Positions 1-64,000 of a stretch of 64,000 nt of DNA are shown piece after piece; position 1 is the stretch's first letter, and each line of letters begins with the position of its first letter. Made by a program: the position numbers and the translations under genes. Origin of the DNA: Sphingomonadales bacterium (lineage in GTDB: Bacteria > Pseudomonadota > Alphaproteobacteria > Sphingomonadales > Govanellaceae); NCBI GenBank assembly GCA_019455285.1, contig JACFMS010000011.1, positions 1 to 64,000 on the forward strand, given 5' to 3'. The notes beneath the pieces are model-generated. The model did no database searches. It saw only the letters and a list, made by a program, of their open reading frames with translations, and had not been told where the DNA came from.

Positions 1-14
1 CTCATAAATCTTCT

Positions 15-3000
15 CTATGAAAGGCGGCGTCGTACCTCACGAATGGCTTGGAAGCGCGCACGGAATTCGGTGTTCTCCTGCATGGAAAGTGCATCAATTA
101 CACTCTTAGTTTTATAGGAAATACGTGTAGGCATCCACATTCGACCATTACCATCGAGCACAAACACCAAACTACGGTGCGTAAAAGCGTTTGTATCGCC
201 TGCTTTACGCTCAGCTTTGTCACGAAAATATTTCTGTGCCTTCACATTGAAGACTATTGACTTCTGCTCATTCTTCAATAGCGATAAAAGCTGCTGTTGT
301 GGAATATAAATACGTTCTCCGTTGTGGTCCCAGCGATGCTCTCTATATCCAGTTTCTACTCCCCAAGCTTCAGAGACTGCTATCAATTTATTACCACTGA
401 ACCACCTACGGGGAATCTTGTCGCCAGGCAGTATATCATATTTTTCTCGAAGCCAATCTGCAAGCATAGGTCTTCGCATAGCAGTTGAGCACGCATAGGG
501 ATCGTGTCTATCAATCTGCCGATCAGAGTTTTCGACAGAGTCAATCCACGCACGGACGCTATGGCCATTGACACCAAAATGTCTTTCCACATCGTTAGCA
601 TTATGGGGAAGCCAACGAAAGAATTTCTCATCAGTCAGCAGTGTCAAAGCTGTAACTTCAGCGTCTCTGCGATCAGCCAAGATTGTTTGTACTATCAACG
701 TCACATCATCAGGCAATAACCAGCTTCCAGACACTACAATCTGTTCGGCAGATGCTACACCGCCTTGAAGACCAAAAAACTGTGCTAATAGGCGGTAATC
801 TTCAGGGTCAGTCTTTCTGAGATCAATCTTAGGCATCGGGAGCTTAACCGAAACATCCAAAGGAAAGAGGTCTGTAGCGTCAGCTAGCCAAAGCCCATCA
901 AGACGTGACAATGTGTAGCTTTGTAGAAAATGTATCCAAGCATCGCCGCCCCAGCGGCGGTCTACTATGGGATGTGAGGCAAGCATCTCTCCAGCCGTTA
1001 GCATAAGTGCATGCCATCCAAGATAGCCTCCATAGCGATCTTGTTCAGGAGTATAACCCGATGACCAAGAGTCCTCGCGATAATCTTCGTTACTGCTCCT
1101 AGGGCAATCATACATTCCTTGGACCGAGGAATCCCAGTCCCGGACCCAACGTGTAATTGTGTCGTTGATCTCCCATCCAGAACAATTAAAGACGTCCGAT
1201 AATCGGTTTATTTGATTTTTGTAAAAATCGTAGTCTAGATGAAACTGATTTTTGGGCTCTGGCGAACCTTCCGGTCGATTCTGCCAAAACTCTTTAGCTG
1301 TACTTTCTCTCTGTTGACGCGGAAACGGCGAATGGTTTACCAATTTGACCTTTTCAAGGAGGTCTTTGCCATCTACATCATTCAGCAATGGAATAAGCGA
1401 CTGCAAAGCGTCTGCCGCGAATGCACACATCACGATATGCGGAAACGACTCATTGAATGCCACTCGCTCTAATAAAGGCCGAAAGGGTAAGATATCTTTG
1501 GCGTGATCTTTGGCCACACGAGCGAGCGCTATCAGCAACCAGAGTTGAGCATGAAAATGATAAAACGGAAATTTGCCATCGCTATATGGCAAAGCAGTCT
1601 GTTTATCGAAGTGGGCCACGATCTTTACCAAAACGTCGAATCTATTGACATCTGCTAATCGGCGAACTGCATGTGCAGCTCGCCACCGCATAGCAGCTTT
1701 CATATGCCCAAGTCGCGACCAAATCAGTCCGGCTATAACTTCACCCGGCTCATCGTTTACGATAAAGCTATTTTTCCATGGTCCATCGCCTACTTCGTCG
1801 GGAAGTGTAGCGCCCGTCAACGACAGAAATCTTTTGAGACCATCAGCGAGTGCGCCCGGAGTAGCGATCGGTGCAACTTTTGCTGCTAGAAGCAACCAGG
1901 AGTCACCGTTGACTTCCGTTGCTATAGCTCTGAGAGACATTATAACACGTCCGATGATCTCGGACCGATTGCCACCGAATATCCCTATCAATTTCTGCCA
2001 GATAGCTGACGCTTCCCAAGAGTGCCCGACCAATTCCTGGGCGTGTTTATTCGCAAGTACTAATGCGAGTGTCGGTAACGAATCGCGCATCGCAGCAGAT
2101 CGATCTGACCATGCCGGCAAGTAATCATCCAATGCTCGCAATTTTTCAGAAAGTTTTGGGACACTTGAATGGACCACCGCCTTCACAAAATTTAACCGTT
2201 CAGTCGGCGTCGATGCTTGTCCTGCTAACCGCAATAATGTGCGCTCAGGCCACCGATGTCCGGACTGATCGACACCTTCCTGCTCGATTGCAGCATCAAT
2301 TGCATTAGGATCAGCAAGATTAACGTCACCTACCTGCGGCTCATATTCCTTCATGGGTGACGGCACCCCTGTATCTTGTGCTCCTTTAAGCTCAGCCAAA
2401 GCGTTGATTCTCGCAAGCGCCGGCGATTCCTGACAAAGGTGGGCCTGTGCAAGCACTAGCAAGTCCAAGACCGTCTCTTTCCATGGTGAAAGCTGATCCG
2501 CCCTATCGAGTTCGATAAGAATAATATCAAAAAGCCACTCGTGTTGTCTTGGAGGCAAATGCGCTAGAGCAGCCTTCACAAAGGCAGGATAGCGCCAAGT
2601 TAAGCTTTCGCTTGGAGCGGCCAAGCCAAACGCACAAACTCCCAAGTCAGGCGGCATTTTCCCGGATGATATTAGGATTGTCAGAACTGGACCGAGCGAT
2701 AGATCAAGTTGCGCCTTGCCGCGATCATCAAGTCTAGCCAAATTTGCCAGTGTCGCAGCACCCGAAACAGGGACCATTGCTAGGCCATATTCGATCCATG
2801 GAAATCTAGAGGCCTCCGACTGATTGAGTTCCAATATACGGGCGAGATCATGACCAACAGAACCAGGTAGAGGGGGACCATTATATTGACTAGCCAGCTC
2901 TAAGAGGTGGTTCGTGCGATCAAAGTCATTTGAGCCAATTGCGTCCGCTAAGTCGAGTGCTCGTCGGAAATAAGCCGCAGCCTCTTCTGCATCAACACGC

Positions 3001-6000
3001 CATACGGCTCGGGCGAGATCTCCATAGGCGGATATGCGCAACGAGGTATCGGTATCGAGTAGAATCAACTTTTCTATATATGCTGCTAACTCCAGTGTAG
3101 CGTCTTGACATGCAGGAATTCGTGACAGCCGCATAGTGATCGCTGTAAGTTGTATCGTAGACATTCCGGGAGTTGATTTCAGCCAGACGACCATCTTCCT
3201 CGAAACTTCTCTGTCAATAGTGCCTACCACATCAGCTATGGCAAAAAGGGATAAGAAACCAACCCGGGCGATATATGCCTTACCGTCCCGATAGGGATAA
3301 TTGGATACTCTTTCGACATCGCCCTCTAGTGCATTCAACGCGGATATAGCGGCTTCTGATCGAGTTGTACCATTCGGCAACGACAATAGCGGTATCAGCC
3401 GCCCTGCCATCACGACAAGAGGTTCGATCCGATATTGTATCGCACGTTTAATATTCGTACGTTTTTCATAGTCGATTTTCTTTCCCTTCCGGGACTTCTT
3501 CTTTCGTTTAGATGAAATAGGCTGCTCAGCTAAGAAATTATCTATATACTGTTTAAATGCTTTCGGTCCGCGCGCCTGAACGCTATCAGGCACGAGTTCT
3601 ATCAACTCACGTGGCGCGAGATCTCGAAGTGTTGGTGGTGTTCCGCGCAATGAGGCTCGAATGCCCGCCAATATAACCGCCCTCTCATTGTCACGATCGG
3701 CCGGCCAATAGCTCGAGAAGTCATATATGCTCGGAGGGGTAAAAACGTCTTTTTCGAGTATGATACGTGCTTCGCGTCGCATTCCGAGACTCGTCGCACG
3801 CGCAGCAGCGGCAAGGATAGCCAACTTTGGAGTATCTCCCGATTGTTTTGCTGCCTCTGCATCTACCAATCGTTCAATGAGCTTGCGGTCGTGAATTGGA
3901 TCGCCGATAGAGTAATCCAGAGCTGCTAGACACAACGCACGCGATACAGGGCGACAATTGCGAATCTTCCGATGTATGCAATCTAATGCCGTCCGATCTG
4001 AGGAAAGTATTGCTTGGCGTTCCAATAGATCGAGTAGGTCACAGAACTTTTGATAGGCCTCCCCTTCATTACGGCGGCCGAAGAACTGGGCGACGCGCCT
4101 ATCGTTACCAGCGAGCATTTCGACATAGGTGAAGCCGATGTCGTCCCAGGCAGTCGAAACTTGACTAGCCGTTAACATCGGGTGCTGCGTCTGCTTGACT
4201 GACCAATTATACCAGTCAATTGCCCGGCGGGCATTCCGACGAGCTTCATCAAAATCGTCAGAGAAGATATATGCAATTGCAAGTGCAGCATGACGCCCGC
4301 CGGGCCAACCAGCCTTTGTTGCAAACAAACGCCGCAGCGCCTCACTATCTTTGGCAACTGCCACAAGATCGGGATATTCATACAAGAAGCGATCCGACCG
4401 TTCATGTCCGGCTGCCACAATGGAGACCTCCAGTAGAAGCCTGATAAGGTCATCGTGCCTATGGCTGCGTGCGCAGGCCTCGAGCGCGGAGGTGATTCGC
4501 GCCAGCCGGATATCGCGTTGACTTACCTTACTTGCGCCAGTCGGAACACGCTCATCAAACGCTAGTTCAACAAGCTTGTCTGTATAGTTAAGGCCCATCA
4601 GCACCGCGGGAAAGGCTCTAGCGGCGTAATTCGATAAGGACTGGCGTTTGTCGAGTTCCGAGATAATCCGCTCGTGACTTGCATGATTCTTGCTCGTCAT
4701 GCTGCGGATCAGTGTCTCAGTTGGCTCGTCGCGAAACATAAGACCGTACGGAGTTCGTTCGAGCAGCGGAGCAAGGTCGGCTGCAAAGCTTTCCACCTGT
4801 GCCTGCGGAATATTGTGGGCGACCGCTAGTTCCTCAATCGGCACGGGCGGGGGCAAAATCGATAGACCTGACAGCAGGATATCGATATCAACGTTGGTCG
4901 TCCCCCTGGACCGTGCTGCCTTGCGTGTATCTTCAATGCGCTTCTTCAGTAGGGCGTCTAACACCTCGATGGGCGACGCTTCCTGCTCAGACGAAGCCAA
5001 TCCGACATCATAGGGACGCCCCGTTATTAGAAGCGTATCGAGACAGCGCGGATTTCTCCCCGAGCGAGCTCCCAGCACTGAGATTTCAACGGGAGTTGCG
5101 GTCGGATCACGGGCGAGAATAAGTGCTTTGGCCTCTTCTGGTGAAAATGGTGGTACGGCTAATACCCGGTGCTCGGCCCCACCAACAGCGAGCTGCAGAC
5201 GCTCTGTTCGACACGAGCAAATGAGAGTGACGCCGTCGATCGGATCGACCGATAGACTCTGTAGTAGGAGATGTGCGAAGGATAATGACCCCGTGTCAGC
5301 GGCGGCCATCGCTGCGTGATCGATCGCATCGAGAATGAGAACGACACGAGCACCTTCGGCCTTCCGGCGCGTAGTTGTAACTGCTTGCTGGAGCCGTCCC
5401 CGAAAAGCACGCATCAGGCTGGTTATGTCGTTAATGGGCAGTAAGATGTCGCAGAGGCCCTGGCCAGCTAGCAAGTTCGCGAAATGGATAAGTGTTCTCT
5501 CGGGGCGGTGGCGGCCATCAGCAGGATCACGCCATTTACCAGCACCAAACCCGTCGAAGGTTACGACATGATTGGTGGAGCGAAAGTGCTCTGCAATGCT
5601 TTGCATGAGGACGGTCTTACCCATCCCCCCGGCTGCATGAATAACGAGCGGTAGGCTGTCTGCCCTAGACAAGTCAACGATTTCCGCGACAATCGCCCGA
5701 TCAACCACATGCTCTACTGGCGCGAAGGCATCAGGTACCGGATAAAGGCGAGCTTCGTGATCGACTTCGAGTTCTGCGAGGACTGCAATACGATCTATCC
5801 GATTATCTCCACTACCATCGGGCCCCGCCTTGTTGCGGATGAGATTTCGTAGCTTGAGAAGGCGTTTCTCAGAATCCGGGTCAGTAGCTTCGCTCCAATC
5901 GGCGATGACCTGTCGAACAGACTTCTCTACACGCGATAGAGAACCCCCATTTCCGAACAACATAAGACGTTGAAGAAGCGAGCTTGCTGTAAATGAATAT

Positions 6001-6539
6001 CCCGCTATCGCCTTCTGGATTTGATCCTGTTGAATAGCAACATCATTATCACCACTCACACCAGAAATGAGCGCCTCGACCGCTGTGTATAGATTTGGAT
6101 GTATCGGCCGATTGGTAGAGAATTCGTAGCTGATCACCGCTTCGGTATACGCGTCACCATGTCGCTGGCGGAACTGGAAATCTGTCTGAGCGAATTTTTT
6201 GAGCGTTTTTGCCAAATCGGCAGCACGAAGTGGGACTTCGGCACTTGCGATCGAATATTTAAACTGAACAACTTCAATACGGGTGGCATGGGAGGCCTCA
6301 TGACTACCGTAATATCTTACGAGGTCAGCAATCTCGGTAGCACTTGTACTTAGTCCCAATTCATCTTCTACTGCAAACCCCTCGAGCGTAATGGCGGTTA
6401 GAGACGTAGAAGGGGGCAAAAGTTCAAGAGCTGACCTCGCTGCCCATGCCTCATGATAGGCATGTCCAGCCTTTGAAGCTCGAATCTTGTCAATTCCATG
6501 CTTCTCCCCAAAACCTTCGTGTCCTTCTGCATCGTCCAT
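15..6539 (-). CDS. Giant STAND NTPase with nuclease-like N-terminus (putative anti-phage sensor-effector)
   Basis: This 2174-residue protein has three visible parts. Residues about 20-150 resemble the Cap4/DUF4297 type of PD-(D/E)xK nuclease, with an acidic strand (TLEGFAVEDE, 51-60) followed by VVQFKYS (90-96), a QxK-type catalytic motif. Residues about 280-520 form an NTPase core with Walker A GGMGKT (304-309) and Walker B VVLILDAID (399-407). The remaining 1600 residues are helical and repeat-like, with a lysine-rich run near residue 1010. This is the layout of Avs-type STAND defence proteins, where the C-terminal array senses a phage protein and the nuclease is the effector. It stands alone at the left edge and is more AT-rich than the trb genes, which suggests separate acquisition. 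I cannot assign it to a numbered Avs type. Confidence 0.7.
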   Translation of the reverse strand: MDDAEGHEGFGEKHGIDKIRASKAGHAYHEAWAARSALELLPPSTSLTAITLEGFAVEDELGLSTSATEIADLVRYYGSHEASHATRIEVVQFKYSIASAEVPLRAADLAKTLKKFAQTDFQFRQRHGDAYTEAVISYEFSTNRPIHPNLYTAVEALISGVSGDNDVAIQQDQIQKAIAGYSFTASSLLQRLMLFGNGGSLSRVEKSVRQVIADWSEATDPDSEKRLLKLRNLIRNKAGPDGSGDNRIDRIAVLAELEVDHEARLYPVPDAFAPVEHVVDRAIVAEIVDLSRADSLPLVIHAAGGMGKTVLMQSIAEHFRSTNHVVTFDGFGAGKWRDPADGRHRPERTLIHFANLLAGQGLCDILLPINDITSLMRAFRGRLQQAVTTTRRKAEGARVVLILDAIDHAAMAAADTGSLSFAHLLLQSLSVDPIDGVTLICSCRTERLQLAVGGAEHRVLAVPPFSPEEAKALILARDPTATPVEISVLGARSGRNPRCLDTLLITGRPYDVGLASSEQEASPIEVLDALLKKRIEDTRKAARSRGTTNVDIDILLSGLSILPPPVPIEELAVAHNIPQAQVESFAADLAPLLERTPYGLMFRDEPTETLIRSMTSKNHASHERIISELDKRQSLSNYAARAFPAVLMGLNYTDKLVELAFDERVPTGASKVSQRDIRLARITSALEACARSHRHDDLIRLLLEVSIVAAGHERSDRFLYEYPDLVAVAKDSEALRRLFATKAGWPGGRHAALAIAYIFSDDFDEARRNARRAIDWYNWSVKQTQHPMLTASQVSTAWDDIGFTYVEMLAGNDRRVAQFFGRRNEGEAYQKFCDLLDLLERQAILSSDRTALDCIHRKIRNCRPVSRALCLAALDYSIGDPIHDRKLIERLVDAEAAKQSGDTPKLAILAAAARATSLGMRREARIILEKDVFTPPSIYDFSSYWPADRDNERAVILAGIRASLRGTPPTLRDLAPRELIELVPDSVQARGPKAFKQYIDNFLAEQPISSKRKKKSRKGKKIDYEKRTNIKRAIQYRIEPLVVMAGRLIPLLSLPNGTTRSEAAISALNALEGDVERVSNYPYRDGKAYIARVGFLSLFAIADVVGTIDREVSRKMVVWLKSTPGMSTIQLTAITMRLSRIPACQDATLELAAYIEKLILLDTDTSLRISAYGDLARAVWRVDAEEAAAYFRRALDLADAIGSNDFDRTNHLLELASQYNGPPLPGSVGHDLARILELNQSEASRFPWIEYGLAMVPVSGAATLANLARLDDRGKAQLDLSLGPVLTILISSGKMPPDLGVCAFGLAAPSESLTWRYPAFVKAALAHLPPRQHEWLFDIILIELDRADQLSPWKETVLDLLVLAQAHLCQESPALARINALAELKGAQDTGVPSPMKEYEPQVGDVNLADPNAIDAAIEQEGVDQSGHRWPERTLLRLAGQASTPTERLNFVKAVVHSSVPKLSEKLRALDDYLPAWSDRSAAMRDSLPTLALVLANKHAQELVGHSWEASAIWQKLIGIFGGNRSEIIGRVIMSLRAIATEVNGDSWLLLAAKVAPIATPGALADGLKRFLSLTGATLPDEVGDGPWKNSFIVNDEPGEVIAGLIWSRLGHMKAAMRWRAAHAVRRLADVNRFDVLVKIVAHFDKQTALPYSDGKFPFYHFHAQLWLLIALARVAKDHAKDILPFRPLLERVAFNESFPHIVMCAFAADALQSLIPLLNDVDGKDLLEKVKLVNHSPFPRQQRESTAKEFWQNRPEGSPEPKNQFHLDYDFYKNQINRLSDVFNCSGWEINDTITRWVRDWDSSVQGMYDCPRSSNEDYREDSWSSGYTPEQDRYGGYLGWHALMLTAGEMLASHPIVDRRWGGDAWIHFLQSYTLSRLDGLWLADATDLFPLDVSVKLPMPKIDLRKTDPEDYRLLAQFFGLQGGVASAEQIVVSGSWLLPDDVTLIVQTILADRRDAEVTALTLLTDEKFFRWLPHNANDVERHFGVNGHSVRAWIDSVENSDRQIDRHDPYACSTAMRRPMLADWLREKYDILPGDKIPRRWFSGNKLIAVSEAWGVETGYREHRWDHNGERIYIPQQQLLSLLKNEQKSIVFNVKAQKYFRDKAERKAGDTNAFTHRSLVFVLDGNGRMWMPTRISYKTKSVIDALSMQENTEFRARFQAIREVRRRLS

Positions 6540-6773
6540 GAAACCTTCAGTGCCGCTCTCTAAGTTACCTCCAAACTATCATCAGCTAAGCCCTTTCTAA
6601 GAGTGACAACAGCTTTAAATAATACATTAGCAACCGTATGCTTGATTGAGAAGCTACAGCATTCTCTAGCCACTAGTAGACATATACATTCGGGGAGAAG
6701 TTTTACAATTTTATATGTAAAATGTTTTAATCACACCCCTCACAATGGCGGTACAAAACCCTCCGGCTGCCGG

Positions 6774-7613
6774 TCAACCATCCAGTCTGCGGCGGCCTGG
6801 GCCTGGGCGGGCGAGTGTAAATACGGCCCAGGTGTCGTTCTTCAAGAGGGTCAACCAGGAAGAAATATACCCGGCATGATCGGCCCGGGGCCGGGCCGAG
6901 ATCTGTAGGAGCGCGAGGACATTGGCGGCGGAGAGTTCGGCAACGATCTCCTCGGCCGCCAGCTCATGGGACTTGAAGCGACGGGTAAGGTCCCGGTCCA
7001 GACGGTGCTTGGCGCCCGTGGCATGCCCGGCCTCATGGGCATAGACGGCATACATGGCCTCGGCTCTGGTGAAGCTCGAAAATGGCGGCAGGTGGATGAC
7101 GTCGTTGCGGATGTGGTAATAGGCTTCCGATCCGCCGAACCGGGTCTCGATATCGAGATTGGCAAAGAAGGCCTCGGCTCGGGCAATGCGTTCGGTTTCC
7201 GGAAGCTGCGGCAAGGCGGGCGTTTCGTAGCCATCCACCTGGCTCTGGTTGAAGACGGTGTAAACCCGGGCGACCATGGAACGGGCTGACGGTTCGTCGC
7301 CATCTTCGGCCTCATCGGTGTCAAGTTGCTTCCAGAAGATGATGGTGGTGCCCTTCTCGCCCTTGCGGACCTGGGCGCCATGCTCGGCCCAGGCGCGATA
7401 GGTGGCCCACTGGCCGGCGGCATAGCCTCGCTCCGCGGCGGCGGCCCAAAGAAGGAGCGTATTGATGCCGCGGTAGGCTTTCTGCGTGAAGGCATTCATG
7501 GGCCGGCTGATGGGTGTACCGTCATGATGCCAGGGCATGGTGCAGATGGTCTCGCCGGCTTCGATGGCGGTGACGATGGTCTGGGTGACACGGGTATAGA
7601 GATCCTTGGGCAT
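6774..7613 (-). CDS. ardC: ArdC-type antirestriction protein, C-terminus altered by a frame change
   Basis: The protein has the N-terminal ArdC/DUF1738 single-stranded-DNA-binding domain (residues 1-130, with MPWH and KGEKGTTIIFWK) and a C-terminal zinc-peptidase-like domain with an HEAGH motif (about 192-196). ArdC proteins protect incoming conjugative DNA from restriction. The start is supported by AGGGAGA upstream. The last 12 or so residues (ARPGPGRRRLDG) are atypical. The alternative frame from about 6815 down to a stop at 6740-6742 reads AQAQAAADWMVDRQPEG, which is much closer to the usual alanine-rich ArdC ending. A one-base change near 6805-6816 therefore probably swapped the tail. 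The metal site is upstream of the break and intact. Confidence 0.85.
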   Translation of the reverse strand: MPKDLYTRVTQTIVTAIEAGETICTMPWHHDGTPISRPMNAFTQKAYRGINTLLLWAAAAERGYAAGQWATYRAWAEHGAQVRKGEKGTTIIFWKQLDTDEAEDGDEPSARSMVARVYTVFNQSQVDGYETPALPQLPETERIARAEAFFANLDIETRFGGSEAYYHIRNDVIHLPPFSSFTRAEAMYAVYAHEAGHATGAKHRLDRDLTRRFKSHELAAEEIVAELSAANVLALLQISARPRADHAGYISSWLTLLKNDTWAVFTLARPGPGRRRLDG

Positions 7614-7665
7614 GGGGTTGTCTCCCTGAATGAAGGGGGGCGGCCGAAGCCGCCCCCGATGGCGA

Positions 7666-7965
7666 TCAGGCGTTCCAGATCAGGGCGTAGCCGTCCCGGG
7701 TCCGGACCAGCCGGGCGTAGACGGGGCTCGGCATGTGCGGATCGGCGAGCTTGACGTTCAGGTATTCCTGGCCGCTGCCCTTGGCGGTGACGGCCCAGGC
7801 CGCGCCCACCTCGGCGCCATTGGCAGTAATGAGCCGGTAGTCGGGGGCGTCTTCCGAGGCCTTGTCCGGGTTCGGGACGATGTGGACCTTGGCGGTGAAG
7901 AGCCGGGTGGTGATGAGACCGCTGTAGCGGTCGCCCTGCTTCTCGAATTGGCCGATGACGGTCAT
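7666..7965 (-). CDS. DUF736 family protein (first copy)
   Basis: A 99-residue protein matching the DUF736 pattern throughout: IGQFEKQGDRYSGLI at the N-terminus, APDYRL in the middle, VGAAW, and the C-terminal LNVKLADP...YARLV. DUF736 proteins are small, found almost only on conjugative plasmids and ICEs next to trb and ardC genes, and have no established biochemical role. AAGGAGA lies 8 bases before the ATG. It is separated from ardC by 52 bases and preceded by an unusually long structured leader. Confidence 0.88.
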   Translation of the reverse strand: MTVIGQFEKQGDRYSGLITTRLFTAKVHIVPNPDKASEDAPDYRLITANGAEVGAAWAVTAKGSGQEYLNVKLADPHMPSPVYARLVRTRDGYALIWNA

Positions 7966-8661
7966 GATGGTTTCTCCTTCGCGTGATGGAGGCCGCCCCT
8001 TGCGGCCTCTCGGTGGCGAAGGGCGAAGAGCCCCGTCCGGGCGGGATCACACGGCTTTTTTGGGGGACGTAAGCCCCAAGCGCGAGGAATGGCGGGAGCC
8101 AGGGGAACAAAAGCCGTTGAGCCCGGAAGCCCGGCGGGCTCTCACAAAGCCACGGGATCGAGAGGCCATGGGGGTGGGACACGCGACGGAGAACAGCGGC
8201 CGGGGTGGAATGAGGAAGCGGATAGACTGAGACGGTCGGAACAGCCCGGCGTTGACACTTGAAGGTCAGTCCAGCCGGACATGGACATTCTGTGGAAGAA
8301 CAAAGCCCGCCAGAGACGACCGTTTTCAATGGCGGCGGGGATCTGTGAGACCAGTGACCGAGGCCCGCCGAGATCTTAAACCTGAACGGTTGAAGAGATC
8401 CGGCCTGCACACACGAGTACCGATTCAGCTAGCCCGAGACCGGGCGGGTCAAAGACCATTTGGAACCCTGCTCGCCGAAGGGCGGCAAGCCGCCTGCTTT
8501 CAGGAGACAGGCTTCAAGGGACAGGCGGGCCAAGTATCTCACACACCGAGAATACCCACCGATCAAGCGTGCTTGCTTCTGCGCCGGTGACACAAAAAGA
8601 GCGCACCGTCCGGGTGGGACGATGCGCCAAGGTGCCGGAGCCGTGCGGTGGGGGGCGGGGG
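7966..8661. other. Long non-coding gap with several hairpins between two DUF736 genes
   Basis: No convincing gene is present here; the open frames crossing it have no recognisable protein features. The stretch at 8051-8141 is dense in inverted repeats. ACGGCTTTT (8051-8059) pairs perfectly with AAAAGCCGT (8109-8117), enclosing a GGGG/CCCC hairpin (8063-8077). GAGCCC (8119-8124) pairs with GGGCTC (8136-8141). It could be the structured 5' leader of the downstream DUF736 gene on the minus strand, or a small RNA. I see no known riboswitch consensus. Confidence 0.4.
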
Positions 8662-8970
8662 TCAACGGCTCCAGAGGAGGGACCAGGTGCCGGGGGTATT
8701 CGAGGTCTGCACCAGCCGGGCGTGAACCGGTGCCGGCAGGGCGGGATCGTCAATCTTGACGGCAATATAGATACGGGCATCGTCCGTTTTGGACTGCCGC
8801 TGCCAAGCCGCACCGATCTCGCTGTCGCCCGCCAGCAAGCGGTAGTCGGGGGCCGTGTCGTTGGCCTTCGCGTTGCAGGACACGAGAGCGACCTTGAGGT
8901 CCAGGAGGGCGGTGCGGATGGTGCCGGTAAATCCGCTCGTGGTTTCCGTAAAACTGCCGATCACGGCCAT
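8662..8970 (-). CDS. DUF736 family protein (second copy)
   Basis: A 102-residue DUF736 protein (IGSFTETTSGFTGTI, APDYRLLAG, IGAAW, YIAVKIDDP, HARLV). The ATG at 8970 is preferred over an upstream in-frame GTG at 8991 because AGGAG sits 7 bases before it and MAVIGSF is the usual family N-terminus. It lies 49 bases after the DUF2274 gene at the end of the trb operon, so it is probably co-transcribed. It is clearly diverged from the first copy, so this is an old duplication or two separate acquisitions. Confidence 0.87.
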   Translation of the reverse strand: MAVIGSFTETTSGFTGTIRTALLDLKVALVSCNAKANDTAPDYRLLAGDSEIGAAWQRQSKTDDARIYIAVKIDDPALPAPVHARLVQTSNTPGTWSLLWSR

Positions 8971-9019
8971 GACGTTTGCTCCTTTGTTCACGGGATTCCA
9001 TCATTAAGCAGCGCGGCGG

Positions 9020-9322
9020 TCATGGCGGCTCTTCTGTCGTCTCGTCATTGTCGTTAGCAGGTGGTCCCCTGTCCTCCCGTTTGCGCCGCCGGGTTTTGAG
9101 TGCACGCTGGAAGGCACGGTCGGACTGCAGAAAGGCGTCCAGCATGGCCGGCAGCAACTCCCGGAGTAGCCGGGCGTCGCCGTAGGTTTCGGCATAGAGC
9201 TCGGTATAGAGCGTGAGCTCACGGTGCAGGGTTTCTGTGAGGGTCAAGGTTTCCTTGACGGTGGCCTCCCGATGCAGCGGGCCGAGCTTCAGGGCCGTCT
9301 CACGTTTGCGATGTCCGGGCAT
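9020..9322 (-). CDS. DUF2274 family protein of the trb operon
   Basis: A 100-residue, charged, probably cytoplasmic helical protein, following trbI after a single base. DUF2274 proteins are the usual last gene after trbI in this ICE family, with the pattern KLGPLHREATVKETLTLTETLHREL and then LYAETYG and LLPAMLDAFLQSDRAF. Function is unknown; position suggests a role in, or regulation of, the mating apparatus. The C-terminal 25 residues are basic and then acidic and look disordered. Confidence 0.8.
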   Translation of the reverse strand: MPGHRKRETALKLGPLHREATVKETLTLTETLHRELTLYTELYAETYGDARLLRELLPAMLDAFLQSDRAFQRALKTRRRKREDRGPPANDNDETTEEPP

Positions 9323-9323
9323 G

Positions 9324-10448
9324 TCAATGGCCCTCCGTGCCGTAAGGGGCCATCACCAGATCCCGGGTGACGATCACCCGGAGCGGCCAGCCGGGCCGGA
9401 TGCGAATGGTCGGCTTGACGTTGAGGTGCCGGTCGACGATCTTCTGCCCCGTCTGGTTGACATTGCCCTGGATGCTCTCACGCACCGCCCGCTCGAGCCC
9501 GGTTTCGGCATCGGAGACGGTGAGCTCGGCACCGACACCGAGGACGGTGGCCAGCGCGATGCCCTTCATGAGCCTGCCTTCATGGAGATCGACCCGGTCC
9601 CTGAGGCCGGCGGCCCCGGTGACGTCGGCGGCCGGGAGATCGTCCAGCGTGAGCGACGAGCCGTCGGGCAACAGGAGCCGCCGCCACACCACGAAGGCCC
9701 GTTCCTGGCCGAAGGCGACGGTACTTTCATAGTCGCCGATGAGGCGCGCGCCTTGCGGAATCAGGAGATGGCGGCCGGTGACGCTGTCATAGACCGGCTC
9801 CGTCACCTGGGCCAGCACGGTACCCGGAAGATCGGAGTTGAGCCCGGTGATGAGGGCCGCCGGAATGACGGTGCCTGCCTTCACCTCATAAGGCGACGTC
9901 GGGTCTTGAAGGCGATGGCTGCTGACGCCCGTTGCCGCCGGTGCCCGTTCGGTGGCGGACATGGAGTCGGCAGTACCGGCGCCTTTATGGGACAGGCTAA
10001 AAAACACGCCCGCTTCCCGTGCCTGCCGTTCCTGCTGTACCTCACGCATGCGCTCGGCATGATCTCCGTCGGGACCGTAGGATTGTCCGCCATACAGGGG
10101 ATCATGATGCATTCCACTGCTGCGTTCGGCCTCCAGCAGGGCTTCACCGAGATCCCCCGGAAGCGGCGGCCCCAGTTCCGGCACCGGCACCGGGCGCGGC
10201 GGCGGCAGATCGGCATAGCTTCCGGGCAGGGTCCGGAGGCCCTCGGCCACGGGCTTGCGTGTGACGCTGTAGAGCTCCTCCTGGCTACTGGTCAGTTGCG
10301 GGGGGCGGATGGCGAGCATGGTGGCACCGAGCAGCAGGAGACCCATGGTGCCGATGGTGACGCCCACAGCTTTACGACTGAGGCGTTTCACCGGCCGCGG
10401 CCTGGCACGGAGTTTGAGGGGCTCGGTCTCCGGCGTCGTGTCCGTCAT
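9324..10448 (-). CDS. trbI: Conjugal transfer protein TrbI (VirB10 family)
   Basis: This is the 374-residue VirB10-like scaffold of the mating-pair channel. A short cytoplasmic N-terminus leads to one membrane helix (about residues 26-46), a proline-rich periplasmic linker (about 79-100), and the C-terminal beta-barrel domain with GTVIPAALITGLNSDLPG, VTEPVYDSVTG and IPQGARLIGDYES. VirB10 spans inner and outer membranes and senses energy from the ATPases. Its start overlaps the trbG stop by four bases, so translation is coupled. Length is normal for ICE TrbI. Confidence 0.93.
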   Translation of the reverse strand: MTDTTPETEPLKLRARPRPVKRLSRKAVGVTIGTMGLLLLGATMLAIRPPQLTSSQEELYSVTRKPVAEGLRTLPGSYADLPPPRPVPVPELGPPLPGDLGEALLEAERSSGMHHDPLYGGQSYGPDGDHAERMREVQQERQAREAGVFFSLSHKGAGTADSMSATERAPAATGVSSHRLQDPTSPYEVKAGTVIPAALITGLNSDLPGTVLAQVTEPVYDSVTGRHLLIPQGARLIGDYESTVAFGQERAFVVWRRLLLPDGSSLTLDDLPAADVTGAAGLRDRVDLHEGRLMKGIALATVLGVGAELTVSDAETGLERAVRESIQGNVNQTGQKIVDRHLNVKPTIRIRPGWPLRVIVTRDLVMAPYGTEGH

Positions 10449-11365
10449 CGTCCACGCCCCGTTCTGGTGATGCGGACGATGGTCTGGGGCTTTTCGCCGA
10501 GACGGAGTTCGGCCACCTCGAACAGGCGATCCACCACATAATGCCGGCCGCGGAGCCGGTAGTTCACCAGCTCCGCCCGGCCTTTGGGCCCGAGGATGAA
10601 CAACGGCGGTGCCGCGGTGGTGGGAAGCGACTCGGGGAACTCGATATAGACCTTGCCGCCGTCGTCGAAGATGCGCACCGGCCGCCAGGCGGGCCGGTCG
10701 CCGGAGATGGTGTAGGCAAACGACAGGCTGGCGATATCGAGACCGCCGTCGACCACGCTTGCGGCCACCTGTCTCCGGGCAGCTTTGAGCACCAGCAGCC
10801 TGTCCCGGGGATAGTCCCAGGAAACGGCGGCCATGGCGGGACCCGCCACGCTCTTCAGGTCCAGGCGATAGACCCGACGGTCGGTGGTGACGATGAGGTT
10901 GGTCACCAGATCCGCCGCCGTCGGCTTGACGAGCAGATGCGTGCGGGCATGGTCGCCGCTGCCGCTCGTGGTGTCGCCGATGATCCAGCGCACCGTGTCG
11001 CCGGCGGAGACGGCGATCAGCGTCTCGCCCGGCTCCAGCATGATGTCGGTGACGAGCCCCGGGGCCGCATAGAGGGTGTAAAGGGCACCGTCCATAAAGG
11101 GATAGACCTGTACCGCCTGCACGAAGCCGTCCCGCGTCGGGGTGACGGTCGCCTGCTCAAGGGCAGCGGCTACCTGCGCTTCCGGTGGCGCGGTGTCCGG
11201 TGCCTTGGCCACCAGCGGGCGCACCTCCGGCTTCGGCAGCACCGGCACGTCCACCACGTCGATCCGGGGTTCGGGCTCGAGCGTGGCGGGGATGAAGGTG
11301 GTCTCGGTCTTGTGGGCACAGGCGGCCAGAAGAGCGACAAACGGTACTGTGATCAAGCGCTGCAT
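10445..11365 (-). CDS. trbG: Conjugal transfer protein TrbG (VirB9 family)
   Basis: A 306-residue VirB9-like protein of the outer-membrane core complex. The N-terminus MQRLITVPFVALLAAC ends in a lipobox-like LAAC at Cys16, suggesting an outer-membrane lipoprotein; the family more often has a plain signal peptide. The CagX/VirB9 domain follows, with IMLEPGETL, WIIGDT and YRLDLKS in the first half and SFAYTISGD, VYIEFPESL, LFILGPKGR in the C-terminal half. It overlaps trbI by four bases. Confidence 0.93.
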   Translation of the reverse strand: MQRLITVPFVALLAACAHKTETTFIPATLEPEPRIDVVDVPVLPKPEVRPLVAKAPDTAPPEAQVAAALEQATVTPTRDGFVQAVQVYPFMDGALYTLYAAPGLVTDIMLEPGETLIAVSAGDTVRWIIGDTTSGSGDHARTHLLVKPTAADLVTNLIVTTDRRVYRLDLKSVAGPAMAAVSWDYPRDRLLVLKAARRQVAASVVDGGLDIASLSFAYTISGDRPAWRPVRIFDDGGKVYIEFPESLPTTAAPPLFILGPKGRAELVNYRLRGRHYVVDRLFEVAELRLGEKPQTIVRITRTGRGR

Positions 11366-11389
11366 GGGATGTCTCCGTGATGTGGGGGA

Positions 11390-12070
11390 TCAGCCGAAGT
11401 CCCGGGTCCAGCTGATGCCGTGGACATAAAGCCCGAGCGGATTCTTGCGGACCTGCTCGACGGTCTTCGGGGGCGAGAGCACGATGGTCAGGATGGCAGT
11501 GTGGCGCTCGCTCTTGTCTTTCACGCCATTGACGAAGCTCGTCTCCGTCCACTTGACCTGGAACGATGTGTCGGAAGCGCGCACGACGCTGGTAACCTCC
11601 ACCGTCACCGTCGTCTGCCCGACCCGGGCGAAGGGATCGGTCTCCCGGGCATATTCATTGAGTATCAATGCGGCGCGATCGGTGGCGTAATCATAGGCCT
11701 CAAGCCAGTTCTGGCGCAGCACCAGGGGATCGAGCGGCAGGGAGCGCACCTGGGCAATGAAGCGGGCCAGCTGCCAGGCGATCTGGGCGTCCGTCGGGCG
11801 GTAGTCCTCCCGGGCCGGGCCGACCACGCGGATGTTGCCCCCGGCCTCAAGCTCCACCACATAGGGCGTGATGCGGCTTTGAAGCGAGAGCGTCACAAGG
11901 GCGAGCGCCAGCCCGGTGGCAAGGCCGAGCGCGCCGAACGCCATGAAGCGCCAGTTCCGGGCCTGCACCCGGGCTGATCCTAAGCGCTCGTCCCAGACCT
12001 GGGCCGCTTTCTGATAGGGCGTGACCGGCACAGGCGTCGTGCTGTATCGGTTGGCGCTGCGTTTAAACAT
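11390..12070 (-). CDS. trbF: Conjugal transfer protein TrbF (VirB8 family)
   Basis: A 226-residue VirB8-like protein: cytoplasmic N-terminus with PVTPYQKAAQVWDERLGSARVQARNWR, one membrane helix (about 41-60), and the periplasmic NTF2-like domain including QLARFIAQVRSLPLDP and the C-terminal GLYVHGISWTRDFG. VirB8 is an inner-membrane nucleation factor of the channel. I chose MFKRSANRYS (12070) as start because it gives the family N-terminus; an upstream ATG at 12091 would add only residues read through the end of trbL. The start overlaps the trbL stop by eight bases. Confidence 0.92.
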   Translation of the reverse strand: MFKRSANRYSTTPVPVTPYQKAAQVWDERLGSARVQARNWRFMAFGALGLATGLALALVTLSLQSRITPYVVELEAGGNIRVVGPAREDYRPTDAQIAWQLARFIAQVRSLPLDPLVLRQNWLEAYDYATDRAALILNEYARETDPFARVGQTTVTVEVTSVVRASDTSFQVKWTETSFVNGVKDKSERHTAILTIVLSPPKTVEQVRKNPLGLYVHGISWTRDFG

Positions 12071-13316
12071 CGGATGTGTCCCTTGTGGCAAGTGTCGGGG
12101 CCGGCGCCGGGCTCGGCCGGTCGCCGTCTTTCAGAATGCGGGTCAAGGCTTCCGCATGGGGACGGACACCTCCATGGCTGCGCGCCTTGAGGTCCCGGGC
12201 CCAGGCAGGTTCGGATGCAGGCGCTTCAGCGGGGGATCCCGATTTTCCCATGATGCGGGCGCCGACCGCCTGGGCTCCCCGTTTGGCAACGGCGGAGAGC
12301 CCTGCCGCCATGGGATTGCCGCCCGCAGCTCTCGCCGCTTCGGACGCGGTCCGATACGTGTCCCGTGCGGCCGCACCCATCTGGCTCCCGGCACGGACGG
12401 CGGCAAGGCCGCTCCCGCCCATGGTGCGGGCCGCACCGACGGCAAGGTCGGCCGTACCGAGCGCTGCAGCAGCGGCTCCACCGACGGTACCGGCCACGGA
12501 CCCGGCGCCAAGCTGCGGCCCGCCGGAGATCAGGCCGGCGGCAATGCCGGGGCCGAAGATGCCGAGGCCGAACAGGGCCAGTGCCGACAGCACCAGCGAC
12601 ATGGCGAGCTGCAACGTCACCTCCCGGTCCTGCAGCAGTTGGGCGAGGTCCACGAAGATGGTGGTGCCGATGCCGAGAATGATGGCGAGCACCATGACTT
12701 TGACACCGGACGCCACCACATTGCCCAGGACCTTCTCGGCCAGGAACGCGGTTTTGTTCCAGAATGCGAAGGGCACCAGCACGAAGCCCGCAAGTGTCGT
12801 GAGCTTGAACTCCACGATGGTGACGAAGAGCTGGATCGCCAGGACGAAGAAGGCAAGGACCACGATGGCCCAGGCGAAGACGAACACCAGGACCGTTACC
12901 ACATTGTTGAAGAAGGTGGTGAAGCCGAGAAGCTTGCCGGCTTCCTCAAGGAGGGGATGGGCGGCGGCATAGCCGGTGGCCGCCACATGCCCGGGACGCA
13001 GGAGGTCCGCGGCCGTCAAGCCGGTATTGGTGGCCGCGAGGCCGAGGCCTGCGAAGGAATCGAAGACGATCTGGGCCAGGCCTGAGAAGTTGCCGAGAAT
13101 GAGCGCGAAGACACCCACATAGAGCACCTTCTTGATCAGCTTGGCGATGACGTCGCTCGTCTCCGACAACGCCCAGAAGAGACCGGCAAGCGTGATATCG
13201 AGCGCGATCAATATGGCCGTCAGCGACGCGACGTTGCCCGAGAGCAGCCCGAAGCCGCTGTCGATATAGGCGACAAAGGTCGCGGTAAAATGATCGATGA
13301 CGCCCATATCGTCCAT
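12063..13316 (-). CDS. trbL: Conjugal transfer protein TrbL (VirB6 family)
   Basis: A 417-residue polytopic inner-membrane protein, the VirB6-like channel component. Six or so hydrophobic helices fill residues 30-290, including LTAILIALDITLAGLFWAL, VLYVGVFALILGNF and FNNVVTVLVFVFAWAIVVLAFF. An alanine-, arginine- and proline-rich cytoplasmic tail of about 130 residues follows, as in other TrbL proteins. The entry-exclusion gene trbK, often found between trbJ and trbL, is absent: only 46 bases separate the two here. Confidence 0.92.
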   Translation of the reverse strand: MDDMGVIDHFTATFVAYIDSGFGLLSGNVASLTAILIALDITLAGLFWALSETSDVIAKLIKKVLYVGVFALILGNFSGLAQIVFDSFAGLGLAATNTGLTAADLLRPGHVAATGYAAAHPLLEEAGKLLGFTTFFNNVVTVLVFVFAWAIVVLAFFVLAIQLFVTIVEFKLTTLAGFVLVPFAFWNKTAFLAEKVLGNVVASGVKVMVLAIILGIGTTIFVDLAQLLQDREVTLQLAMSLVLSALALFGLGIFGPGIAAGLISGGPQLGAGSVAGTVGGAAAAALGTADLAVGAARTMGGSGLAAVRAGSQMGAAARDTYRTASEAARAAGGNPMAAGLSAVAKRGAQAVGARIMGKSGSPAEAPASEPAWARDLKARSHGGVRPHAEALTRILKDGDRPSPAPAPTLATRDTSDV

Positions 13317-13362
13317 GGATGGTCGGCCCCCCCAGGTGATGATCGAAGTGATGATGCGGAAT

Positions 13363-14082
13363 TCAGCGGCCCTGGTAGGCCGTGGCGCTTCCGAGAAAGC
13401 GCTTGAACTGATGGCGGGCTTCTTCCTCGGCCATGGCGCGTCGTGCGTTCTCCAGACTCTCGGCTCGGTACTGCGCCGCCATCAATGTTTGCAGTGATGC
13501 TGCTTGTTTGACTTGAAGAGCGGTGAGCTGATTGGCCGCCTGCTGGGCCTGTAAACTCCCCACTGCAAGTTCGGATGCAGACAGCAAATCACCAAGCAGT
13601 TCCTGATCACCGTTTATTTCTTCCATCATCTTTGCCTGTAAGACCATGGACTGACGATGTGCCGATAAAGCCTGAGACCAGCGCTTCTGCGCATCTTGCA
13701 ATTGCGTATTCACTGACAGTCCCACAGCAATCTCTTCCGGATATAAACGTTTGAGATCCGTCTCGACCCTTGCAACCGTGAACGCCAACCCTTCGGCTTG
13801 AGCCACCATCATACGCAACTGGTTGACCGCGAACAGCAACTGATGCCGGGAGGTGAAGTCCAGACGTTCGAGATGCTTGGCCTGATTGAGGAGCATGCGA
13901 AGCTCGTTTTCGATCTGCTGTTTCTGTTGGGTGATCATCTGCAATGTGCGCACGGCGGTGAGCAGATTCTCGGCATGGTTCTGCGGGTCGTAGACGATGC
14001 CGCCGACACCCAGGAACGCCTGTGCCGGTGAGGTGAGACTGAGAGATAGAACGACGGCAAGCGCGGTCAGGGTGCGTTTCAT
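13363..14082 (-). CDS. trbJ: Conjugal transfer protein TrbJ (VirB5 family)
   Basis: A 239-residue secreted protein with a clear signal peptide (MKRTLTALAVVLSLSLTSPAQA). The mature N-terminus GVGGIVYDPQNHAENLL is the family signature and a long helical coiled-coil region follows. VirB5/TrbJ proteins are minor pilus-tip or adhesion components. The start overlaps the trbE stop by four bases. The middle of the gene is somewhat more AT-rich than its neighbours, but the frame is open throughout. Confidence 0.92.
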   Translation of the reverse strand: MKRTLTALAVVLSLSLTSPAQAFLGVGGIVYDPQNHAENLLTAVRTLQMITQQKQQIENELRMLLNQAKHLERLDFTSRHQLLFAVNQLRMMVAQAEGLAFTVARVETDLKRLYPEEIAVGLSVNTQLQDAQKRWSQALSAHRQSMVLQAKMMEEINGDQELLGDLLSASELAVGSLQAQQAANQLTALQVKQAASLQTLMAAQYRAESLENARRAMAEEEARHQFKRFLGSATAYQGR

Positions 14083-16490
14083 GAGGGTTGCTCCGGATAT
14101 TGGTTGAGAAGATCGGCGGCCCAGGCGAGACCCTTGGCCTTGAGAAAGGCGGCGGCAAAATTGTCCGCGCCGGCGGCAAGGATGCGGTCCATGAGCGTGT
14201 GATCGGCGGCGCTCCCCGCAGCCGCAAAGGCCTTGGCGATATCGCCGAGCTCAAGGGCGAACAGTCGCCGCCCGAGCGGACAGTCCAGGTAATAGTCCCG
14301 CTTCGGCGTCGCCTCGCTGAGAATGCGGATCTGGCGGTCGTTCAAGCCGAAGCGGCGATAGACATCTTCCAGTTCCGGATCCCGGGCCCGGGCATTCGGC
14401 AGATAGATGCGGTTCGGGCAGGATTCGAGCAAGCTCGGCGCGATGGCGCTTGCGGCAATGTCGCTCAACGACTGGGTCGCAAACACCACGGCGACGTTCT
14501 TCTTGCGCAGGGTCTTGAGCCAGTCCCGGATGCGCCCGGCAAAGCTCGCGTGATCGAGATAAAGCCAGGCCTCATCCATGAGCAATAACGTGGGCCTGCC
14601 GTCGAACCGGGCCTCAAGCTTGTGGAAGAGATAGGTGAGCACCGGCAGGCATATGGCCGGTGTGGCCATCAGGGTTTCCATCTCGAAGGTGGTGATGACA
14701 GCAAGGTCCAGATCTTCATCATCGCCATCGAGCAGCCGGCCATAGGCACCGACCAAGGTATACGGCTCCAAGGCCTGCTTCAGGCGATTGGATTGAATGA
14801 GGAGCGCAAGACCGGAGATCGTGCGTTCGTCTTCAGGCGCACTTTGCAGGTTATCGAGCGCCGACCACACGGCGGCCTTGACGTCCGGCGTGATCTCCAC
14901 CCGTTCCTGTGCCAGGAGGAGATGGACCCAGTCCGCCGCCCGGGATTTGTCCGGTCCCGTATCGATGGTACGCAGCGGCTGGAACGCCGACATCGTATCG
15001 GTACCGAGTTCAAGATAGCGGCCACCGAGACCGAGGCTTGTTGCCCGGAGCGAGCGGCCCTTGTCGAAGGCGAAGATCTGTGCGCCTTCATAACGTCGGA
15101 ACTGCATCATCATCATGGCCAGGAGCACCGACTTGCCGGCGCCGGTGGGGCCGAGGATCAAGGTGTGGCCCACGTCGCCCACATGGAGTGCGAAGCGGAA
15201 TGGCGTGGTGCCGCCCGTGGTCGCGTGGAACAGAGGCGCAGCTTCAAGATGATCGTCTTGTTCCGGTCCGGCCCAGATGGCCGAGACCGGGATCAGATGG
15301 GCGAGGTTCAGGCTGTGGATCAGGGGCTGTCGGATGTTGGCATAAAGATGCCCGGGCAGACTGCCGAGCCAGGCTTCGACCGCATTCAGGCTTTCCCGGA
15401 TGGTGACGAAGCCGCGGCCGTTGACGACCCGCTCCACCTGCTTGAGGTGCGTGTCCGCAATTTCCGGATCTCTGTCGCCCACGACAATGGTGACGGAGAC
15501 ATAGCCGAAGGCCACATGGCCGCCGCCCAGGGCCTGCAGGGCGAGGTCCGCATCCGCCGCCTTGTTCTCGGCGTCGCTGTCGGTCAAGGCCGTCCCTTCC
15601 TGGAACAGCACTTCCTTCAAGATGGCTGCCAGACTCTTGCGCTTGGCGAACCATTGCCGGCGATAACGGGTGAGTTCCTTCTGCGCTTCCACCCGGTCGA
15701 GGACGATGAAGCGGGTCGTCCAGCGATAGGGCAATCCAAGGTCGTTGAGGTCATTCAGGAGACCGGGCAACGTGCTTGCCGGAAAGCCCAGGACCGACAG
15801 AATGCGGAGATGACTGTCGCCGAGTTTCGGGGACACGCCGCCGGAGAGGGCTGTGTCCACCAGCAGGGCATCGAGATGCATGGGCACTTCCGGCACGGCC
15901 ACGGGATGGCGCTTCGTGGATATACAGTCATGAAGACAGCTGAGTGTCTCTGCATCATCGAGGGGCGCAATGTCGGGAAAGATCTCCTCCAGGAGCGCCA
16001 CCAGTTTATCGGTGTCGCCCAGGAAGCGGGCGACCACGTTGTCGCGCGGAGAGGTGGTGTCGCGGGCACTTTCATAGAGCCATTGCCCGGTCCGGCTGAC
16101 GGCTTCAACGGGCGGCAGGAAGACCAGGGTCAGGTAATAGCGGCTTTCGTAATGTCCGCCGTCGGCAAAGAGCGCTTTCCGTTCCCGGTCTGTGAGCCAG
16201 GAGACCGGATCCGGAAAGATACCATCCGGATAGGCTGCCACCGCCTCCCGGCGTGCTTCCACAAAGAGCGTCCAGCCGGAGCAGAAGCGCATCAGTGCAT
16301 TGTTGATCCGGGCGGTGAGTGCGATGAGCTCACTCGGCACGGCGCTCGCCATGTCGGGCCCACGAAAGCGGATGGTGCGCTGCAGGCTGCCGTCCTTGTT
16401 GAGCACGACACCGGGCGCGACGAGCGCGGCCCAGGGCAGATAATCGGCCAGCCGGTCGGGCCGCTTGCGGTATTCAGCCAGGTTCAGCAT
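14079..16490 (-). CDS. trbE: Conjugal transfer ATPase TrbE (VirB4 family)
   Basis: An 803-residue VirB4 ATPase, the main energy source of the mating apparatus. The N-terminal CagE/TrbE domain begins MLNLAEYRKRPDRLADYLPWA, the family start, so I place the ATG at 16490 rather than 33 codons upstream. Walker A GPTGAGKS lies near residues 446-453 and Walker B TLLLMDEAW follows; the conserved VVFATQSLSDI motif is present. It overlaps trbD by seven bases and trbJ by four. Length and motifs are normal, so it is probably functional. Confidence 0.95.
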   Translation of the reverse strand: MLNLAEYRKRPDRLADYLPWAALVAPGVVLNKDGSLQRTIRFRGPDMASAVPSELIALTARINNALMRFCSGWTLFVEARREAVAAYPDGIFPDPVSWLTDRERKALFADGGHYESRYYLTLVFLPPVEAVSRTGQWLYESARDTTSPRDNVVARFLGDTDKLVALLEEIFPDIAPLDDAETLSCLHDCISTKRHPVAVPEVPMHLDALLVDTALSGGVSPKLGDSHLRILSVLGFPASTLPGLLNDLNDLGLPYRWTTRFIVLDRVEAQKELTRYRRQWFAKRKSLAAILKEVLFQEGTALTDSDAENKAADADLALQALGGGHVAFGYVSVTIVVGDRDPEIADTHLKQVERVVNGRGFVTIRESLNAVEAWLGSLPGHLYANIRQPLIHSLNLAHLIPVSAIWAGPEQDDHLEAAPLFHATTGGTTPFRFALHVGDVGHTLILGPTGAGKSVLLAMMMMQFRRYEGAQIFAFDKGRSLRATSLGLGGRYLELGTDTMSAFQPLRTIDTGPDKSRAADWVHLLLAQERVEITPDVKAAVWSALDNLQSAPEDERTISGLALLIQSNRLKQALEPYTLVGAYGRLLDGDDEDLDLAVITTFEMETLMATPAICLPVLTYLFHKLEARFDGRPTLLLMDEAWLYLDHASFAGRIRDWLKTLRKKNVAVVFATQSLSDIAASAIAPSLLESCPNRIYLPNARARDPELEDVYRRFGLNDRQIRILSEATPKRDYYLDCPLGRRLFALELGDIAKAFAAAGSAADHTLMDRILAAGADNFAAAFLKAKGLAWAADLLNQYPEQPS

Positions 16491-16741
16491 GTGAGATAGG
16501 CCTTGTGCCGGAGATGGCGGATGAATACGGGCAGGAACGCCGGATCCTTCTTGGTCATGAGCACGGCGCCGGTCTGGAGACAGGCCCAAACCAGAATACC
16601 GGCAAGCCAGAGCTGCAGGCCGAGGCCGAGAGCGGCCGCCAGCGTGCCGTTCAATATGGTGACACCCCGCGGCGCACCAGCGATCAGGACGGGCTCAGTG
16701 AGCGCGCGATGGACCGGGATCTCGTAGCCGTCGGGCATCAT
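16484..16741 (-). CDS. trbD: Conjugal transfer protein TrbD (VirB3 family)
   Basis: An 85-residue inner-membrane protein starting MPDGYEIPVHRALTEP, the TrbD signature, followed by one or two hydrophobic segments (about residues 30-62) and a basic C-terminus. VirB3-type proteins associate with VirB4. Two consecutive ATG codons are possible starts; the first overlaps the trbC stop in an ATGA arrangement. The end overlaps trbE by seven bases. Confidence 0.92.
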   Translation of the reverse strand: MMPDGYEIPVHRALTEPVLIAGAPRGVTILNGTLAAALGLGLQLWLAGILVWACLQTGAVLMTKKDPAFLPVFIRHLRHKAYLTC

Positions 16742-17040
16742 ACCAAGGCCCCGCCGCCGAACGAGAAGAAGGCCAGGAAGAAGGACGTGGCGGCGAACGC
16801 GATGGACAGGCCGAACACGATCTGGATCAAGCGACGAAAGCCGCCCGAGGTATCACCAAAGGCGAGCGTCAATCCAGTGATGGTGATGATGATCACCGCG
16901 ATAATGCGCGCCACCGGACCTTCGATGGACGAAAGGATTGCCTGCAGCGGCGCTTCCCACGGCATGGCCGCGCCCGCAGCCTGGGCGGCGGTGGAGACAA
17001 GGATGAAAGAGGTGGCCAGCAAGAAAGTGGATCGGTTCAT
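16738..17040 (-). CDS. trbC: Conjugal transfer pilin TrbC (VirB2 family)
   Basis: A 100-residue prepilin. The signal peptide MNRSTFLLATSFILVSTAAQA is followed by a short mature protein with two hydrophobic helices (IARIIAVIIITITGLTLAF region and IVFGLSIAFAATSFFLAFF), typical of TrbC/VirB2 pilins. I chose the ATG at 17040 because it starts the signal peptide; a longer frame upstream runs into trbB. It lies 16 bases after the trbB stop. In this family the pilin is usually matured by the TraF peptidase, whose gene is at 29068-29643. Confidence 0.92.
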   Translation of the reverse strand: MNRSTFLLATSFILVSTAAQAAGAAMPWEAPLQAILSSIEGPVARIIAVIIITITGLTLAFGDTSGGFRRLIQIVFGLSIAFAATSFFLAFFSFGGGALV

Positions 17041-17056
17041 GGAACGGGGCTTTCTG

Positions 17057-18016
17057 TCAGAGGGATAACGGGACATGAGGATCGATCTCTTCGACTCTGT
17101 AGTCCCCGGCCTTGAGGCCGGTGACACGGGCCAGCGTCTCCAGGCGCCGCGCTTCGCCGCGGCCCTTGAGAAAGACGATGAGATCGACGGCTTCGGCAAT
17201 GAGTGCCTGGGGCACGTTGACGACGGTTTCCTGGATCAGTTGCTCCAGGCGATAGAGACCGGCCCGGGCGGAGTTCGCGTGAAGCGTGGCGATGCCGCCC
17301 GGGTGGCCGGTGTTCCAGGCCTTGAGCATGTCGAGGGCTTCCGCGCCCCGCACCTCTCCCACCACGATGCGGTCAGGCCTCAGCCGCAGAGTCGAGCGCA
17401 CCAGATCGGCGAGCGTCGCAACACCGTCTTTGGTGCGCAGCGCCACCGCATTCCGGGCGCTGCATTGCAGCTCACGGGTATCTTCGAGTAGAACGATGCG
17501 ATCGGAGGCATCGGCCATCTCCCGCAGCAGCGCATTGGCCAGCGTCGTCTTGCCGGACCCGGTGCCGCCCACGATCAGGATGTTGCGGCGGCGCTGCACG
17601 GCTTCCCGCAGCAGGAGCGCCTGCCGTTCGGTCATGATCCGGGCCGTCACATAGTCGCCAAGAGCAAAGACTTCGCCCGCCGGTTTGCGGATGGCGAGCG
17701 TCGGTGCCACCACCACCGGTGGCAACAGGCCTTCGAAGCGCTCGCCCGAGCCCGGCAGTTCGGCGCTCACGACCGGATGGTTGTCATTGGCTTCGAGCCG
17801 GAGATGCCCGGCCACCACCCGGATGATGCGTTCCACGTCGGCGGGTGCGATCACGACGCCGGTATCGATGAGGCCTGCGGTGGACCGCTCCACCCACAGC
17901 TGGCCGTCGGGGTTGACCAGCACATCGGTCACCGTGGGCTCCCGGAGCGCCGCACTGATGGCGGGCCCGAGCGCCGTCTTCAGCATGGCGATGGTGCGGG
18001 TCTCGGACGGGGTCAT
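17057..18016 (-). CDS. trbB: Conjugal transfer ATPase TrbB (VirB11 family)
   Basis: A 319-residue hexameric traffic ATPase. An N-terminal PAS-like domain (TVTDVLVNPDGQLWVER) precedes the RecA-like domain with Walker A GGTGSGKTT, the Asp box ILLEDTRELQC, Walker B region RIVVGEVRGAEALDML and the His box GGIATLHANSA. It powers pilus assembly and transfer with TrbE and TraG. Its start overlaps the copG stop by four bases. Confidence 0.95.
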   Translation of the reverse strand: MTPSETRTIAMLKTALGPAISAALREPTVTDVLVNPDGQLWVERSTAGLIDTGVVIAPADVERIIRVVAGHLRLEANDNHPVVSAELPGSGERFEGLLPPVVVAPTLAIRKPAGEVFALGDYVTARIMTERQALLLREAVQRRRNILIVGGTGSGKTTLANALLREMADASDRIVLLEDTRELQCSARNAVALRTKDGVATLADLVRSTLRLRPDRIVVGEVRGAEALDMLKAWNTGHPGGIATLHANSARAGLYRLEQLIQETVVNVPQALIAEAVDLIVFLKGRGEARRLETLARVTGLKAGDYRVEEIDPHVPLSL

Positions 18017-18480
18017 GCTTCAGGCTCCTTGAGAGTGGCATCATCGACTTCCGTGTGGCTGAAAAAATCAGCGGCATTGGGGCTCACCTCCTCCACCGCG
18101 TCGCGAAACAGCCGTTTGCCCTTCTCGAGCCGCCGGGCGAGTTCCGTTGCAAAGGCGGTAAAGCGTTCCTCACCCAAGGCCCGGACCGCCGCCTGGTCGG
18201 CGGGCGAGAGCGACGGCAGCACGCTGAGCTCGGTCCGGGCAAAAAGTGCGAAGGCTTCGGTCAGGATCATCAGATCCCGCTCGAGCCGGCCGAACTGACG
18301 GGTCAGGCGATCCAGCCGCCGGGCCAGGGCCGCTTCCCGCTTGTCGCCGCCATCGGGCGAAAGGAACGTGCGCAAGGCCGCTTCCACCAATGCCGACTTG
18401 GAGACGCCCGGCCGGGTGGCGAGCCGGTCAAGCGCCGTTGCCATGTCGTCGGTGAGATAGACGTGGACGCGGGGTTTCAT
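18013..18480 (-). CDS. CopG-family ribbon-helix-helix protein of the tra/trb operon
   Basis: A 155-residue protein with an N-terminal ribbon-helix-helix domain (residues 1-45, PRVHVYLTDDMATALDRLA and SKSALVEAALRTFL) and a long charged helical C-terminal half. It is located between traG and trbB, overlapping each by four bases, which is the conserved position of this gene in related ICEs. A role as DNA-binding regulator or relaxosome accessory is inferred from the fold and the position only. Confidence 0.85.
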   Translation of the reverse strand: MKPRVHVYLTDDMATALDRLATRPGVSKSALVEAALRTFLSPDGGDKREAALARRLDRLTRQFGRLERDLMILTEAFALFARTELSVLPSLSPADQAAVRALGEERFTAFATELARRLEKGKRLFRDAVEEVSPNAADFFSHTEVDDATLKEPEA

Positions 18481-20393
18481 GAAAAGCCCCCGGCTGTCAG
18501 ATCAGTATCGCGGGACAGTTTGCGATCTTCGTCACGCTCGCCATGGTCGTCCGCCTCATCGGCAAAAAGGTGTTTGAGATCGGTGGGCCGGGGTTCCAGT
18601 GTCAGGGCAAGCCCCGGCGCAAAATCGTCCTCCGCGTCACGCGCCGCGGCGTCTCTCTCTGCACCCGGTGCAACCAGGCCATCCCAGGGGCTGGCGACCT
18701 TGTCTTCAGTCCGGCCCGTCACCTGCGGTACCGGCAGCAGGCGCTCCAGAAAGTTGCGGTCCTGGTAATAGCGGAGTTTTTGCGCCCGAATGGGTGGCAG
18801 GCCGGCGATCATGACAATGGCCTCCCGCGCCGGCAGCTGCATCACCTCACCCGGTGTCATGAGCGGCCGCGCCGTCTCTTGCCGCGCCACCATGAGATGG
18901 GCCAACCAAGGCGCGAGGCGATGGCCGGTATAGTTCTGCTGGGCCTTGAGTTCTGTCGCTGTCCCTAAGGCTTCTGACACTCGCCGTGCCGTCCGCTCAT
19001 CGTTGGTGGCAAAAGCCATGCGCACATGGCAGTTGTCGAGAATGGCGTTGTTGGGCCCGTAGGCTTTCTCGATCTGATTGAGGCTTTGCGCGATCAAACA
19101 AGCCCGGATACTGTAGCCGGCCAGGAAGGCAAGCTGGCTCTCGAACACATCCAATCGACCCAGCGCCGGGAACTCGTCCAGCATCAGGAGAAGCCGATGG
19201 CGAGCCGATACGGTTTCCCAGGATTCCGTCAGACGGCGCAGGATCTGGTTCAGGATGAGGCGCACCAACGGTCGCGTGCGCGAGAGGTCCGACGGCGGCA
19301 CCACCAGATAGAGCGACAAAGGTTTGTCCCCATGGACGAGATCGGCAATGCGCCAGTCGCTGGCCCCCGTCACCGCCGCCGTCACCGGATCCCGGTAGAG
19401 GGTCAGCACACTCAAGGCTGTGGACAGCACGCCCGAGCGTTCGTTCTCGGCCTTGTTCAGAAGTTCCCGCGCCGCGGCCGCCACCACCGGATGCGGCCGG
19501 TCGCCGAGATGCGGCGTGGTCAGCATGACATCGAGGGCGTCCTCGAACGAGCGGGCCGGATCGGCCAGGAACAGTACCACCCGGGCCAGGGTCTTCTCGG
19601 GCTCGGCATAAAGCACATGCAGGATGACGCCAACCAGCAACGCATGGGCCGTCTTCTCCCAGTGACTGCGTCGCTCCAACGCGCCTTCCGGGTCCACCAG
19701 GATGTCGGCAATGGTCTGGACGTCGCGCACCTCGTTCAAACCGCGGCGCACTTCGAGGAGCGGGTTGTAGCGAAGGGAATTGATATCCGTCGGGTCGAAC
19801 ACGACGACCCGGGAGAAAGTGCCCCGCCAGCCGGCGGTAAGGCGATGGTTCTCGCCCTTGAGGTCATGCACGAGCATGCTTGCGGGCCAGGTCAAGAGGG
19901 TCGGCACCACCAGCCCCACGCCCTTGCCGGAGCGGGTCGGGGCGAACAGCATCACATGTTCGGGACCGTCATGGCGGAGATACCGTCCGCCATAAAGGCC
20001 AAGCACGATGCCGTCGCCGTTCAGAAGTCCGGCGCGTCTGATCTCCCGGGCCGTGGCCCAGCGGGCCGAGCCAAAGGTGGTGACCCGTACCGCCTGCCGG
20101 GCGCGGATGAGGGAGCCTGCAACCGCCGTTGCAAACCCCAGCAACCCGCCGCTGGCCGCCAGTGCGCCCGCCTTCAAGAACACCACGGGTGCATAGGCGT
20201 CGTAATGATACCACCAGACAAAAAGTTTCCAGGGGTGATAGACGGGATATCCCTCGATCCGGACCCAGGGCTGGCCCAACCGCGGTGCATGCCCCAGCAT
20301 GGCCGCCGCCCATTGGGTCGACGCCCAGAGCGTGCCGCCGGTGACGGCGACCACAACGACGATCTGTCCCACAAGAAGGCGGCCCGGCGACAT
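18477..20393 (-). CDS. traG: Type IV coupling protein TraG (VirD4 family)
   Basis: A 638-residue coupling protein that links the relaxase-DNA complex to the channel. Two N-terminal membrane segments (LLVGQIVVVVAVTGGTLWA and the KAGALAASGGLLGFATAVAG region) precede the ATPase domain with Walker A PTRSGKGVG and Walker B LLLMLDEFPALGRL. I take MSPGRLL (20393) as start since it gives the normal N-terminus; the frame is open for 93 more codons upstream but these do not look like TraG. No strong ribosome-binding site is seen. This is the first gene of the coupled traG-copG-trb series. Confidence 0.93.
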   Translation of the reverse strand: MSPGRLLVGQIVVVVAVTGGTLWASTQWAAAMLGHAPRLGQPWVRIEGYPVYHPWKLFVWWYHYDAYAPVVFLKAGALAASGGLLGFATAVAGSLIRARQAVRVTTFGSARWATAREIRRAGLLNGDGIVLGLYGGRYLRHDGPEHVMLFAPTRSGKGVGLVVPTLLTWPASMLVHDLKGENHRLTAGWRGTFSRVVVFDPTDINSLRYNPLLEVRRGLNEVRDVQTIADILVDPEGALERRSHWEKTAHALLVGVILHVLYAEPEKTLARVVLFLADPARSFEDALDVMLTTPHLGDRPHPVVAAAARELLNKAENERSGVLSTALSVLTLYRDPVTAAVTGASDWRIADLVHGDKPLSLYLVVPPSDLSRTRPLVRLILNQILRRLTESWETVSARHRLLLMLDEFPALGRLDVFESQLAFLAGYSIRACLIAQSLNQIEKAYGPNNAILDNCHVRMAFATNDERTARRVSEALGTATELKAQQNYTGHRLAPWLAHLMVARQETARPLMTPGEVMQLPAREAIVMIAGLPPIRAQKLRYYQDRNFLERLLPVPQVTGRTEDKVASPWDGLVAPGAERDAAARDAEDDFAPGLALTLEPRPTDLKHLFADEADDHGERDEDRKLSRDTDLTAGGFS

Positions 20394-20686
20394 GGGAGAA
20401 TTCCGTTTGCAATGGCTGAAAACGGATCCAAAGAAGGCCGGTTTTGTGAAGAAATCAAGGACAAGGCAAGAACGTGGAACAGCCTGCCGGAGAGGCCCGG
20501 CGCACGCCAAAGCAGACCGTCCGTTCAGGTCATGGGCCGTCGATCCCGGCCGTGGATAAACTTTTTTTGCAGGAGAGCCAACGCTGCGTTCGGACGGTGA
20601 GGATAATCGAAGAAAAACGGATATCGCCGGTTTGGAGAAGGCCTCAAACTCCGCGACTCCGACCGGCTGCACCCGGTCCGGTGCAC

Positions 20687-20911
20687 TTATTTACGAGCAC
20701 CTCGTGCCGGCGTCAGCAGCTCCAGCGGATCCACCTTCAGGGCCTTGCTAAGTTTTTCCACCATGTCCAGGGTTGGGCAGTATTCGAGGCGTTCGAGGGA
20801 GCTGATATAGGTGCGGTCGATCTCGCCGCGAAAGGCCAGTTCCTCCTGGGAAAGGCCCTTGTCTTCCCGGAGGCGGCGCAGATTGGCGGCGAAGGTCTCC
20901 TGCAGCGTCAT
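20687..20911 (-). CDS. XRE-family regulator, QseC-like
   Basis: A 74-residue helix-turn-helix protein: NLRRLREDKGLSQEELAFRGEIDRTYISSLERL (residues 10-42), then PTLDMVEKLSKALKVDPLELL. The ATG at 20911 gives the compact controller-protein size. It is divergent from a DUF2285 gene with a palindromic operator between them. That is the layout of qseC/qseM in Mesorhizobium ICEs, where QseC represses qseM and regulates itself. The homology is inferred from fold, size and synteny. No good ribosome-binding site is visible, so translation may be weak or leaderless. Confidence 0.8.
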   Translation of the reverse strand: MTLQETFAANLRRLREDKGLSQEELAFRGEIDRTYISSLERLEYCPTLDMVEKLSKALKVDPLELLTPARGARK

Positions 20912-20929
20912 GGCCAGGAGAGTCCGCCA

Positions 20930-20964
20930 CTGTCGAGTATTTATCCACCGAGTATACTCGACAG
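20930..20964. promoter_or_regulatory. Palindromic operator for the XRE regulator
   Basis: CTGTCGAGTAT (20930-20940) and ATACTCGACAG (20954-20964) form a perfect 11-base inverted repeat with 13 bases between. The right half also contains the 12-base palindrome CGAGTATACTCG (20949-20960). So the half-site CGAGTAT occurs three times, at 20934, 20949 and, reversed, 20954. It lies 19 bases before the XRE gene and about 100 bases before the DUF2285 gene. This looks like a two-site operator (high affinity plus low affinity) as used by C-protein-like XRE regulators. Binding is inferred. Confidence 0.75.
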
Positions 20965-21066
20965 ACGGCCCTATATCCAATAGCCTAACGCCTTCCGGCG
21001 GATTGTCCTGGCAGCCCAAACACGGGACTATCCGTCCAACTGGGAATAAGAAGAGAGTACTCAGGC

Positions 21067-21342
21067 ATGGCCGAGCCAAGCTATAGCGACGACGTCCCGA
21101 TGGCGGACGAGATCACCGGCTATGACCGGGAGCACCTCACCCTTTACCTGCGTCTCCTCGACCTCGACCACGAAGGCACCAGCGTCGACGACATGGCCAG
21201 GGAATTGTTCGGTATCGACGCGGTGCGCGACCCGCAGCGGGCCCGGATCGTCGTCCACGCCCACCTCCGCCGGGCCCGCTGGATGACACTCGAGGGATAC
21301 AAACTCCTGCTCGAACCCGAGGTGCAGAGGTTCTTCAATTGA
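21067..21342 (+). CDS. DUF2285 protein, QseM-like antiactivator
   Basis: A 91-residue protein that is essentially one DUF2285 domain: YDREHLTLYLRLLDLDHEG, then ARELFGIDAVRDPQRARIVVHAHLRRARWMTLEGYKLLL. In Mesorhizobium ICEs the stand-alone DUF2285 protein QseM binds the activator FseA and the quorum regulator and keeps excision off. Its position opposite an XRE gene supports the same role here. A likely partner, a DUF6499-DUF2285 protein, is encoded at 30423-31211. The function is inferred from family and synteny. Confidence 0.8.
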   Translation: MAEPSYSDDVPMADEITGYDREHLTLYLRLLDLDHEGTSVDDMARELFGIDAVRDPQRARIVVHAHLRRARWMTLEGYKLLLEPEVQRFFN

Positions 21343-21911
21343 GGGGCGGGACATGGTGTGTCACATGTCACATCGGCACACCGAACGATTGGTTGCAGGG
21401 GCTTGTAGCTACCCCATACCAACATTTGTTCAAAGTGGCGATTTGATGCCGGCGCTTTATCCTAAACAAACCTTCATTTCACACGAGTTCGAAGCCAGTT
21501 TCCTCCACCAAACACCGCCGATTGCCGCACAAATAGAGCGACTATCTTTTTAATTATCAATAAGATAGCTTCTTAGGAGATCATTGGACCAGGGGCATGG
21601 TTCTCGCACCCCCAGCCAAGCAGAATAGCCCTACCGGTATAACCGCCGATAACACGCCATAGCCCGCTTCGCTTCTGCTTGGGCATGACCGGATTGGGCC
21701 GCCTCCTGCCATTCCGGTTTCGGGAACGATGCTCGGCTAAGCGAACCTCCAGCAAAGGGCCAAGTTGGGCTTAAAACAGTCGACCTATTTGGAACGACCG
21801 TCTAAGATCCTCGGTTAGAAGCAACCCTCAAATGAATTTTGATCTCACCATTGCGCGGCAAGCATGCGGAAGGGTTGAAGTAATTAGGTCGCCTACTCCG
21901 GGGGAGTCTAC
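21343..21911. other. Intergenic stretch before the Gabija-like pair
   Basis: No convincing gene here. A 60-codon minus-strand frame (21573-21755) has no recognisable features. An inverted repeat CCAAGCAGAA (21616-21625) / TTCTGCTTGG (21673-21682) encloses 47 bases. The last part must contain the promoter of the downstream defence pair; GGGGGAG lies shortly before the ATG at 21912. Composition is more AT-rich than the tra genes, consistent with the edge of inserted DNA. Confidence 0.5.
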
Positions 21912-24230
21912 ATGCTTATCAAGTTTGTCGAGATTGCGAACTTTCGTAAGCTGCTATCGGTACGCGTCGACCTTGCTGAGAAGCAGACTTTGTTCGTTGG
22001 CGCCAACAACAGCGGCAAAAGCTCGGCAATGCTCGCATTGCGGCGCTTCCTCGTACCGCGGCGCTGCCCGTTCGAGGTTCATGACGTCACGCTATGTCAT
22101 TGGCCAGCGATCGATCGGATCGGTCAGAGTTGGATCGATGCGAAGCGGGCCGATGAAATAGTCGAACTCACGCTTGAGCCGTGGCTGCCGCTGCTCCCCT
22201 CACTCGATCTCTGGCTCGATGTAGACGCTGGGGAGATGCACCACGTTCGCGACCTGATTCCGACGCTCGATTGGGAAGGCGGTCTACTCGGGGTGCGGCT
22301 CCGCTATGAGCCGGCCAATCTTGGCGACCTCTATAAGGATTTCCTGGCCGCGGTCGCCGATACCGAGGCGTTGCGCGCTGCCGCGACGCAGGCGCACGCC
22401 GATAAGATGGCGGCCGAAGGTCAGGAGATGCCCGAGCCCAAGCTCACGCTATGGCCGTCGACGCTCGTCGATTACTTGAGCCGACAGCTAGTCAAGAGCT
22501 TCACCATCCGTGCATTCACCCTCGATCCCGCACAGCTCCAGGCTCCGCTCAATGGCCAGGCGCGGCCGCAATCGCTGCCCGCCGCCTCACTCAGCCTCGA
22601 GGGTGAACCGCTAAGGGGGCTAGTGCGCATCCACGATATTCCGGCGCAGCGCGGGTTCGGCGAGGAAGCGCCGCGCGACGACGAGGATGCTCCGGCCGGA
22701 TCGCCCGGCAGCCGGCTCTCCGATCAACTGCGCAGCTATTATTCCAAGCACCTCGATCCGACTAAGGGACCGGACGTCAAGGATTTGGGGGCACTGCAGG
22801 CAATCGAAGCGGCGCAGGACGCGTTCGATCAGAAGCTCACTGAGAGCTTTGAAGCGGCATTCAGCGAAGTCGAGGGCATGGGCTATCCTGGCGTCACCGA
22901 CCCCAAGCCGAAAGTGTCGACACGGCTCAAGGCGATCGACGGCCTCAACCACTCCTCAGCAGTGACCTTCGTCGTCGACGTCGCGCCGGCAGAGGGCGAA
23001 GCGGCAGTGCCGGTGCTGCGCTTGCCTGAGAACAACAATGGGCTCGGCTATCAGAATCTCATCTCGATGATTTTCCGGCTGATGAGCTTCCGAGATTCGT
23101 GGATGCGTGTCGGCAAAGCAGCAAGCACTGATCCTGCCTCCGTTATTGAGCCACTGCACCTCGTTCTCGTCGAGGAGCCCGAGGCGCACCTCCATGCGCA
23201 GGTCCAGCAGGTGTTCATCAAGAAGGCCTATGAGGTGCTTCGCGCCCATCCCGATCTCAAAGGCACCAAGCTGCGGCGTACCCAACTCGTGGTCAGCACG
23301 CATTCGAACCATGTCGCGCATGAAGTATCGTTCGAATGCCTGCGCTATTTCCGGCGTCTGCCTGCCGGCATGGTGTCGCGTATACCAGTCTCTACGGTGA
23401 TCAATCTCTCAGAGGTATTCGGCGCGGGCAACGAAACGGCCCGGTTCGTGACGCGCTACCTGCGCGCGCAACATGCCGACCTGTTCTTCGCGGATGCCGC
23501 CATCCTGGTCGAAGGACCTGCGGAACGCATGATCGTGCCAAACTTCATCCGCCACAAATTCGAAATGCTCAGCAAGAGCTACATCACCCTGCTCGAGATT
23601 GGCGGTAGCCATGCCCATCGCCTTCGTCCGCTGATCGACCATCTCGGCCTGCTGACGCTAATCATCACCGATCTCGACAGCCAAGCAGCCGGCACGGCCA
23701 CATCAGCGGCGCCCATGCCGGGTGTAGGGCAAACCACCAATAACACGACACTGCGGCAATGGGTGCCGGCGCAAGCCAACGTCGATGCGCTATGGGGAGC
23801 AACACCGGCGGAGCGAACTCTCGAATCCGCAGGCGACCCACTGTTCGCGGTGCACGCCGCCTATCAGTTGCCGGTCGAGGTGACACTCCCGGGTGTTGCC
23901 GCGAGCGAGACAGCCTATCCCTACACGTTCGAAGATGCACTCGCATTCGAGAACCTCGTCTTTTTCGCTGCGCTTCCAGGTTCCGGGCTGGTCGCCAAGT
24001 TCCGCGACGCGATCGCCGTAGGCGGCAGTGCGGCAGCCGTTGGCACGGCGATGTTCGAGGCCCTCAAGACTGGCAAGAAGGCTGAGTTCGCGCTCGACGT
24101 GCTTGACGCCGAGACGTTCGAAACCCTCACGGTGCCGCGCTACATTGCCGAAGGGCTGACTTGGCTGCAGGAGCGGCTCAAGAAGAAGCAGATCGAGATT
24201 CTGCCGGCGATTAAGGGAGGAGCGACATGA
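21912..24230 (+). CDS. OLD-family ATPase/TOPRIM nuclease, GajA-like
   Basis: A 772-residue protein with an ABC-type ATPase module at the N-terminus (VEIANFRKL, Walker A GANNSGKS at 30-37, Walker B region VEEPEAHLH at 420-428) and a C-terminal TOPRIM domain (ILVEGPAER with Glu534, and ITDLDSQ with Asp587/Asp589). Paired with a UvrD-like helicase this is a class 2 OLD nuclease, the arrangement of Gabija defence, in which GajA is a DNA-cutting enzyme controlled by nucleotide levels. It is about 190 residues longer than the well-known Bacillus GajA, so it is a divergent form. The start is supported by GGGGGAG upstream. It overlaps the next gene by four bases. Confidence 0.78.
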   Translation: MLIKFVEIANFRKLLSVRVDLAEKQTLFVGANNSGKSSAMLALRRFLVPRRCPFEVHDVTLCHWPAIDRIGQSWIDAKRADEIVELTLEPWLPLLPSLDLWLDVDAGEMHHVRDLIPTLDWEGGLLGVRLRYEPANLGDLYKDFLAAVADTEALRAAATQAHADKMAAEGQEMPEPKLTLWPSTLVDYLSRQLVKSFTIRAFTLDPAQLQAPLNGQARPQSLPAASLSLEGEPLRGLVRIHDIPAQRGFGEEAPRDDEDAPAGSPGSRLSDQLRSYYSKHLDPTKGPDVKDLGALQAIEAAQDAFDQKLTESFEAAFSEVEGMGYPGVTDPKPKVSTRLKAIDGLNHSSAVTFVVDVAPAEGEAAVPVLRLPENNNGLGYQNLISMIFRLMSFRDSWMRVGKAASTDPASVIEPLHLVLVEEPEAHLHAQVQQVFIKKAYEVLRAHPDLKGTKLRRTQLVVSTHSNHVAHEVSFECLRYFRRLPAGMVSRIPVSTVINLSEVFGAGNETARFVTRYLRAQHADLFFADAAILVEGPAERMIVPNFIRHKFEMLSKSYITLLEIGGSHAHRLRPLIDHLGLLTLIITDLDSQAAGTATSAAPMPGVGQTTNNTTLRQWVPAQANVDALWGATPAERTLESAGDPLFAVHAAYQLPVEVTLPGVAASETAYPYTFEDALAFENLVFFAALPGSGLVAKFRDAIAVGGSAAAVGTAMFEALKTGKKAEFALDVLDAETFETLTVPRYIAEGLTWLQERLKKKQIEILPAIKGGAT

Positions 24231-26110
24231 CCGATGCGAACGTCGACGATCTAGTTGATGCGGTGGCGGACGAGAGCATTCGCGGCTGCCTCGATCTCGC
24301 CACGCCACGCAGCTTCTTCCTCTATGCTGGCGCCGGCTCGGGCAAGACCCGTTCTCTGGTCCAGGCAGTGCGCGATCTGTGCAAGCGCCAAGGACGTCAG
24401 CTGACGCTGACCGGTCAGAAGATTGCGATCATCACCTATACTAATGCTGCCCGCGACGAGATCGTGCAGCGGCTCGAATTCGATCCGCGAGTCGACGTAT
24501 CCACCATCCATGCCTTCGCCTGGTCGCTAATCCGCGGCTATGATGCCGATATCCGCAAGTGGCTCGACACAAACTTGCTCGCCGAGATTGCTGAGCTTGA
24601 GGAGAAGCAGGCGAAAGGCCGGGTGGGCAAGGCGGCGATCGAGCGTGCGCAGTCGATCGAGAGCAAGACCCAGCGCCGTGAGGGTCTCCCCGAGATCGCG
24701 CGCTTCATTTACAGCCCGACCGGAGACAATCGCACGCGTGATTCGCTCAATCACGCTGAGGTTATCGCTATGACCGCAGCGTTCCTCATCGCGAAGCCGG
24801 GCCTGCGTCGGCTCCTGATCGCCCGCTATCCGATCCTGTTGATCGACGAAAGCCAGGATACCGCAAGGCGCCTTATGGACGCGCTGCTCGACGTCCAGGC
24901 AGCTTTCCCGGCCCAGTTCTGTCTGGGGCTGTTCGGCGACACCATGCAGCGCATCTACGCCGATGGTAAGGTCGGCCTCGCCGAGGCGATCCCCCAAGCC
25001 TGGGCAAGGCCGCGCAAGGCGATGAACCATCGCTGCCCCAAGCGCGTGACCGCACTCATCAACAAGATTCGCGCCGACGATGACAAACAGGAGCAGCAGG
25101 CGCGTAGCGATGCGCCCGAAGGGACCGTCCGGCTGTTCCTCGCGCCTGAGACCGTCGCCAGCAAGAGGGATGTCGAAGCGGCCGCGGCGATGAGAATGGT
25201 CGAGTTGACCGGCGATGAGGCTTGGCTCCCCGATCGTGACGGGGTAAAGACGCTCGCGCTCGAGCATCTGATGTCGGCGCGCCGGTTCGGGTTCGAACAT
25301 TTCTTTGGGCCGCTTTATGCCTACGAGCCGATGCGGACGGGGCTGCTCGACGGCACGGGCCGCGGTCTCGGCTTTTTCACCCGCGAGTTGCTCCCGCTGG
25401 CAAACGCGCTGGTGGCGGGCGATCGTTTCGCAATCGCGGCGGCGATCCGCCAGACCTCGCCGCTGCTCGATCGGCAGCGGCTGGCGGAAGCCGGGGAGAA
25501 GCAGCAGGAGGAGCTGGTACGCGCGAAGGCCGCGTGCGACGGACTCAAGGTACTGCTGCTGGCCGAAGACCCGCCGACCCTGCGCGCCGTGCTGCGCTAC
25601 GTGGCCGCGACCGAGCTGTTCCTCATCCCCGACGTGTTGCAACCATTCGTCCCCGAGGTGCCGGCGGATGCGGCCGCCGCCGAGCAGGAGGAGGACGCGA
25701 GCACCGAGGCGGGGGCCTGGCGTCGGGCGCTCGACGCGCCATTCCCTGAGATCGAGAAATATGATCGCTACGTCCGTGGCGTGTCGCAGTTCGATACCCA
25801 TCAGGGTGTGAAGGGCCGCGAGTTTCCGCGCGTGATGGTGGTGATCAGCGACGATGAAGCGCGTGGCTTTCTGTTCAGCTACGGCAAGTTAATGGGGACC
25901 AAGGAAAAGACCAAGACTGACCTCGAAAATGAGGCGGCGGGTAACGATACCAGCATCGACCGCACCCGTCGCCTTTTCTACGTGACCTGCAGCCGTGCCG
26001 AGGAGAGCCTCGCTATCGTCTATTACTCAGACAATCCTGGCTTGGCGCGTACCGCCCTCCTCGAGCGTGGCTGGTTCGCCGACGACGAGATTGAGGTTAT
26101 TGTCGCCTGA
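24227..26110 (+). CDS. UvrD/Rep-like helicase, GajB-like
   Basis: A 627-residue superfamily 1 helicase. Motif I GAGSGKT (35-41), motif Ia-like IITYTNAARDEI, motif II IDESQDT (206-212), motif III GLFGDTMQRIY, then motif V GREFPRVMVV and motif VI RRLFYVTCSRAEESLAIVY near the C-terminus are all visible. It is translationally coupled to the OLD-type gene, as in Gabija, where GajB is thought to sense DNA ends from phage and activate GajA. Longer than typical GajB (about 490 residues). An acidic, alanine-rich insert lies near residues 480-500. Confidence 0.78.
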   Translation: MTDANVDDLVDAVADESIRGCLDLATPRSFFLYAGAGSGKTRSLVQAVRDLCKRQGRQLTLTGQKIAIITYTNAARDEIVQRLEFDPRVDVSTIHAFAWSLIRGYDADIRKWLDTNLLAEIAELEEKQAKGRVGKAAIERAQSIESKTQRREGLPEIARFIYSPTGDNRTRDSLNHAEVIAMTAAFLIAKPGLRRLLIARYPILLIDESQDTARRLMDALLDVQAAFPAQFCLGLFGDTMQRIYADGKVGLAEAIPQAWARPRKAMNHRCPKRVTALINKIRADDDKQEQQARSDAPEGTVRLFLAPETVASKRDVEAAAAMRMVELTGDEAWLPDRDGVKTLALEHLMSARRFGFEHFFGPLYAYEPMRTGLLDGTGRGLGFFTRELLPLANALVAGDRFAIAAAIRQTSPLLDRQRLAEAGEKQQEELVRAKAACDGLKVLLLAEDPPTLRAVLRYVAATELFLIPDVLQPFVPEVPADAAAAEQEEDASTEAGAWRRALDAPFPEIEKYDRYVRGVSQFDTHQGVKGREFPRVMVVISDDEARGFLFSYGKLMGTKEKTKTDLENEAAGNDTSIDRTRRLFYVTCSRAEESLAIVYYSDNPGLARTALLERGWFADDEIEVIVA

Positions 26111-26192
26111 AGGTCGATCGCGCACCGCTCTAAACATAACCCTATGATCTCAATGCACGTGAGCAGACGGTAGCTTTCGGGGTCAGGCCAAG

Positions 26193-26380
26193 CGGCTGTC
26201 ACAGCCCATTGTTGGCCAGATTATTTCTACCGGCCTGGCAAATGAGTTGACCAATCGTCAGTATCTGCTCGTCGATGCTGGTGTGGACAGCAGGGTCTAT
26301 TATCTGGACCTGGGGGAAGACATCGCCGACATCTGCAAGAGCATGACGTATTTGGACGTGAAGATCTACACCCTGCGGCA
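26193..26380 (+). pseudogene. Fragment of a second relaxase gene, opposite orientation
   Basis: Reading forward from 26193 gives RLSQPIVGQIISTGLANEL and then TNRQYLLVDAGVDSRVYYLDL. The intact relaxase on the other strand (26454-28193) contains PLSQPIIGRVVSTGLADEL followed by TDRQYLIVDGVDGRVHYLDL. Similarity is high over about 40 residues, then fades after 26320. No start, HUH motif or C-terminus is present. This is a remnant of a diverged relaxase, brought with or left by the insertion of the defence pair, not a copy of the neighbour. Confidence 0.82.
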
Positions 26381-26453
26381 TCCAGCGTCATGTCGAGGAG
26401 CAGCCGTCGCCCCCACCGAGGTCTGCGATGTGCAGATGATGCTGGCCCTAAAC

Positions 26454-28193
26454 TTAAATTCCGATCCCCCGGCCCTTGGTGGGCTGCCAAGATATATTTG
26501 GGCCGATAATCTTGCCTGTAATAGTTTGACCCCGCCATTGTTCGAGAACCGGCTTCCAGGAAACAAGCGTGAAAGATCCCTTGGTCTCAATAACGGCAAA
26601 GCGGCCGCTGGCGAGATCGATGGGCCGGCGATAGGTTCCTGTGATCCGGCCGGTGGCCGGTGGCGGTTTATGGGCCAGTCCGGTTTCCCGGGCCAGGCGA
26701 CGGGCGGCCGCGTCAATCTCACGCACCCGCAGATAGGCCAGAAGATTGCGGCGATAGAGAAGCCGCTCGCCCTGCATGCTTGCCAGCCCCTCTTTCATGA
26801 GGAACATCTGCCGTTGCCGGAGCGCCTTGCGGACCTCGTGGCCAAAGCCATCCGGGGCAAAATTCGATCGGATGTCGCCCACCAGATGCTGGTCAAGCCA
26901 GGTCGCGCCCGTAGCTTTGATTTGGGGCTCCAGTGCAAAGACGGACTGAACCCGTAGGGACAGGTTACGGTGATGCCGGCCGTCCTTGCCTGTGTCGACA
27001 ACCTCCACAATGGCACCTTTGGGAAGGTCGTCGGCAGTTGTCCTCGTCAGGTCCAGGTAATGGACCCTGCCGTCCACGCCATCGACGATCAGGTACTGGC
27101 GGTCGGTGAGCTCGTCAGCGAGACCAGTTGAGACCACCCGTCCGATGATCGGTTGTGACAACGGTTTGTCGGTGTTCGGAACTGTATAGGCCTTATGGTT
27201 CCGGCTGAGTCTTTCCCGGGCAAGTTCACGATGCATGGTCTTGATGATGTCGCCGCGCTCGCCCATGCGGCGGAGCGTGAGTTCCAGATCGGGATCGAGT
27301 TCCCAGCGCATGGGGTTACGTTGCCGGGCCAGCCCCATGGCTTCAAGCTTCCACAATCGGCCCACCAGCGGAGTGAGGTGCTGCGGTGCTATTTTCACGC
27401 CGGCAAGGTCCACCTCATGTCCTCGCGATTCCCTGATCAACATGCGGTCGAGCCGGGTGAACCGTTCCTGGTCGACCTCGCGGTGAAGTTTTTGCTGGAC
27501 CTCAAGTTCGGTTTCCGGGCCAAGCTCCAGGGTCAGGATCTCGCTGGCCCGTTCCCGCATGCCGTGGGCGATATAGCTACGGGGGATGACCAGACCATGG
27601 CCGTTCTCATCGACGCCACGCACCACGATATGGGTATGCGGGTGTTCCGTATTGAAGTGGTCCGCAGCCACCCAGTCGAGCCTGGTGCCGAGATCCCGCT
27701 CCATGGCCTGCATCAGGTCCCGGGTGAAGCCTTTCATGTCCTCAAGATCGGCTCCGTCTCCGGGTGAGACGATAAACCGGAACTGGTGGCGGTCTTGCCG
27801 TGACCGTTCCTCGAACGCCCGGCCGTCCACATGGTCCTCGGTGCCATTGTAAAGACCACCCGCGCCACCTTCCCGGCCAACACCGTCGCGTTCGATATAG
27901 CGCAGATGGAGGGCTGCCGATCGCCCGCCCTTGCCCTGCAGCCGGACGACACGGGTCTTGATGACGACACGTCGACTGAAGTGGCTTCCTGATCCCCAGG
28001 CCTGAAGGTGGGCATTGCCGATCCGGCGGCTGCGGGGGGTAGGGAAGGCCCCCAGACTGTTTCCCCGGCGCGGCCGCAAGGCGGCTTTGGACACAGCCGA
28101 ACGGATCCGGTGCAGGAACAGGTCTGGTCCCTTGCCGCCGGACCTTAGTCGGCCGGACCGGATGCGAAACCTGTCATCGGGATCGTCGGTCAT
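26454..28193 (-). CDS. Relaxase / mobilization nuclease (RlxS type, DUF3363)
   Basis: A 579-residue relaxase that would nick the origin of transfer and lead the strand into the recipient. The N-terminal catalytic part holds HLRYIERDGVG (candidate catalytic tyrosine), HQFRFIVSPGDG and the metal-binding HUH-like motif HPHTHIVVRG; the C-terminal half is the DUF3363 region ending GKIIGPNISWQPTKGRGIGI. I place the start at MTDDPDDRFRIRSGR (28193), the family N-terminus, 32 codons inside the open frame. In related ICEs this gene follows traF directly; here an IS110 remnant separates them. Confidence 0.9.
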   Translation of the reverse strand: MTDDPDDRFRIRSGRLRSGGKGPDLFLHRIRSAVSKAALRPRRGNSLGAFPTPRSRRIGNAHLQAWGSGSHFSRRVVIKTRVVRLQGKGGRSAALHLRYIERDGVGREGGAGGLYNGTEDHVDGRAFEERSRQDRHQFRFIVSPGDGADLEDMKGFTRDLMQAMERDLGTRLDWVAADHFNTEHPHTHIVVRGVDENGHGLVIPRSYIAHGMRERASEILTLELGPETELEVQQKLHREVDQERFTRLDRMLIRESRGHEVDLAGVKIAPQHLTPLVGRLWKLEAMGLARQRNPMRWELDPDLELTLRRMGERGDIIKTMHRELARERLSRNHKAYTVPNTDKPLSQPIIGRVVSTGLADELTDRQYLIVDGVDGRVHYLDLTRTTADDLPKGAIVEVVDTGKDGRHHRNLSLRVQSVFALEPQIKATGATWLDQHLVGDIRSNFAPDGFGHEVRKALRQRQMFLMKEGLASMQGERLLYRRNLLAYLRVREIDAAARRLARETGLAHKPPPATGRITGTYRRPIDLASGRFAVIETKGSFTLVSWKPVLEQWRGQTITGKIIGPNISWQPTKGRGIGI

Positions 28194-28465
28194 GAACGGT
28201 GTCCATTGCGCCGGGAATGTGTGGGCTACGACTGACAACGCTTGCAGAAGGGTTGGCACCATAGCTTGTGGCGGATCTCTGCGGTGCAAGGCTACATGCG
28301 TGGCGCCATGCCGCTTCCGGATGGTGCCAGCCCAATCCCGCGGCAGCCCTTGACCAGCGGCAGCGATGGCGCCAGCCTATTTATCTTGCGCTCACTAAAC
28401 CCGCATCTCTTGTCAAGCCAAGACATTCATTTACGCGCACTTCCTTTCCTCTCGTGGTTGGTCGT

Positions 28466-28948
28466 TCACAACACTGACGGTCCATGCACTACGCCAAAGA
28501 CCTTCAGCGTACCCCGAATGGCGTTCTCTATGTCGATAAATTTGCGTTTCAACAGCCGCCGATTGGAGAGCAATACGCGAAGACGGTGGCTTTCATTACT
28601 CTTGACATGAACGCGGCGAAACCAACCAGTTCGCATCATTTGTGCGAGCCCTTGTGCGTCATTGCGGTCGGTCTTGTTGCGCATGGCACTCAGCGCGCTG
28701 GCCATATGCCTTGCTTCCACGATAATTACCGGAAAGCCCTGTTTTATCAGCTCGTTGCTGAGCCAGGGAGATAAAGAACTTGCCTCGAAGCCAACTCGCT
28801 TTAACTGGTTTTTGAGCGATTGTAGAACCTGTACGATAGGTTCCGGCTCAGTCGGAACACGCGTCTCTTTCAACCTGTTGCCGTCGGCGTCTACGACGCA
28901 AATATGCGTCTCTTCCAGTGAAATATCCAATCCAGCAAATACGATCAT
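28466..28948 (-). pseudogene. Truncated IS110-family transposase
   Basis: The frame from MIVFAGLDISLEETHICVVD gives 160 residues of the N-terminal DEDD RuvC-like domain (acidic residues in GLDIS and TDRNDAQGLAQMM). Full IS110 transposases have about 340-400 residues; here the C-terminal serine-bearing domain is missing and the frame stops after KVFGVVHGPSVL. The element interrupts the traF-relaxase operon. The 119 bases between its ATG and the traF stop could be the remaining non-coding end, where IS110 elements encode a bridge RNA. Confidence 0.85.
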
Positions 28949-29067
28949 GTCAGTCTCCAATACGATGATGAATAGGAAGCATTCATAGTATGCCCCCTGC
29001 GTCCTCTGTTGGCAGCGGGCGGGTTTACGACAACACTCCTTCACTGTCAGTCCATCCCTCTCTCCGC
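28949..29067 (-). ncRNA. Possible remnant of the IS110 non-coding end / bridge RNA region
   Basis: IS110 elements carry a structured bridge RNA upstream of the transposase start. This 119-base stretch occupies that place and holds no gene. I did not find clear paired loops by eye, and with the transposase truncated the RNA would be non-functional in cis. Listed as a possibility only. Confidence 0.25.
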
Positions 29068-29643
29068 TCACTCAAAAAGTCCCTTCGTTGACGGTCCAAT
29101 TGACTCTTCAAAAACCAGAAACGGCGTCGCTTTGCCCACAATATCTGCGTGCCTGACAGGCCCGAAATACCGGCTGTCAAAGGACATCTCGACATGGGGA
29201 AGGAGTAGAAAATATTCACCTTCTGCCATCCGTCGGCACGCCTTCCATTGAGGCATCCCGCGGCCCTTGGAATCGGCCTTGGGAACATGTGTTGGCACAT
29301 TTCTATTGATGTAAAGCCATCCGCCTTCATGGCAAATCCAGTCACCTGGACCGGCGGCAACGGGCTTGATCGGTGGGACGCCCTCCGGCAGATACCCACG
29401 CTCTTTGGCCAATGCCTGAATATGCTTTGGAAGCCGTGCCACGACTAGGTCACCAATGGAAATGCTCTGTACGTTACGGACCCGGTAGAACCCCTTCGGA
29501 ATGCTCGGGCTGGCATTATAGACCAGCAACAGGGGAAACTTCTGAAAGAGCGGGATGCCGGCCAGCAGGCAACCAAGGGCTACAATCAGGCCCCAGGCAA
29601 GCCGCTTCAATCCAAATCGAGAAGTATTCCTTGCCGTTGCCAT
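29068..29643 (-). CDS. traF: Conjugal transfer signal peptidase TraF (S26 family)
   Basis: A 191-residue membrane peptidase. One N-terminal transmembrane helix (about 15-32) precedes the catalytic serine motif YNASPSIPKGFYR and the catalytic-lysine region PPIKPVAAGPGDWIC; the S26 C-terminal motif SFDSRYFGPV is present. TraF peptidases mature the TrbC pilin. The final EESIGPSTKGLFE is longer than usual and abuts the IS110 remnant, so the true C-terminus may have been replaced. The start overlaps the DUF2840 gene by 37 bases. Confidence 0.9.
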   Translation of the reverse strand: MATARNTSRFGLKRLAWGLIVALGCLLAGIPLFQKFPLLLVYNASPSIPKGFYRVRNVQSISIGDLVVARLPKHIQALAKERGYLPEGVPPIKPVAAGPGDWICHEGGWLYINRNVPTHVPKADSKGRGMPQWKACRRMAEGEYFLLLPHVEMSFDSRYFGPVRHADIVGKATPFLVFEESIGPSTKGLFE

Positions 29644-30080
29644 CGTTCATGCTCCTCCAGGCTATAGGGACGCACCAGCAACCCGACGAAAAGCCGGTTC
29701 TGGACATAGCGGTAATAGCGGATGGGAACGCTCGCCGGATCGATCCCCAAGACCTCAATCCGGCTGATGGCATCGAGCGCCTTCCTGACCCGACCTACGC
29801 CGCTCAGATCGAGGAGAATCTCAGCGCCGGGAACAACACCGGGCACCACATAGAGGGGGCGGCTTCCATCTCCGGTTTTGAGGATCAGAAACCGCCAGCT
29901 TTGCGTACCATAGTTATTACCTTCCCAGCACACATAACCGAAGATTTGTCCTGGCCGGAAGAAGGCAAATGCGTGGCGCCTGTCCACCCAGATCTGCTTC
30001 ATCGGTGCGCCGAACCGCAGCCAATGATTGATCTCGTCGGCAAAATAACAGAGTGCCACGCGCGTCAGGAGATCCGGCAT
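29607..30080 (-). CDS. DUF2840 family protein
   Basis: A 157-residue protein of the DUF2840 family, always found just upstream of traF in this ICE type. Recognisable parts are NHWLRFGAP, FRPGQIFGYVCWEGNNYGTQSWR, PGAEILLDLSGVGRVRKALDAI and RYVQNRLFVG. No membrane segment or catalytic motif is evident. Probably transcribed with the upstream DNA-binding gene, which ends 10 bases earlier. Function unknown. Confidence 0.85.
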   Translation of the reverse strand: MPDLLTRVALCYFADEINHWLRFGAPMKQIWVDRRHAFAFFRPGQIFGYVCWEGNNYGTQSWRFLILKTGDGSRPLYVVPGVVPGAEILLDLSGVGRVRKALDAISRIEVLGIDPASVPIRYYRYVQNRLFVGLLVRPYSLEEHERWQRQGILLDLD

Positions 30081-30089
30081 AACGGTCTC

Positions 30090-30326
30090 CTAGCAACTCA
30101 AGGGCGGCATCCCGGGGTCGGATGTGGATTTGCGGGTCTGGGCCTCCGCCCAGGCATCAAGATCGCCCTTCGTATAGAGCACCCGACGGCCCAGTTTACG
30201 GAACTGAGGGCCTTCCCCGGTGACACGCATTTTTTCCAAAGTGCGGGGACTGAGCCGCAAATAGTTGGCGGCCTCAATGGTGGTCAGGAAGTGATTGTGG
30301 AGCTTCTCAACATCGACATTTGACAT
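30090..30326 (-). CDS. AlpA/excisionase-like HTH protein, RdfS-like
   Basis: A 78-residue protein with a MerR/excisionase-type winged helix: FLTTIEAANYLRLSPRTLEKMR, GEGPQFRKLGRRVLYTKGDLDAWAE. In Mesorhizobium ICEs the equivalent gene rdfS encodes the recombination directionality factor and heads the DUF2840-traF-relaxase operon. The same order here supports that role. AAGGAGA precedes the ATG. The name is inferred from synteny and fold; small proteins of this kind are hard to tell apart by sequence alone. Confidence 0.8.
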   Translation of the reverse strand: MSNVDVEKLHNHFLTTIEAANYLRLSPRTLEKMRVTGEGPQFRKLGRRVLYTKGDLDAWAEAQTRKSTSDPGMPPLSC

Positions 30327-30422
30327 CTACACATCTCCTTCGAAATGATGAAAAGATGGGTCAAAAGGGGAGTGATGTGGAGATTTCCATGAGTGGAGAG
30401 AAGATAAAAGAGGAGCAAAAGA

Positions 30423-31211
30423 TCAGCAGAAGTTTCTGCCATTAGTAGTATATCGTTCTGCATCAACGCGATCGCGGGGAGGGCGTAGAAAATCGAGATA
30501 ACCGCCATTCATGCGTAGAACGGCCCGCTTGATGATCTTGCGCAGCCGATCCTTCATATGCTGCCGGGGGTCACTCCATTCCGTTGCTACGATATCCGGA
30601 GAATATATAGATTCAGCGATCTCGCGAAGGGATTTTCCGGCCAGATAGCCATCCAGAGTTATGAGTTGAAGCTGACGATTCCGGATAGCAATAGTGGGCT
30701 TCTGAGCAACCGACTGAGAACAACCAGACCGCCTTTTATCGACTGCGGCAATGAAACTACGGATCGTTTCCACATGAGTCTGGAAAGTGCCGAACCATGG
30801 CAGATGGAACAATAAAACATTTCCCTTCATGTACGACTTTGTGTTCAGAAGGATAATCTGGAAATGCCCTTCCACAGTCTTGAAAAGATGATGTAACCGG
30901 TTGTTTCTGTCCGAGTACACAGAAAGCTCGAAGGTATTTTCGTCGGGGGCAACACTATAGATGGGATCAACAGATCGAGGCTCGGCCGAAGAGGCCAAAA
31001 GAATCGATGAACAGGCCCGTTCAGACCAGAAAACGTCAGCCTTTGGCGCTGGAATATCTGGGTCTTCAAATCTTAACAGACCCCAGTTGTGAGGGTGTGT
31101 CTTGCTACAAGAAGCACTTAAATAACAATAAGCATGTTCATGATAAAGTGGATTGCGGCGCAAGAATTCCCATGCAAAGTGGCGATTGTTGTGCAGATTA
31201 ACGTCTGCCAT
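30423..31211 (-). CDS. DUF6499-DUF2285 transcriptional activator, FseA-like
   Basis: A 262-residue protein. The N-terminus (NRHFAWEFLRRNPLYHEHAYCY) is the DUF6499-type regulator domain and the C-terminal 90 residues form DUF2285 (LQLITLDGYLAGKSLREIAESIY, SDPRQHMKDRLRKIIKRAVLRMNGGYLDFL). In the Mesorhizobium model this protein, FseA, is made by ribosomal frameshifting from two frames; here it is one continuous frame. It would activate the neighbouring RdfS-like gene 96 bases downstream and be blocked by the QseM-like protein. It lies 47 bases after the cargo operon. Confidence 0.82.
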   Translation of the reverse strand: MADVNLHNNRHFAWEFLRRNPLYHEHAYCYLSASCSKTHPHNWGLLRFEDPDIPAPKADVFWSERACSSILLASSAEPRSVDPIYSVAPDENTFELSVYSDRNNRLHHLFKTVEGHFQIILLNTKSYMKGNVLLFHLPWFGTFQTHVETIRSFIAAVDKRRSGCSQSVAQKPTIAIRNRQLQLITLDGYLAGKSLREIAESIYSPDIVATEWSDPRQHMKDRLRKIIKRAVLRMNGGYLDFLRPPRDRVDAERYTTNGRNFC

Positions 31212-31258
31212 TCCATGGCCTCAGCATGTTTAGTAGCATCTCATTTGTTCCAAGGCCG

Positions 31259-33244
31259 TCAGCCGTCAGACGATAAGTCAATACCGAGTTTTCGAGTAAG
31301 AAACGACATCCATTCCGCCGCTCTTTCCGGTGGAGCGGCAGCCGCCTCGATATGGCCGAAACCCTCCCAGACCCTAAAAAATACCTCAGCTGGGCCGCCT
31401 GCATCTTTCATCCGTGCCGCAAGTTTGCGCGCATGCCACGCAGGACTCATGTCATCGCTGCTGCCTGCTATCGTCAACAGTGCGGGATAGGCAGTCCCGC
31501 TCTTTATTGCATAATAGGGAGAAGTGGCTTTCAGGTGATCGTGCATGGATGAATCGCATGGATCGCCCCATTCACCAAACAGCCAGCGCACGGATATGGG
31601 ATCACGCCCATAGTGCAAAAGATCAGAGAACGGTATATGCGCCACAACGGCCTTGAATAGCTCCGGCCTGCGGATTGCCGCCGCGGCAACCAACAGCCCC
31701 CCATTGCTTACACCGAAAATTCCAAGCTTGTCTTGTGTCGTTATTTTGGACTGGATCAAGAATTGTGCTGCGGAACAAAAGTCATCGTAGGATATCGTCT
31801 TGTTTTTACCTGAACCACCGCGGTGCCAAGCTTCGCCAAGCTCTCCACCGCCGCGTATGGTGGCCCATGCCAACACACCACCTGCCTTTATAAAAGGAAT
31901 GAAATTTGGCATATACATCGGCAGATCGGCAATGCCCAAGCCGCCATACGCCGTCAGGATCGTGGGATTTTCTACGGATGTCTCAAGGTCACGACGATGC
32001 GTAATCTGGATCGGAATTTTTGTGCCGTCTGCAGCCGTCACAAAAACCCTGCGGGTTACAAATTCATTCTCGATAGCCAGAGGCGGCTCAATCTGGGTAA
32101 GAATATCTGCTTTGACATCGTAGCTGTACAGCGCGGGTGAGGAGACATGTGTCTGATGGGTAAAGACAACATGATCTGCTGAAAAAGCGGCAACATCGCT
32201 GCCGGCCACTCGCGCCGGACCGATGATCCCTACCGCTCCCGGTCCAGGCGAGGGAAGGGCGGTTTGTTCCCTGCCGTCGAGCCCCAGAATACGCATATTC
32301 ATACAGGCGTCACCCAGTTCCGATAACAGAAGTTGGTCTCCCGCTCTGGAGATCGACCACATGACATGCTCGCCTTCCGGCATCAGCTCAACCCACTGCT
32401 CGCGGTCCTCGGGGCCGTCGAGCGGGATCGCGACCAAACGTCCCCGGGACGCGCCTTCCGTCGTGACGGCAATATAATGGTTCCCGTTGAATACACCCCG
32501 GCACCGGCCCGCAAACGTCCTGAAAAAGGACCGCCACCGGCCGGACGCTTCATTCTTGATCCACAAGGGATACGGCCCTGATGCGGTCCGTGTGAGAACC
32601 AACGTGTATTTGCCGTCGGAAGATGTCTGAGGCTCCACATCAAGAGCCTCCAGTACAACAGGTTCTTCCATCGCCTGTGGGTTGCCAAGGTCGAGACATA
32701 CCAGCCGCCGCTTGCCCCAGCGTTTCCCGGCGTCCTCCCCGACAATACAGTAAAGTCCGCTTTCGTCAGCCTTCCAGGCAATAAGCGACGGACCGAGCGG
32801 ACCAGCATGAAGCGCCAGACGATCATTTGTAATGCTGCCGCGGGCCACATCCACGATCCGCAAAACTGTGGCACCGGACGGCTTGGGCGCTACAACCAGC
32901 GCCACAAACCTGCCTTGAGGCGATGGCAGCATCTGAAGAATCACAGCGCCTTCGGATGTATTCGCCGCTTCGCATAAAATGGCGCCGGTATCGTCCGGTG
33001 CATGGCCGGTCGCCACGGCCATGCCGCGCGGACCGATGACGAGCCGGAACCAAAGGCCCCCGGCATGGACAGGCGCCGCCTTGAAACCTACAGCCGCTTC
33101 TTTCAGCGCCGCGCAAGCCGCCAGATAAGCCGGATGCGCCAGAAGATCAGCACCAGCTCTCTCATTTTCTGCCACCTGCCAGGCCAAGCTCTCCGGCCCA
33201 TCATCCTCCAGCCACATGAACGGATCAGTCATCGCGTCAGTCAT
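31259..33244 (-). CDS. Prolyl oligopeptidase family serine hydrolase (S9)
   Basis: A 661-residue S9A-type enzyme: N-terminal beta-propeller (about 60-400) and C-terminal alpha/beta-hydrolase domain with Ser in GVSNGGLL, Asp in GSSDDMSP and His in GFGHIEA. YGGLGIADLPMY and IRGGGELGEAWHRGG are family landmarks. No signal peptide, so probably cytoplasmic. The propeller limits access to small peptides or peptide-like compounds. Start MTDAMTDPFMWLEDD overlaps the MFS stop by four bases. It is the last gene of a five-gene operon; in this setting a peptide or amide bond in the cargo's substrate is the inferred target. Confidence 0.88.
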   Translation of the reverse strand: MTDAMTDPFMWLEDDGPESLAWQVAENERAGADLLAHPAYLAACAALKEAAVGFKAAPVHAGGLWFRLVIGPRGMAVATGHAPDDTGAILCEAANTSEGAVILQMLPSPQGRFVALVVAPKPSGATVLRIVDVARGSITNDRLALHAGPLGPSLIAWKADESGLYCIVGEDAGKRWGKRRLVCLDLGNPQAMEEPVVLEALDVEPQTSSDGKYTLVLTRTASGPYPLWIKNEASGRWRSFFRTFAGRCRGVFNGNHYIAVTTEGASRGRLVAIPLDGPEDREQWVELMPEGEHVMWSISRAGDQLLLSELGDACMNMRILGLDGREQTALPSPGPGAVGIIGPARVAGSDVAAFSADHVVFTHQTHVSSPALYSYDVKADILTQIEPPLAIENEFVTRRVFVTAADGTKIPIQITHRRDLETSVENPTILTAYGGLGIADLPMYMPNFIPFIKAGGVLAWATIRGGGELGEAWHRGGSGKNKTISYDDFCSAAQFLIQSKITTQDKLGIFGVSNGGLLVAAAAIRRPELFKAVVAHIPFSDLLHYGRDPISVRWLFGEWGDPCDSSMHDHLKATSPYYAIKSGTAYPALLTIAGSSDDMSPAWHARKLAARMKDAGGPAEVFFRVWEGFGHIEAAAAPPERAAEWMSFLTRKLGIDLSSDG

Positions 33245-34503
33245 CCGTGCGTGCCCTCTGTCGCGGCGTTCAGGGTCATGTCGTTCCGCCGCTTGCCTGT
33301 GGCCAGAATGCAGAGCGCCCCTATGGGAAAGGCCCCAATTCCAACCCAAAAGGCGAGCATATAGCTGCCCGTGACATCATAGATGCCAGCGAAAATTAAG
33401 CCACCGGCCGCAAGCGAGAGAGCGGTCACCAGCATGATCACGCCAATGATGGCGCCGAACATTGTCATGCCGAAATAGCGGGGTACGAAATAGGCGATAA
33501 AATCAATTTCCGCTCCCTGCGCGAAACCGAACAGCATGACGGAAATGGCGACAATGATAAAATGCGGCTCAGGGGCCATCATGGCGAATAGGCCCGCAAT
33601 GGGCATCAGCAGGCAGGCAGCCGCCACGCCAGGTGCCCACAAGCGATCAAGCAGGAACCCGGCGCCAATCCTCCCGACAGCAATGGAGATGGCGAAGACC
33701 GAACCCAGCAATGCGGCAATTTTTGGATCGACTCCGCGATCACCAAGAATGGGCAGAAGCTGGCTTAGAATGCCACCCACCGGAATATTGGCGAATATCA
33801 TGGCTGCCAGCAGCAGCCAAAAGCGTTCGTCCCGGACCACTTTGGCCCAGCTTATCACCGCGACAGGGCTTATGGGTAGGGGATGCTGCTTGTGCGTCGG
33901 GTGCAAGGCTGTCTCACTCGGCTGATCCCGCATGAAGCAGCCGACAACAGGAAGACCGATGAAGAGAGATATGGCGGCAAGGGTCAGATAACCCGCCTGC
34001 CAGCCATAGTTGGCAATCATATACTGCAAAAGTGGGAAGCAAAGGGCGGCCGTTACCGAAACACCGCTCAGCGTCAGACCAATCGCCGTGCCGCGCGCCT
34101 TGTCAAACCATAGGCCGATGGGGCGGGTAAAAATCATTGGGGTGGTCGCCACACCAATAACAGCCAGCAGCGTACCCAGAATGTAAAGCTGGATCAGTTG
34201 TCCATTCAGCGTCGTCATGCTGGCATAGGCAATGCTCAGAAACAGCATGCCTGCTGCCGCAACCCGCCGCGCACCGATGCGGTCGATCAGCAGACCCATA
34301 AGTGGCATTATGAATGACGATACAATCGCAAACATGGCGAGCGCCGCTATCTCGGCGCGGCTCCAACCAAAAGCTTGTTCCAACGGCTGGATAAAAAGGC
34401 CTGAGGTAAGCGTATAGAGTCCCACCCCGGTCCCCATTCCCGTTGCGGCGGCGGCAACGATACCCCAGCCCCGTTTCCATTCATCGCGTGCGGAAAGGAT
34501 CAT
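33241..34503 (-). CDS. MFS transporter (monocarboxylate-porter-like)
   Basis: A 420-residue carrier with 12 predicted membrane helices and the inter-helix 2-3 motif GLLIDRIGARRV. The first helix region GMGTGVGLYTLTSGLFIQPLEQAFGWSR is typical of the OxlT/monocarboxylate subgroup of MFS. It lies between the SDR and S9 hydrolase genes with four-base overlaps on both sides. Likely inner-membrane uptake of the compound, or of acid products released from it, after passage through the TonB receptors. Substrate unknown. Confidence 0.88.
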   Translation of the reverse strand: MILSARDEWKRGWGIVAAAATGMGTGVGLYTLTSGLFIQPLEQAFGWSRAEIAALAMFAIVSSFIMPLMGLLIDRIGARRVAAAGMLFLSIAYASMTTLNGQLIQLYILGTLLAVIGVATTPMIFTRPIGLWFDKARGTAIGLTLSGVSVTAALCFPLLQYMIANYGWQAGYLTLAAISLFIGLPVVGCFMRDQPSETALHPTHKQHPLPISPVAVISWAKVVRDERFWLLLAAMIFANIPVGGILSQLLPILGDRGVDPKIAALLGSVFAISIAVGRIGAGFLLDRLWAPGVAAACLLMPIAGLFAMMAPEPHFIIVAISVMLFGFAQGAEIDFIAYFVPRYFGMTMFGAIIGVIMLVTALSLAAGGLIFAGIYDVTGSYMLAFWVGIGAFPIGALCILATGKRRNDMTLNAATEGTHG

Positions 34504-35342
34504 GTTGCCTGCACCTGTCGATCATCGTCATTCGCTTTGCGTCGTACGGACCTGGATGCGTCACCAAGTCCCCCGAACGCCGACCAGCCACCATCCACGG
34601 GCAGAACGGCACCTGTGACATAGGACGCGAGATCGGACACCAGAAAGGCAACCACGCTGGCAATTTCAGCCGGTGCCCCAAGACGGGCCATGGGAATGCG
34701 CCGTTCGAACAAGTCCCGGCTTTGTCCGAGTTCACTTTCGAGGCCGTTTGTCATCGGTGCCTCGATCACGCCGGGCGCGATGGCATTGACCCGAATGCCG
34801 AAGCGGGCGAGTTCACAAGCCAGTGTTTTTGTCAACATAATGAGCGCCGCCTTGGAAACGCCATAAGCGTTTGAGGCCGGAAAGGCACAAAGACCTGCGA
34901 CCGAGGCAATATTCAAGATGGTTCCGCCGCCTTTTTTACCCATCACGCCGACAGCCGCTTTCGACATCACGAACGGCCCCTGAAGATTGACATCCATGAT
35001 GCCGCGCCAGGTTGGCAGATCCTGATTAAGTGTCGCGCGGACAGGCTCGCCGCACCCCGCGTTATTTACTAGAATGTCAAGCGACCCGAACTTTTCGCGC
35101 ACCGTTTCGACCATCCGGCTGGCGTCCGCCTCGGACGTCACATCTCCGGGCAGCGCCATGGTCCCGGCAATGTTCATCGCCGCCATATCCGCAGGCCCCG
35201 TGGCAATATCGTTGATCGCCACGCCGGCGCCGCATCCAGCAAGGGTCCGGGCGATTTCGAGGCCAATGCCGCGGCTCGCGCCGGTGACCAGCGCCACCTT
35301 GCCGCTAAGGTCGATGACCGGACAGGAAAGAGTCGCCATCAT
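34500..35342 (-). CDS. Short-chain dehydrogenase/reductase
   Basis: A 280-residue classical SDR: cofactor motif TGASRGIG near residues 20-27, NNAG, catalytic Ser and YGVSK (Tyr-x-x-x-Lys). The C-terminus adds about 20 basic residues beyond the usual VDGGW. The family oxidises or reduces hydroxyl/keto groups with NAD(P). It is coupled to the neighbouring enoyl-CoA hydratase and MFS genes by four-base overlaps, so a hydroxyacyl or alcohol intermediate is likely. Exact substrate cannot be read from the sequence. Confidence 0.88.
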   Translation of the reverse strand: MMATLSCPVIDLSGKVALVTGASRGIGLEIARTLAGCGAGVAINDIATGPADMAAMNIAGTMALPGDVTSEADASRMVETVREKFGSLDILVNNAGCGEPVRATLNQDLPTWRGIMDVNLQGPFVMSKAAVGVMGKKGGGTILNIASVAGLCAFPASNAYGVSKAALIMLTKTLACELARFGIRVNAIAPGVIEAPMTNGLESELGQSRDLFERRIPMARLGAPAEIASVVAFLVSDLASYVTGAVLPVDGGWSAFGGLGDASRSVRRKANDDDRQVQAT

Positions 35343-36127
35343 GCTTCTCGACCGAACCTGACTTTGCGTTTCTCACGGAAGGCCTTAACCGCACGTGCAT
35401 GATCTTCTGACGCATTGGTCAGGCTTTCATAAGCAAGGCTGGCATCCATCATGCTGCTCGCCAGTTCGCGAAGGGGAATGTTTATGGAAAGCTTGGTCCA
35501 GCGGATCGCTTTTTGAGCACCTGCCAAGAGCCTGTCGGCCAGATCATCCACCGCTCGATCGAGATCGGCATCATCCACCACATGATTGACCAAACCGATC
35601 CTCTCCGCCTCCTCCGCCCCGATCCGGTCACCGAGAAATAGATATTCCTTGGCCCGGGCATAACCGATCAGTTGCGGCCAGATCACCGCGGCGCCATCGC
35701 CTGCGACCATACCGACATTGACATGGGGGTCAGAAATATAGGTGCTGCGAGCAATGATCGACAGATCAGAGAGCAGAGCAATGGTCGCGCCGAAACCCAC
35801 GGCCGGGCCGTTGATCCGAGCAATGATCGGCTTTTCACAATCCAGCATAGAAAAGACGATCTGTTTGGCCTCGCGCACCGTGACTTCGAAGGATTCAGGA
35901 TCGTCTATGGCGTCCTGCTGCCAGTCCAGATCGCCTCCGGCGCTGAAGGCCCGGCCATTGCCGGTCAGAACGATCACATCCGAATGAGGATCGCTGGCAG
36001 CATCCACGAAGGCATGAGCCAAATCCGTATGCATGGCGGCGTTAAAGGCATTCAGCACCTCGGGCCGGTCCAGTGTGAATGTCAGCACCCGGCCCCGTCG
36101 GGAGGTCTTTATATGCTTGAACTCCAT
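35339..36127 (-). CDS. Enoyl-CoA hydratase/isomerase family protein
   Basis: A 262-residue crotonase-fold protein: VLTGNGRAFSAGGDLDW (oxyanion-hole segment) and INGPAVGFGATIALLSDLSIIA (second oxyanion-hole segment), then DPHVNVGMVAGDGAAVIWP. The glutamate usual in hydratases is not obvious (VAGDG in place of xxPEx), so isomerase, hydrolase or lyase chemistry on an acyl-CoA is possible. Shares its first base with the last base of the TonB receptor gene. Part of the cargo operon. Confidence 0.87.
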   Translation of the reverse strand: MEFKHIKTSRRGRVLTFTLDRPEVLNAFNAAMHTDLAHAFVDAASDPHSDVIVLTGNGRAFSAGGDLDWQQDAIDDPESFEVTVREAKQIVFSMLDCEKPIIARINGPAVGFGATIALLSDLSIIARSTYISDPHVNVGMVAGDGAAVIWPQLIGYARAKEYLFLGDRIGAEEAERIGLVNHVVDDADLDRAVDDLADRLLAGAQKAIRWTKLSINIPLRELASSMMDASLAYESLTNASEDHARAVKAFREKRKVRFGREA

Positions 36128-38226
36128 CAGAATCTCACACCCAGTTCAACCGTGTAGCGCCGTGGCAGGCCAGGATAAGTCGCGTGCCATCCTCCTGCGG
36201 CGAGATCGGGGTAAAGCTGGTCGTTGTATTTCGTGTTGAATAAATTCTGCACGTCGCCTGCCAGCGTGAAGCCCTGGAACGTAAGCATGGCCCGCAGGTT
36301 GACGCGGCTGTAGGCGCTCTGTTCCAGAACCCGGCGCAGGCCGGTTCCCGGTGAAATGCTTGTGCCCCAGTGCTGGCCGTCGAAATAAACCCATTCGCCA
36401 CGGGTCATCAGTTGAAGCTCATCACCCAGATCGAAGACATACTGGCCGGCAAGGGATGATTTAAATGGGATATTGTAGGGCAACGGATAGCCGACAAAGG
36501 CGTCTTCGCCGGTCCTGACATTGGAGTCGGCAAAGGTAGCCGTGGCGCTGAGGGTCAGGTTGCGCGCCGGAACCGCATTGACTTCGACCTCGACACCTTT
36601 GAGCCGCGTATCGCCCACATTGGCGGTACCGCCCCCAAGAGCACCGGATGGCAAGGTGACGATCGTCGTAATCTGCTGGTCCGTATAGCTGATGTGATAG
36701 GCCGAAACATTCGCCGTCAGGCGGTTGTCGAACCATGCGGACTTGACGCCGACTTCCCAGTTCTTTGTCTTTTCGGAAAGATAGGGATGGCCCGTATTCA
36801 CGTCAAAACCGCCGCTGCGGTATCCTTGGGCGTAGCTTCCGAACATCATCAGATCCGACGTGACCTGATACTTGACGATCACTTGTGGGGTGATCACGTC
36901 TTCCTTCAGCGCATTGGGCACGTCGCTGTGATGGTGCTTGTCTTCACTGTAACGCAATGCACCGCTGACGGTCAGGGCATCCGTCAAATCATATTCAAGC
37001 TGGCCGTATATGGACCAGTTGGTATCCTTGAATTCGGAAACAACCGGCGGCGTAGGAACCAGAAAATCCCCGATAAAGAGGTCGGTGCCCAGTTCCAGAT
37101 CCCGGCGCTGGCTTGCAAAGAACGCACCTGCGATCCAGCGGAAGCTGTGTTCCGTCGGCGATACCAGGCGCATGTCTTGCGAGAAGTCGCGTGTCTTGAG
37201 ATCGGAATTGACTTTGAGCCCTGTGAAGGGCGGCAATTCCATCCCGCCCAGACGGATGAGGCCAAAATCACCATCAAGCGCAAGTTTGCCGCGAATTTTC
37301 TGATACTGGGTGATCGAGGTCATTTCGGCAAAGCCAAGATCAGCCTCGACCTTCAGGGCCGTATCCCAATTGGTGCGTTTGTTGAAACCCGGCTCCTCGG
37401 AATCAAGCAGATTGTCATTGTCCTGAATGTAGCGGTCGTCGGAATCGAAATTGAAAAAGGCGGCGTTATAGCCGTTGTGCACATCCAGATAACCCGAATA
37501 AAGCGTGATGGACACGTCTTCGGACGCCAACCATTTCAGTTGTCCCCGGAAGGAAGATTCTTCACGGTAATCCTGTCTGAAGCCACCGAAATTGCGGAAA
37601 AAGCCATCGGACTTGAGATGGGAAGCCGAAATGCGCGCCAACAGCCGGTCTTCCACCAGCGGTCCGCTGATGGCGCCATCAACCGTGTAAGTATCCGCTG
37701 AACCGTAGCTTGCGTTGAAGCGGCCTTCAAGTTCGTTCGTGGGCTGACGTGTAATCACATTGATGACGCCACCGATCGTATCGCGGCCATAAAGCGCGGC
37801 CTGCGGGCCTTTGACAACCTCGATACGCTCCAGGTCGAACATGCGGTTGCGCAACGGTTCTCCCGCGGGCAAGTTCACGCCATCGACCAGCAACCCGACG
37901 GACGGGGCCGCACCCGCCAACGCTCCAAGGCCTCGGAAGACAATCGCAGGCGTATCACCGCCGAAGAATCCCTGAACGACGGTGATCCCTGGCGTGACAA
38001 TGGCAAAATCGGCAATTTCCGTGATTCCCTGAACCTCGATTTGCCGCGCGGAAAAGGCCGTGATCGACTGTGGCACCTCCTGAAGGTTCAGAGCCCGCCG
38101 TGTAGCTGTAACGACGATTTCCTCCAGCGCAAAAGCCTGACCATCATTTGCGTTGGCGGGTGTAGCCGCCAGGCCGGCCAGAGCAAGCGCCATTGCGGAC
38201 GCACCGTTCAATACCATGCTCTTCAT
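36127..38226 (-). CDS. TonB-dependent outer-membrane receptor
   Basis: A 699-residue receptor: signal peptide from MKSMVLNGASAMALALAGLAATPANA, TonB box-like region LEEIVVTATRR, plug domain (FRGLGALAGAAPSVGLLVDGV, RIEVVKGPQAALYGRDTIGGVINVITRQP) and a beta-barrel ending in the outer-membrane signature YTVELGVRF. The start at 38226 follows GGGGAGG by 7 bases. This is the first gene of the minus-strand operon down to 31259. The subfamily is the broad group used for organic substrates rather than a clear siderophore type. A TetR-type operator lies about 60 bases upstream. Confidence 0.9.
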   Translation of the reverse strand: MKSMVLNGASAMALALAGLAATPANANDGQAFALEEIVVTATRRALNLQEVPQSITAFSARQIEVQGITEIADFAIVTPGITVVQGFFGGDTPAIVFRGLGALAGAAPSVGLLVDGVNLPAGEPLRNRMFDLERIEVVKGPQAALYGRDTIGGVINVITRQPTNELEGRFNASYGSADTYTVDGAISGPLVEDRLLARISASHLKSDGFFRNFGGFRQDYREESSFRGQLKWLASEDVSITLYSGYLDVHNGYNAAFFNFDSDDRYIQDNDNLLDSEEPGFNKRTNWDTALKVEADLGFAEMTSITQYQKIRGKLALDGDFGLIRLGGMELPPFTGLKVNSDLKTRDFSQDMRLVSPTEHSFRWIAGAFFASQRRDLELGTDLFIGDFLVPTPPVVSEFKDTNWSIYGQLEYDLTDALTVSGALRYSEDKHHHSDVPNALKEDVITPQVIVKYQVTSDLMMFGSYAQGYRSGGFDVNTGHPYLSEKTKNWEVGVKSAWFDNRLTANVSAYHISYTDQQITTIVTLPSGALGGGTANVGDTRLKGVEVEVNAVPARNLTLSATATFADSNVRTGEDAFVGYPLPYNIPFKSSLAGQYVFDLGDELQLMTRGEWVYFDGQHWGTSISPGTGLRRVLEQSAYSRVNLRAMLTFQGFTLAGDVQNLFNTKYNDQLYPDLAAGGWHATYPGLPRRYTVELGVRF

Positions 38227-38535
38227 CGAGAAGCCTCCCCTATTCATATTCCAATGAAAGACTGGAGACACCATTTAAATTATTTTTGTCTCCATATGGT
38301 GACAATTATACTCTATCGGGGTAATGTCAAGGCGAAAATTGCTGGACCAGATACTGCCAGGTGCCGGAAAATCGAGTAAACTTAATGTTTATCAATGGAT
38401 TAGATATATTGCCCCAATGGGTGATAGTTTTCTCTCGATAGCATCATCCGAGCAGGCTATCATGTTGCCAGGCCCTCTCCCGCGTGCTTTAAGGATCGGC
38501 CCAAACGTGTCACAGCAGAAAGAACCATATAGAGA
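38227..38535. other. Divergent promoter region between receptor operon and tetR
   Basis: No gene here. The region must carry the promoters for the minus-strand receptor operon and the plus-strand TetR gene. It holds the GTCTCCATATGGTGAC palindrome described separately and additional partial copies (GGAGAC, ACACCAT) at 38260-38275. The half near tetR shows no further obvious repeat. Confidence 0.6.
38288..38303. promoter_or_regulatory. TetR-type operator, receptor operon/tetR promoter
   Basis: GTCTCCATATGGTGAC is a 16-base palindrome with a single mismatch pair (GTCTCC against GGTGAC). Its half-site GGTGAC/GTCACC recurs at both other promoters of the cargo island, at 45858-45873 and 46062-46077. 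Length and symmetry fit a TetR dimer; the tetR gene begins 233 bases away. Binding is inferred. Confidence 0.65.
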
Positions 38536-39156
38536 ATGACCACTCAGAGTGTCGAAGCATTCAACCGCGACCGCCAGTTCGAAGCCAAGCGCAAGGCGGT
38601 AATTGTCGCAGCTGCACGCGCTTTTCATGAATTTGGTTATGTGGAAACGACGCTCGACGAGGTGGCCCGCCGCTTGGGTGTGACAAAAAAGACGCTTTAT
38701 TATTACATTAAAAGCAAGAACGAAATCCTGCTTGAGCTGTTTCACCTTTGGCTGGACACGCAGGAAGCATCCGTCGTTCATGCCGAACAACTTAAGGGTT
38801 CTGCGCTCGAAAAGATCGCTGCTTATACGCATCATTATATTCAGAGTGTGCTTCAACTGTCAGCTCCCATCGACAGGGTTGCCAACGAACTAACTGGGCT
38901 TTCGGAAAAAGACCGGAAAATAATCAACAAGCGGCGTAGTTCCAATGACAACCGTTTACGTAAGATATTGCAGGACGGTATTGCGGAAGGATCGGTCGCT
39001 GCGGACCTGAATGTAAAGATCACTCACTATACTCTGCATGGGGCAATCGACTGGTTCTTCAAATATTACAAGGCGAATGGAGAATTGACGGCTGAACAGG
39101 TCGTGGACGAGATCCTCCGCACCCTGTTCAATGGCATGAAGCCACGCATTGGGTAA
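38536..39156 (+). CDS. TetR-family regulator of the cargo island
   Basis: A 206-residue TetR regulator. The DNA-binding part reads KRKAVIVAAARAFHEFGYVETTLDEVARRLGVTKKTLYYYIKSKNEIL (residues about 15-62 overall, HTH at VARRLGVTKKTLYYY), followed by a helical ligand-binding domain. FadR/PaaR-type TetR proteins respond to acyl-CoA and control beta-oxidation genes; the neighbouring genes suggest a similar inducer here. It is the only regulator in the cargo, and its probable operator is repeated at all three cargo promoters. Confidence 0.9.
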   Translation: MTTQSVEAFNRDRQFEAKRKAVIVAAARAFHEFGYVETTLDEVARRLGVTKKTLYYYIKSKNEILLELFHLWLDTQEASVVHAEQLKGSALEKIAAYTHHYIQSVLQLSAPIDRVANELTGLSEKDRKIINKRRSSNDNRLRKILQDGIAEGSVAADLNVKITHYTLHGAIDWFFKYYKANGELTAEQVVDEILRTLFNGMKPRIG

Positions 39157-39247
39157 CGGTTAAGCACTTTTTGCTGAAACCGAAGCAGACTCCACACAAC
39201 GAGCTCTATGCAGTCCTAATATAGGCTTGCTCAAGGTATCATTCGGC

Positions 39248-40075
39248 CTATGAAAATCGTGCCGGCCTATCCTTTGAATCAACAGTGCAAAGAAATTCAT
39301 CGATGATCCGGTGGAACCGTTCCGGGTCGTCGACATTGGCGCAATGCCCGCCGGTCTTGAACGGCATCACTTGTGCATTGGGAAGACCGGAAAGTGTCTT
39401 CAGTGTCGATTTTAGAGTGCGGTTTATAGCACTATCATCCTCACATTGCAGCAGTAGGATCGGACCTGAAAATTGTTCGGCAACCGCCCGATAGTCGAAC
39501 CGGCAGATGTTTGGGCTGACCAGTTTCGAGACTCTTCTATCCATTTTTTCGAAGGTGCGGGTCAGGACCTCCCGGCCGTGCGGTGTTTTCGAGGTCTGCT
39601 CAGCCGCCCAGCGTGCCAGTTTCCTGCCAAGGAAGAAATAAATGATGTCCCGGATGACCAGAAGAAACCTGGGGACCTTTAACTGATATGTCGTGCCGAA
39701 GGTCATAAGAGAACGGACGAGGCCGGGTCTAAGAGTCATCAGCTCGAGCGCGATGTTCCCGCCCAGCGAATTGCCGACGACATCAATCTTATCGATCTTA
39801 AGGTGGTCTAGAAGATACGCCAGATCGCCAGCAAATTTGGCACAGGTGAAATCCTCGATTTTCGGGTCCGGCGGAAAGCCGGTGTCGCCATGTCCGCGCA
39901 TATCCGGCTGGATCACGCGGCGGCTTTGCGAGAAATGTGCGACATCCTGTTCGAACTGGACATGGTTTGCCCCCAGGCCGTGAAGCAGGAGAAGCGGCAC
40001 ATCCGTTTCTGGTCCTGCAATACGGTAGATCATCCTGAACCCGTCAGGCAGGTCAATGGAGGGGGTTTCAACCAT
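39248..40075 (-). CDS. Alpha/beta hydrolase (first of three)
   Basis: A 275-residue hydrolase: oxyanion region LLLHGLGANHVQFEQD, DMRGHGDTG, nucleophile elbow GNSLGGN (Ser), and a C-terminal GGHCANVDDP with the catalytic His. No signal peptide. It is the last gene of the second minus-strand operon, 19 bases after the acyl-CoA ligase. Esterase, lactonase or thioesterase activity all fit; the substrate cannot be read out. Confidence 0.86.
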   Translation of the reverse strand: MVETPSIDLPDGFRMIYRIAGPETDVPLLLLHGLGANHVQFEQDVAHFSQSRRVIQPDMRGHGDTGFPPDPKIEDFTCAKFAGDLAYLLDHLKIDKIDVVGNSLGGNIALELMTLRPGLVRSLMTFGTTYQLKVPRFLLVIRDIIYFFLGRKLARWAAEQTSKTPHGREVLTRTFEKMDRRVSKLVSPNICRFDYRAVAEQFSGPILLLQCEDDSAINRTLKSTLKTLSGLPNAQVMPFKTGGHCANVDDPERFHRIIDEFLCTVDSKDRPARFS

Positions 40076-40094
40076 GTTTCGTTCGCTTTTTATC

Positions 40095-41651
40095 TCAGTC
40101 CCTAGGCCACAACCGGGCCTTCAATTCAGCCTTTATGACTTTTTGAAGCGTGTTCCGGGGCAGGCTGTCAATCAATGTGACAGCGTCCAGACGTTCATGA
40201 CGGTTCAGGCGTTCGTTCGCCCAGTCCCGCAGCACGGCGGCCTGGATCTTCGCTCCTTCTCTCAGTTCCACAAAGGCATGCGGGGTTTCACCCCATTTGT
40301 CATGCGGCGCCGCCACGACCGCAGCACCCAGCACATCGGGATGCTGGGCCAGAACTTCCTCCACGTCTGAGGCGTAGACATTCATGCCACCGGAGACGAT
40401 CATATCTTTCTTGCGATCCACGACATACAAAAAGCCGTCTTCGTCCAGATAACCAATGTCCCCAGTGCGGAAAAAAAGGCGCCCGCCGAGGTCATACCAA
40501 GCAAGTTCGTCATTCTGGTCTGGCCGGTTGAGATATCCGCGCGAACAGAACAGGTTGCGGCCGACGATTTCCCCCCGCGTATTGGGCGGTAACTCTCGGT
40601 CATCGGGGCCGATGATCCGGATTTCGCCGCAAGCACCGGGCGGGCCCACACTGGATAGTTTTTCAGGCAGATGGCACGGCTTGAGCAACGTGCCCGCACC
40701 TTCCGTTGTGCCGTAAATCTCGAAAAAGCCTGCGCCGGTGAAAGTGGACAGGCGGCGCTTTGTTTCATCACGCAGTTTCGATCCAGCCGAAATAACGGTC
40801 TTGAGCGTCCTGCAATCAAACCTCCCCAAGTCGGGATAATCAAGCACCGCTTCTATCTGTGTCGGGACAAGGAAACTGTGGGTGCCACCAAATGTTTCCA
40901 CAGCGGCCAGATATGATCGGGCCTCGAAACCCTGCATGAAAATCAGTGTGCCCCGCGCATAGAAGGTCGGCACCATCAACATCCAGCTTGCATTGGAGCA
41001 GGCGGGCGTGGTGAGAACCGAGACCGTTTTCTCATTCATGGCATATTCGGCGGCAAAGGCGACACCGAACAGACTGCGCCCCATATGGGAATGGAGAATG
41101 CCTTTCGGCACCCCTGTCGTACCCGAACTGTATATGATGGTGCAATCATCCTCGGGGTCTATCTGAACAGGTGGCGCAGTTTCCTGGCCTCTGTCAAGCA
41201 GCGCCGCATAGGTTCTCTTGTCGTCATCAAGCACGATCAGGCCATGGGACAGCAAGGACGGCAGGCGGGATGGCAGGTCCGTGTCCAGAAGCGGTGATCC
41301 GGCTTCAACCAGCAGCGCCTTGACTTCAGCATCACGCAAAAGACGGAAAACGGTTTCCGGCGTCAGCAGCATGGAAATGGGGGCTACGACGAAACCCGCC
41401 TTCAGAGCGCCAAAGGCGAACTCAAGATGTTCAATGCGATTGGTCGTGAAAAGGCCCACACGGTCCCCGCGTTTCAGCCCCATTGCAATCAGGACATTTC
41501 CCACCCGATTGATCGCACAATTGAGTTCGCCATAGGTGCGCCGTTCGGAACCGGCTATGACAGCCGTCTTATCTGCTGCCCAGCTTGCGTGGCTTTCGAT
41601 GAACAGTGGGACCGTAAAGATCTGTTGCGGCAACCTGGTCATGACGATCAA
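40095..41651 (-). CDS. AMP-dependent acyl-CoA synthetase/ligase
   Basis: A 518-residue ANL-superfamily enzyme: phosphate-binding loop IIYSSGTTGVPKGI, FFEIYGTTEGAG, adenylation motif FFRTGDIGYLDEDGFLYVVDRKKDMIVSGGMNVYASDVEEVL and C-terminal PRNTLQKVIKAEL with the catalytic Lys. It would activate a carboxylic acid to its CoA thioester, the entry step for the FadB-like enzyme and thiolase encoded upstream. The start overlaps the FadB-like stop by four bases. Chain-length preference is not predictable by eye. Confidence 0.9.
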   Translation of the reverse strand: MIVMTRLPQQIFTVPLFIESHASWAADKTAVIAGSERRTYGELNCAINRVGNVLIAMGLKRGDRVGLFTTNRIEHLEFAFGALKAGFVVAPISMLLTPETVFRLLRDAEVKALLVEAGSPLLDTDLPSRLPSLLSHGLIVLDDDKRTYAALLDRGQETAPPVQIDPEDDCTIIYSSGTTGVPKGILHSHMGRSLFGVAFAAEYAMNEKTVSVLTTPACSNASWMLMVPTFYARGTLIFMQGFEARSYLAAVETFGGTHSFLVPTQIEAVLDYPDLGRFDCRTLKTVISAGSKLRDETKRRLSTFTGAGFFEIYGTTEGAGTLLKPCHLPEKLSSVGPPGACGEIRIIGPDDRELPPNTRGEIVGRNLFCSRGYLNRPDQNDELAWYDLGGRLFFRTGDIGYLDEDGFLYVVDRKKDMIVSGGMNVYASDVEEVLAQHPDVLGAAVVAAPHDKWGETPHAFVELREGAKIQAAVLRDWANERLNRHERLDAVTLIDSLPRNTLQKVIKAELKARLWPRD

Positions 41652-43750
41652 ATCTCATGAAAACGTGAGTTCGATATAGCCATATCCTTCAGAACGGCGG
41701 GAGGAGAAAAGCGTGCCCCGACCCTCTCGGCAAAGACATTGCAGCATTCAACGAAGCGCCGTGCACCAATCCCATCGATATACGCCAGCGCGCCGCCGAC
41801 CGATGCAGGATAATTCCAGCCCAGGACCGAGCCCAAATCACCATCCGCCGCGGAGGCGATAACCCCTTCCTCAAGGCATCGAACAGCCTCGACGGCCTGT
41901 ATGCCCAGCAGACGGTCAATCACTGTTTCTACATCCATGTCCGGTTTCGACACTGGGAAGTGTATTGCAAGACCCGGCCATAGTCTTTTGCGCTCACCCT
42001 GTGGATAATCATAAAGGCCACGACCATATTTCTTGCCGCGCCGGTCAAGCTGGTCGACAAGCATAGCCAATACGTCGTCTCCTGGCGCGGGTTTGTAATG
42101 CTCACCCAGATCGCGCTCGTTCTGACGCTGGATCGACAGCATGGTTGCGGCGCTGACCTCATCCACGACGGTCAGAGGGCCCACAGGCATGCCGGCCAGC
42201 CTGCCTCCATGCTCGATCAGCGCAGGCGGAACCCCTTCGGTTAGAAGCGCAAGTCCTTCCCGGACATAGGTCGAGAAGACCCGGCTTGTAAAAAAGCCAC
42301 GCTCGTCCTGTACGACGATCGGCACCTTCCTGATTCGGCGTATGAAGGCCAGCGCCCGCGCCAATGTATCAGGGGATGTTTCCATGCCGGGGATCACCTC
42401 CACAAGTGGCATGCGGTCCACGGGAGAAAAGAAATGAAGCCCGATAAACCGGTCCGGCCACCGCAAAGTTTTCGCCAGTCCGGCAATGGGCAGGGTGGAG
42501 GTATTGGTTGCCAGCAGAATGTCACCCTGTGCCTCTTCCACGGCCCTGTAGATATCCGCCTTGACTTCCCGATCTTCGAACACGGCCTCTATGGCAATTT
42601 CACAGCCTCGAACCGCGCCCAGATCAGCGGTTGTCACGATGTTATCCAGCCGCTCGCGCATGCCGGATTCGGAGAGCACGCCCGCACCAACCTCCCTGCC
42701 CAGAACCTTTTCCGCATAGGCTTTGCCGCCGTCGGCCAACGTCTGATCCCGGTCCACAAGCATGACTTTATAGCCGGCATTGGCGCAGACTGTGGCAATG
42801 CCTGCCCCCATCATACCCGCCCCCAGAACGGCGACCTTTTTGCCGCTGTCGATCGACGTGGCGCGATGCCGGGCTTGCCGGGTGTGAAAAAAGGTTGTGC
42901 GGATGATGTTGCGGGTCGCCGGCGCAACCATCAGTTCCGCAAAGCGACGCTGCTCGACTTTCAATCCGGTATCTATCGTTGAAACCGCGCTTTCATAGAT
43001 ACAGGCCAGAATGGCATGCCGGGCATGATCGTTCCGCCATGTGGAGGCGCGCAGGTCGCCGCCGAGCTTCAGGAAAGAAGCAGCCCCTTCCGGTATACGG
43101 GGATCGATGCTTGCTTTGTATTCCGCCCTGTCCCAGGGTTGCACCGGCTGCGGATTCGACAATATCCATGCTTTCGCCCGATCGACCAGATCGCCCGCCG
43201 CACACAGCTCGTCAATCAGTCCTTTCTCAAGCGCGTGGGAGGGACTTAGCTGAATCCCTTTCAAAAGGAGCGGGGCTGCCTTCTCTATACCGATCAGGCG
43301 GGGCAGACGCTGTGTACCGCCGCCTCCCGGCAATAACCCCAGCGTGGCTTCAGGCAGGCCAACTCGCAAGTCCGGCAGGTCGGCGGCAATGCGATGATGG
43401 CAGGCCAACGCAAGTTCGAATCCACCCCCGAGCGCCGAACCATTCAGGGCTGCAACAACCGCCTTGCCCCCGGTTTCCATGAGGCGGTGCATATCCTGCA
43501 CGGCGGCAGAATAATCGGCGGCTTCCGCCGCGGATGCCAGGCTCCACAACTCGTCAAGATCCGCTCCCACCAGAAAGCTTTTCTTGGCGGAGGTTATCAC
43601 GATGCCAATGACCTTGGGGTCGGTGAGGGCTTTTTCGATGAAACGCCTAAGCGTGGCAGTACTGGCACGATCCAGCAAATTGTGTGAACGCGCCGGCTGG
43701 TCAAGCACCAGCGTACAAATGCCATCTTTATCTGTTGTCGCGTCGATCAT
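41648..43750 (-). CDS. FadB-like enoyl-CoA hydratase / 3-hydroxyacyl-CoA dehydrogenase fusion
   Basis: A 700-residue bifunctional beta-oxidation enzyme. The crotonase half (about 1-190) has VGADLDEL, LNGSALGGGFELALACHHRIAA and GLPEATLGLLPGGGGTQRLPRL, with the hydratase Glu in LPEATLGLLPG. The dehydrogenase half has the NAD motif AVLGAGMMGAGIA, then IEAVFEDREVK, FSPVDRMPLVEVI and GFFTSRVFSTYVREGLALL. I start at MIDATTDKDG (43750), 8 bases after the thiolase stop. Both active sites look intact, so hydration and oxidation of enoyl-CoA are expected. Confidence 0.92.
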   Translation of the reverse strand: MIDATTDKDGICTLVLDQPARSHNLLDRASTATLRRFIEKALTDPKVIGIVITSAKKSFLVGADLDELWSLASAAEAADYSAAVQDMHRLMETGGKAVVAALNGSALGGGFELALACHHRIAADLPDLRVGLPEATLGLLPGGGGTQRLPRLIGIEKAAPLLLKGIQLSPSHALEKGLIDELCAAGDLVDRAKAWILSNPQPVQPWDRAEYKASIDPRIPEGAASFLKLGGDLRASTWRNDHARHAILACIYESAVSTIDTGLKVEQRRFAELMVAPATRNIIRTTFFHTRQARHRATSIDSGKKVAVLGAGMMGAGIATVCANAGYKVMLVDRDQTLADGGKAYAEKVLGREVGAGVLSESGMRERLDNIVTTADLGAVRGCEIAIEAVFEDREVKADIYRAVEEAQGDILLATNTSTLPIAGLAKTLRWPDRFIGLHFFSPVDRMPLVEVIPGMETSPDTLARALAFIRRIRKVPIVVQDERGFFTSRVFSTYVREGLALLTEGVPPALIEHGGRLAGMPVGPLTVVDEVSAATMLSIQRQNERDLGEHYKPAPGDDVLAMLVDQLDRRGKKYGRGLYDYPQGERKRLWPGLAIHFPVSKPDMDVETVIDRLLGIQAVEAVRCLEEGVIASAADGDLGSVLGWNYPASVGGALAYIDGIGARRFVECCNVFAERVGARFSPPAVLKDMAISNSRFHEI

Positions 43751-43758
43751 GATCTCCG

Positions 43759-44979
43759 TCACACCCTTTCGATAATCGTGGCAATGCCCATGCCTGCGGC
43801 GGCGCACAGCGTACAGGCCCCGACCGACAGATCGCGCCGCTCCAACTCATCCAGAACCGTGCCAAGCAGAATGGAGCCGCTGGCTCCCAGGGGATGGCCC
43901 AAAGCGATGGCACCTCCGTTCACGTTGACGATGTCGTGCGGCACATCCAGCAGGTCCATATAGCGCAGCACGACAGAGGCGAAAGCCTCGTTCACTTCAT
44001 GAAGGTCGATATCACCAATATTCATACCAGCAATTTTGGCAGCCTTTTCGACGGATGGCGCCGGAGCTGTCAGCATGATCGTCGGTTCGGATCCCACCGT
44101 GGCAAATGAACGGATGCGGGCCCGCGGCTTTAGCCCGAGTTTCCGTACACCCTCGGCGTTGGCGATCAGAACGGCAGCCGCGCCATCAACGATGCCACTG
44201 GAATTACCCGCATGATGGTGGTGTTCGATCCGCTCGATGGCGGGATATCGTTGCAGGGCGATAGTGTCAAAACCGCTGTCGCCGAGAGCAGCAAAGGCGG
44301 GCTTGAGACGTGCCAGACCGTCAAGGCTCGTGTCCGCCCGCACATGCTCGTCGTGATCCAGTATGAGCAGCCCGGCATCGCTCACCACGGGAACGACCGA
44401 CCCTGAAAAACGGCCATCAAGCCATGCAGCAGCAGCCCGGCGATGCGACTCCACGGCAAAGGAGTCCACATCTTCCCGGCCATAACTCCAAAGCGTGCAG
44501 ATCAGGTCCGCCGCTATACCCTGCGGCGTGAAATAATTGCGATAGACCACATAGGGATCCCCGGTCATCGCACCGCCATCCGACGACATCGGCACACGGG
44601 ACATGGATTCAACACCCCCTGCGATCACTATATCGGACTGACCGGACATCACTTTGGCCGCAGCGATATTCACCGATTCAAGACCCGAGGCGCAAAAGCG
44701 ATTGACCTGCAAGCCGGTTACTCGCTGGTCATAACCGGCAGCCAACGTCGCGATACGTGCAATGTCCGACCCCTGTTCATTGACGGGAGTCACGCACCCC
44801 AGCACCACATCATCAACCAGAGATGTATCAAGATGGTTCCGGCACGCAATTGCCCTGAGCACAACCGTCGCCAACTCCAGCGGCGTCACCGAATTGAGCG
44901 CTCCACGGGCCTTACCCTCTCCTCTGGGAGTGCGCACGGCATCAATGATGAAAGCTTCGTTCACGTTTCCAAAACTCAC
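43759..44979 (-). CDS. Thiolase (acetyl-CoA acyltransferase)
   Basis: A 406-residue thiolase: acyl-binding Cys in [14 protein letters not shown] (about 91), His in [14 protein letters not shown] and the second Cys in [25 protein letters not shown] is the conserved NEAF motif. It would carry out the last step of beta-oxidation with the FadB-like product. Between the upstream hydrolase (stop directly adjacent) and the FadB-like gene, as in fad operons but in the order fadA-fadB. Confidence 0.92.
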
Positions 44980-45831
44980 TTAATGCACACCGGCGCCAGG
45001 ATTGAAAAACCGGTCAATGAGAAGTGCGTCTTCTGCCCGGTCGAGAAAGGGTGCGTGGCCCCATTCCCGATAATCAGCCACGACGAGGTCCACCCTTGCC
45101 ACGCGCATGCGTTCAACGATTTCCGGCGTGACGATTGATGACTTCCAGCCGTGAATCAGCATGATCCGTGCTGGCAGAGCCACAAACTGTTCCCAGACCT
45201 CGAAATCGCAGCGGCCATGAACAATATGGCTCTCGATCTTCGGGTCCTGATGAAGGGTGTAACCGCCATCCGGCAGACGCCGCGCGAAACAGGCGGCCTT
45301 TGCACACCAGAAGGCCGCGTCGCGTTCAGGGCCGGCAAGTTCGCCCAAGCCGGTCTTCAGATATGCGGCCACTTCACCCAGCGACAGAAAGTGAGGCTGC
45401 GACCCCATGCTTCTGCCAATCGGCTCCGCCAGTTCGTCCGGCAGGGTCGGGCCGATGTCATTCATCACGAGATGCGTAACCCGGCCCGCAAGAGGGCCGG
45501 ATGCTGCATGAATGCCAAGCACGCCCCCCATCGAGGTGCCGATCCAGCACAGCTTCTCAACCCCCAGTTCGTCGATGATCTCACGAATCAGATCGGCAAA
45601 GACGGGCAGCCGATAATCGCGTTCCGGGTTGGCAGACCAGAATGACTTCCCCCGTCCGGGCAGATCCAGCGCCAGAACACGATAGTTTTCACCGAGATGT
45701 TCTCCGATCTCGATGAAATTCTCAGCAACGCCGAAGCCGCCATGAACAGCCAACACGAAAGGCGCCCCCGGACACCCCCACGATAGCCCCCTGATTTCTC
45801 CCCTTGTTGTTTGAAATAGATGTGTTTCCAT
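44980..45831 (-). CDS. Alpha/beta hydrolase (second of three), first gene of the ligase/beta-oxidation operon
   Basis: A 283-residue hydrolase with LAVHGGFGVAENF, LALDLPGRGKS, nucleophile elbow WIGTSMGGVLG (Ser) and C-terminal YREWGHAPFLDRAED (His). No signal peptide. It heads the operon hydrolase-thiolase-FadB-ligase-hydrolase, so it probably frees the acid that is then activated and oxidised. A TetR-type operator cluster lies directly upstream. Confidence 0.86.
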   Translation of the reverse strand: METHLFQTTRGEIRGLSWGCPGAPFVLAVHGGFGVAENFIEIGEHLGENYRVLALDLPGRGKSFWSANPERDYRLPVFADLIREIIDELGVEKLCWIGTSMGGVLGIHAASGPLAGRVTHLVMNDIGPTLPDELAEPIGRSMGSQPHFLSLGEVAAYLKTGLGELAGPERDAAFWCAKAACFARRLPDGGYTLHQDPKIESHIVHGRCDFEVWEQFVALPARIMLIHGWKSSIVTPEIVERMRVARVDLVVADYREWGHAPFLDRAEDALLIDRFFNPGAGVH

Positions 45832-45841
45832 GCAGCTCTCT

Positions 45842-45893
45842 TTATTGGTGCTATTTATATACCAATTGGTGACATAATGTATTAATGGGTGAC
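45842..45893. promoter_or_regulatory. TetR-type operator cluster, ligase/beta-oxidation operon
   Basis: TATACCAATTGGTGAC (45858-45873) contains the 10-base palindrome ACCAATTGGT and the half-site GGTGAC. Further copies are ATTGGTG (45844-45850) and ATGGGTGAC (45885-45893). The three ATTGGTG-like units start at 45844, 45865 and 45885, spaced 21 and 20 bases, about two DNA turns, so bound dimers would sit on one face. Shares GGTGAC with the sites at 38288 and 46062. Confidence 0.65.
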
Positions 45894-46052
45894 GATGTCA
45901 AACACTTTCTTGCCCAGAACGCGCACCAAGCCCAAGTGAGGATTTGCCTGAAAACAACGGGAAGTTCGTCTTTTCCCAAATGAAAACAGGTGCCTGTATC
46001 GCTTCTTTCGACCTCAATAACTTTTCCTTGAAAATATCCCCTAACCAGTATA

Positions 46053-46088
46053 CCACCATATGTCACCAATAGGTGTATTAAAACACCA
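46053..46088. promoter_or_regulatory. TetR-type operator cluster, second receptor promoter
   Basis: GTCACCAATAGGTGTA (46062-46077) is an imperfect palindrome with half-sites GTCACC and GGTG. Extra CACCA units start at 46054, 46064 and 46084, spaced 10 and 20 bases. It lies about 55-90 bases before the receptor ATG. It matches the other two cargo promoter sites in half-site and 4-base centre. Confidence 0.65.
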
Positions 46089-46141
46089 TAAAGATACGTC
46101 GAAACAGAGGCTTCGTTTTCTTTCACGATGGGAGACAAAGA

Positions 46142-48318
46142 ATGTGCACCGGCTATTTTAAAGGCGCGTCGCTTACGGCGTTGATGGCGGCCATGGCGAT
46201 CCCCGCGGCAGCGCAGGATTCGGATAGCAGCCGCTTTCAGCTGGAAGAAATTCTGGTAACGGCGCAAAAGCGTGAGCAACGCCTGCGCGATGTGCCGTTG
46301 AGCATTACCGCATTCACATCGGACAGCATCCAGCGTATCGGTGCCGACAGATTCGAGGATTATTCACGCGCTGTGCCGAGCCTTGTGCCTGCTCCGGTCG
46401 GGCCAACCACACGTTTCACGCTGCGCGGGATCTCAACCTCGACGGCGGCGCTAACCACGCAGCCCACGGTCGGTATTTTTATTGATGATGTTCCCGTGAC
46501 CGACAATTACATTGCCTTCAACTCTCCGGACCTTCGCCTCTTCGATGTCGAACGGGTGGAAATCCTGCGCGGGCCGCAAGGCACATTGTTGGGCGCAAGT
46601 TCGCTGGCCGGAGCAGTGCGCATCATCACCGCCAAGCCGAATTTGAGCGAATATGAGGCCAGGGTGGAAATGACAGGCTCCACCACAGCGCATGGCAGTG
46701 AAAGCCTGGCGCTCAGCGGTATGGTCAATGTACCGGTCATTGAAGACAAATTGGCCATCCGCGCGGTTGCCTACAAGCGCCACAATGGCGGCTATATCGA
46801 CGATATCGGGCTTGATCAGAAGGACGCCAATGTCACAAAGACATATGGCGGGCGTCTCTATGTGGGCCTTCAGCCGACGGAAGACTGGAATATCATCGCA
46901 TCTGTAAGCTATCAGAACGACCTGATACGAGGCTATACCGGCACTTTTCTGAACCCGCCGGAAGGTGCGGACGAGTTGAATTGGTTCTCCTATATCCAGC
47001 CCCGAGTGCCGAGCGACCTGCTGACCATGCAGCTTCAGACCACCTATGATCTGGGTTGGGCCGATATATTCGCCAATATTTCCCATAGCAAGCAGAATGC
47101 GCTTTATGTACAGGACGCCACATTGTTTTCCGTGGTGTTTGGCGGTTTGACCATCGGCACGCCTTACTTTTTCGACAGCAACACCAGAACAACGGTTGCC
47201 GAATTTCGACTGGTCTCGAAAAACGATCGGCCCTTGCGATATGTTCTGGGCGGCTTCTACAACAAGAAAAGGCGCGATTTCACAGCCCGGATCAATCAGG
47301 AAGCCTTTGTGCCAATCTTTGGAACAGACCTGATCTATCAGTCTGACGGCCCTGAGAATCCGTCCCGTGAGCTGGCGGTCTTTGGTGATGTCACCTATGC
47401 TTTGGGTGACCTTGAAGCCACCGTTGGGTTGCGAGCGTTCAAGAACAGGTTTTCGCTCACAAGCATCACTTCCGGCCTTTCGCTGGGATTGCCCGACACA
47501 GTCCTGTCGATTACGGAAGAAAACAGGTCGTCATCCGTAACACCACGTTTCTCCCTCAAATACAATGTATCGGACACGGCAAACGTTTATGCGACGGTTG
47601 CCAAGGGATACCGCTTTGGCCTTGTGAATGCGGTCAACAATCCGCTGGCGCCCAAAACATATGACTCGGACTCGCTATGGAATTATGAAATCGGTGCGAA
47701 GGGCGTTTTCTTTGATGGCCGGGTTTCTCTCGAATCCGCGCTCTATTACATCGACTGGCGGGATTTTCAGGTCAATCTGGTGCTTCCCGAAGGTGTCGGG
47801 AATTTCACCGTGAATGGCGGCAAAGCGCGCTCCTATGGCGCGGAAATCGCCATGGCAGCCCAGATCACAGACAATCTGATCCTTGAAGTCTCGGGCAGCA
47901 CACCAACGCCAAGCTGGCTGAGGATATCCCCAATCTCGTGCAGAACTCCGGAGTCATCGGCGCCCTGAAGGGCGACCGCCTGCCCGGCGTACCAAAATAC
48001 CAGAGCTCGGCGGCAATCCAGTATAATTTTGACGGCATCGGAGGGGCTGAAAGCTCCATAAGGTTTGAACACCAATATATTGGCTCGTCTCTCACCGATT
48101 TCACACCCGCAGGGGCACTTGAAATCGGTGGGTTCAACGTCGTCAACGCCCGTACGACCATGTCGTACGAAGGTTATGATATTACCCTATTCGCAAATAA
48201 CCTGTTCGACAGTAAGGGCATTACCAACGCCATTCATGGTATGGTTCTGCCTATTACGGATGCGGCCTTTCGTATCCGCCCGAGAACGCTCGGAATAACC
48301 TTGCGCGCAGATTTCTGA
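46142..48318 (+). pseudogene. TonB-dependent receptor with a one-base frameshift
   Basis: A second receptor: weak signal sequence ending IPAAAQ, LEEILVTAQKREQRLRDVPLSITAF, plug with FTLRGISTSTAALTTQPTVGIFIDDV and VERVEILRGPQGTLLGASSLAGAVRII, then barrel. The frame runs from 46142 to a stop at 47966-47968, but after GGC AGC at 47894-47899 the sequence fits the family only if one base is added (AGC TAC ACC AAC instead of AGC ACA CCA). The other frame then continues with NLVQNSGVIGALKGDRLPGVPKYQ to a proper TLRADF end at 48318. Restored length 725 residues, normal for the family. Either a recent mutation or a sequencing indel; everything else is intact. Confidence 0.85.
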
Positions 48319-48376
48319 CTTCGCTGTCCGAGCAAGCGCTCGCCGACCATGAATATCCAGAAGGAGCAATAATACC

Positions 48377-49204
48377 ATGCCGATATCCACTGCCAACGGA
48401 GTGCCGGTTTATTACGAAGTCCATGGCAAAGGGTTTCCCGTGCTGATGATCACTGGCATGGCAAGCGTGATGGATTGGTTCCATTACACCATTCCAGCTT
48501 TTGTCGAAGCCGGATTTCAGGTGATTGCCCAGGACCTGCGCGGCAGCAACCGGGACGGTATAACCGCACCGCTGCGGCCATATTCGACAGAAGATATGGC
48601 GCGGGATTCGATTGGAATACTCGATGATCTGGGTATTGAACGGGCCCATATTTTCGGCATGTCGATGGGGGGTATCGTTTCTCAAGTGATCGCGGTCCGG
48701 CACTCCGAACGTGTGGAGCGGCTGATTATTTCCGCCAATGGTCTGGCCCGCATGCCGGAAGACGTAAAAAAGATGGCGTTGGGGCAAGTGGACGATGGCT
48801 CGCCCATCAGTGAGATGCACAGCAGGAAGGCGAGTCGGGAAGAACAGCTTGCCTCGTCCATAAAACTGGCCTTCACGCCTGACATTGCAAGCTACCACCC
48901 CGAACGGCTGCAATTCTTCAAGGACGTCATCTTCACCAGACACGGACCATTGGACGTCACACGAAAGGCACAGGTCATCGCGGCCTGTGAACACGACTTT
49001 CTGGACGAGCTGGCCAATATAAAAGCACGAACACTTCTGATCGTTGGCGAACTGGACCATGTAAACGGAGGTCAGATCGGGGAAATGGCCAATCGCATTC
49101 CCGATAATGAATGTCGAATCCTGCCAGGCATGGCGCACGGTTTTGTACTGGAACACGCGGATGAGATCAACGAAATCACCCTTACCTTCCTTAAGAGGCC
49201 TTAA
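48377..49204 (+). CDS. Alpha/beta hydrolase (third of three)
   Basis: A 275-residue hydrolase: VYYEVHGKGFPVLMITGMAS, AQDLRGSNRDG, nucleophile elbow FGMSMGGIVSQV (Ser) and PGMAHGFVLEHADE (His). AAGGAG precedes the ATG. Cotranscribed with the frameshifted receptor, 58 bases after its end. Closest in style to 3-oxoadipate-lactonase-like hydrolases, but so are many esterases. No signal peptide. Confidence 0.86.
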   Translation: MPISTANGVPVYYEVHGKGFPVLMITGMASVMDWFHYTIPAFVEAGFQVIAQDLRGSNRDGITAPLRPYSTEDMARDSIGILDDLGIERAHIFGMSMGGIVSQVIAVRHSERVERLIISANGLARMPEDVKKMALGQVDDGSPISEMHSRKASREEQLASSIKLAFTPDIASYHPERLQFFKDVIFTRHGPLDVTRKAQVIAACEHDFLDELANIKARTLLIVGELDHVNGGQIGEMANRIPDNECRILPGMAHGFVLEHADEINEITLTFLKRP

Positions 49205-49380
49205 CGATAATAAGGGCCATCTTTCATTATTTTGGCTGCTTCTTATATAAAAAGGCATCATAACTACGACAAAGCCACTTTGAATTGGCACCGTAGGCCT
49301 CTCTTCGAAACATATGCATTAAGCTTTCGGAGGACGTATGGTGCGCTTTGCCAAATTTGATGTCACGAGTTCAGATCTTA

Positions 49381-50561
49381 CTATGCAGAATAAGCTATTT
49401 GCGGAACGCTCTTTATAAGAGCCGCCTGTCGGGAAACACGGTCGAGAGAATAAGCTTCGCGCGTAAACTTTACATTGTTCAAGAGGCCATTGATGTATCC
49501 AGAAATAGTATCGGCCGCCATGACGAGTGCGGTGTCTATCGTGTGGATATAGCGGCTGGTCACTGTACCACGTGAATGACCAAGCAGAGCCGCAATCGTC
49601 ATTTCAGTGAAGCGGAGATCATTTGCCATGCTGGCAAAGCTGTGACGTAAAACATGCGGTGTGATATCCGCAAGGGCAGTATTTTTAAAAACATCTTTCC
49701 AGATTTTTGGAAATCCTGAAAAGACTGTTTCCTCGACAGTTCCCGGAAACACGAGCCCCTCGGGCTTTTCAGGGCGCAAACTGTCAAGAAGATCGATAAC
49801 AGCGAGGCCTACAGGTCGGACAGACGCCCCTTCCTTGCTGTCGATCAGCCGCAAACAGCTATTCTCCACGTCGACCTCGGACCAATTCAGGTTGATGATC
49901 TCACCACGTCGACAGCCCGTCAGCGCCAGAAGTCGGATCATATTTGTCGCAACCTGGAAACGCTTCACACCGGCAGCTTTCTGCAGAATAGTGCCAAGCA
50001 GGTTGTATTCCTCTTCGCTCAGCCTCCGGTCCTTCATCTTATCGGCAGCCTTGCGGACGCCGTGGACCGGGTTCTTCTCGATAATTCCATGCTCCACGGC
50101 ATAGGTAAAAATCCCACCCAGTAGGGCGCAGCAGTACCCGGCCCCCCGCGGACAATCGCTCGGCCACGTCTTTTCGTCTTGATATCCGCCTTCGTCTTCC
50201 CTGCCGTAACATTCCGAAGGAAATGGGTGACATCCGCCGACGTTATATCTTTCACGCGCCGTGTTCCAAGGAGCGGTATAATATGTCGGTGGATCCGGCT
50301 GCGATCGCTAGCCAAGGTTGAGTCCCTCATGGACCGCCGGCCTTTACCAAGGATCAGGCCCTTGTCTGCCTCCTCAAGATATCGGGTGCACAGCTCTTTC
50401 ACGGTTATTGCCTTGGCGTCGAGTTGGCGCACCTCCGCCGGGTTTTCTCCCTGGACTATCCGTCCGAGAAGGACACGTCCCTCCCGGCGGGCGGCTTCCG
50501 TTGCCCATACCCCATGTAGGCCGAAACCCGGCCGTTCGTCGTCCCGACCAAGCCCGATCAA
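49381..50561 (-). pseudogene. Tyrosine integrase of the ICE, truncated and frameshifted
   Basis: Two overlapping frames make one integrase. Frame one (50561 to about 50120) gives HGVWATEAARREGRVLLG and the core-binding domain ITVKELCTRYLEEADKG; frame two (about 50120-49381) gives GGIFTYAVEHGIIEKNPVHGVRK and the catalytic domain with Arg in LTGCRRGEI, HVLRHSF, LLGHS and YIH (Tyr). The break is near 50115-50130, where the family has a few residues more than either frame provides. The N-terminal arm-binding part (about 90 residues) is also missing: a stop lies directly before 50561 and only 100 bases remain to the tRNA. The catalytic residues are all present, but the protein as read cannot be made. 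Confidence 0.85.
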
Positions 50562-50661
50562 TCAGGAAAAAAGATCACGGAATACGAAAAAATTCTGTAG
50601 CCCGGTTGTAGCCTAGGCCAAAACGACGGAATAGTGATTATATTTAAGTCTTTGATTTAAT

Positions 50662-50738
50662 TGGCGCACCCGACACGACTCGAACGTGTGACCTCTGCCT
50701 TCGGAGGGCAGCGCTCTATCCAACTGAGCTACGGGTGC
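50662..50738 (-). tRNA. tRNA-Arg (CCG), ICE attachment site
   Basis: Read on the minus strand the gene begins GCACCCGTAGCTCAGTTGG, has an anticodon arm CTGCC-CTCCGAA-GGCAG giving anticodon CCG (Arg, codon CGG), a T arm with TTCGAGT and an acceptor GGGTGC-G plus encoded CCA. All stems pair. The integrase relic lies on its 3' side, the usual place for an ICE that inserts into the tRNA 3' end and rebuilds it. The matching att repeat would be at the far left end, outside the window. Confidence 0.96.
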
Positions 50739-51018
50739 TCAAGACCTCTCGGCCGGACGCTTGGGGCGTCCACGGCGGGACTTTTACTCAATATAAGCGG
50801 CGAAGGCAAACCCTTCCTGGGCGGCGGTTTGGGCCGGCATTTGGCATTTGTCTTTATCTTTCGGTGAATTCGTTAAAAAACGTATACATTCCTTAACTTA
50901 TCGTTAAAACCGCCGCGCCAAACTGGTCGCCAGTACGAAGCCACGGACCCCAAAAAGAGGGCCGGGTCGAGCCTCGGTGGGGGTCACAAGGACACCGATT
51001 GGCGCGAGGTATGAGACG

Positions 51019-51519
51019 ATGCGGAAGGCGAATGGGCGCAGTTTTTTCCTGCAGACAGCGTATGCATCCATGTGCGATGCCCTGGCGAAAGCGATGCCAT
51101 TGGCGGGGGCGTTGGCGATGGGCGGCGCGGGTCCGGTGCTGGGCGATTGCCACCCCGATCAGGCGGGCTTGGGCGGGGTTGCCCGGACGGCCGAAGAAGC
51201 GGGGCTTGCCATCATCGTTGATTGCGACAGCGATCCCGCCCTGGCCCAGGTGATGGCGCAGGACAGCGACGCCCTGCCGCGCTGGGTACAAGCACAGGCG
51301 GCGAAAGCGGAGGTCGCCGTCGCCGCAAAGGCAAGCGAGACCGAAAAGCCGGAAGCAGATCCGATGCTGCCGCCGCAGGTGGTGTGGAACGACTGGCGGG
51401 TCGATACCCTGCGGCGGGAAAAGACCACCGCCACCAGCCACCTCTATCAGCCGCCCAAGGTGACCACCATCCGCCAGCCCGGCCAGGCGCTGCAAGTGCG
51501 ATTGTTCGTGCCGCTTTAA
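51019..51519 (+). CDS. Uncharacterised exported-looking protein
   Basis: From MRKANGRSFFLQTAYASMCDAL the frame gives 166 residues: an alanine- and glycine-rich, weakly hydrophobic N-terminus (ALAKAMPLAGALAMGGAG), a middle with repeated acidic/alanine composition and a C-terminus VVWNDWRVDTLRREKTTATSHLYQPPKVTTIRQPGQALQVRLFVPL. I recognise no family. The frame is open upstream to a GTG at 50977, which is the alternative start. It is the first chromosomal gene beyond the tRNA and is followed by a strong terminator. Confidence 0.6.
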   Translation: MRKANGRSFFLQTAYASMCDALAKAMPLAGALAMGGAGPVLGDCHPDQAGLGGVARTAEEAGLAIIVDCDSDPALAQVMAQDSDALPRWVQAQAAKAEVAVAAKASETEKPEADPMLPPQVVWNDWRVDTLRREKTTATSHLYQPPKVTTIRQPGQALQVRLFVPL

Positions 51520-51570
51520 GATAAAGCCCACTTGACCGACGACGTTCATTTTCCTCCCCCCACCCTCCTT

Positions 51571-51607
51571 CCCCCGCTTCCCTTCCCTGGAGCGGGGGAT
51601 TTTTTTA
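51571..51607 (+). terminator. Rho-independent terminator after the unknown gene
   Basis: CCCCCGCT (51571-51578) pairs with AGCGGGGG (51591-51598) across a 12-base loop and is followed by ATTTTTTTAA. Confidence 0.85.
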
Positions 51608-51620
51608 AGCGGGGAAAGGC

Positions 51621-51653
51621 GGTCAAAAAAAGAACCCCGGCGCGTGGCCGGGG
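51621..51653 (-). terminator. Rho-independent terminator of the BI-1 family gene
   Basis: CCCCGGC (51635-51641) pairs with GCCGGGG (51647-51653). On the minus strand the hairpin is followed by a T-rich run (the A7 at 51625-51631), so it ends the gene at 51684-52403. Confidence 0.85.
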
Positions 51654-51683
51654 CTCTCTTGGTATGAATTGATGCCGGGCGGA

Positions 51684-52403
51684 TCAGCGGCGCTCGCCGA
51701 ACAGCCGCAACAGCATGAGGAACATGTTCAAGAAATCGAGATAAAGGCTCAACGCCCCCATCACCGCTTTCTTGGTCGCAACCTCGCCGCCGTCGGCATG
51801 CCAGTACATTTCCTTGATCTTCTGGGTATCATAGGCGGTCAGACCGGCGAAGATCAGCACGCCGAGTACGGACACCGCAAATTGCAGCCCGGTGGATTTG
51901 AGGAAGATGTTGACCACGCTGGCGATGATGATGCCGAAAAGGCCCATGATCAGGAACGAGCCGAAGCCCGTCAGATCGCGCTTGGTGGTGTAGCCCCACA
52001 AGCTTAAGGCCCCGAACGACGCCGCGGTGATGAAGAACACCCGGGCGACGCTTTCACCGGTATAGATGGCGAAGATCGAGGCGATGGACAGCCCGACCAG
52101 GGCGGCATAGACCCAAAACAGCGCCTGCAAGGTCGAGGCGCGCATGCGATTGACGCCGGCGCTTAAGGCAAAGACCAGCACCAGGGGGGCGAAAATCACC
52201 ACCCACATCAGGGGTGTGCCGAAGATTGCCTGCATCATGGTCTCGCTCTGCGCGGTCAAGAGCGCCACCATCCCGGTGAGCAACAAAGCCGAGGCCATGT
52301 AGTTGTAGACTTTCAGCATATACGACCGCAGTCCCCCATCGACCGCCGCGCCGGCGCGGGCCGTGTCCAGGGTGTTGCGACGCACGTCAAACCGTTCAAC
52401 CAT
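51684..52403 (-). CDS. Bax inhibitor-1/YccA family membrane protein
   Basis: A 239-residue protein with seven hydrophobic segments, beginning MVERFDVRRNTLDTARAGAAVDGGLRSYMLKVYNYMASALLLTG, the usual bacterial BI-1 (YbhL/YccA) N-terminus, and ending SLYLDFLNMFLMLLRLFGERR. TAYDTQKIKEMY is the conserved motif carrying the acidic pair linked to calcium leak. GAGAGG precedes the ATG at 52403; a longer frame starting 22 codons upstream is not family-like. Inner membrane; role in bacteria poorly defined. Confidence 0.92.
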   Translation of the reverse strand: MVERFDVRRNTLDTARAGAAVDGGLRSYMLKVYNYMASALLLTGMVALLTAQSETMMQAIFGTPLMWVVIFAPLVLVFALSAGVNRMRASTLQALFWVYAALVGLSIASIFAIYTGESVARVFFITAASFGALSLWGYTTKRDLTGFGSFLIMGLFGIIIASVVNIFLKSTGLQFAVSVLGVLIFAGLTAYDTQKIKEMYWHADGGEVATKKAVMGALSLYLDFLNMFLMLLRLFGERR

Positions 52404-52493
52404 AAAAAAACCTCTCGTTAGAGTCAGGGTTGAGTACCCCGATATTGGCATCAAAGCCGAGGATTTCAAGTAAAACCGGACCGCCGCGCCCCT

Positions 52494-55034
52494 TTAGGCC
52501 GCCAGGTCGCGCAGCGCCGCCGCCGGCCGGGCCGCCAAGGCGGCGCCGGTGCCAAGGAGACCCAACAGCACCGTCAAGGCCATGCTTAACGCCAGCGTTA
52601 ACCCTAAAGATGTGGGGAAAAAAGACCACGACATCGCCATCACTTCGGTCACCACCACGAACGCCGCCAGCGTGCCGAGCGCCGCCGCGATGACGCCCGC
52701 CGCCAGACCCAGCGTCACGTACTCCACCAGCAAGCTGGCGAATACCGTGGCCCGCGTGCCGCCCACCAGCTTCAAGATCACGGCGTCATAGATATGGTCG
52801 CGCTGGCCGGCCGCCGTCGCCCCGGCCAGCACCAGAATCCCGGCCAGAATGGTGATGGCGGCCGCCAGCCGCACCGCCGCGCCCATGGCGATAACCAGAC
52901 GCCGCACCTCTTCCAACACCTCCTTCATGCGCACCGCTGAGACATTGGGGAAGGCATCGGTCAAGCGGCGGAACACGTCGGCTTCAACGTGCGGTTTGGC
53001 GCTCAACGTCGCCAGATAAGTATAGGGCGCGCCCTGCAGCGTTGTCGGATCGAATACGATCGCAAAGTTGATGCCGAGCGTTCCCCAGTCGATCTCCCGC
53101 AGGCTCATGATGCGGACGGTGATCGGACGGCCGAGGACGGAGACGGTCATGGTATCGCCAACGCCAAGCCCCATGCCGCGCGCCAATTCCGCATCGAATG
53201 AAATCGCCGGCGGACCATCATAGTCTCGCGGCCACCACTCCCCGGCAACCAAGTGATTCCCCGCCGGCAGGTCTGCGGCGAAGGTCAAGCCGCGATCGCC
53301 GCGCAGCGCCCAGCGCGCTTCCGGCGCCACCGTCATGACATCCGCCGGCTTGCCGTTCAACATCGTGATCTGGCCGCGCACATAAGGGACGGGATGGATA
53401 TCCTCGACGCCGTCAAGCGCGGCGGCGGCGGTGACAAACGGCTCCTTCTGATCGCGCTGAATGTCGATAAAGTAAAAAGCCGGGGCGCGGCCGGGCAGGG
53501 TTTTTGAGACCTGATGCTCCAAATTCGCTTCGATCAACGCCAGCGCCGCAAACAGCGTCAGGCCGAGACCCAGCGCCACTACCGTCGAGCGGGTCGGCGC
53601 GCCTGGACGGCATAAGTTCGCCACTCCCAACCGGAATGCCGGATTCGCCACGCGCGGCAAGCGTCGCGCCACAGCTTCAATGGCCACGCCGGCGATGAAC
53701 AACACCAGAAACAGAACGACGCTGGCGGCAAAGAACCAAGCCACCAACTGCGGTTCTTCGGTGGCGAGAAATGGCGACGCGGCGATGACGACGATGCCAA
53801 AGGCAATCGCCAGCGACCCCAGCCGGCGCGGTCGCGGGCCATCATCCGCCACTTGGCGGCGATAAAGTCTGGCGGCCGGCACCAGTCGCGCCGCCTCCAC
53901 CGGCGGCAGCGTAAACGCCACAGCAATGAGCAGGCCGGCAATAGCGGCTTTAAGGAGCGGCAGCGGATAGACGGCCAGCGCCAACGGCGCCGGCAAGCGA
54001 TCGGCCACCGCCCAATGGGCCAGCCAAGGCGCAGACGCGCCAAGGACGAGGCCGACGGCAACGCACGGGATCGCCAGGATGATAATTTCCAAGAGGTAGA
54101 GACGGCGAATAAATCCGCTCTCTGCGCCAAGCGCCTTCAGCGTGGCAATGGTATCGATGCGCCGGCCAAGATAGGCGCGCACCGCTCCGGCGACGCCGAC
54201 GCCGCCGACGATCAACGTGGTCAAGCCGATAAGCAGCAGAAACTGTCCCACCCGGTCGGCGAATTCCCGCACCTGCGGCGCGCCATTCTCACGATCGCGG
54301 AGCCGCCAACCGGCGTCGGGGAAGCGCGTTTCAGCCTCGGTTCGCCAGGCTTTCGGCGTCTCGGGCGGCGCCAGCTTGACGCGATAGCTGTGGCGCACCA
54401 GCGCGCCTTTGCCCAACAGTCCGCTGGCATCCAAGGCATCGCCATGGATCAACAGCCGCGGCGCCAATTCAAAGCCGTCGACCGCGCCGTCGGGCTCTCC
54501 CGTCAGCACGGCGCGCAGCTCAAGCTCGATGTCGCCAAGGCGCAGCCGGTCGCCAAGGCGCGCTTGTAGGTGGGCGACCAACTCCGGGGCCAGCGCCGCA
54601 CCCCACACGCCATCACGCTGCCGCAGCGCCGCCGTCACCGGCAGCATCGGCGACAAACCCACGCTGCCAAAAAGCGGATAGGCGTCATCCACCGCCTTGA
54701 CCTCTGTCAGGCGACGCTCATCGTTACGCGCATCGCGCACCATGCTGCGAATATAGCGGACCATCGATACCGTCCCGGAGTCCTTAAGGAACGCCAGTTC
54801 CTCAGCGCTGGCGGCGCGCTGCGATAAGGTTGCCTCCACATCGCCGCCGAGCAGGCTTTGCCCCTCGCGGCTCAAGCCCTCCCTGATGGCGGCGGTCATG
54901 GAGCCCACGCCGGCCATGGCGGCAACGCCCAGCACCAAGCAGGCGATGAAGATGCGCAGTCCCTTGATGCCGCCGCGAGCGTCGCGTATCGCCAAACGCA
55001 GGGCAAGAAACCGATGCGGCGCAGGTGACGTCAT
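52494..55034 (-). CDS. ABC transporter permease, YbbP-like (FtsX fold)
   Basis: An 846-residue permease with two FtsX-type repeats and about ten membrane segments: N-terminal LRIFIACLVLGVAAMAGVGSM, first FtsX block FLLLIGLTTLIVGGVGVAGAVRAYLGRR, and C-terminal block AAITILAGILVLAGATAAGQR with final GLLGTGAALAARPAAALRDLAA. Works with the ATPase encoded directly upstream (four-base overlap). In E. coli ybbP-ybbA stand divergent to the tesA esterase gene, as here. Probable role in lipid or envelope handling; substrate unproven. Confidence 0.9.
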   Translation of the reverse strand: MTSPAPHRFLALRLAIRDARGGIKGLRIFIACLVLGVAAMAGVGSMTAAIREGLSREGQSLLGGDVEATLSQRAASAEELAFLKDSGTVSMVRYIRSMVRDARNDERRLTEVKAVDDAYPLFGSVGLSPMLPVTAALRQRDGVWGAALAPELVAHLQARLGDRLRLGDIELELRAVLTGEPDGAVDGFELAPRLLIHGDALDASGLLGKGALVRHSYRVKLAPPETPKAWRTEAETRFPDAGWRLRDRENGAPQVREFADRVGQFLLLIGLTTLIVGGVGVAGAVRAYLGRRIDTIATLKALGAESGFIRRLYLLEIIILAIPCVAVGLVLGASAPWLAHWAVADRLPAPLALAVYPLPLLKAAIAGLLIAVAFTLPPVEAARLVPAARLYRRQVADDGPRPRRLGSLAIAFGIVVIAASPFLATEEPQLVAWFFAASVVLFLVLFIAGVAIEAVARRLPRVANPAFRLGVANLCRPGAPTRSTVVALGLGLTLFAALALIEANLEHQVSKTLPGRAPAFYFIDIQRDQKEPFVTAAAALDGVEDIHPVPYVRGQITMLNGKPADVMTVAPEARWALRGDRGLTFAADLPAGNHLVAGEWWPRDYDGPPAISFDAELARGMGLGVGDTMTVSVLGRPITVRIMSLREIDWGTLGINFAIVFDPTTLQGAPYTYLATLSAKPHVEADVFRRLTDAFPNVSAVRMKEVLEEVRRLVIAMGAAVRLAAAITILAGILVLAGATAAGQRDHIYDAVILKLVGGTRATVFASLLVEYVTLGLAAGVIAAALGTLAAFVVVTEVMAMSWSFFPTSLGLTLALSMALTVLLGLLGTGAALAARPAAALRDLAA

Positions 55035-55762
55035 GACGCCGCCCCGCGTCCCTCGCCGACGGCAGCCGTGGGCGATGACTCCGCCACCACCCGCCCATCG
55101 CTCATGGTGAAGATGCGGTCGGCGCGTGCCGCCAGTGTCGCATCATGGGTAATCATCACCAAGGTGGCGGCACGTTCGTCCTGAAGACGAAAAATCAGCT
55201 CGATGATCGCCGCGCCGGTGGCGCTGTCGAGATTGCCGGTCGGCTCGTCGGCAAAGAGCAGCGACGGCCTGGGCGCCAGAGCGCGGGCGATGGCGACGCG
55301 CTGCTGTTCGCCGCCCGAGAGCTGCGCCGGGTAATGATCGACGCGATGATCCAGGCCCACCGCCGCAAGCTCTGAGCGAGCCGCCTCGAATGCGTCTCGC
55401 CGCCCTATCAGCTCCAGCGGCACGGCGACGTTTTCCAGCGCCGTCATGGTCGGCACCAAATGGAAGGATTGCAGGATGATGCCGATGCGGCCGCGGCGAA
55501 AGCGAGCCAGCGCATCTTCATTCATGGCGGCAAGATCAGCGCCATCGACCTCAACGCGCCCCGATGTCGCCCGCTCCAGGCCGCTTAAAATCGCCATCAA
55601 ACTCGATTTGCCCGACCCCGACGGGCCGACAATGGCGACGGCCAATCCTCGTGGGATGGCCAGGGTGATGTCTTTCAAGATCGCCACCGGACCCGCAGCG
55701 CTCGGCAAGGTAAGGCAGACATTATGGGTGGTGATGATGGCGGGCGGTGAAGATACGGTCAC
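55031..55762 (-). CDS. ABC transporter ATPase, YbbA-like
   Basis: A 243-residue ATPase of the LolD/MacB group: Walker [12 protein letters not shown]-loop [17 protein letters not shown], signature [15 protein letters not shown], Walker [14 protein letters not shown] and the H-loop [15 protein letters not shown]. Coupled to the permease gene and divergent from the arylesterase 132 bases away. Confidence 0.94.
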
Positions 55763-55894
55763 GGATCGGCCTCCGACTGGTCACTCTACCTGTCGCGGCC
55801 ACCCTTTGTCTTGTGACGAAGTTTTGCCGCAGTCTTGTTGGAGTATACTGGCAATACGCAGGAAATCCCCTGCGGATCAAAGATCGGTGTCGCC

Positions 55895-56533
55895 ATGATC
55901 CTGCTTCGGCTGATTAGCGCTTGTTTCATCTTAGCCCTCGCGGCCGGCCCGTCATGGGCCCGCGATCCGGTGGTGCTCGCCTTCGGCGACAGTCTGACGG
56001 CCGGCTATGGACTGGAACCGGCGAATGCGTTTCCGGTCCAGTTGGAGCGGGCGCTGCGTCGCCAGGGCATGCCGGCAACGGTAGTCAATGGCGGCGTCTC
56101 GGGCGATACCTCCACCGGCGGACGGGCGCGCTTGCTATGGCTCCTGGAGAGTGCGGCGGCGGCAAAACCGGACCTCGTCATCGTCGAGTTGGGCGCCAAT
56201 GACGCGCTGCGCGGCATCGATCCCGCCGTCACCCGCGACAACCTTGATTGGATCATCCGCACGCTGCGCCAGCGCGATATTGCCGTCATTCTGGCCGGCA
56301 TGATGGCGCCGCCGAACCTTGGTTCTGACTACGGCAAGGCATTCAACGGGCTCTATCCGGCGCTGGCGAAGAAGCACGGCGTGCCGCTCTACGGCTTCTT
56401 TCTCGATGGCGTCGCCGCCGAGCCGGCGTACTTACAGGAGGATGGCATGCACCCCAACGAGAAGGGTGCGGCGCGCATCGCCGCGCGACTGGCGCCGCTG
56501 GTGGCGCGAGAGCTGAAGCGAGGCCAACGATGA
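55895..56533 (+). CDS. Arylesterase / TesA-like SGNH hydrolase
   Basis: A 212-residue periplasmic esterase: signal peptide MILLRLISACFILALAAGPSWA, block I FGDSLTAGYG (Ser33), block II Gly in NGGVSGDTSTGG, block III Asn in ELGANDALRG and block V DGMHPNEKG with Asp183 and His186. Matches the multifunctional thioesterase/lysophospholipase family. The start chosen begins the signal peptide. It overlaps thpR by four bases. Confidence 0.93.
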   Translation: MILLRLISACFILALAAGPSWARDPVVLAFGDSLTAGYGLEPANAFPVQLERALRRQGMPATVVNGGVSGDTSTGGRARLLWLLESAAAAKPDLVIVELGANDALRGIDPAVTRDNLDWIIRTLRQRDIAVILAGMMAPPNLGSDYGKAFNGLYPALAKKHGVPLYGFFLDGVAAEPAYLQEDGMHPNEKGAARIAARLAPLVARELKRGQR

Positions 56534-57072
56534 TCCGTCTCTTCGTCGGCATTGCTCTGCCGCCGGAGGTGCGGCGCTATCTCCTCGCCCTGCAGAGCGG
56601 GATCCGCGGCGCGCGCTGGCAGCGCGACGATCAGCTTCACCTGACCCTCAAGTTCATCGGCGAGGTCGAGGAGACCACCGCCGACGACATCGACGCGGCG
56701 CTGTCTGCGATCGACGCGCCGGCGTTCCCGTTGGCGGTCGAGGGCGCGGGCGTCTTCGGCCCGCCGAAGGCTCCGCGGATGCTGTGGGCGGGAGTCTCGC
56801 CGAAGGACTCCGTGGTCCACCTTCACGACAAGATCGAAGCGGCGTTGGCCCGCATCGGCATGCCGGCGGAGGAGCGGAAATTCACCCCCCATATCACGCT
56901 CGCCAGACTCTCCAACGGGCGCGCCGGCGCGGCGGGAGTGGCGGCTTTTTTGGCGGCCTACAGCGGTCTGAAAACGCCGCCGTTCATGGTGGAGGAATAT
57001 CTGCTTTATAGCAGTAAAATGAGCGAAAATGGCTCATTTTACCGTATCGAGGCGCGCTACCCGCTGCGCTGA
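56530..57072 (+). CDS. thpR: RNA 2',3'-cyclic phosphodiesterase ThpR
   Basis: A 180-residue 2H-phosphoesterase: MIRLFVGIALPPEVRRYL, first HxT at His37-Thr39 (HLTLKFIGEV) and second at His121-Thr123 (HITLARL). The family opens 2',3'-cyclic phosphates to 2'-phosphates in vitro. Coupled to the arylesterase gene by an ATGA overlap. The end is convergent with a phosphatase gene 11 bases away. Confidence 0.93.
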   Translation: MIRLFVGIALPPEVRRYLLALQSGIRGARWQRDDQLHLTLKFIGEVEETTADDIDAALSAIDAPAFPLAVEGAGVFGPPKAPRMLWAGVSPKDSVVHLHDKIEAALARIGMPAEERKFTPHITLARLSNGRAGAAGVAAFLAAYSGLKTPPFMVEEYLLYSSKMSENGSFYRIEARYPLR

Positions 57073-57083
57073 ATCTTCAGCGC

Positions 57084-57584
57084 TCAGCGCTGCGGGAAGA
57101 GGTGCGCCAGGAGTCCTTCCACGCCCTCGTCGATGACCGCATAGACGCGCTCAAATCCGGACTCATCGCGGAAGTAATAGGGGTCCGTCACCTCGCTGAT
57201 CGGCGTGCCCTTGGCGAACGACATCAGGAGGTGCAGGCGGTCGTGCCGGTGGTCGGGACAGAGCGCCTTCAGCGCCTGCAAATTGTCGCGGTCCATGGCG
57301 ATCACATAGTCGAACTCCTCGAAGTCTTCCGCCCGTACTTGGCGGGCCCGCAGCGCACGGATATCGATATGATGGCGCGCCGCGACGGCGATGGAGCGAC
57401 GATCCGGCGGCGATCCCGCATGCCAGTTTCCGGTACCCGCAGAGTCTGCGATGAATTCGCCATCCGCCCCCTCGATCAATCCCATTTCTGTTGCGCGCGA
57501 TCGGAAGATTCCTTCCGCAAGCGGCGAGCGGCAGATGTTGCCGAGGCAGACAAAAAGAATCCGGATTACGGTTTGCACTTGCAA
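57084..57584 (-). CDS. Low-molecular-weight protein-tyrosine phosphatase
   Basis: A 166-residue phosphatase with the P-loop CLGNICRS at Cys13-Arg19, near the N-terminus as usual, and the general acid in DPYYFRD. It dephosphorylates tyrosine, often in envelope polysaccharide regulation. Convergent with thpR and divergent from the sirtuin gene, separated from it by 96 bases. Confidence 0.93.
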   Translation of the reverse strand: MQVQTVIRILFVCLGNICRSPLAEGIFRSRATEMGLIEGADGEFIADSAGTGNWHAGSPPDRRSIAVAARHHIDIRALRARQVRAEDFEEFDYVIAMDRDNLQALKALCPDHRHDRLHLLMSFAKGTPISEVTDPYYFRDESGFERVYAVIDEGVEGLLAHLFPQR

Positions 57585-57680
57585 TCTTTCTCGTTTCGGA
57601 TGATAACCATACCGCTAAGCACCCGCGCATGATGCGCGAGAGACGAATGAAGGGCAAGAGGAGCGGCGTTTAGAAAAGGC

Positions 57681-58397
57681 ATGCCCGCCGCATACGAGCA
57701 TATCGTGATCCTCACCGGGGCAGGTATTTCCGCAGAGTCCGGATTGGATACTTTTCGCGATAAAAACGGCATCTGGTCCAAGTACGCCATCGACGAGGTG
57801 GCGACGCCGCAAGCCTTTCGCCGCGATCCCCAGAAGGTTCATGACTTCTATAACATGCGCCGCCGCCGCGTGCGGGAGGCGCAGCCCAATGCCGCCCATT
57901 ACGCACTGGCCCGCCTGGAAGAAGCGCACGACGGCGAGGTATGGGTGGTGACCCAGAACGTCGATGATCTGCACGAGCGCGCCGGCAGCCGGCGCCTCAT
58001 TCACATGCATGGCGAGATCCTCAAGGTGCGCTGCCCGGCGTGCGGCGCAGTCCTTCATTGGGAGGAGGATCTGACGCCCGAGACGCCCTGCCCCGCCTGC
58101 GATACGGTCGGTTGTTTACGGCCGCATATCGTATGGTTTGGCGAAATGCCGTTCGAGATGGACGCCATCGAACGGCGCCTTGAAGAATGCGACCTGTTCG
58201 TCTCCATCGGGACGTCAGGCAATGTATATCCGGCCGCTGGTTTCATCCAATCAGTGCGCCGGAACGGAACTGCGCAGACTGTAGAGCTGAATCTTGACCC
58301 GTCACTTGGTGAAGATTTGTTTACTCTTAAGCTTTATGGTCCCGCAGGCGAGGTCGTGCCAATGTTTGTAGAGCGTTTGTTGGCCGGCCAAGTTTGA
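57681..58397 (+). CDS. NAD-dependent protein deacylase (Sir2 family, CobB-like)
   Basis: A 238-residue class III sirtuin: ILTGAGISAESGLDTFRD, QNVDDLHERAGS, catalytic His in HMHGEI, zinc cysteines CPACG and CPACD, and SIGTSGNVYPAAGF. YNMRRRRV carries the Tyr/Arg pair typical of desuccinylating CobB types. Removes acyl groups from lysines using NAD. It lies 25 bases before a lysine-rich H1-like gene, a possible but unproven substrate. Confidence 0.93.
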   Translation: MPAAYEHIVILTGAGISAESGLDTFRDKNGIWSKYAIDEVATPQAFRRDPQKVHDFYNMRRRRVREAQPNAAHYALARLEEAHDGEVWVVTQNVDDLHERAGSRRLIHMHGEILKVRCPACGAVLHWEEDLTPETPCPACDTVGCLRPHIVWFGEMPFEMDAIERRLEECDLFVSIGTSGNVYPAAGFIQSVRRNGTAQTVELNLDPSLGEDLFTLKLYGPAGEVVPMFVERLLAGQV

Positions 58398-58422
58398 GGC
58401 TCATAAGGGAGAGGAGATTGAT

Positions 58423-58746
58423 ATGGCCCGGAAGCCCAAGACTGTAGCGAGTGAAACTGCCCCGGCGAAGAAGCCGGCACGTAAGCGTAAGAAGGCTGCT
58501 CCCGCCAGAGCGAAGAAAGCTCCGGCGAAGCGCAAAGCCGCCGCCAAGAAGGCCCCGGCGAAGCGCAAAGTAGCCAAGAAGCCAGCCAAGCGCAAAGCCG
58601 CCGCCAAGAAGAAGGCCCCGGCGAAACGCAAGGCCGCCAAGAAGCCAGCCAAACGCAAAGCCGCCGCCAAGAAGAAGGCCCCGGCGAAACGCAAGGCCGC
58701 CAAGAAGGCTCCCGCGAAGCGTAAAGCTCGCCAAAAAAAAAAGTAG
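58423..58746 (+). CDS. Histone H1-like lysine-rich protein (zero-frame product)
   Basis: A 107-residue protein made almost only of Lys, Ala, Pro and Arg, with repeated KKAPAKRKA and KPAKRKAAAKK units, like bacterial H1-like (Hc1/AlgP) tails that bind DNA and condense the nucleoid. GGAGAGGAG lies 6 bases before the ATG. The gene ends CGC CAA AAA AAA AAG TAG. The next frame continues with the same composition straight into a pterin dehydratase domain (to 59204), so this may be the short product of a frameshifting gene or the 5' part of a broken one. Confidence 0.85.
   Translation: MARKPKTVASETAPAKKPARKRKKAAPARAKKAPAKRKAAAKKAPAKRKVAKKPAKRKAAAKKKAPAKRKAAKKPAKRKAAAKKKAPAKRKAAKKAPAKRKARQKKK
58576..58701 (+). 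repeat. Two 63-base tandem repeats in the H1-like gene
   Basis: The unit starting AAGAAGCCAGCC at 58576 is repeated at 58639 with one visible base difference (AAGCGC against AAACGC). Each unit encodes 21 residues of the KKPAKRKAAAKKKAPAKRKAA type. Near identity at DNA level points to recent duplication and possible length variation between strains. Confidence 0.85.
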
Positions 58747-58790
58747 CGGTACCTAGCGCACGCGCCGCTAAACCAGCGGCGCGTAAGCGC
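58733..58790 (+). promoter_or_regulatory. Candidate -1 ribosomal frameshift site (A10 run plus hairpin)
   Basis: A10 at 58733-58742 followed by G makes the heptamer A AAA AAG (58737-58743) in the reading frame of the H1-like gene, exactly the dnaX slippery sequence, with TAG as the next codon. Twelve bases later a stem begins: GCGC (58756-58759) with GCGC (58787-58790), and ACGCGCCGCT (58760-58769) with AGCGGCGCGT (58775-58784), loop AAACC, two-base bulge. The -1 frame from GTA at 58743 is open to 59204. Transcriptional slippage on A10 would give the same fusion. A sequencing or assembly error in the homopolymer is the main alternative. Confidence 0.6.
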
Positions 58791-59204
58791 ACGGTTCGCA
58801 AGTCTGTTGCGAAGAAACCGGCGTCCGCCCCTCTATCTCCGGCAAGCGCAGGAAAGAAAGTGGGAGCGGCGCCGGTCGCAACAAAGAAGATCCCCGGGCG
58901 TGGCAAGCGCGCCAAAGCTCCCGCCAAACTCAAGGCGGGAAAGTCTGCCTCCGGCCTTACCGGCTGGAACAAGGTCAGCGGCCGCGACGCCATCGCCAAG
59001 ACATTCGTTTTCCCCGATTTCAATCAAGCATTCAGTTTCATGGGCCGCGTCGCCATGGAGGCCGAGCGCCTGGGCCATCACCCCGAGTGGCGCAATGACT
59101 ACAATCGCGTTGAAGTGACCCTGACCACCCATAAAGTCGGCCGCGTCACCAGCCGCGATATCGCTTTCGCCAAGATCATCGACCAGCTGGCGGGCCTGGC
59201 ATAA
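58743..59204 (+). CDS. H1-like linker plus 4a-hydroxytetrahydrobiopterin dehydratase domain (-1 frame)
   Basis: The frame has no ATG near its beginning; the first possible start is a GTG at 58860 (114 residues). Residues before the domain (ARAAKPAARKRTVRKS, GRGKRAKAPAKLKAGKS) are still H1-like, which argues that translation enters from the upstream gene. The domain GLTGWNKVSGRDAIAKTFVF, DFNQAFSFMGRVAMEAERLGHHPEW and NRVEVTLTTHKVGRVTSRD carries the PhhB motif (HHPEW and TTH) and recycles the pterin cofactor of aromatic hydroxylases; relatives also act as transcription coactivators. With the frameshift the full product is 260 residues. Followed by a terminator. Confidence 0.8.
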   Translation, partial: VAVPSARAAKPAARKRTVRKSVAKKPASAPLSPASAGKKVGAAPVATKKIPGRGKRAKAPAKLKAGKSASGLTGWNKVSGRDAIAKTFVFPDFNQAFSFMGRVAMEAERLGHHPEWRNDYNRVEVTLTTHKVGRVTSRDIAFAKIIDQLAGLA

Positions 59205-59224
59205 ATGACTTAATCGCACATGAG

Positions 59225-59251
59225 AAAAGGGGGCTTAGAGGCCCCCTTTTT
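59225..59251. terminator. Bidirectional terminator between PhhB domain gene and SDR
   Basis: AAAAGGGGGC (59225-59234) pairs perfectly with GCCCCCTTTT (59241-59250) around a six-base loop. The A and T tracts allow termination of both converging genes. Confidence 0.88.
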
Positions 59252-59278
59252 CATTGGCGTATTGCCGCTTAGAGAAGA

Positions 59279-60040
59279 TCAGCGCGGCGCTAAACGGATG
59301 GCGCCATCGAGGCGGATCGTCTCGCCATTGAGCATGCGGTTCTCGCAGATATGCCGGGCCAACGCGGCATACTCCGCCGGCTCGCCCAGACGCTTGGGGA
59401 AGGGCACGCTGGCGCCCAAAGCATCCTGGATATTCTGCGGCAGGCCCTTCATCATCGGCGTCAAGAACAGGCCGGGCGCAATGGTGCACACCCGAATACC
59501 GTCACCCGCCAGATCACGGGCGATGGGCACCGTCATACTGACCACGCCGCCTTTTGACGCCGAGTAAGCGACCTGACCGATCTGCCCTTCGTACGCGGCG
59601 ACGGACGCGGTGTTGACGATGACGCCCCGCTCGCCGTCCACCAGCGGATCCAGCGCAGCCATGCGCGCGGCCGTCAAGCGGATGCAATTGAAGGTGCCGA
59701 TAAGGTTGACCTGGATCAGCTTGGTGAAGCGCCCCAAGTCATGAGGCACGCCCTTGGCTACCGTCTTCTCGCCGATGGCGATGCCGGCGCAGTTGACGAG
59801 CACGCGGGCTTGGCCATGGGCCTTGGCGCCGACGTCGAGACCGGCGTTGACGCTGGCTTCATCCGCAACGTCAACTTTGGCGAAGGCGCCGCCGATATCC
59901 TTGGCAACCGCCTGCCCTCGCTCCTCATTGAGATCAAAAATCGTCACTTTCGCACCCGCCTTGGCGAGTTCCCGCGCCGTTGCTTCGCCGAGACCGGAGG
60001 CGCCCCCGGTGACCACGGCTGCCGTACCTTGCAAGTTCAT
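59279..60040 (-). CDS. 3-hydroxyacyl-CoA dehydrogenase type 2-like SDR
   Basis: A 253-residue [27 protein letters not shown], catalytic Ser in [15 protein letters not shown] and YSASKGG, and the C-terminal [15 protein letters not shown] characteristic of the HSD17B10/3-hydroxyacyl-CoA dehydrogenase type 2 group. I start at [13 protein letters not shown] (60040), which gives the family length; the open frame extends 75 more codons upstream without family-like sequence. Probably acts in short-chain or branched acyl-CoA oxidation. Confidence 0.9.
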
Positions 60041-60148
60041 TGGTCCATCAACTCCATTTATCTGTTGGGTATATTGTTCTGATGCGGAACAATTCTTAGC
60101 GCCGCACGCCCCCCCTTGCAAGGGAGTGTATAATGTCCCCCGGAGACG

Positions 60149-60811
60149 ATGCTTATGTCGGTCACTGTGGTTTTGCTGATGATGGCTCTGGCAATGCCGT
60201 TGACCCGGCCCGAGGACGCCGGGGCGTGGCATTTGGTCACCTTCCCGCATCTCCCGACCACCCATTTTGACATCACTCCTCAGGGCGTGCGGGTGGCGGC
60301 GGATAAAAGCTCGGCGATGCTGGTGCGCCGGCTCAACCCCGGCGTGGCGGCAAAGACGGCAACATGGATGTGGCGCGTTGATGTTCCCGTGCCGGCCACG
60401 GACCTGACGCGCAAGGGCAAGGATGATCGTACGCTAGCGGTTCATTTCTGGTTTGCGGCGGAGAAGAAGCCAAATTTTTGGGCGCGGCTGGGTGGCCTGG
60501 TTCGCAACCAACGCGGCTTGCCAACCACTGGCCATGCGCTCAGCTATACCTGGGGCGGCGATGCGGCGATCGGCGCGGTGCTGCCCAACCCTTTTCTCAA
60601 AAATGACGGCGCCATCATCATCCTGCAACCGGCCAGGGAACCTACCGGCGTTTGGCGATCAGAAGCCGTCAACTTGGCGGCGGACTACCGGCGCATCTTC
60701 GGTGCGGACGCGCCGCCCCTTGTCGCCGTCGCGCTGTCCGGCGACAGCGACGACACGGGAACAATGAGTGTAGGGTGGGTGAAGGAGCTGACGATCACCG
60801 TTACGCCATAA
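60149..60811 (+). CDS. DUF3047 family protein
   Basis: A 220-residue protein with a hydrophobic N-terminus (VTVVLLMMALAMPL), probably a signal peptide, and the DUF3047 pattern: WMWRVDVPVP, DDRTLAVHFWF, ALSYTWGG, and VAVALSGDSDDTGTMSVGWVKEL. Probably periplasmic; function unknown. CGGAGA precedes the ATG. Its end overlaps the convergent dehydratase gene by 11 bases. Confidence 0.85.
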   Translation: MLMSVTVVLLMMALAMPLTRPEDAGAWHLVTFPHLPTTHFDITPQGVRVAADKSSAMLVRRLNPGVAAKTATWMWRVDVPVPATDLTRKGKDDRTLAVHFWFAAEKKPNFWARLGGLVRNQRGLPTTGHALSYTWGGDAAIGAVLPNPFLKNDGAIIILQPAREPTGVWRSEAVNLAADYRRIFGADAPPLVAVALSGDSDDTGTMSVGWVKELTITVTP

Positions 60812-61778
60812 GTTTCTGGAAGGTCGCCAGGTCGATGTTGGAGCCGCAGAGGATGATGGCGACGCGCTTGGCCTTCAGGCGCTGCCGCAAGGGACCAATG
60901 GCGCCGGCCAACGCCGCCGCGCCGCCCGGCTCCACCACTAGCTTTAAGTCGTCATAAAGGAGCCGCATGGCGTCAAGAAGCGCGCTGTCGGGAAGCATCA
61001 CCACATCATCCAGATTATCACGACACAGCGCGAACGTGGTGGGACCGGTGAACGGCGGCGCCAAGCTGTCGGCGATGGTGCGAATGTCTGTCAAGGCAAC
61101 CGGCGCGCCGGCGGCCAGCGAGCGCGTTATCACCGGCGCACCTTCCGGCTCGACGCCGTAAACCTTGATCTCTGGGCGCGCCAGTTTCGCCGCCGTCGCC
61201 ACGCCGGCCGCCAGACCGCCGCCGCCGACGCCGACCACGATGGCGTCAAGGGCATCGATATCCTCGACGATCTCCAATCCCAAGGTGCCGGAGCCGAGCA
61301 CGGTAAACGGTCCTTCGAAGGGATGAACCATGGTCATGCCGTCGCGGGCGACAATCTCCTCCGCCCGCGCCCGGGCGCTTACGGCGTCCGCTTCGATGAT
61401 CAGGTCAGCGCCATAAGCGGCTGCCCGCGCGCGCCGCGCCGGATTGGCGCTCGCCACCATCACCACCTTGGCCGGTACGCCCAAAGCATGACCGGCATAG
61501 GCCAGCGCGATGGCATGGTTGCCGGCGCTAAATCCGGTAATGCCACGCGCCCTTATTTCAGGAGAAAGACGGGATAGAACCGAAATGACGCCGCGCGCCT
61601 TGAATGTGCCGGAAACCTGGAACAGCTCGCACTTAAGGTAAGCCTCAATATCATTGCCCAGGCAGCGCTCGGCGCCATCGCCGCGCCAGCGAAAAACCGG
61701 CGTGCGGCGGATATAAGGGGCAATCAATCGCGCCGTTTCGCTTACGCCGGCAATGGAAAAATCAGCGTTTTTGCTCAT
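60801..61778 (-). CDS. Threonine/serine dehydratase (PLP-dependent)
   Basis: A 325-residue fold type II PLP enzyme: SGTFKARG with the PLP lysine at 60, SAGNHAIALAYAG, and the phosphate loop VVGVGGGGLAAGVA. No ACT regulatory domain, so it is the short catabolic type; serine racemase or hydroxyaspartate dehydratase are alternatives. The ATG at 61778 follows GAGGGGC, better than an upstream in-frame start. Confidence 0.9.
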   Translation of the reverse strand: MSKNADFSIAGVSETARLIAPYIRRTPVFRWRGDGAERCLGNDIEAYLKCELFQVSGTFKARGVISVLSRLSPEIRARGITGFSAGNHAIALAYAGHALGVPAKVVMVASANPARRARAAAYGADLIIEADAVSARARAEEIVARDGMTMVHPFEGPFTVLGSGTLGLEIVEDIDALDAIVVGVGGGGLAAGVATAAKLARPEIKVYGVEPEGAPVITRSLAAGAPVALTDIRTIADSLAPPFTGPTTFALCRDNLDDVVMLPDSALLDAMRLLYDDLKLVVEPGGAAALAGAIGPLRQRLKAKRVAIILCGSNIDLATFQKLMA

Positions 61779-61970
61779 CTTTTGCCCCTCATATCCCGTA
61801 CTTTCCCATAGCCTTTTGCGTAAAGTTGTGCATTTATGGCCCATTTTGCTGCATTGGTCGACGATCTTGCCGCAAAAACTATTTCAAAATACATCATTTT
61901 CGCCCTTGTTTTCCGCATAAAAGCGTGATTCTCTAGGCAATCGGTTTTGCATAAAAGGGAGCCTCCACTA

Positions 61971-62357
61971 ATGGCACGTAAACCAGCCACTAAAGCCAAA
62001 GCTAAAGCTAAACCCGCGAAGAAGGCCGCCCCGGCCAAAGCTGCGCGCAAGCCGGCGAAAGCTGCTGCCAAAGCAACGCCATCGGTGGTCACCTTGAAGC
62101 ACCTGGCGGCGGAAATCGCCGCGGCCCATGAAATGGCCAAGAAGCAGGCTGAGACGATCATGAACGACGTGGTTGATCTTCTGGTGAAGAACCTGAAGAA
62201 GGGCGTTCGCATCCGTCTTGCCGGGCTTGGCGTTCTGCAGGTCAGGAAGCGCGCCGCCCGCATGGGCCGCAACCCCGCCACCGGCGAAGCGATCAAGATC
62301 AAGGCCAGCAAGAAAGTCGCCTTCCGCGCCGCCAAGGAGCTGAAGGAAGCGATCTAG
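61971..62357 (+). CDS. HU-family DNA-binding protein with lysine-rich N-terminal tail
   Basis: A 128-residue protein. Residues 2-35 are a Lys/Ala/Pro tail (KPATKAKAKAKPAKKAAPAKAARKPAK); residues 38-128 form an HU domain with GRNPATGEAIKI at 99-110. A plain HU has about 90 residues. AAAGGGA lies 10 bases before the ATG. Tailed HU proteins bind DNA more tightly and compact it. Together with the H1-like gene 3.5 kb away this genome region encodes two lysine-rich nucleoid proteins. Confidence 0.92.
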   Translation: MARKPATKAKAKAKPAKKAAPAKAARKPAKAAAKATPSVVTLKHLAAEIAAAHEMAKKQAETIMNDVVDLLVKNLKKGVRIRLAGLGVLQVRKRAARMGRNPATGEAIKIKASKKVAFRAAKELKEAI

Positions 62358-62398
62358 TCTTACTTGCGTTCCCGCAAGGGAATGATGGCTAAAATTTA

Positions 62399-62437
62399 AA
62401 ACGCGGATGGGGGAATGCCCGTCCGCGTTTGTTTTTT
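62399..62437. terminator. Bidirectional terminator after the HU gene
   Basis: AAACGCGGATGGG (62399-62411) pairs with CCCGTCCGCGTTT (62418-62430), one G-T pair, six-base loop, then GTTTTTT. The A-rich left flank serves the convergent nucleotidyltransferase gene. Confidence 0.88.
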
Positions 62438-62446
62438 ATGACCGCA

Positions 62447-63037
62447 TCAATTTTGGCCTTGGAAATCCTCGTTGGTATCGAAGTCAGCAAGAAGATCAGG
62501 CGATGCCTCAACCCTCGCCACACGGGTCAGCGCGGCGACGATTTTTCGGGCCCCGACGTCGCCATCAAGGGTCAACAGCGGTTCGGCGTGACGGCGGCAG
62601 AAGATGGCCGGCGGCGTGATGTGATCGCCCACCACGCAGATGGCGGCATCGATATTAGTTGACATCGCGGCCGTCAGTTTTTCGATCAGTTGGGCGCTGA
62701 CGAACGGCATGTCGGCGAGGCAAACCATCACCGCTTGCGACCGCTTGTCCTGCAGCGCCCGCGCCACGCCCAACGCCAGGGAATGCCCCTGCCCCCGCGC
62801 CGGCTCGGGGTTGGCGATAACGGTGAAATTACGGTGGGCAAAAAGCTCGGCGATGTGGACGTCGGGCTCGGCAACAACGGCGATACGCTCCAAGACCGGC
62901 ATTGTCGTCAGCGTGTCGGCGACATGAGCGGCCAGCGGCTTGCCGCGCAATGGCCGCGCCAGCTTGTTTTCCCCAGGGTGACGTTTCGACAACCCCGCGG
63001 CCAGCACAACCACCGATACGGCCGTCAGCGGGATCAT
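62447..63037 (-). CDS. MobA-like nucleotidyltransferase
   Basis: A 196-residue NTP transferase: VVVLAAGLSKRHPGENKL (loop LAAGxSxR with NKL) and CLADMPFVSAQLIEKL. This is the MocA/MobA-like group that adds CMP or GMP to molybdopterin. The start overlaps the XdhC stop by four bases, so the two are one operon concerned with molybdenum cofactor for xanthine-dehydrogenase-type enzymes. No such enzyme is encoded in the window. Confidence 0.88.
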   Translation of the reverse strand: MIPLTAVSVVVLAAGLSKRHPGENKLARPLRGKPLAAHVADTLTTMPVLERIAVVAEPDVHIAELFAHRNFTVIANPEPARGQGHSLALGVARALQDKRSQAVMVCLADMPFVSAQLIEKLTAAMSTNIDAAICVVGDHITPPAIFCRRHAEPLLTLDGDVGARKIVAALTRVARVEASPDLLADFDTNEDFQGQN

Positions 63038-63993
63038 ATTTTTAACTCAAGCTGCCGGTAGCGGTCGACCACTTCCGCCAAGACCGAGATCGCCAGAATG
63101 GCCGGATCGCGGGCGGAAGGAATGAGTCCGATGGGGCCGCCGATACGGGCAAGCGTCGCCTCATCGACGCCCGCATGCCGCAGGTTGTCCAAGCGCGTGG
63201 CCTGCGTACGCTTGCTGCCCAGGGCGCCGATATAAAACGCTGGTCCGCTCAAGGCCGCCTTGATCAGGGGATACTCCAGTTCGTGTTCGTGAAAGAGGAA
63301 GATAAAGGCCGTCCACTGGTCGTTGGGCAAGGGCGGGATATGCTGCACGCTAGTCAACTGGAAAACCTGCGCGTCATGGGCCTGGCACAGCGCCAGAATG
63401 CTTTCGTCTGAGCTGTAGGCCAGCACCTCATAGCCCGCTGCGCTCGCAAGCCGCGTCATCATTTCCAGTTCGGCGCCGCTGCCCACCAGAATGAAGCGCA
63501 AGGCCGGCGCGTACCGGCGCAGGAATTTATCCTCGACCCAGCCCGTGGCAACCTTGCTATCATCGAGAAACTCGACCTTGCCCCCTTGCGGCTCGAACGC
63601 CAGCCCGAACGGCTGCCGGCGTTCCATGGCGGTCAGGCAGCGGTCAAGAAGCGCCAGATCGGGATCGACATGGATGTGGAACGCCATGCCGCCGCCGCAC
63701 GGCAGCCGGAAATCGAGATATTGCGAATTTTCGCCATAACGGACGATGCGATCGGCGTTGTCCTTCATCGCGGTGACGGCATCACCCGCCACCGCCTGCT
63801 CCAGGCAACCGCTGGTCACATAGCCCACCCGGTCGCCGGTGATGGATACCGCCATATGGGAGCCCCGCGGGCGCGGTCCGGTGCGTTCGATATCGGTCAC
63901 CGTCACCAGGGCGGCAGGCTGCCCTTGCCGCCGTAAGGTCCGTAGAAACTGGAAAATCTGTTTGTCTGATTGCGCGTAGGTCGTCGGTACCAT
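63034..63993 (-). CDS. XdhC family molybdenum cofactor insertion protein
   Basis: A 319-residue protein with the XdhC N-terminal domain (LVTVTDIERTGPRPRGSHMAVSITGDRVGYVTSGCLEQAVAGDAV) and the C-terminal Rossmann domain (FILVGSGAELEMMTRLASAAGYEVLAYSSDE, then YIGALGSKRTQATRLDNL and RIGGPIGLIPSARDPAILAISVLAEVV). XdhC binds the cofactor, prompts its sulfuration and hands it to the target enzyme. Coupled to the MobA-like gene. The window ends just upstream. Confidence 0.92.
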   Translation of the reverse strand: MVPTTYAQSDKQIFQFLRTLRRQGQPAALVTVTDIERTGPRPRGSHMAVSITGDRVGYVTSGCLEQAVAGDAVTAMKDNADRIVRYGENSQYLDFRLPCGGGMAFHIHVDPDLALLDRCLTAMERRQPFGLAFEPQGGKVEFLDDSKVATGWVEDKFLRRYAPALRFILVGSGAELEMMTRLASAAGYEVLAYSSDESILALCQAHDAQVFQLTSVQHIPPLPNDQWTAFIFLFHEHELEYPLIKAALSGPAFYIGALGSKRTQATRLDNLRHAGVDEATLARIGGPIGLIPSARDPAILAISVLAEVVDRYRQLELKI

Positions 63994-64000
63994 GGTTTAT

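Follow-up and report, generated by a model that had tools for sequence, protein, structure and literature searches.

The island that ends at the tRNA-Arg(CCG) gene of the stretch analysed here (the window, which is bases 1-64000 of contig C16 in a draft genome of 3.30 Mb and 57 contigs) is very likely a 53.8-kb attL-attR element whose working module is IntB, an integrase encoded on another contig, C50. In the same reading, the integrase beside the tRNA, IntA, is the dead former integrase of the conjugation backbone, left there by nesting or recombination. The element is probably not trapped in the chromosome because a complete IntB is present at the far end and its probable binding sites occur at both ends. 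A sequence-only reading of the window had taken the island, if the decay was real, to be trapped unless another integrase acted in trans or a functional one lay at its other end. A complete 489-aa integrase frame was found there, on the contig that joins C16, and, as judged from this reading frame, the claim of trapping appears not to hold.

The decayed integrase beside the tRNA gene

The tRNA-Arg(CCG) gene, which is the integration target, was found to be intact (50662-50738, minus strand; detected by ARAGORN and by Rfam with 67.8 bits). IntA lies on the same strand and adjoins the 3′ end of the tRNA. Its C-terminal piece matched PF00589 (E 1e-18) and its N-terminal piece matched PF14659. The frame break was located at 50125/50126, where 2 nt separate the GTAA and LLGG codons compared to 12 nt in relatives, so that 10 nt are missing relative to the intact genes. 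A loss of this length is unlike a read error of one base. Homology to the intact relative L053 begins near residue 23, leaving approximately 22 N-terminal residues missing, and a further 27 residues (approximately 31-57 of L053) are gone in frame, for a total N-side loss of approximately 49 residues. The lesions of IntA were observed directly. The catalytic R, K, HxxR, H and Y motifs, which we take to be the motif set of tyrosine integrases, are all retained. There is no single open frame, and so little of the arm-binding domain is left that even with the frame restored the protein would scarcely be functional. A search of the genome, in which PF00589 gives seven places, turned up no intact gene of the IntA type. 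The sequence-only reading was therefore correct on the decay of this integrase, on a frame break near 50120, on the retained catalytic residues and on the intact tRNA, but its estimate that the first 90 or so residues were absent was too high.

Limits of the element and the second integrase

The 24-nt 3′ end of the tRNA occurs in two places in the genome at up to three mismatches, both of them exact. The second copy, on C50, begins at 194320 inside the 50-bp identical stretch that repeats the 3′ half of tRNA-Arg(CCG) (Table 1), and no tRNA was detected at this core copy. C50 terminates 3.1 kb past the attL repeat, and its overlap with the start of C16 is on the same strand and has no other place in the genome. 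Among 28 of the 57 contigs sampled (C11 and C21, with N-masked starts, were set aside), end overlaps of exactly 55 bp were found at three junctions, C50-C16, C16-C8 and C47-C2, and overlaps of other lengths were not found. Uniform 55-bp overlaps are the mark of k=55 assembly joins. Since the overlap is exact, unique and equal in length to those at the other joins, C50 continues into C16, although the contig break implies some ambiguity at this point. The join and the second core copy together give an element consisting of C50:194318-197434 and C16:56-50709, a total of 53,771 bp including both repeats, with direct-repeat attachment sites at both ends. The two ends and the adjacency of the contigs were observed directly.

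Table 1. Features of the element and its surroundings (window positions unless a contig is named)
Feature	Position	Strand	Remarks
C50/C16 overlap	1-55		exact match to last 55 bases of C50
ArdC antirestriction protein	6774-7613	-	
TrbB, C, D, E, J, L, F, G, I and DUF2274	9020-18016	-	
TraG/VirD4 coupling protein	18477-20672	-	
Relaxase (DUF3363)	26454-28289	-	about full length compared to relatives
IS110-type transposase fragment	28466-29071	-	within tra region, between TraF and relaxase
TraF-type S26 peptidase	29068-29643	-	
DUF2840 protein	29607-30080	-	
HTH_17 protein, 78 aa	30090-30326	-	RdfS-like candidate excision factor; first gene of traF-relaxase operon
RovC-type DNA-binding protein	30423-31211	-	
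Cargo: S9 peptidase and MFS transporter	31259-34503	-	
Cargo: acyl-CoA ligase, FadJ-like protein, thiolase, hydrolases, TonB receptor	39248-47968		
Cargo: alpha/beta hydrolase	48377-49204	+	
IntA pseudogene	50561 to 49381	-	tyrosine integrase split over two frames
Two TGTAGCC arm-type repeats	50596-50613	+	starts 50596 and 50607, 11 bp apart
attR core	50660-50709	-	50 bp identical to C50:194318-194367 (attL core, outside the window)
IntB	C50:194524-195993		complete 489-aa frame, tyrosine integrase, 156 bp inside attL

An assembly or sequencing artefact, with a read error behind the frame break or a false join of C50 to C16, would be conceivable in a draft of 57 contigs in which both are known from the assembly alone. 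It is highly improbable, as the 10-nt loss, the 27-codon in-frame loss and the missing 5′ end are atypical of read errors, and the overlap resembles the other joins.

Homology to a sister species on the tRNA side ends exactly at window position 50661. On the other side, the match of C50 to a genome of the same genus (G001) ends 2.2 kb short of attL. G001 has one core, different DNA beside its tRNA and an IS1595-type transposase, and the other genes beside its tRNA correspond to contig C37 of the genome under study. The left flank in G003, a genome of the same family, showed no syntenic match to C50 or to G001. An empty relative would be expected to have the left side of C50 next to its tRNA. 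Left-flank synteny speaks neither for nor against the pairing of the ends, which is established by the contig overlap.

The sequence-only reading had suggested a search of the genome for the repeated tRNA 3′ end and for a second integrase, and both were found: the exact copy at C50:194320 and the complete frame of IntB. IntB carries an arm-binding (PF13356), a core-binding (PF14659) and a catalytic domain (PF00589, E 2e-19) and all catalytic motifs (R, K, HxxR, H, Y). It is 61% identical to its relative in G003 and 57% to that in Methylobacterium sp. NEAU K. The last 50 or so residues are unlike the tail of the G003 protein and run over a tRNA-like scrap; the tail of the L110 integrase also differs, indicating that tails vary, and damage to the IntB tail is possible. 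In the G003 relative the frame is broken near the N terminus (L086, approximately 16720-16785), the ATG frame ending after 20 codons. Matches to IntB on plasmids (12 of 72,556 records at E 1e-40) were all below 60% identity and were uninformative.

The scrap is a piece resembling a tRNA 3′ end from the T-arm to CCA (C50:195887-195911; L010, 11888-11912). It is unique in the genome at up to three mismatches and is perhaps the remnant of a third attachment event.

The finding of IntB bears directly on whether the element is trapped by the death of its sole cognate integrase. IntA is certainly broken and no intact gene of its type was found in the genome, but a trapped (integrase-less) ICE is one with no complete integrase in cis, and here IntB is such an enzyme, encoded at the far end of an element whose two ends both bear its arm-type repeats. 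Trapping is thus quite improbable.

Ownership of the ends and orientation of the backbone

The TGTAGCC pair lies 64 and 53 bp from the core edge, between IntA and the tRNA, and three TGTAGCC repeats lie directly ahead of the IntB start codon on C50. The repeats, like the complete IntB frame, were observed directly. The pair pattern was found once in the 64-kb window, compared to none of 100 shuffles, and twice in the C50 end. Among 138 loci it occurred in 16, all of which were own-genome copies of the two ends, G003 or L110. In G003, the IntB relative lies beside the distal core of a 12-kb island at tRNA-Arg(CCG) with four TGTAGCC repeats, and the two TGTAGCC repeats at the tRNA end of that island are 53 and 64 bp away from the core, exactly as beside the tRNA of the window. 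In Methylobacterium sp. NEAU K, an IntB-type integrase by the same tRNA-Arg core has two TGTAGCC repeats with 11-bp spacing, so that repeats at this spacing accompany IntB-type integrases in three genomes. Relatives of IntA have other 11-bp-spaced upstream repeats, mostly TGCTTACG-like; some pair was present in 12 of 13 loci, a count made without a shuffle control, and L061 was the locus with no such pair upstream of its integrase. TGCTTACG does not occur in the window; a single copy of its reverse complement is present at 36280, well away from IntA.

Because TGTAGCC repeats of the IntB type are present at both ends, the attachment sites in use look like those of IntB. Their position, and the five arm-type sites described for ICEMlSym(R7A) (PMC11963761), suggest that these repeats are binding sites of IntB. 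We propose as a rule that the arm-site word shared by the two ends of an element identifies the integrase that controls it. The IntA family does use the tRNA-Arg(CCG) core, but the view that IntA stands at its own attachment site is not supported: the tRNA-side repeats are arm-type sites of the other integrase type, and IntA and its relatives are located on opposite sides of the core.

The C-terminal piece of IntA matched at E ≤1e-30 in 22 of 296 genomes of the order, its own included. In the 13 nearest genes (L053-L064 and L085), the tRNA-Arg core precedes the frame by approximately 10-230 bp and in every case flanks the gene on the side opposite to that seen in the window; the scores were 35 to 77 of 100, L063 being the weakest. 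The scan covered 37 sequences; a motif filter left out seven of them (L065, L068, L073, L074, L076, L078 and L079), and for L052, whose gene is represented by L085, the frame obtained was wrong. The core was absent (scores ≤20 of 100) in the lower-identity L066, L067, L069-L072, L075, L077, L080, L082 and L084. A full tRNA was present in none of 34 loci. In all three stretches that include the tRNA (G057, G259 and G042), the IntA relative is at the tRNA-distal end and reads toward the tRNA. The same backbone is colinear with the IntA relative in four of five genomes (G057, G259, G265 and G286) and reversed in G268; no backbone was found in the fetched stretches of G267 and G042. IntA and the backbone in the window share the colinear order of those four, but as a unit they point away from the tRNA. 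The ICE is therefore flipped relative to the tRNA compared to the ICEs of IntA relatives, as observed directly, and it is IntB that occupies the usual place of an integrase, the tRNA-far end of the element.

Second partial copies of the tRNA-Arg(CCG) 3′ half were found on the same contig in G003, G012, G042, G051, G056, G057 and others. Across the order, tRNA-Arg(CCG) looks like an integration hot spot.

The same features could have arisen from two islands with separate histories that share the tRNA, a small IntB island and an ICE, with loss of the middle core. IntB-type islands can be small and lack a T4SS, as does the 12-kb island of G003, and the colinear partner of the backbone is IntA, as in four of the five relatives with both. 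The right end of the element, however, has repeats of the IntB type in place of the TGCTTACG-type ones seen with IntA relatives. With no more than two cores in the genome, any event driven by IntB would today take out the entire unit. This history is unlikely, and it differs from the reading of one IntB-driven element mainly in the past it supposes. A simple tandem array of two islands does not itself give an IntB-type right arm beside an inverted IntA; an inversion or an inverted nesting is needed for the observed order. A tripartite ICE, with three integrases and three att pairs, was also rejected, as one core pair surrounds one unit after the contig join.

In the reading of one IntB-driven element, the backbone probably lost its own end on nesting in, or recombining with, an IntB-type island of the same tRNA, an event that would have flipped the ICE and left the IntA fossil just inside the right arm of IntB. 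IntB would now recombine attL and attR through arm sites on both sides, perhaps helped in excision by the RdfS-like HTH_17 protein, and one excised circle would carry the ICE backbone together with the cargo. Transfer of the excised unit would then fall to the relaxase, TraG and the Trb proteins. We tentatively suggest that a small non-conjugative IntB island captured an ICE of the same tRNA, destroyed its integration end and so became conjugative, the switch flipping the ICE; the doubts about this sequence of events somewhat outweigh the case for it. If it took place, the element represents a module exchange caught half-way, with the same tRNA core and different arm-site words (TGTAGCC compared to TGCTTACG).

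Comparison with known systems and gene content

With ICEMlSym(R7A) and related trb/rdfS/traF/rlxS ICEs of alphaproteobacteria, the element shares trb conjugation genes, an integrase gene placed directly inside one of the attachment sites and a core surrounded by several arm-type sites (PMC8627217, PMC11963761). The rdfS excision factor of ICEMlSym(R7A) is the first gene of the traF and relaxase operon, as is the candidate here (PMC11963761). Unlike in those ICEs, the old integrase persists as a fossil at the opposite end, beside the new right arm, the backbone is flipped relative to the tRNA and an IS110 fragment is found in the tra region. The composite island CGI48 of Shewanella putrefaciens, with the nested GI21, is likewise a tRNA-gene island carrying another island; both of its units still excise, whereas here the integrase end of the inner element is lost, and both integrases are of types found at the same tRNA (PMC8978831). 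The 12-kb island of G003, at the same tRNA-Arg(CCG), shares the IntB-type integrase at the distal core and the TGTAGCC repeats at both ends with the same spacing, but has no matches to the conjugation proteins of the window and an integrase with a broken N-terminal frame.

Frequent switching of the integration mechanism has been inferred for Mesorhizobium ICEs from incongruent trees (PMC8627217), and IntA would be a concrete fossil of this process. Integrase switching in ICEs being already known, the surviving fossil is of modest novelty; what is unusual is the former integrase beside the new right arm, with both integrase types at the same tRNA. In a limited literature search of titles and abstract openings, no report was found of a dead integrase lying next to a replacement module. 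Because draft contigs can split an element, a trapped island should not be concluded from a decayed integrase next to a tRNA until the other end has been found.

The relaxase, the coupling protein and the trb set of the trb/rdfS/traF/relaxase class of ICEs are all present, and the HTH_17 protein heads the DUF2840-TraF-relaxase operon. This RdfS-like factor may have served IntA and not IntB. The trb set is complete, in agreement with the sequence-only reading, but the IS110-type fragment falls into the traF-relaxase region. At this position G286 carries another ORF, which from its sequence reads as a lytic transglycosylase, and the fragment may be damaging to the transfer operon.

Between TraG and the relaxase, the backbone also contains a GajA-GajB (Gabija-type) defence pair (21912-26110), which is encoded on the plus strand, opposite to theirs. 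A 2174-aa NACHT protein is encoded at 15-6539 (minus strand), its first 780 or so residues matching the Avs3a model (E 9e-202), and is adjoined on C50 by a 361-aa protein with no family match. Within the cargo, the genes at 39248-45831 (minus strand) form a catabolic cluster of the fatty-acid/CoA type (AMP ligase, FadJ-like protein, thiolase and hydrolases) with the TonB receptor adjacent, and a TetR-like ORF, read by eye, is located at 38536-39156.
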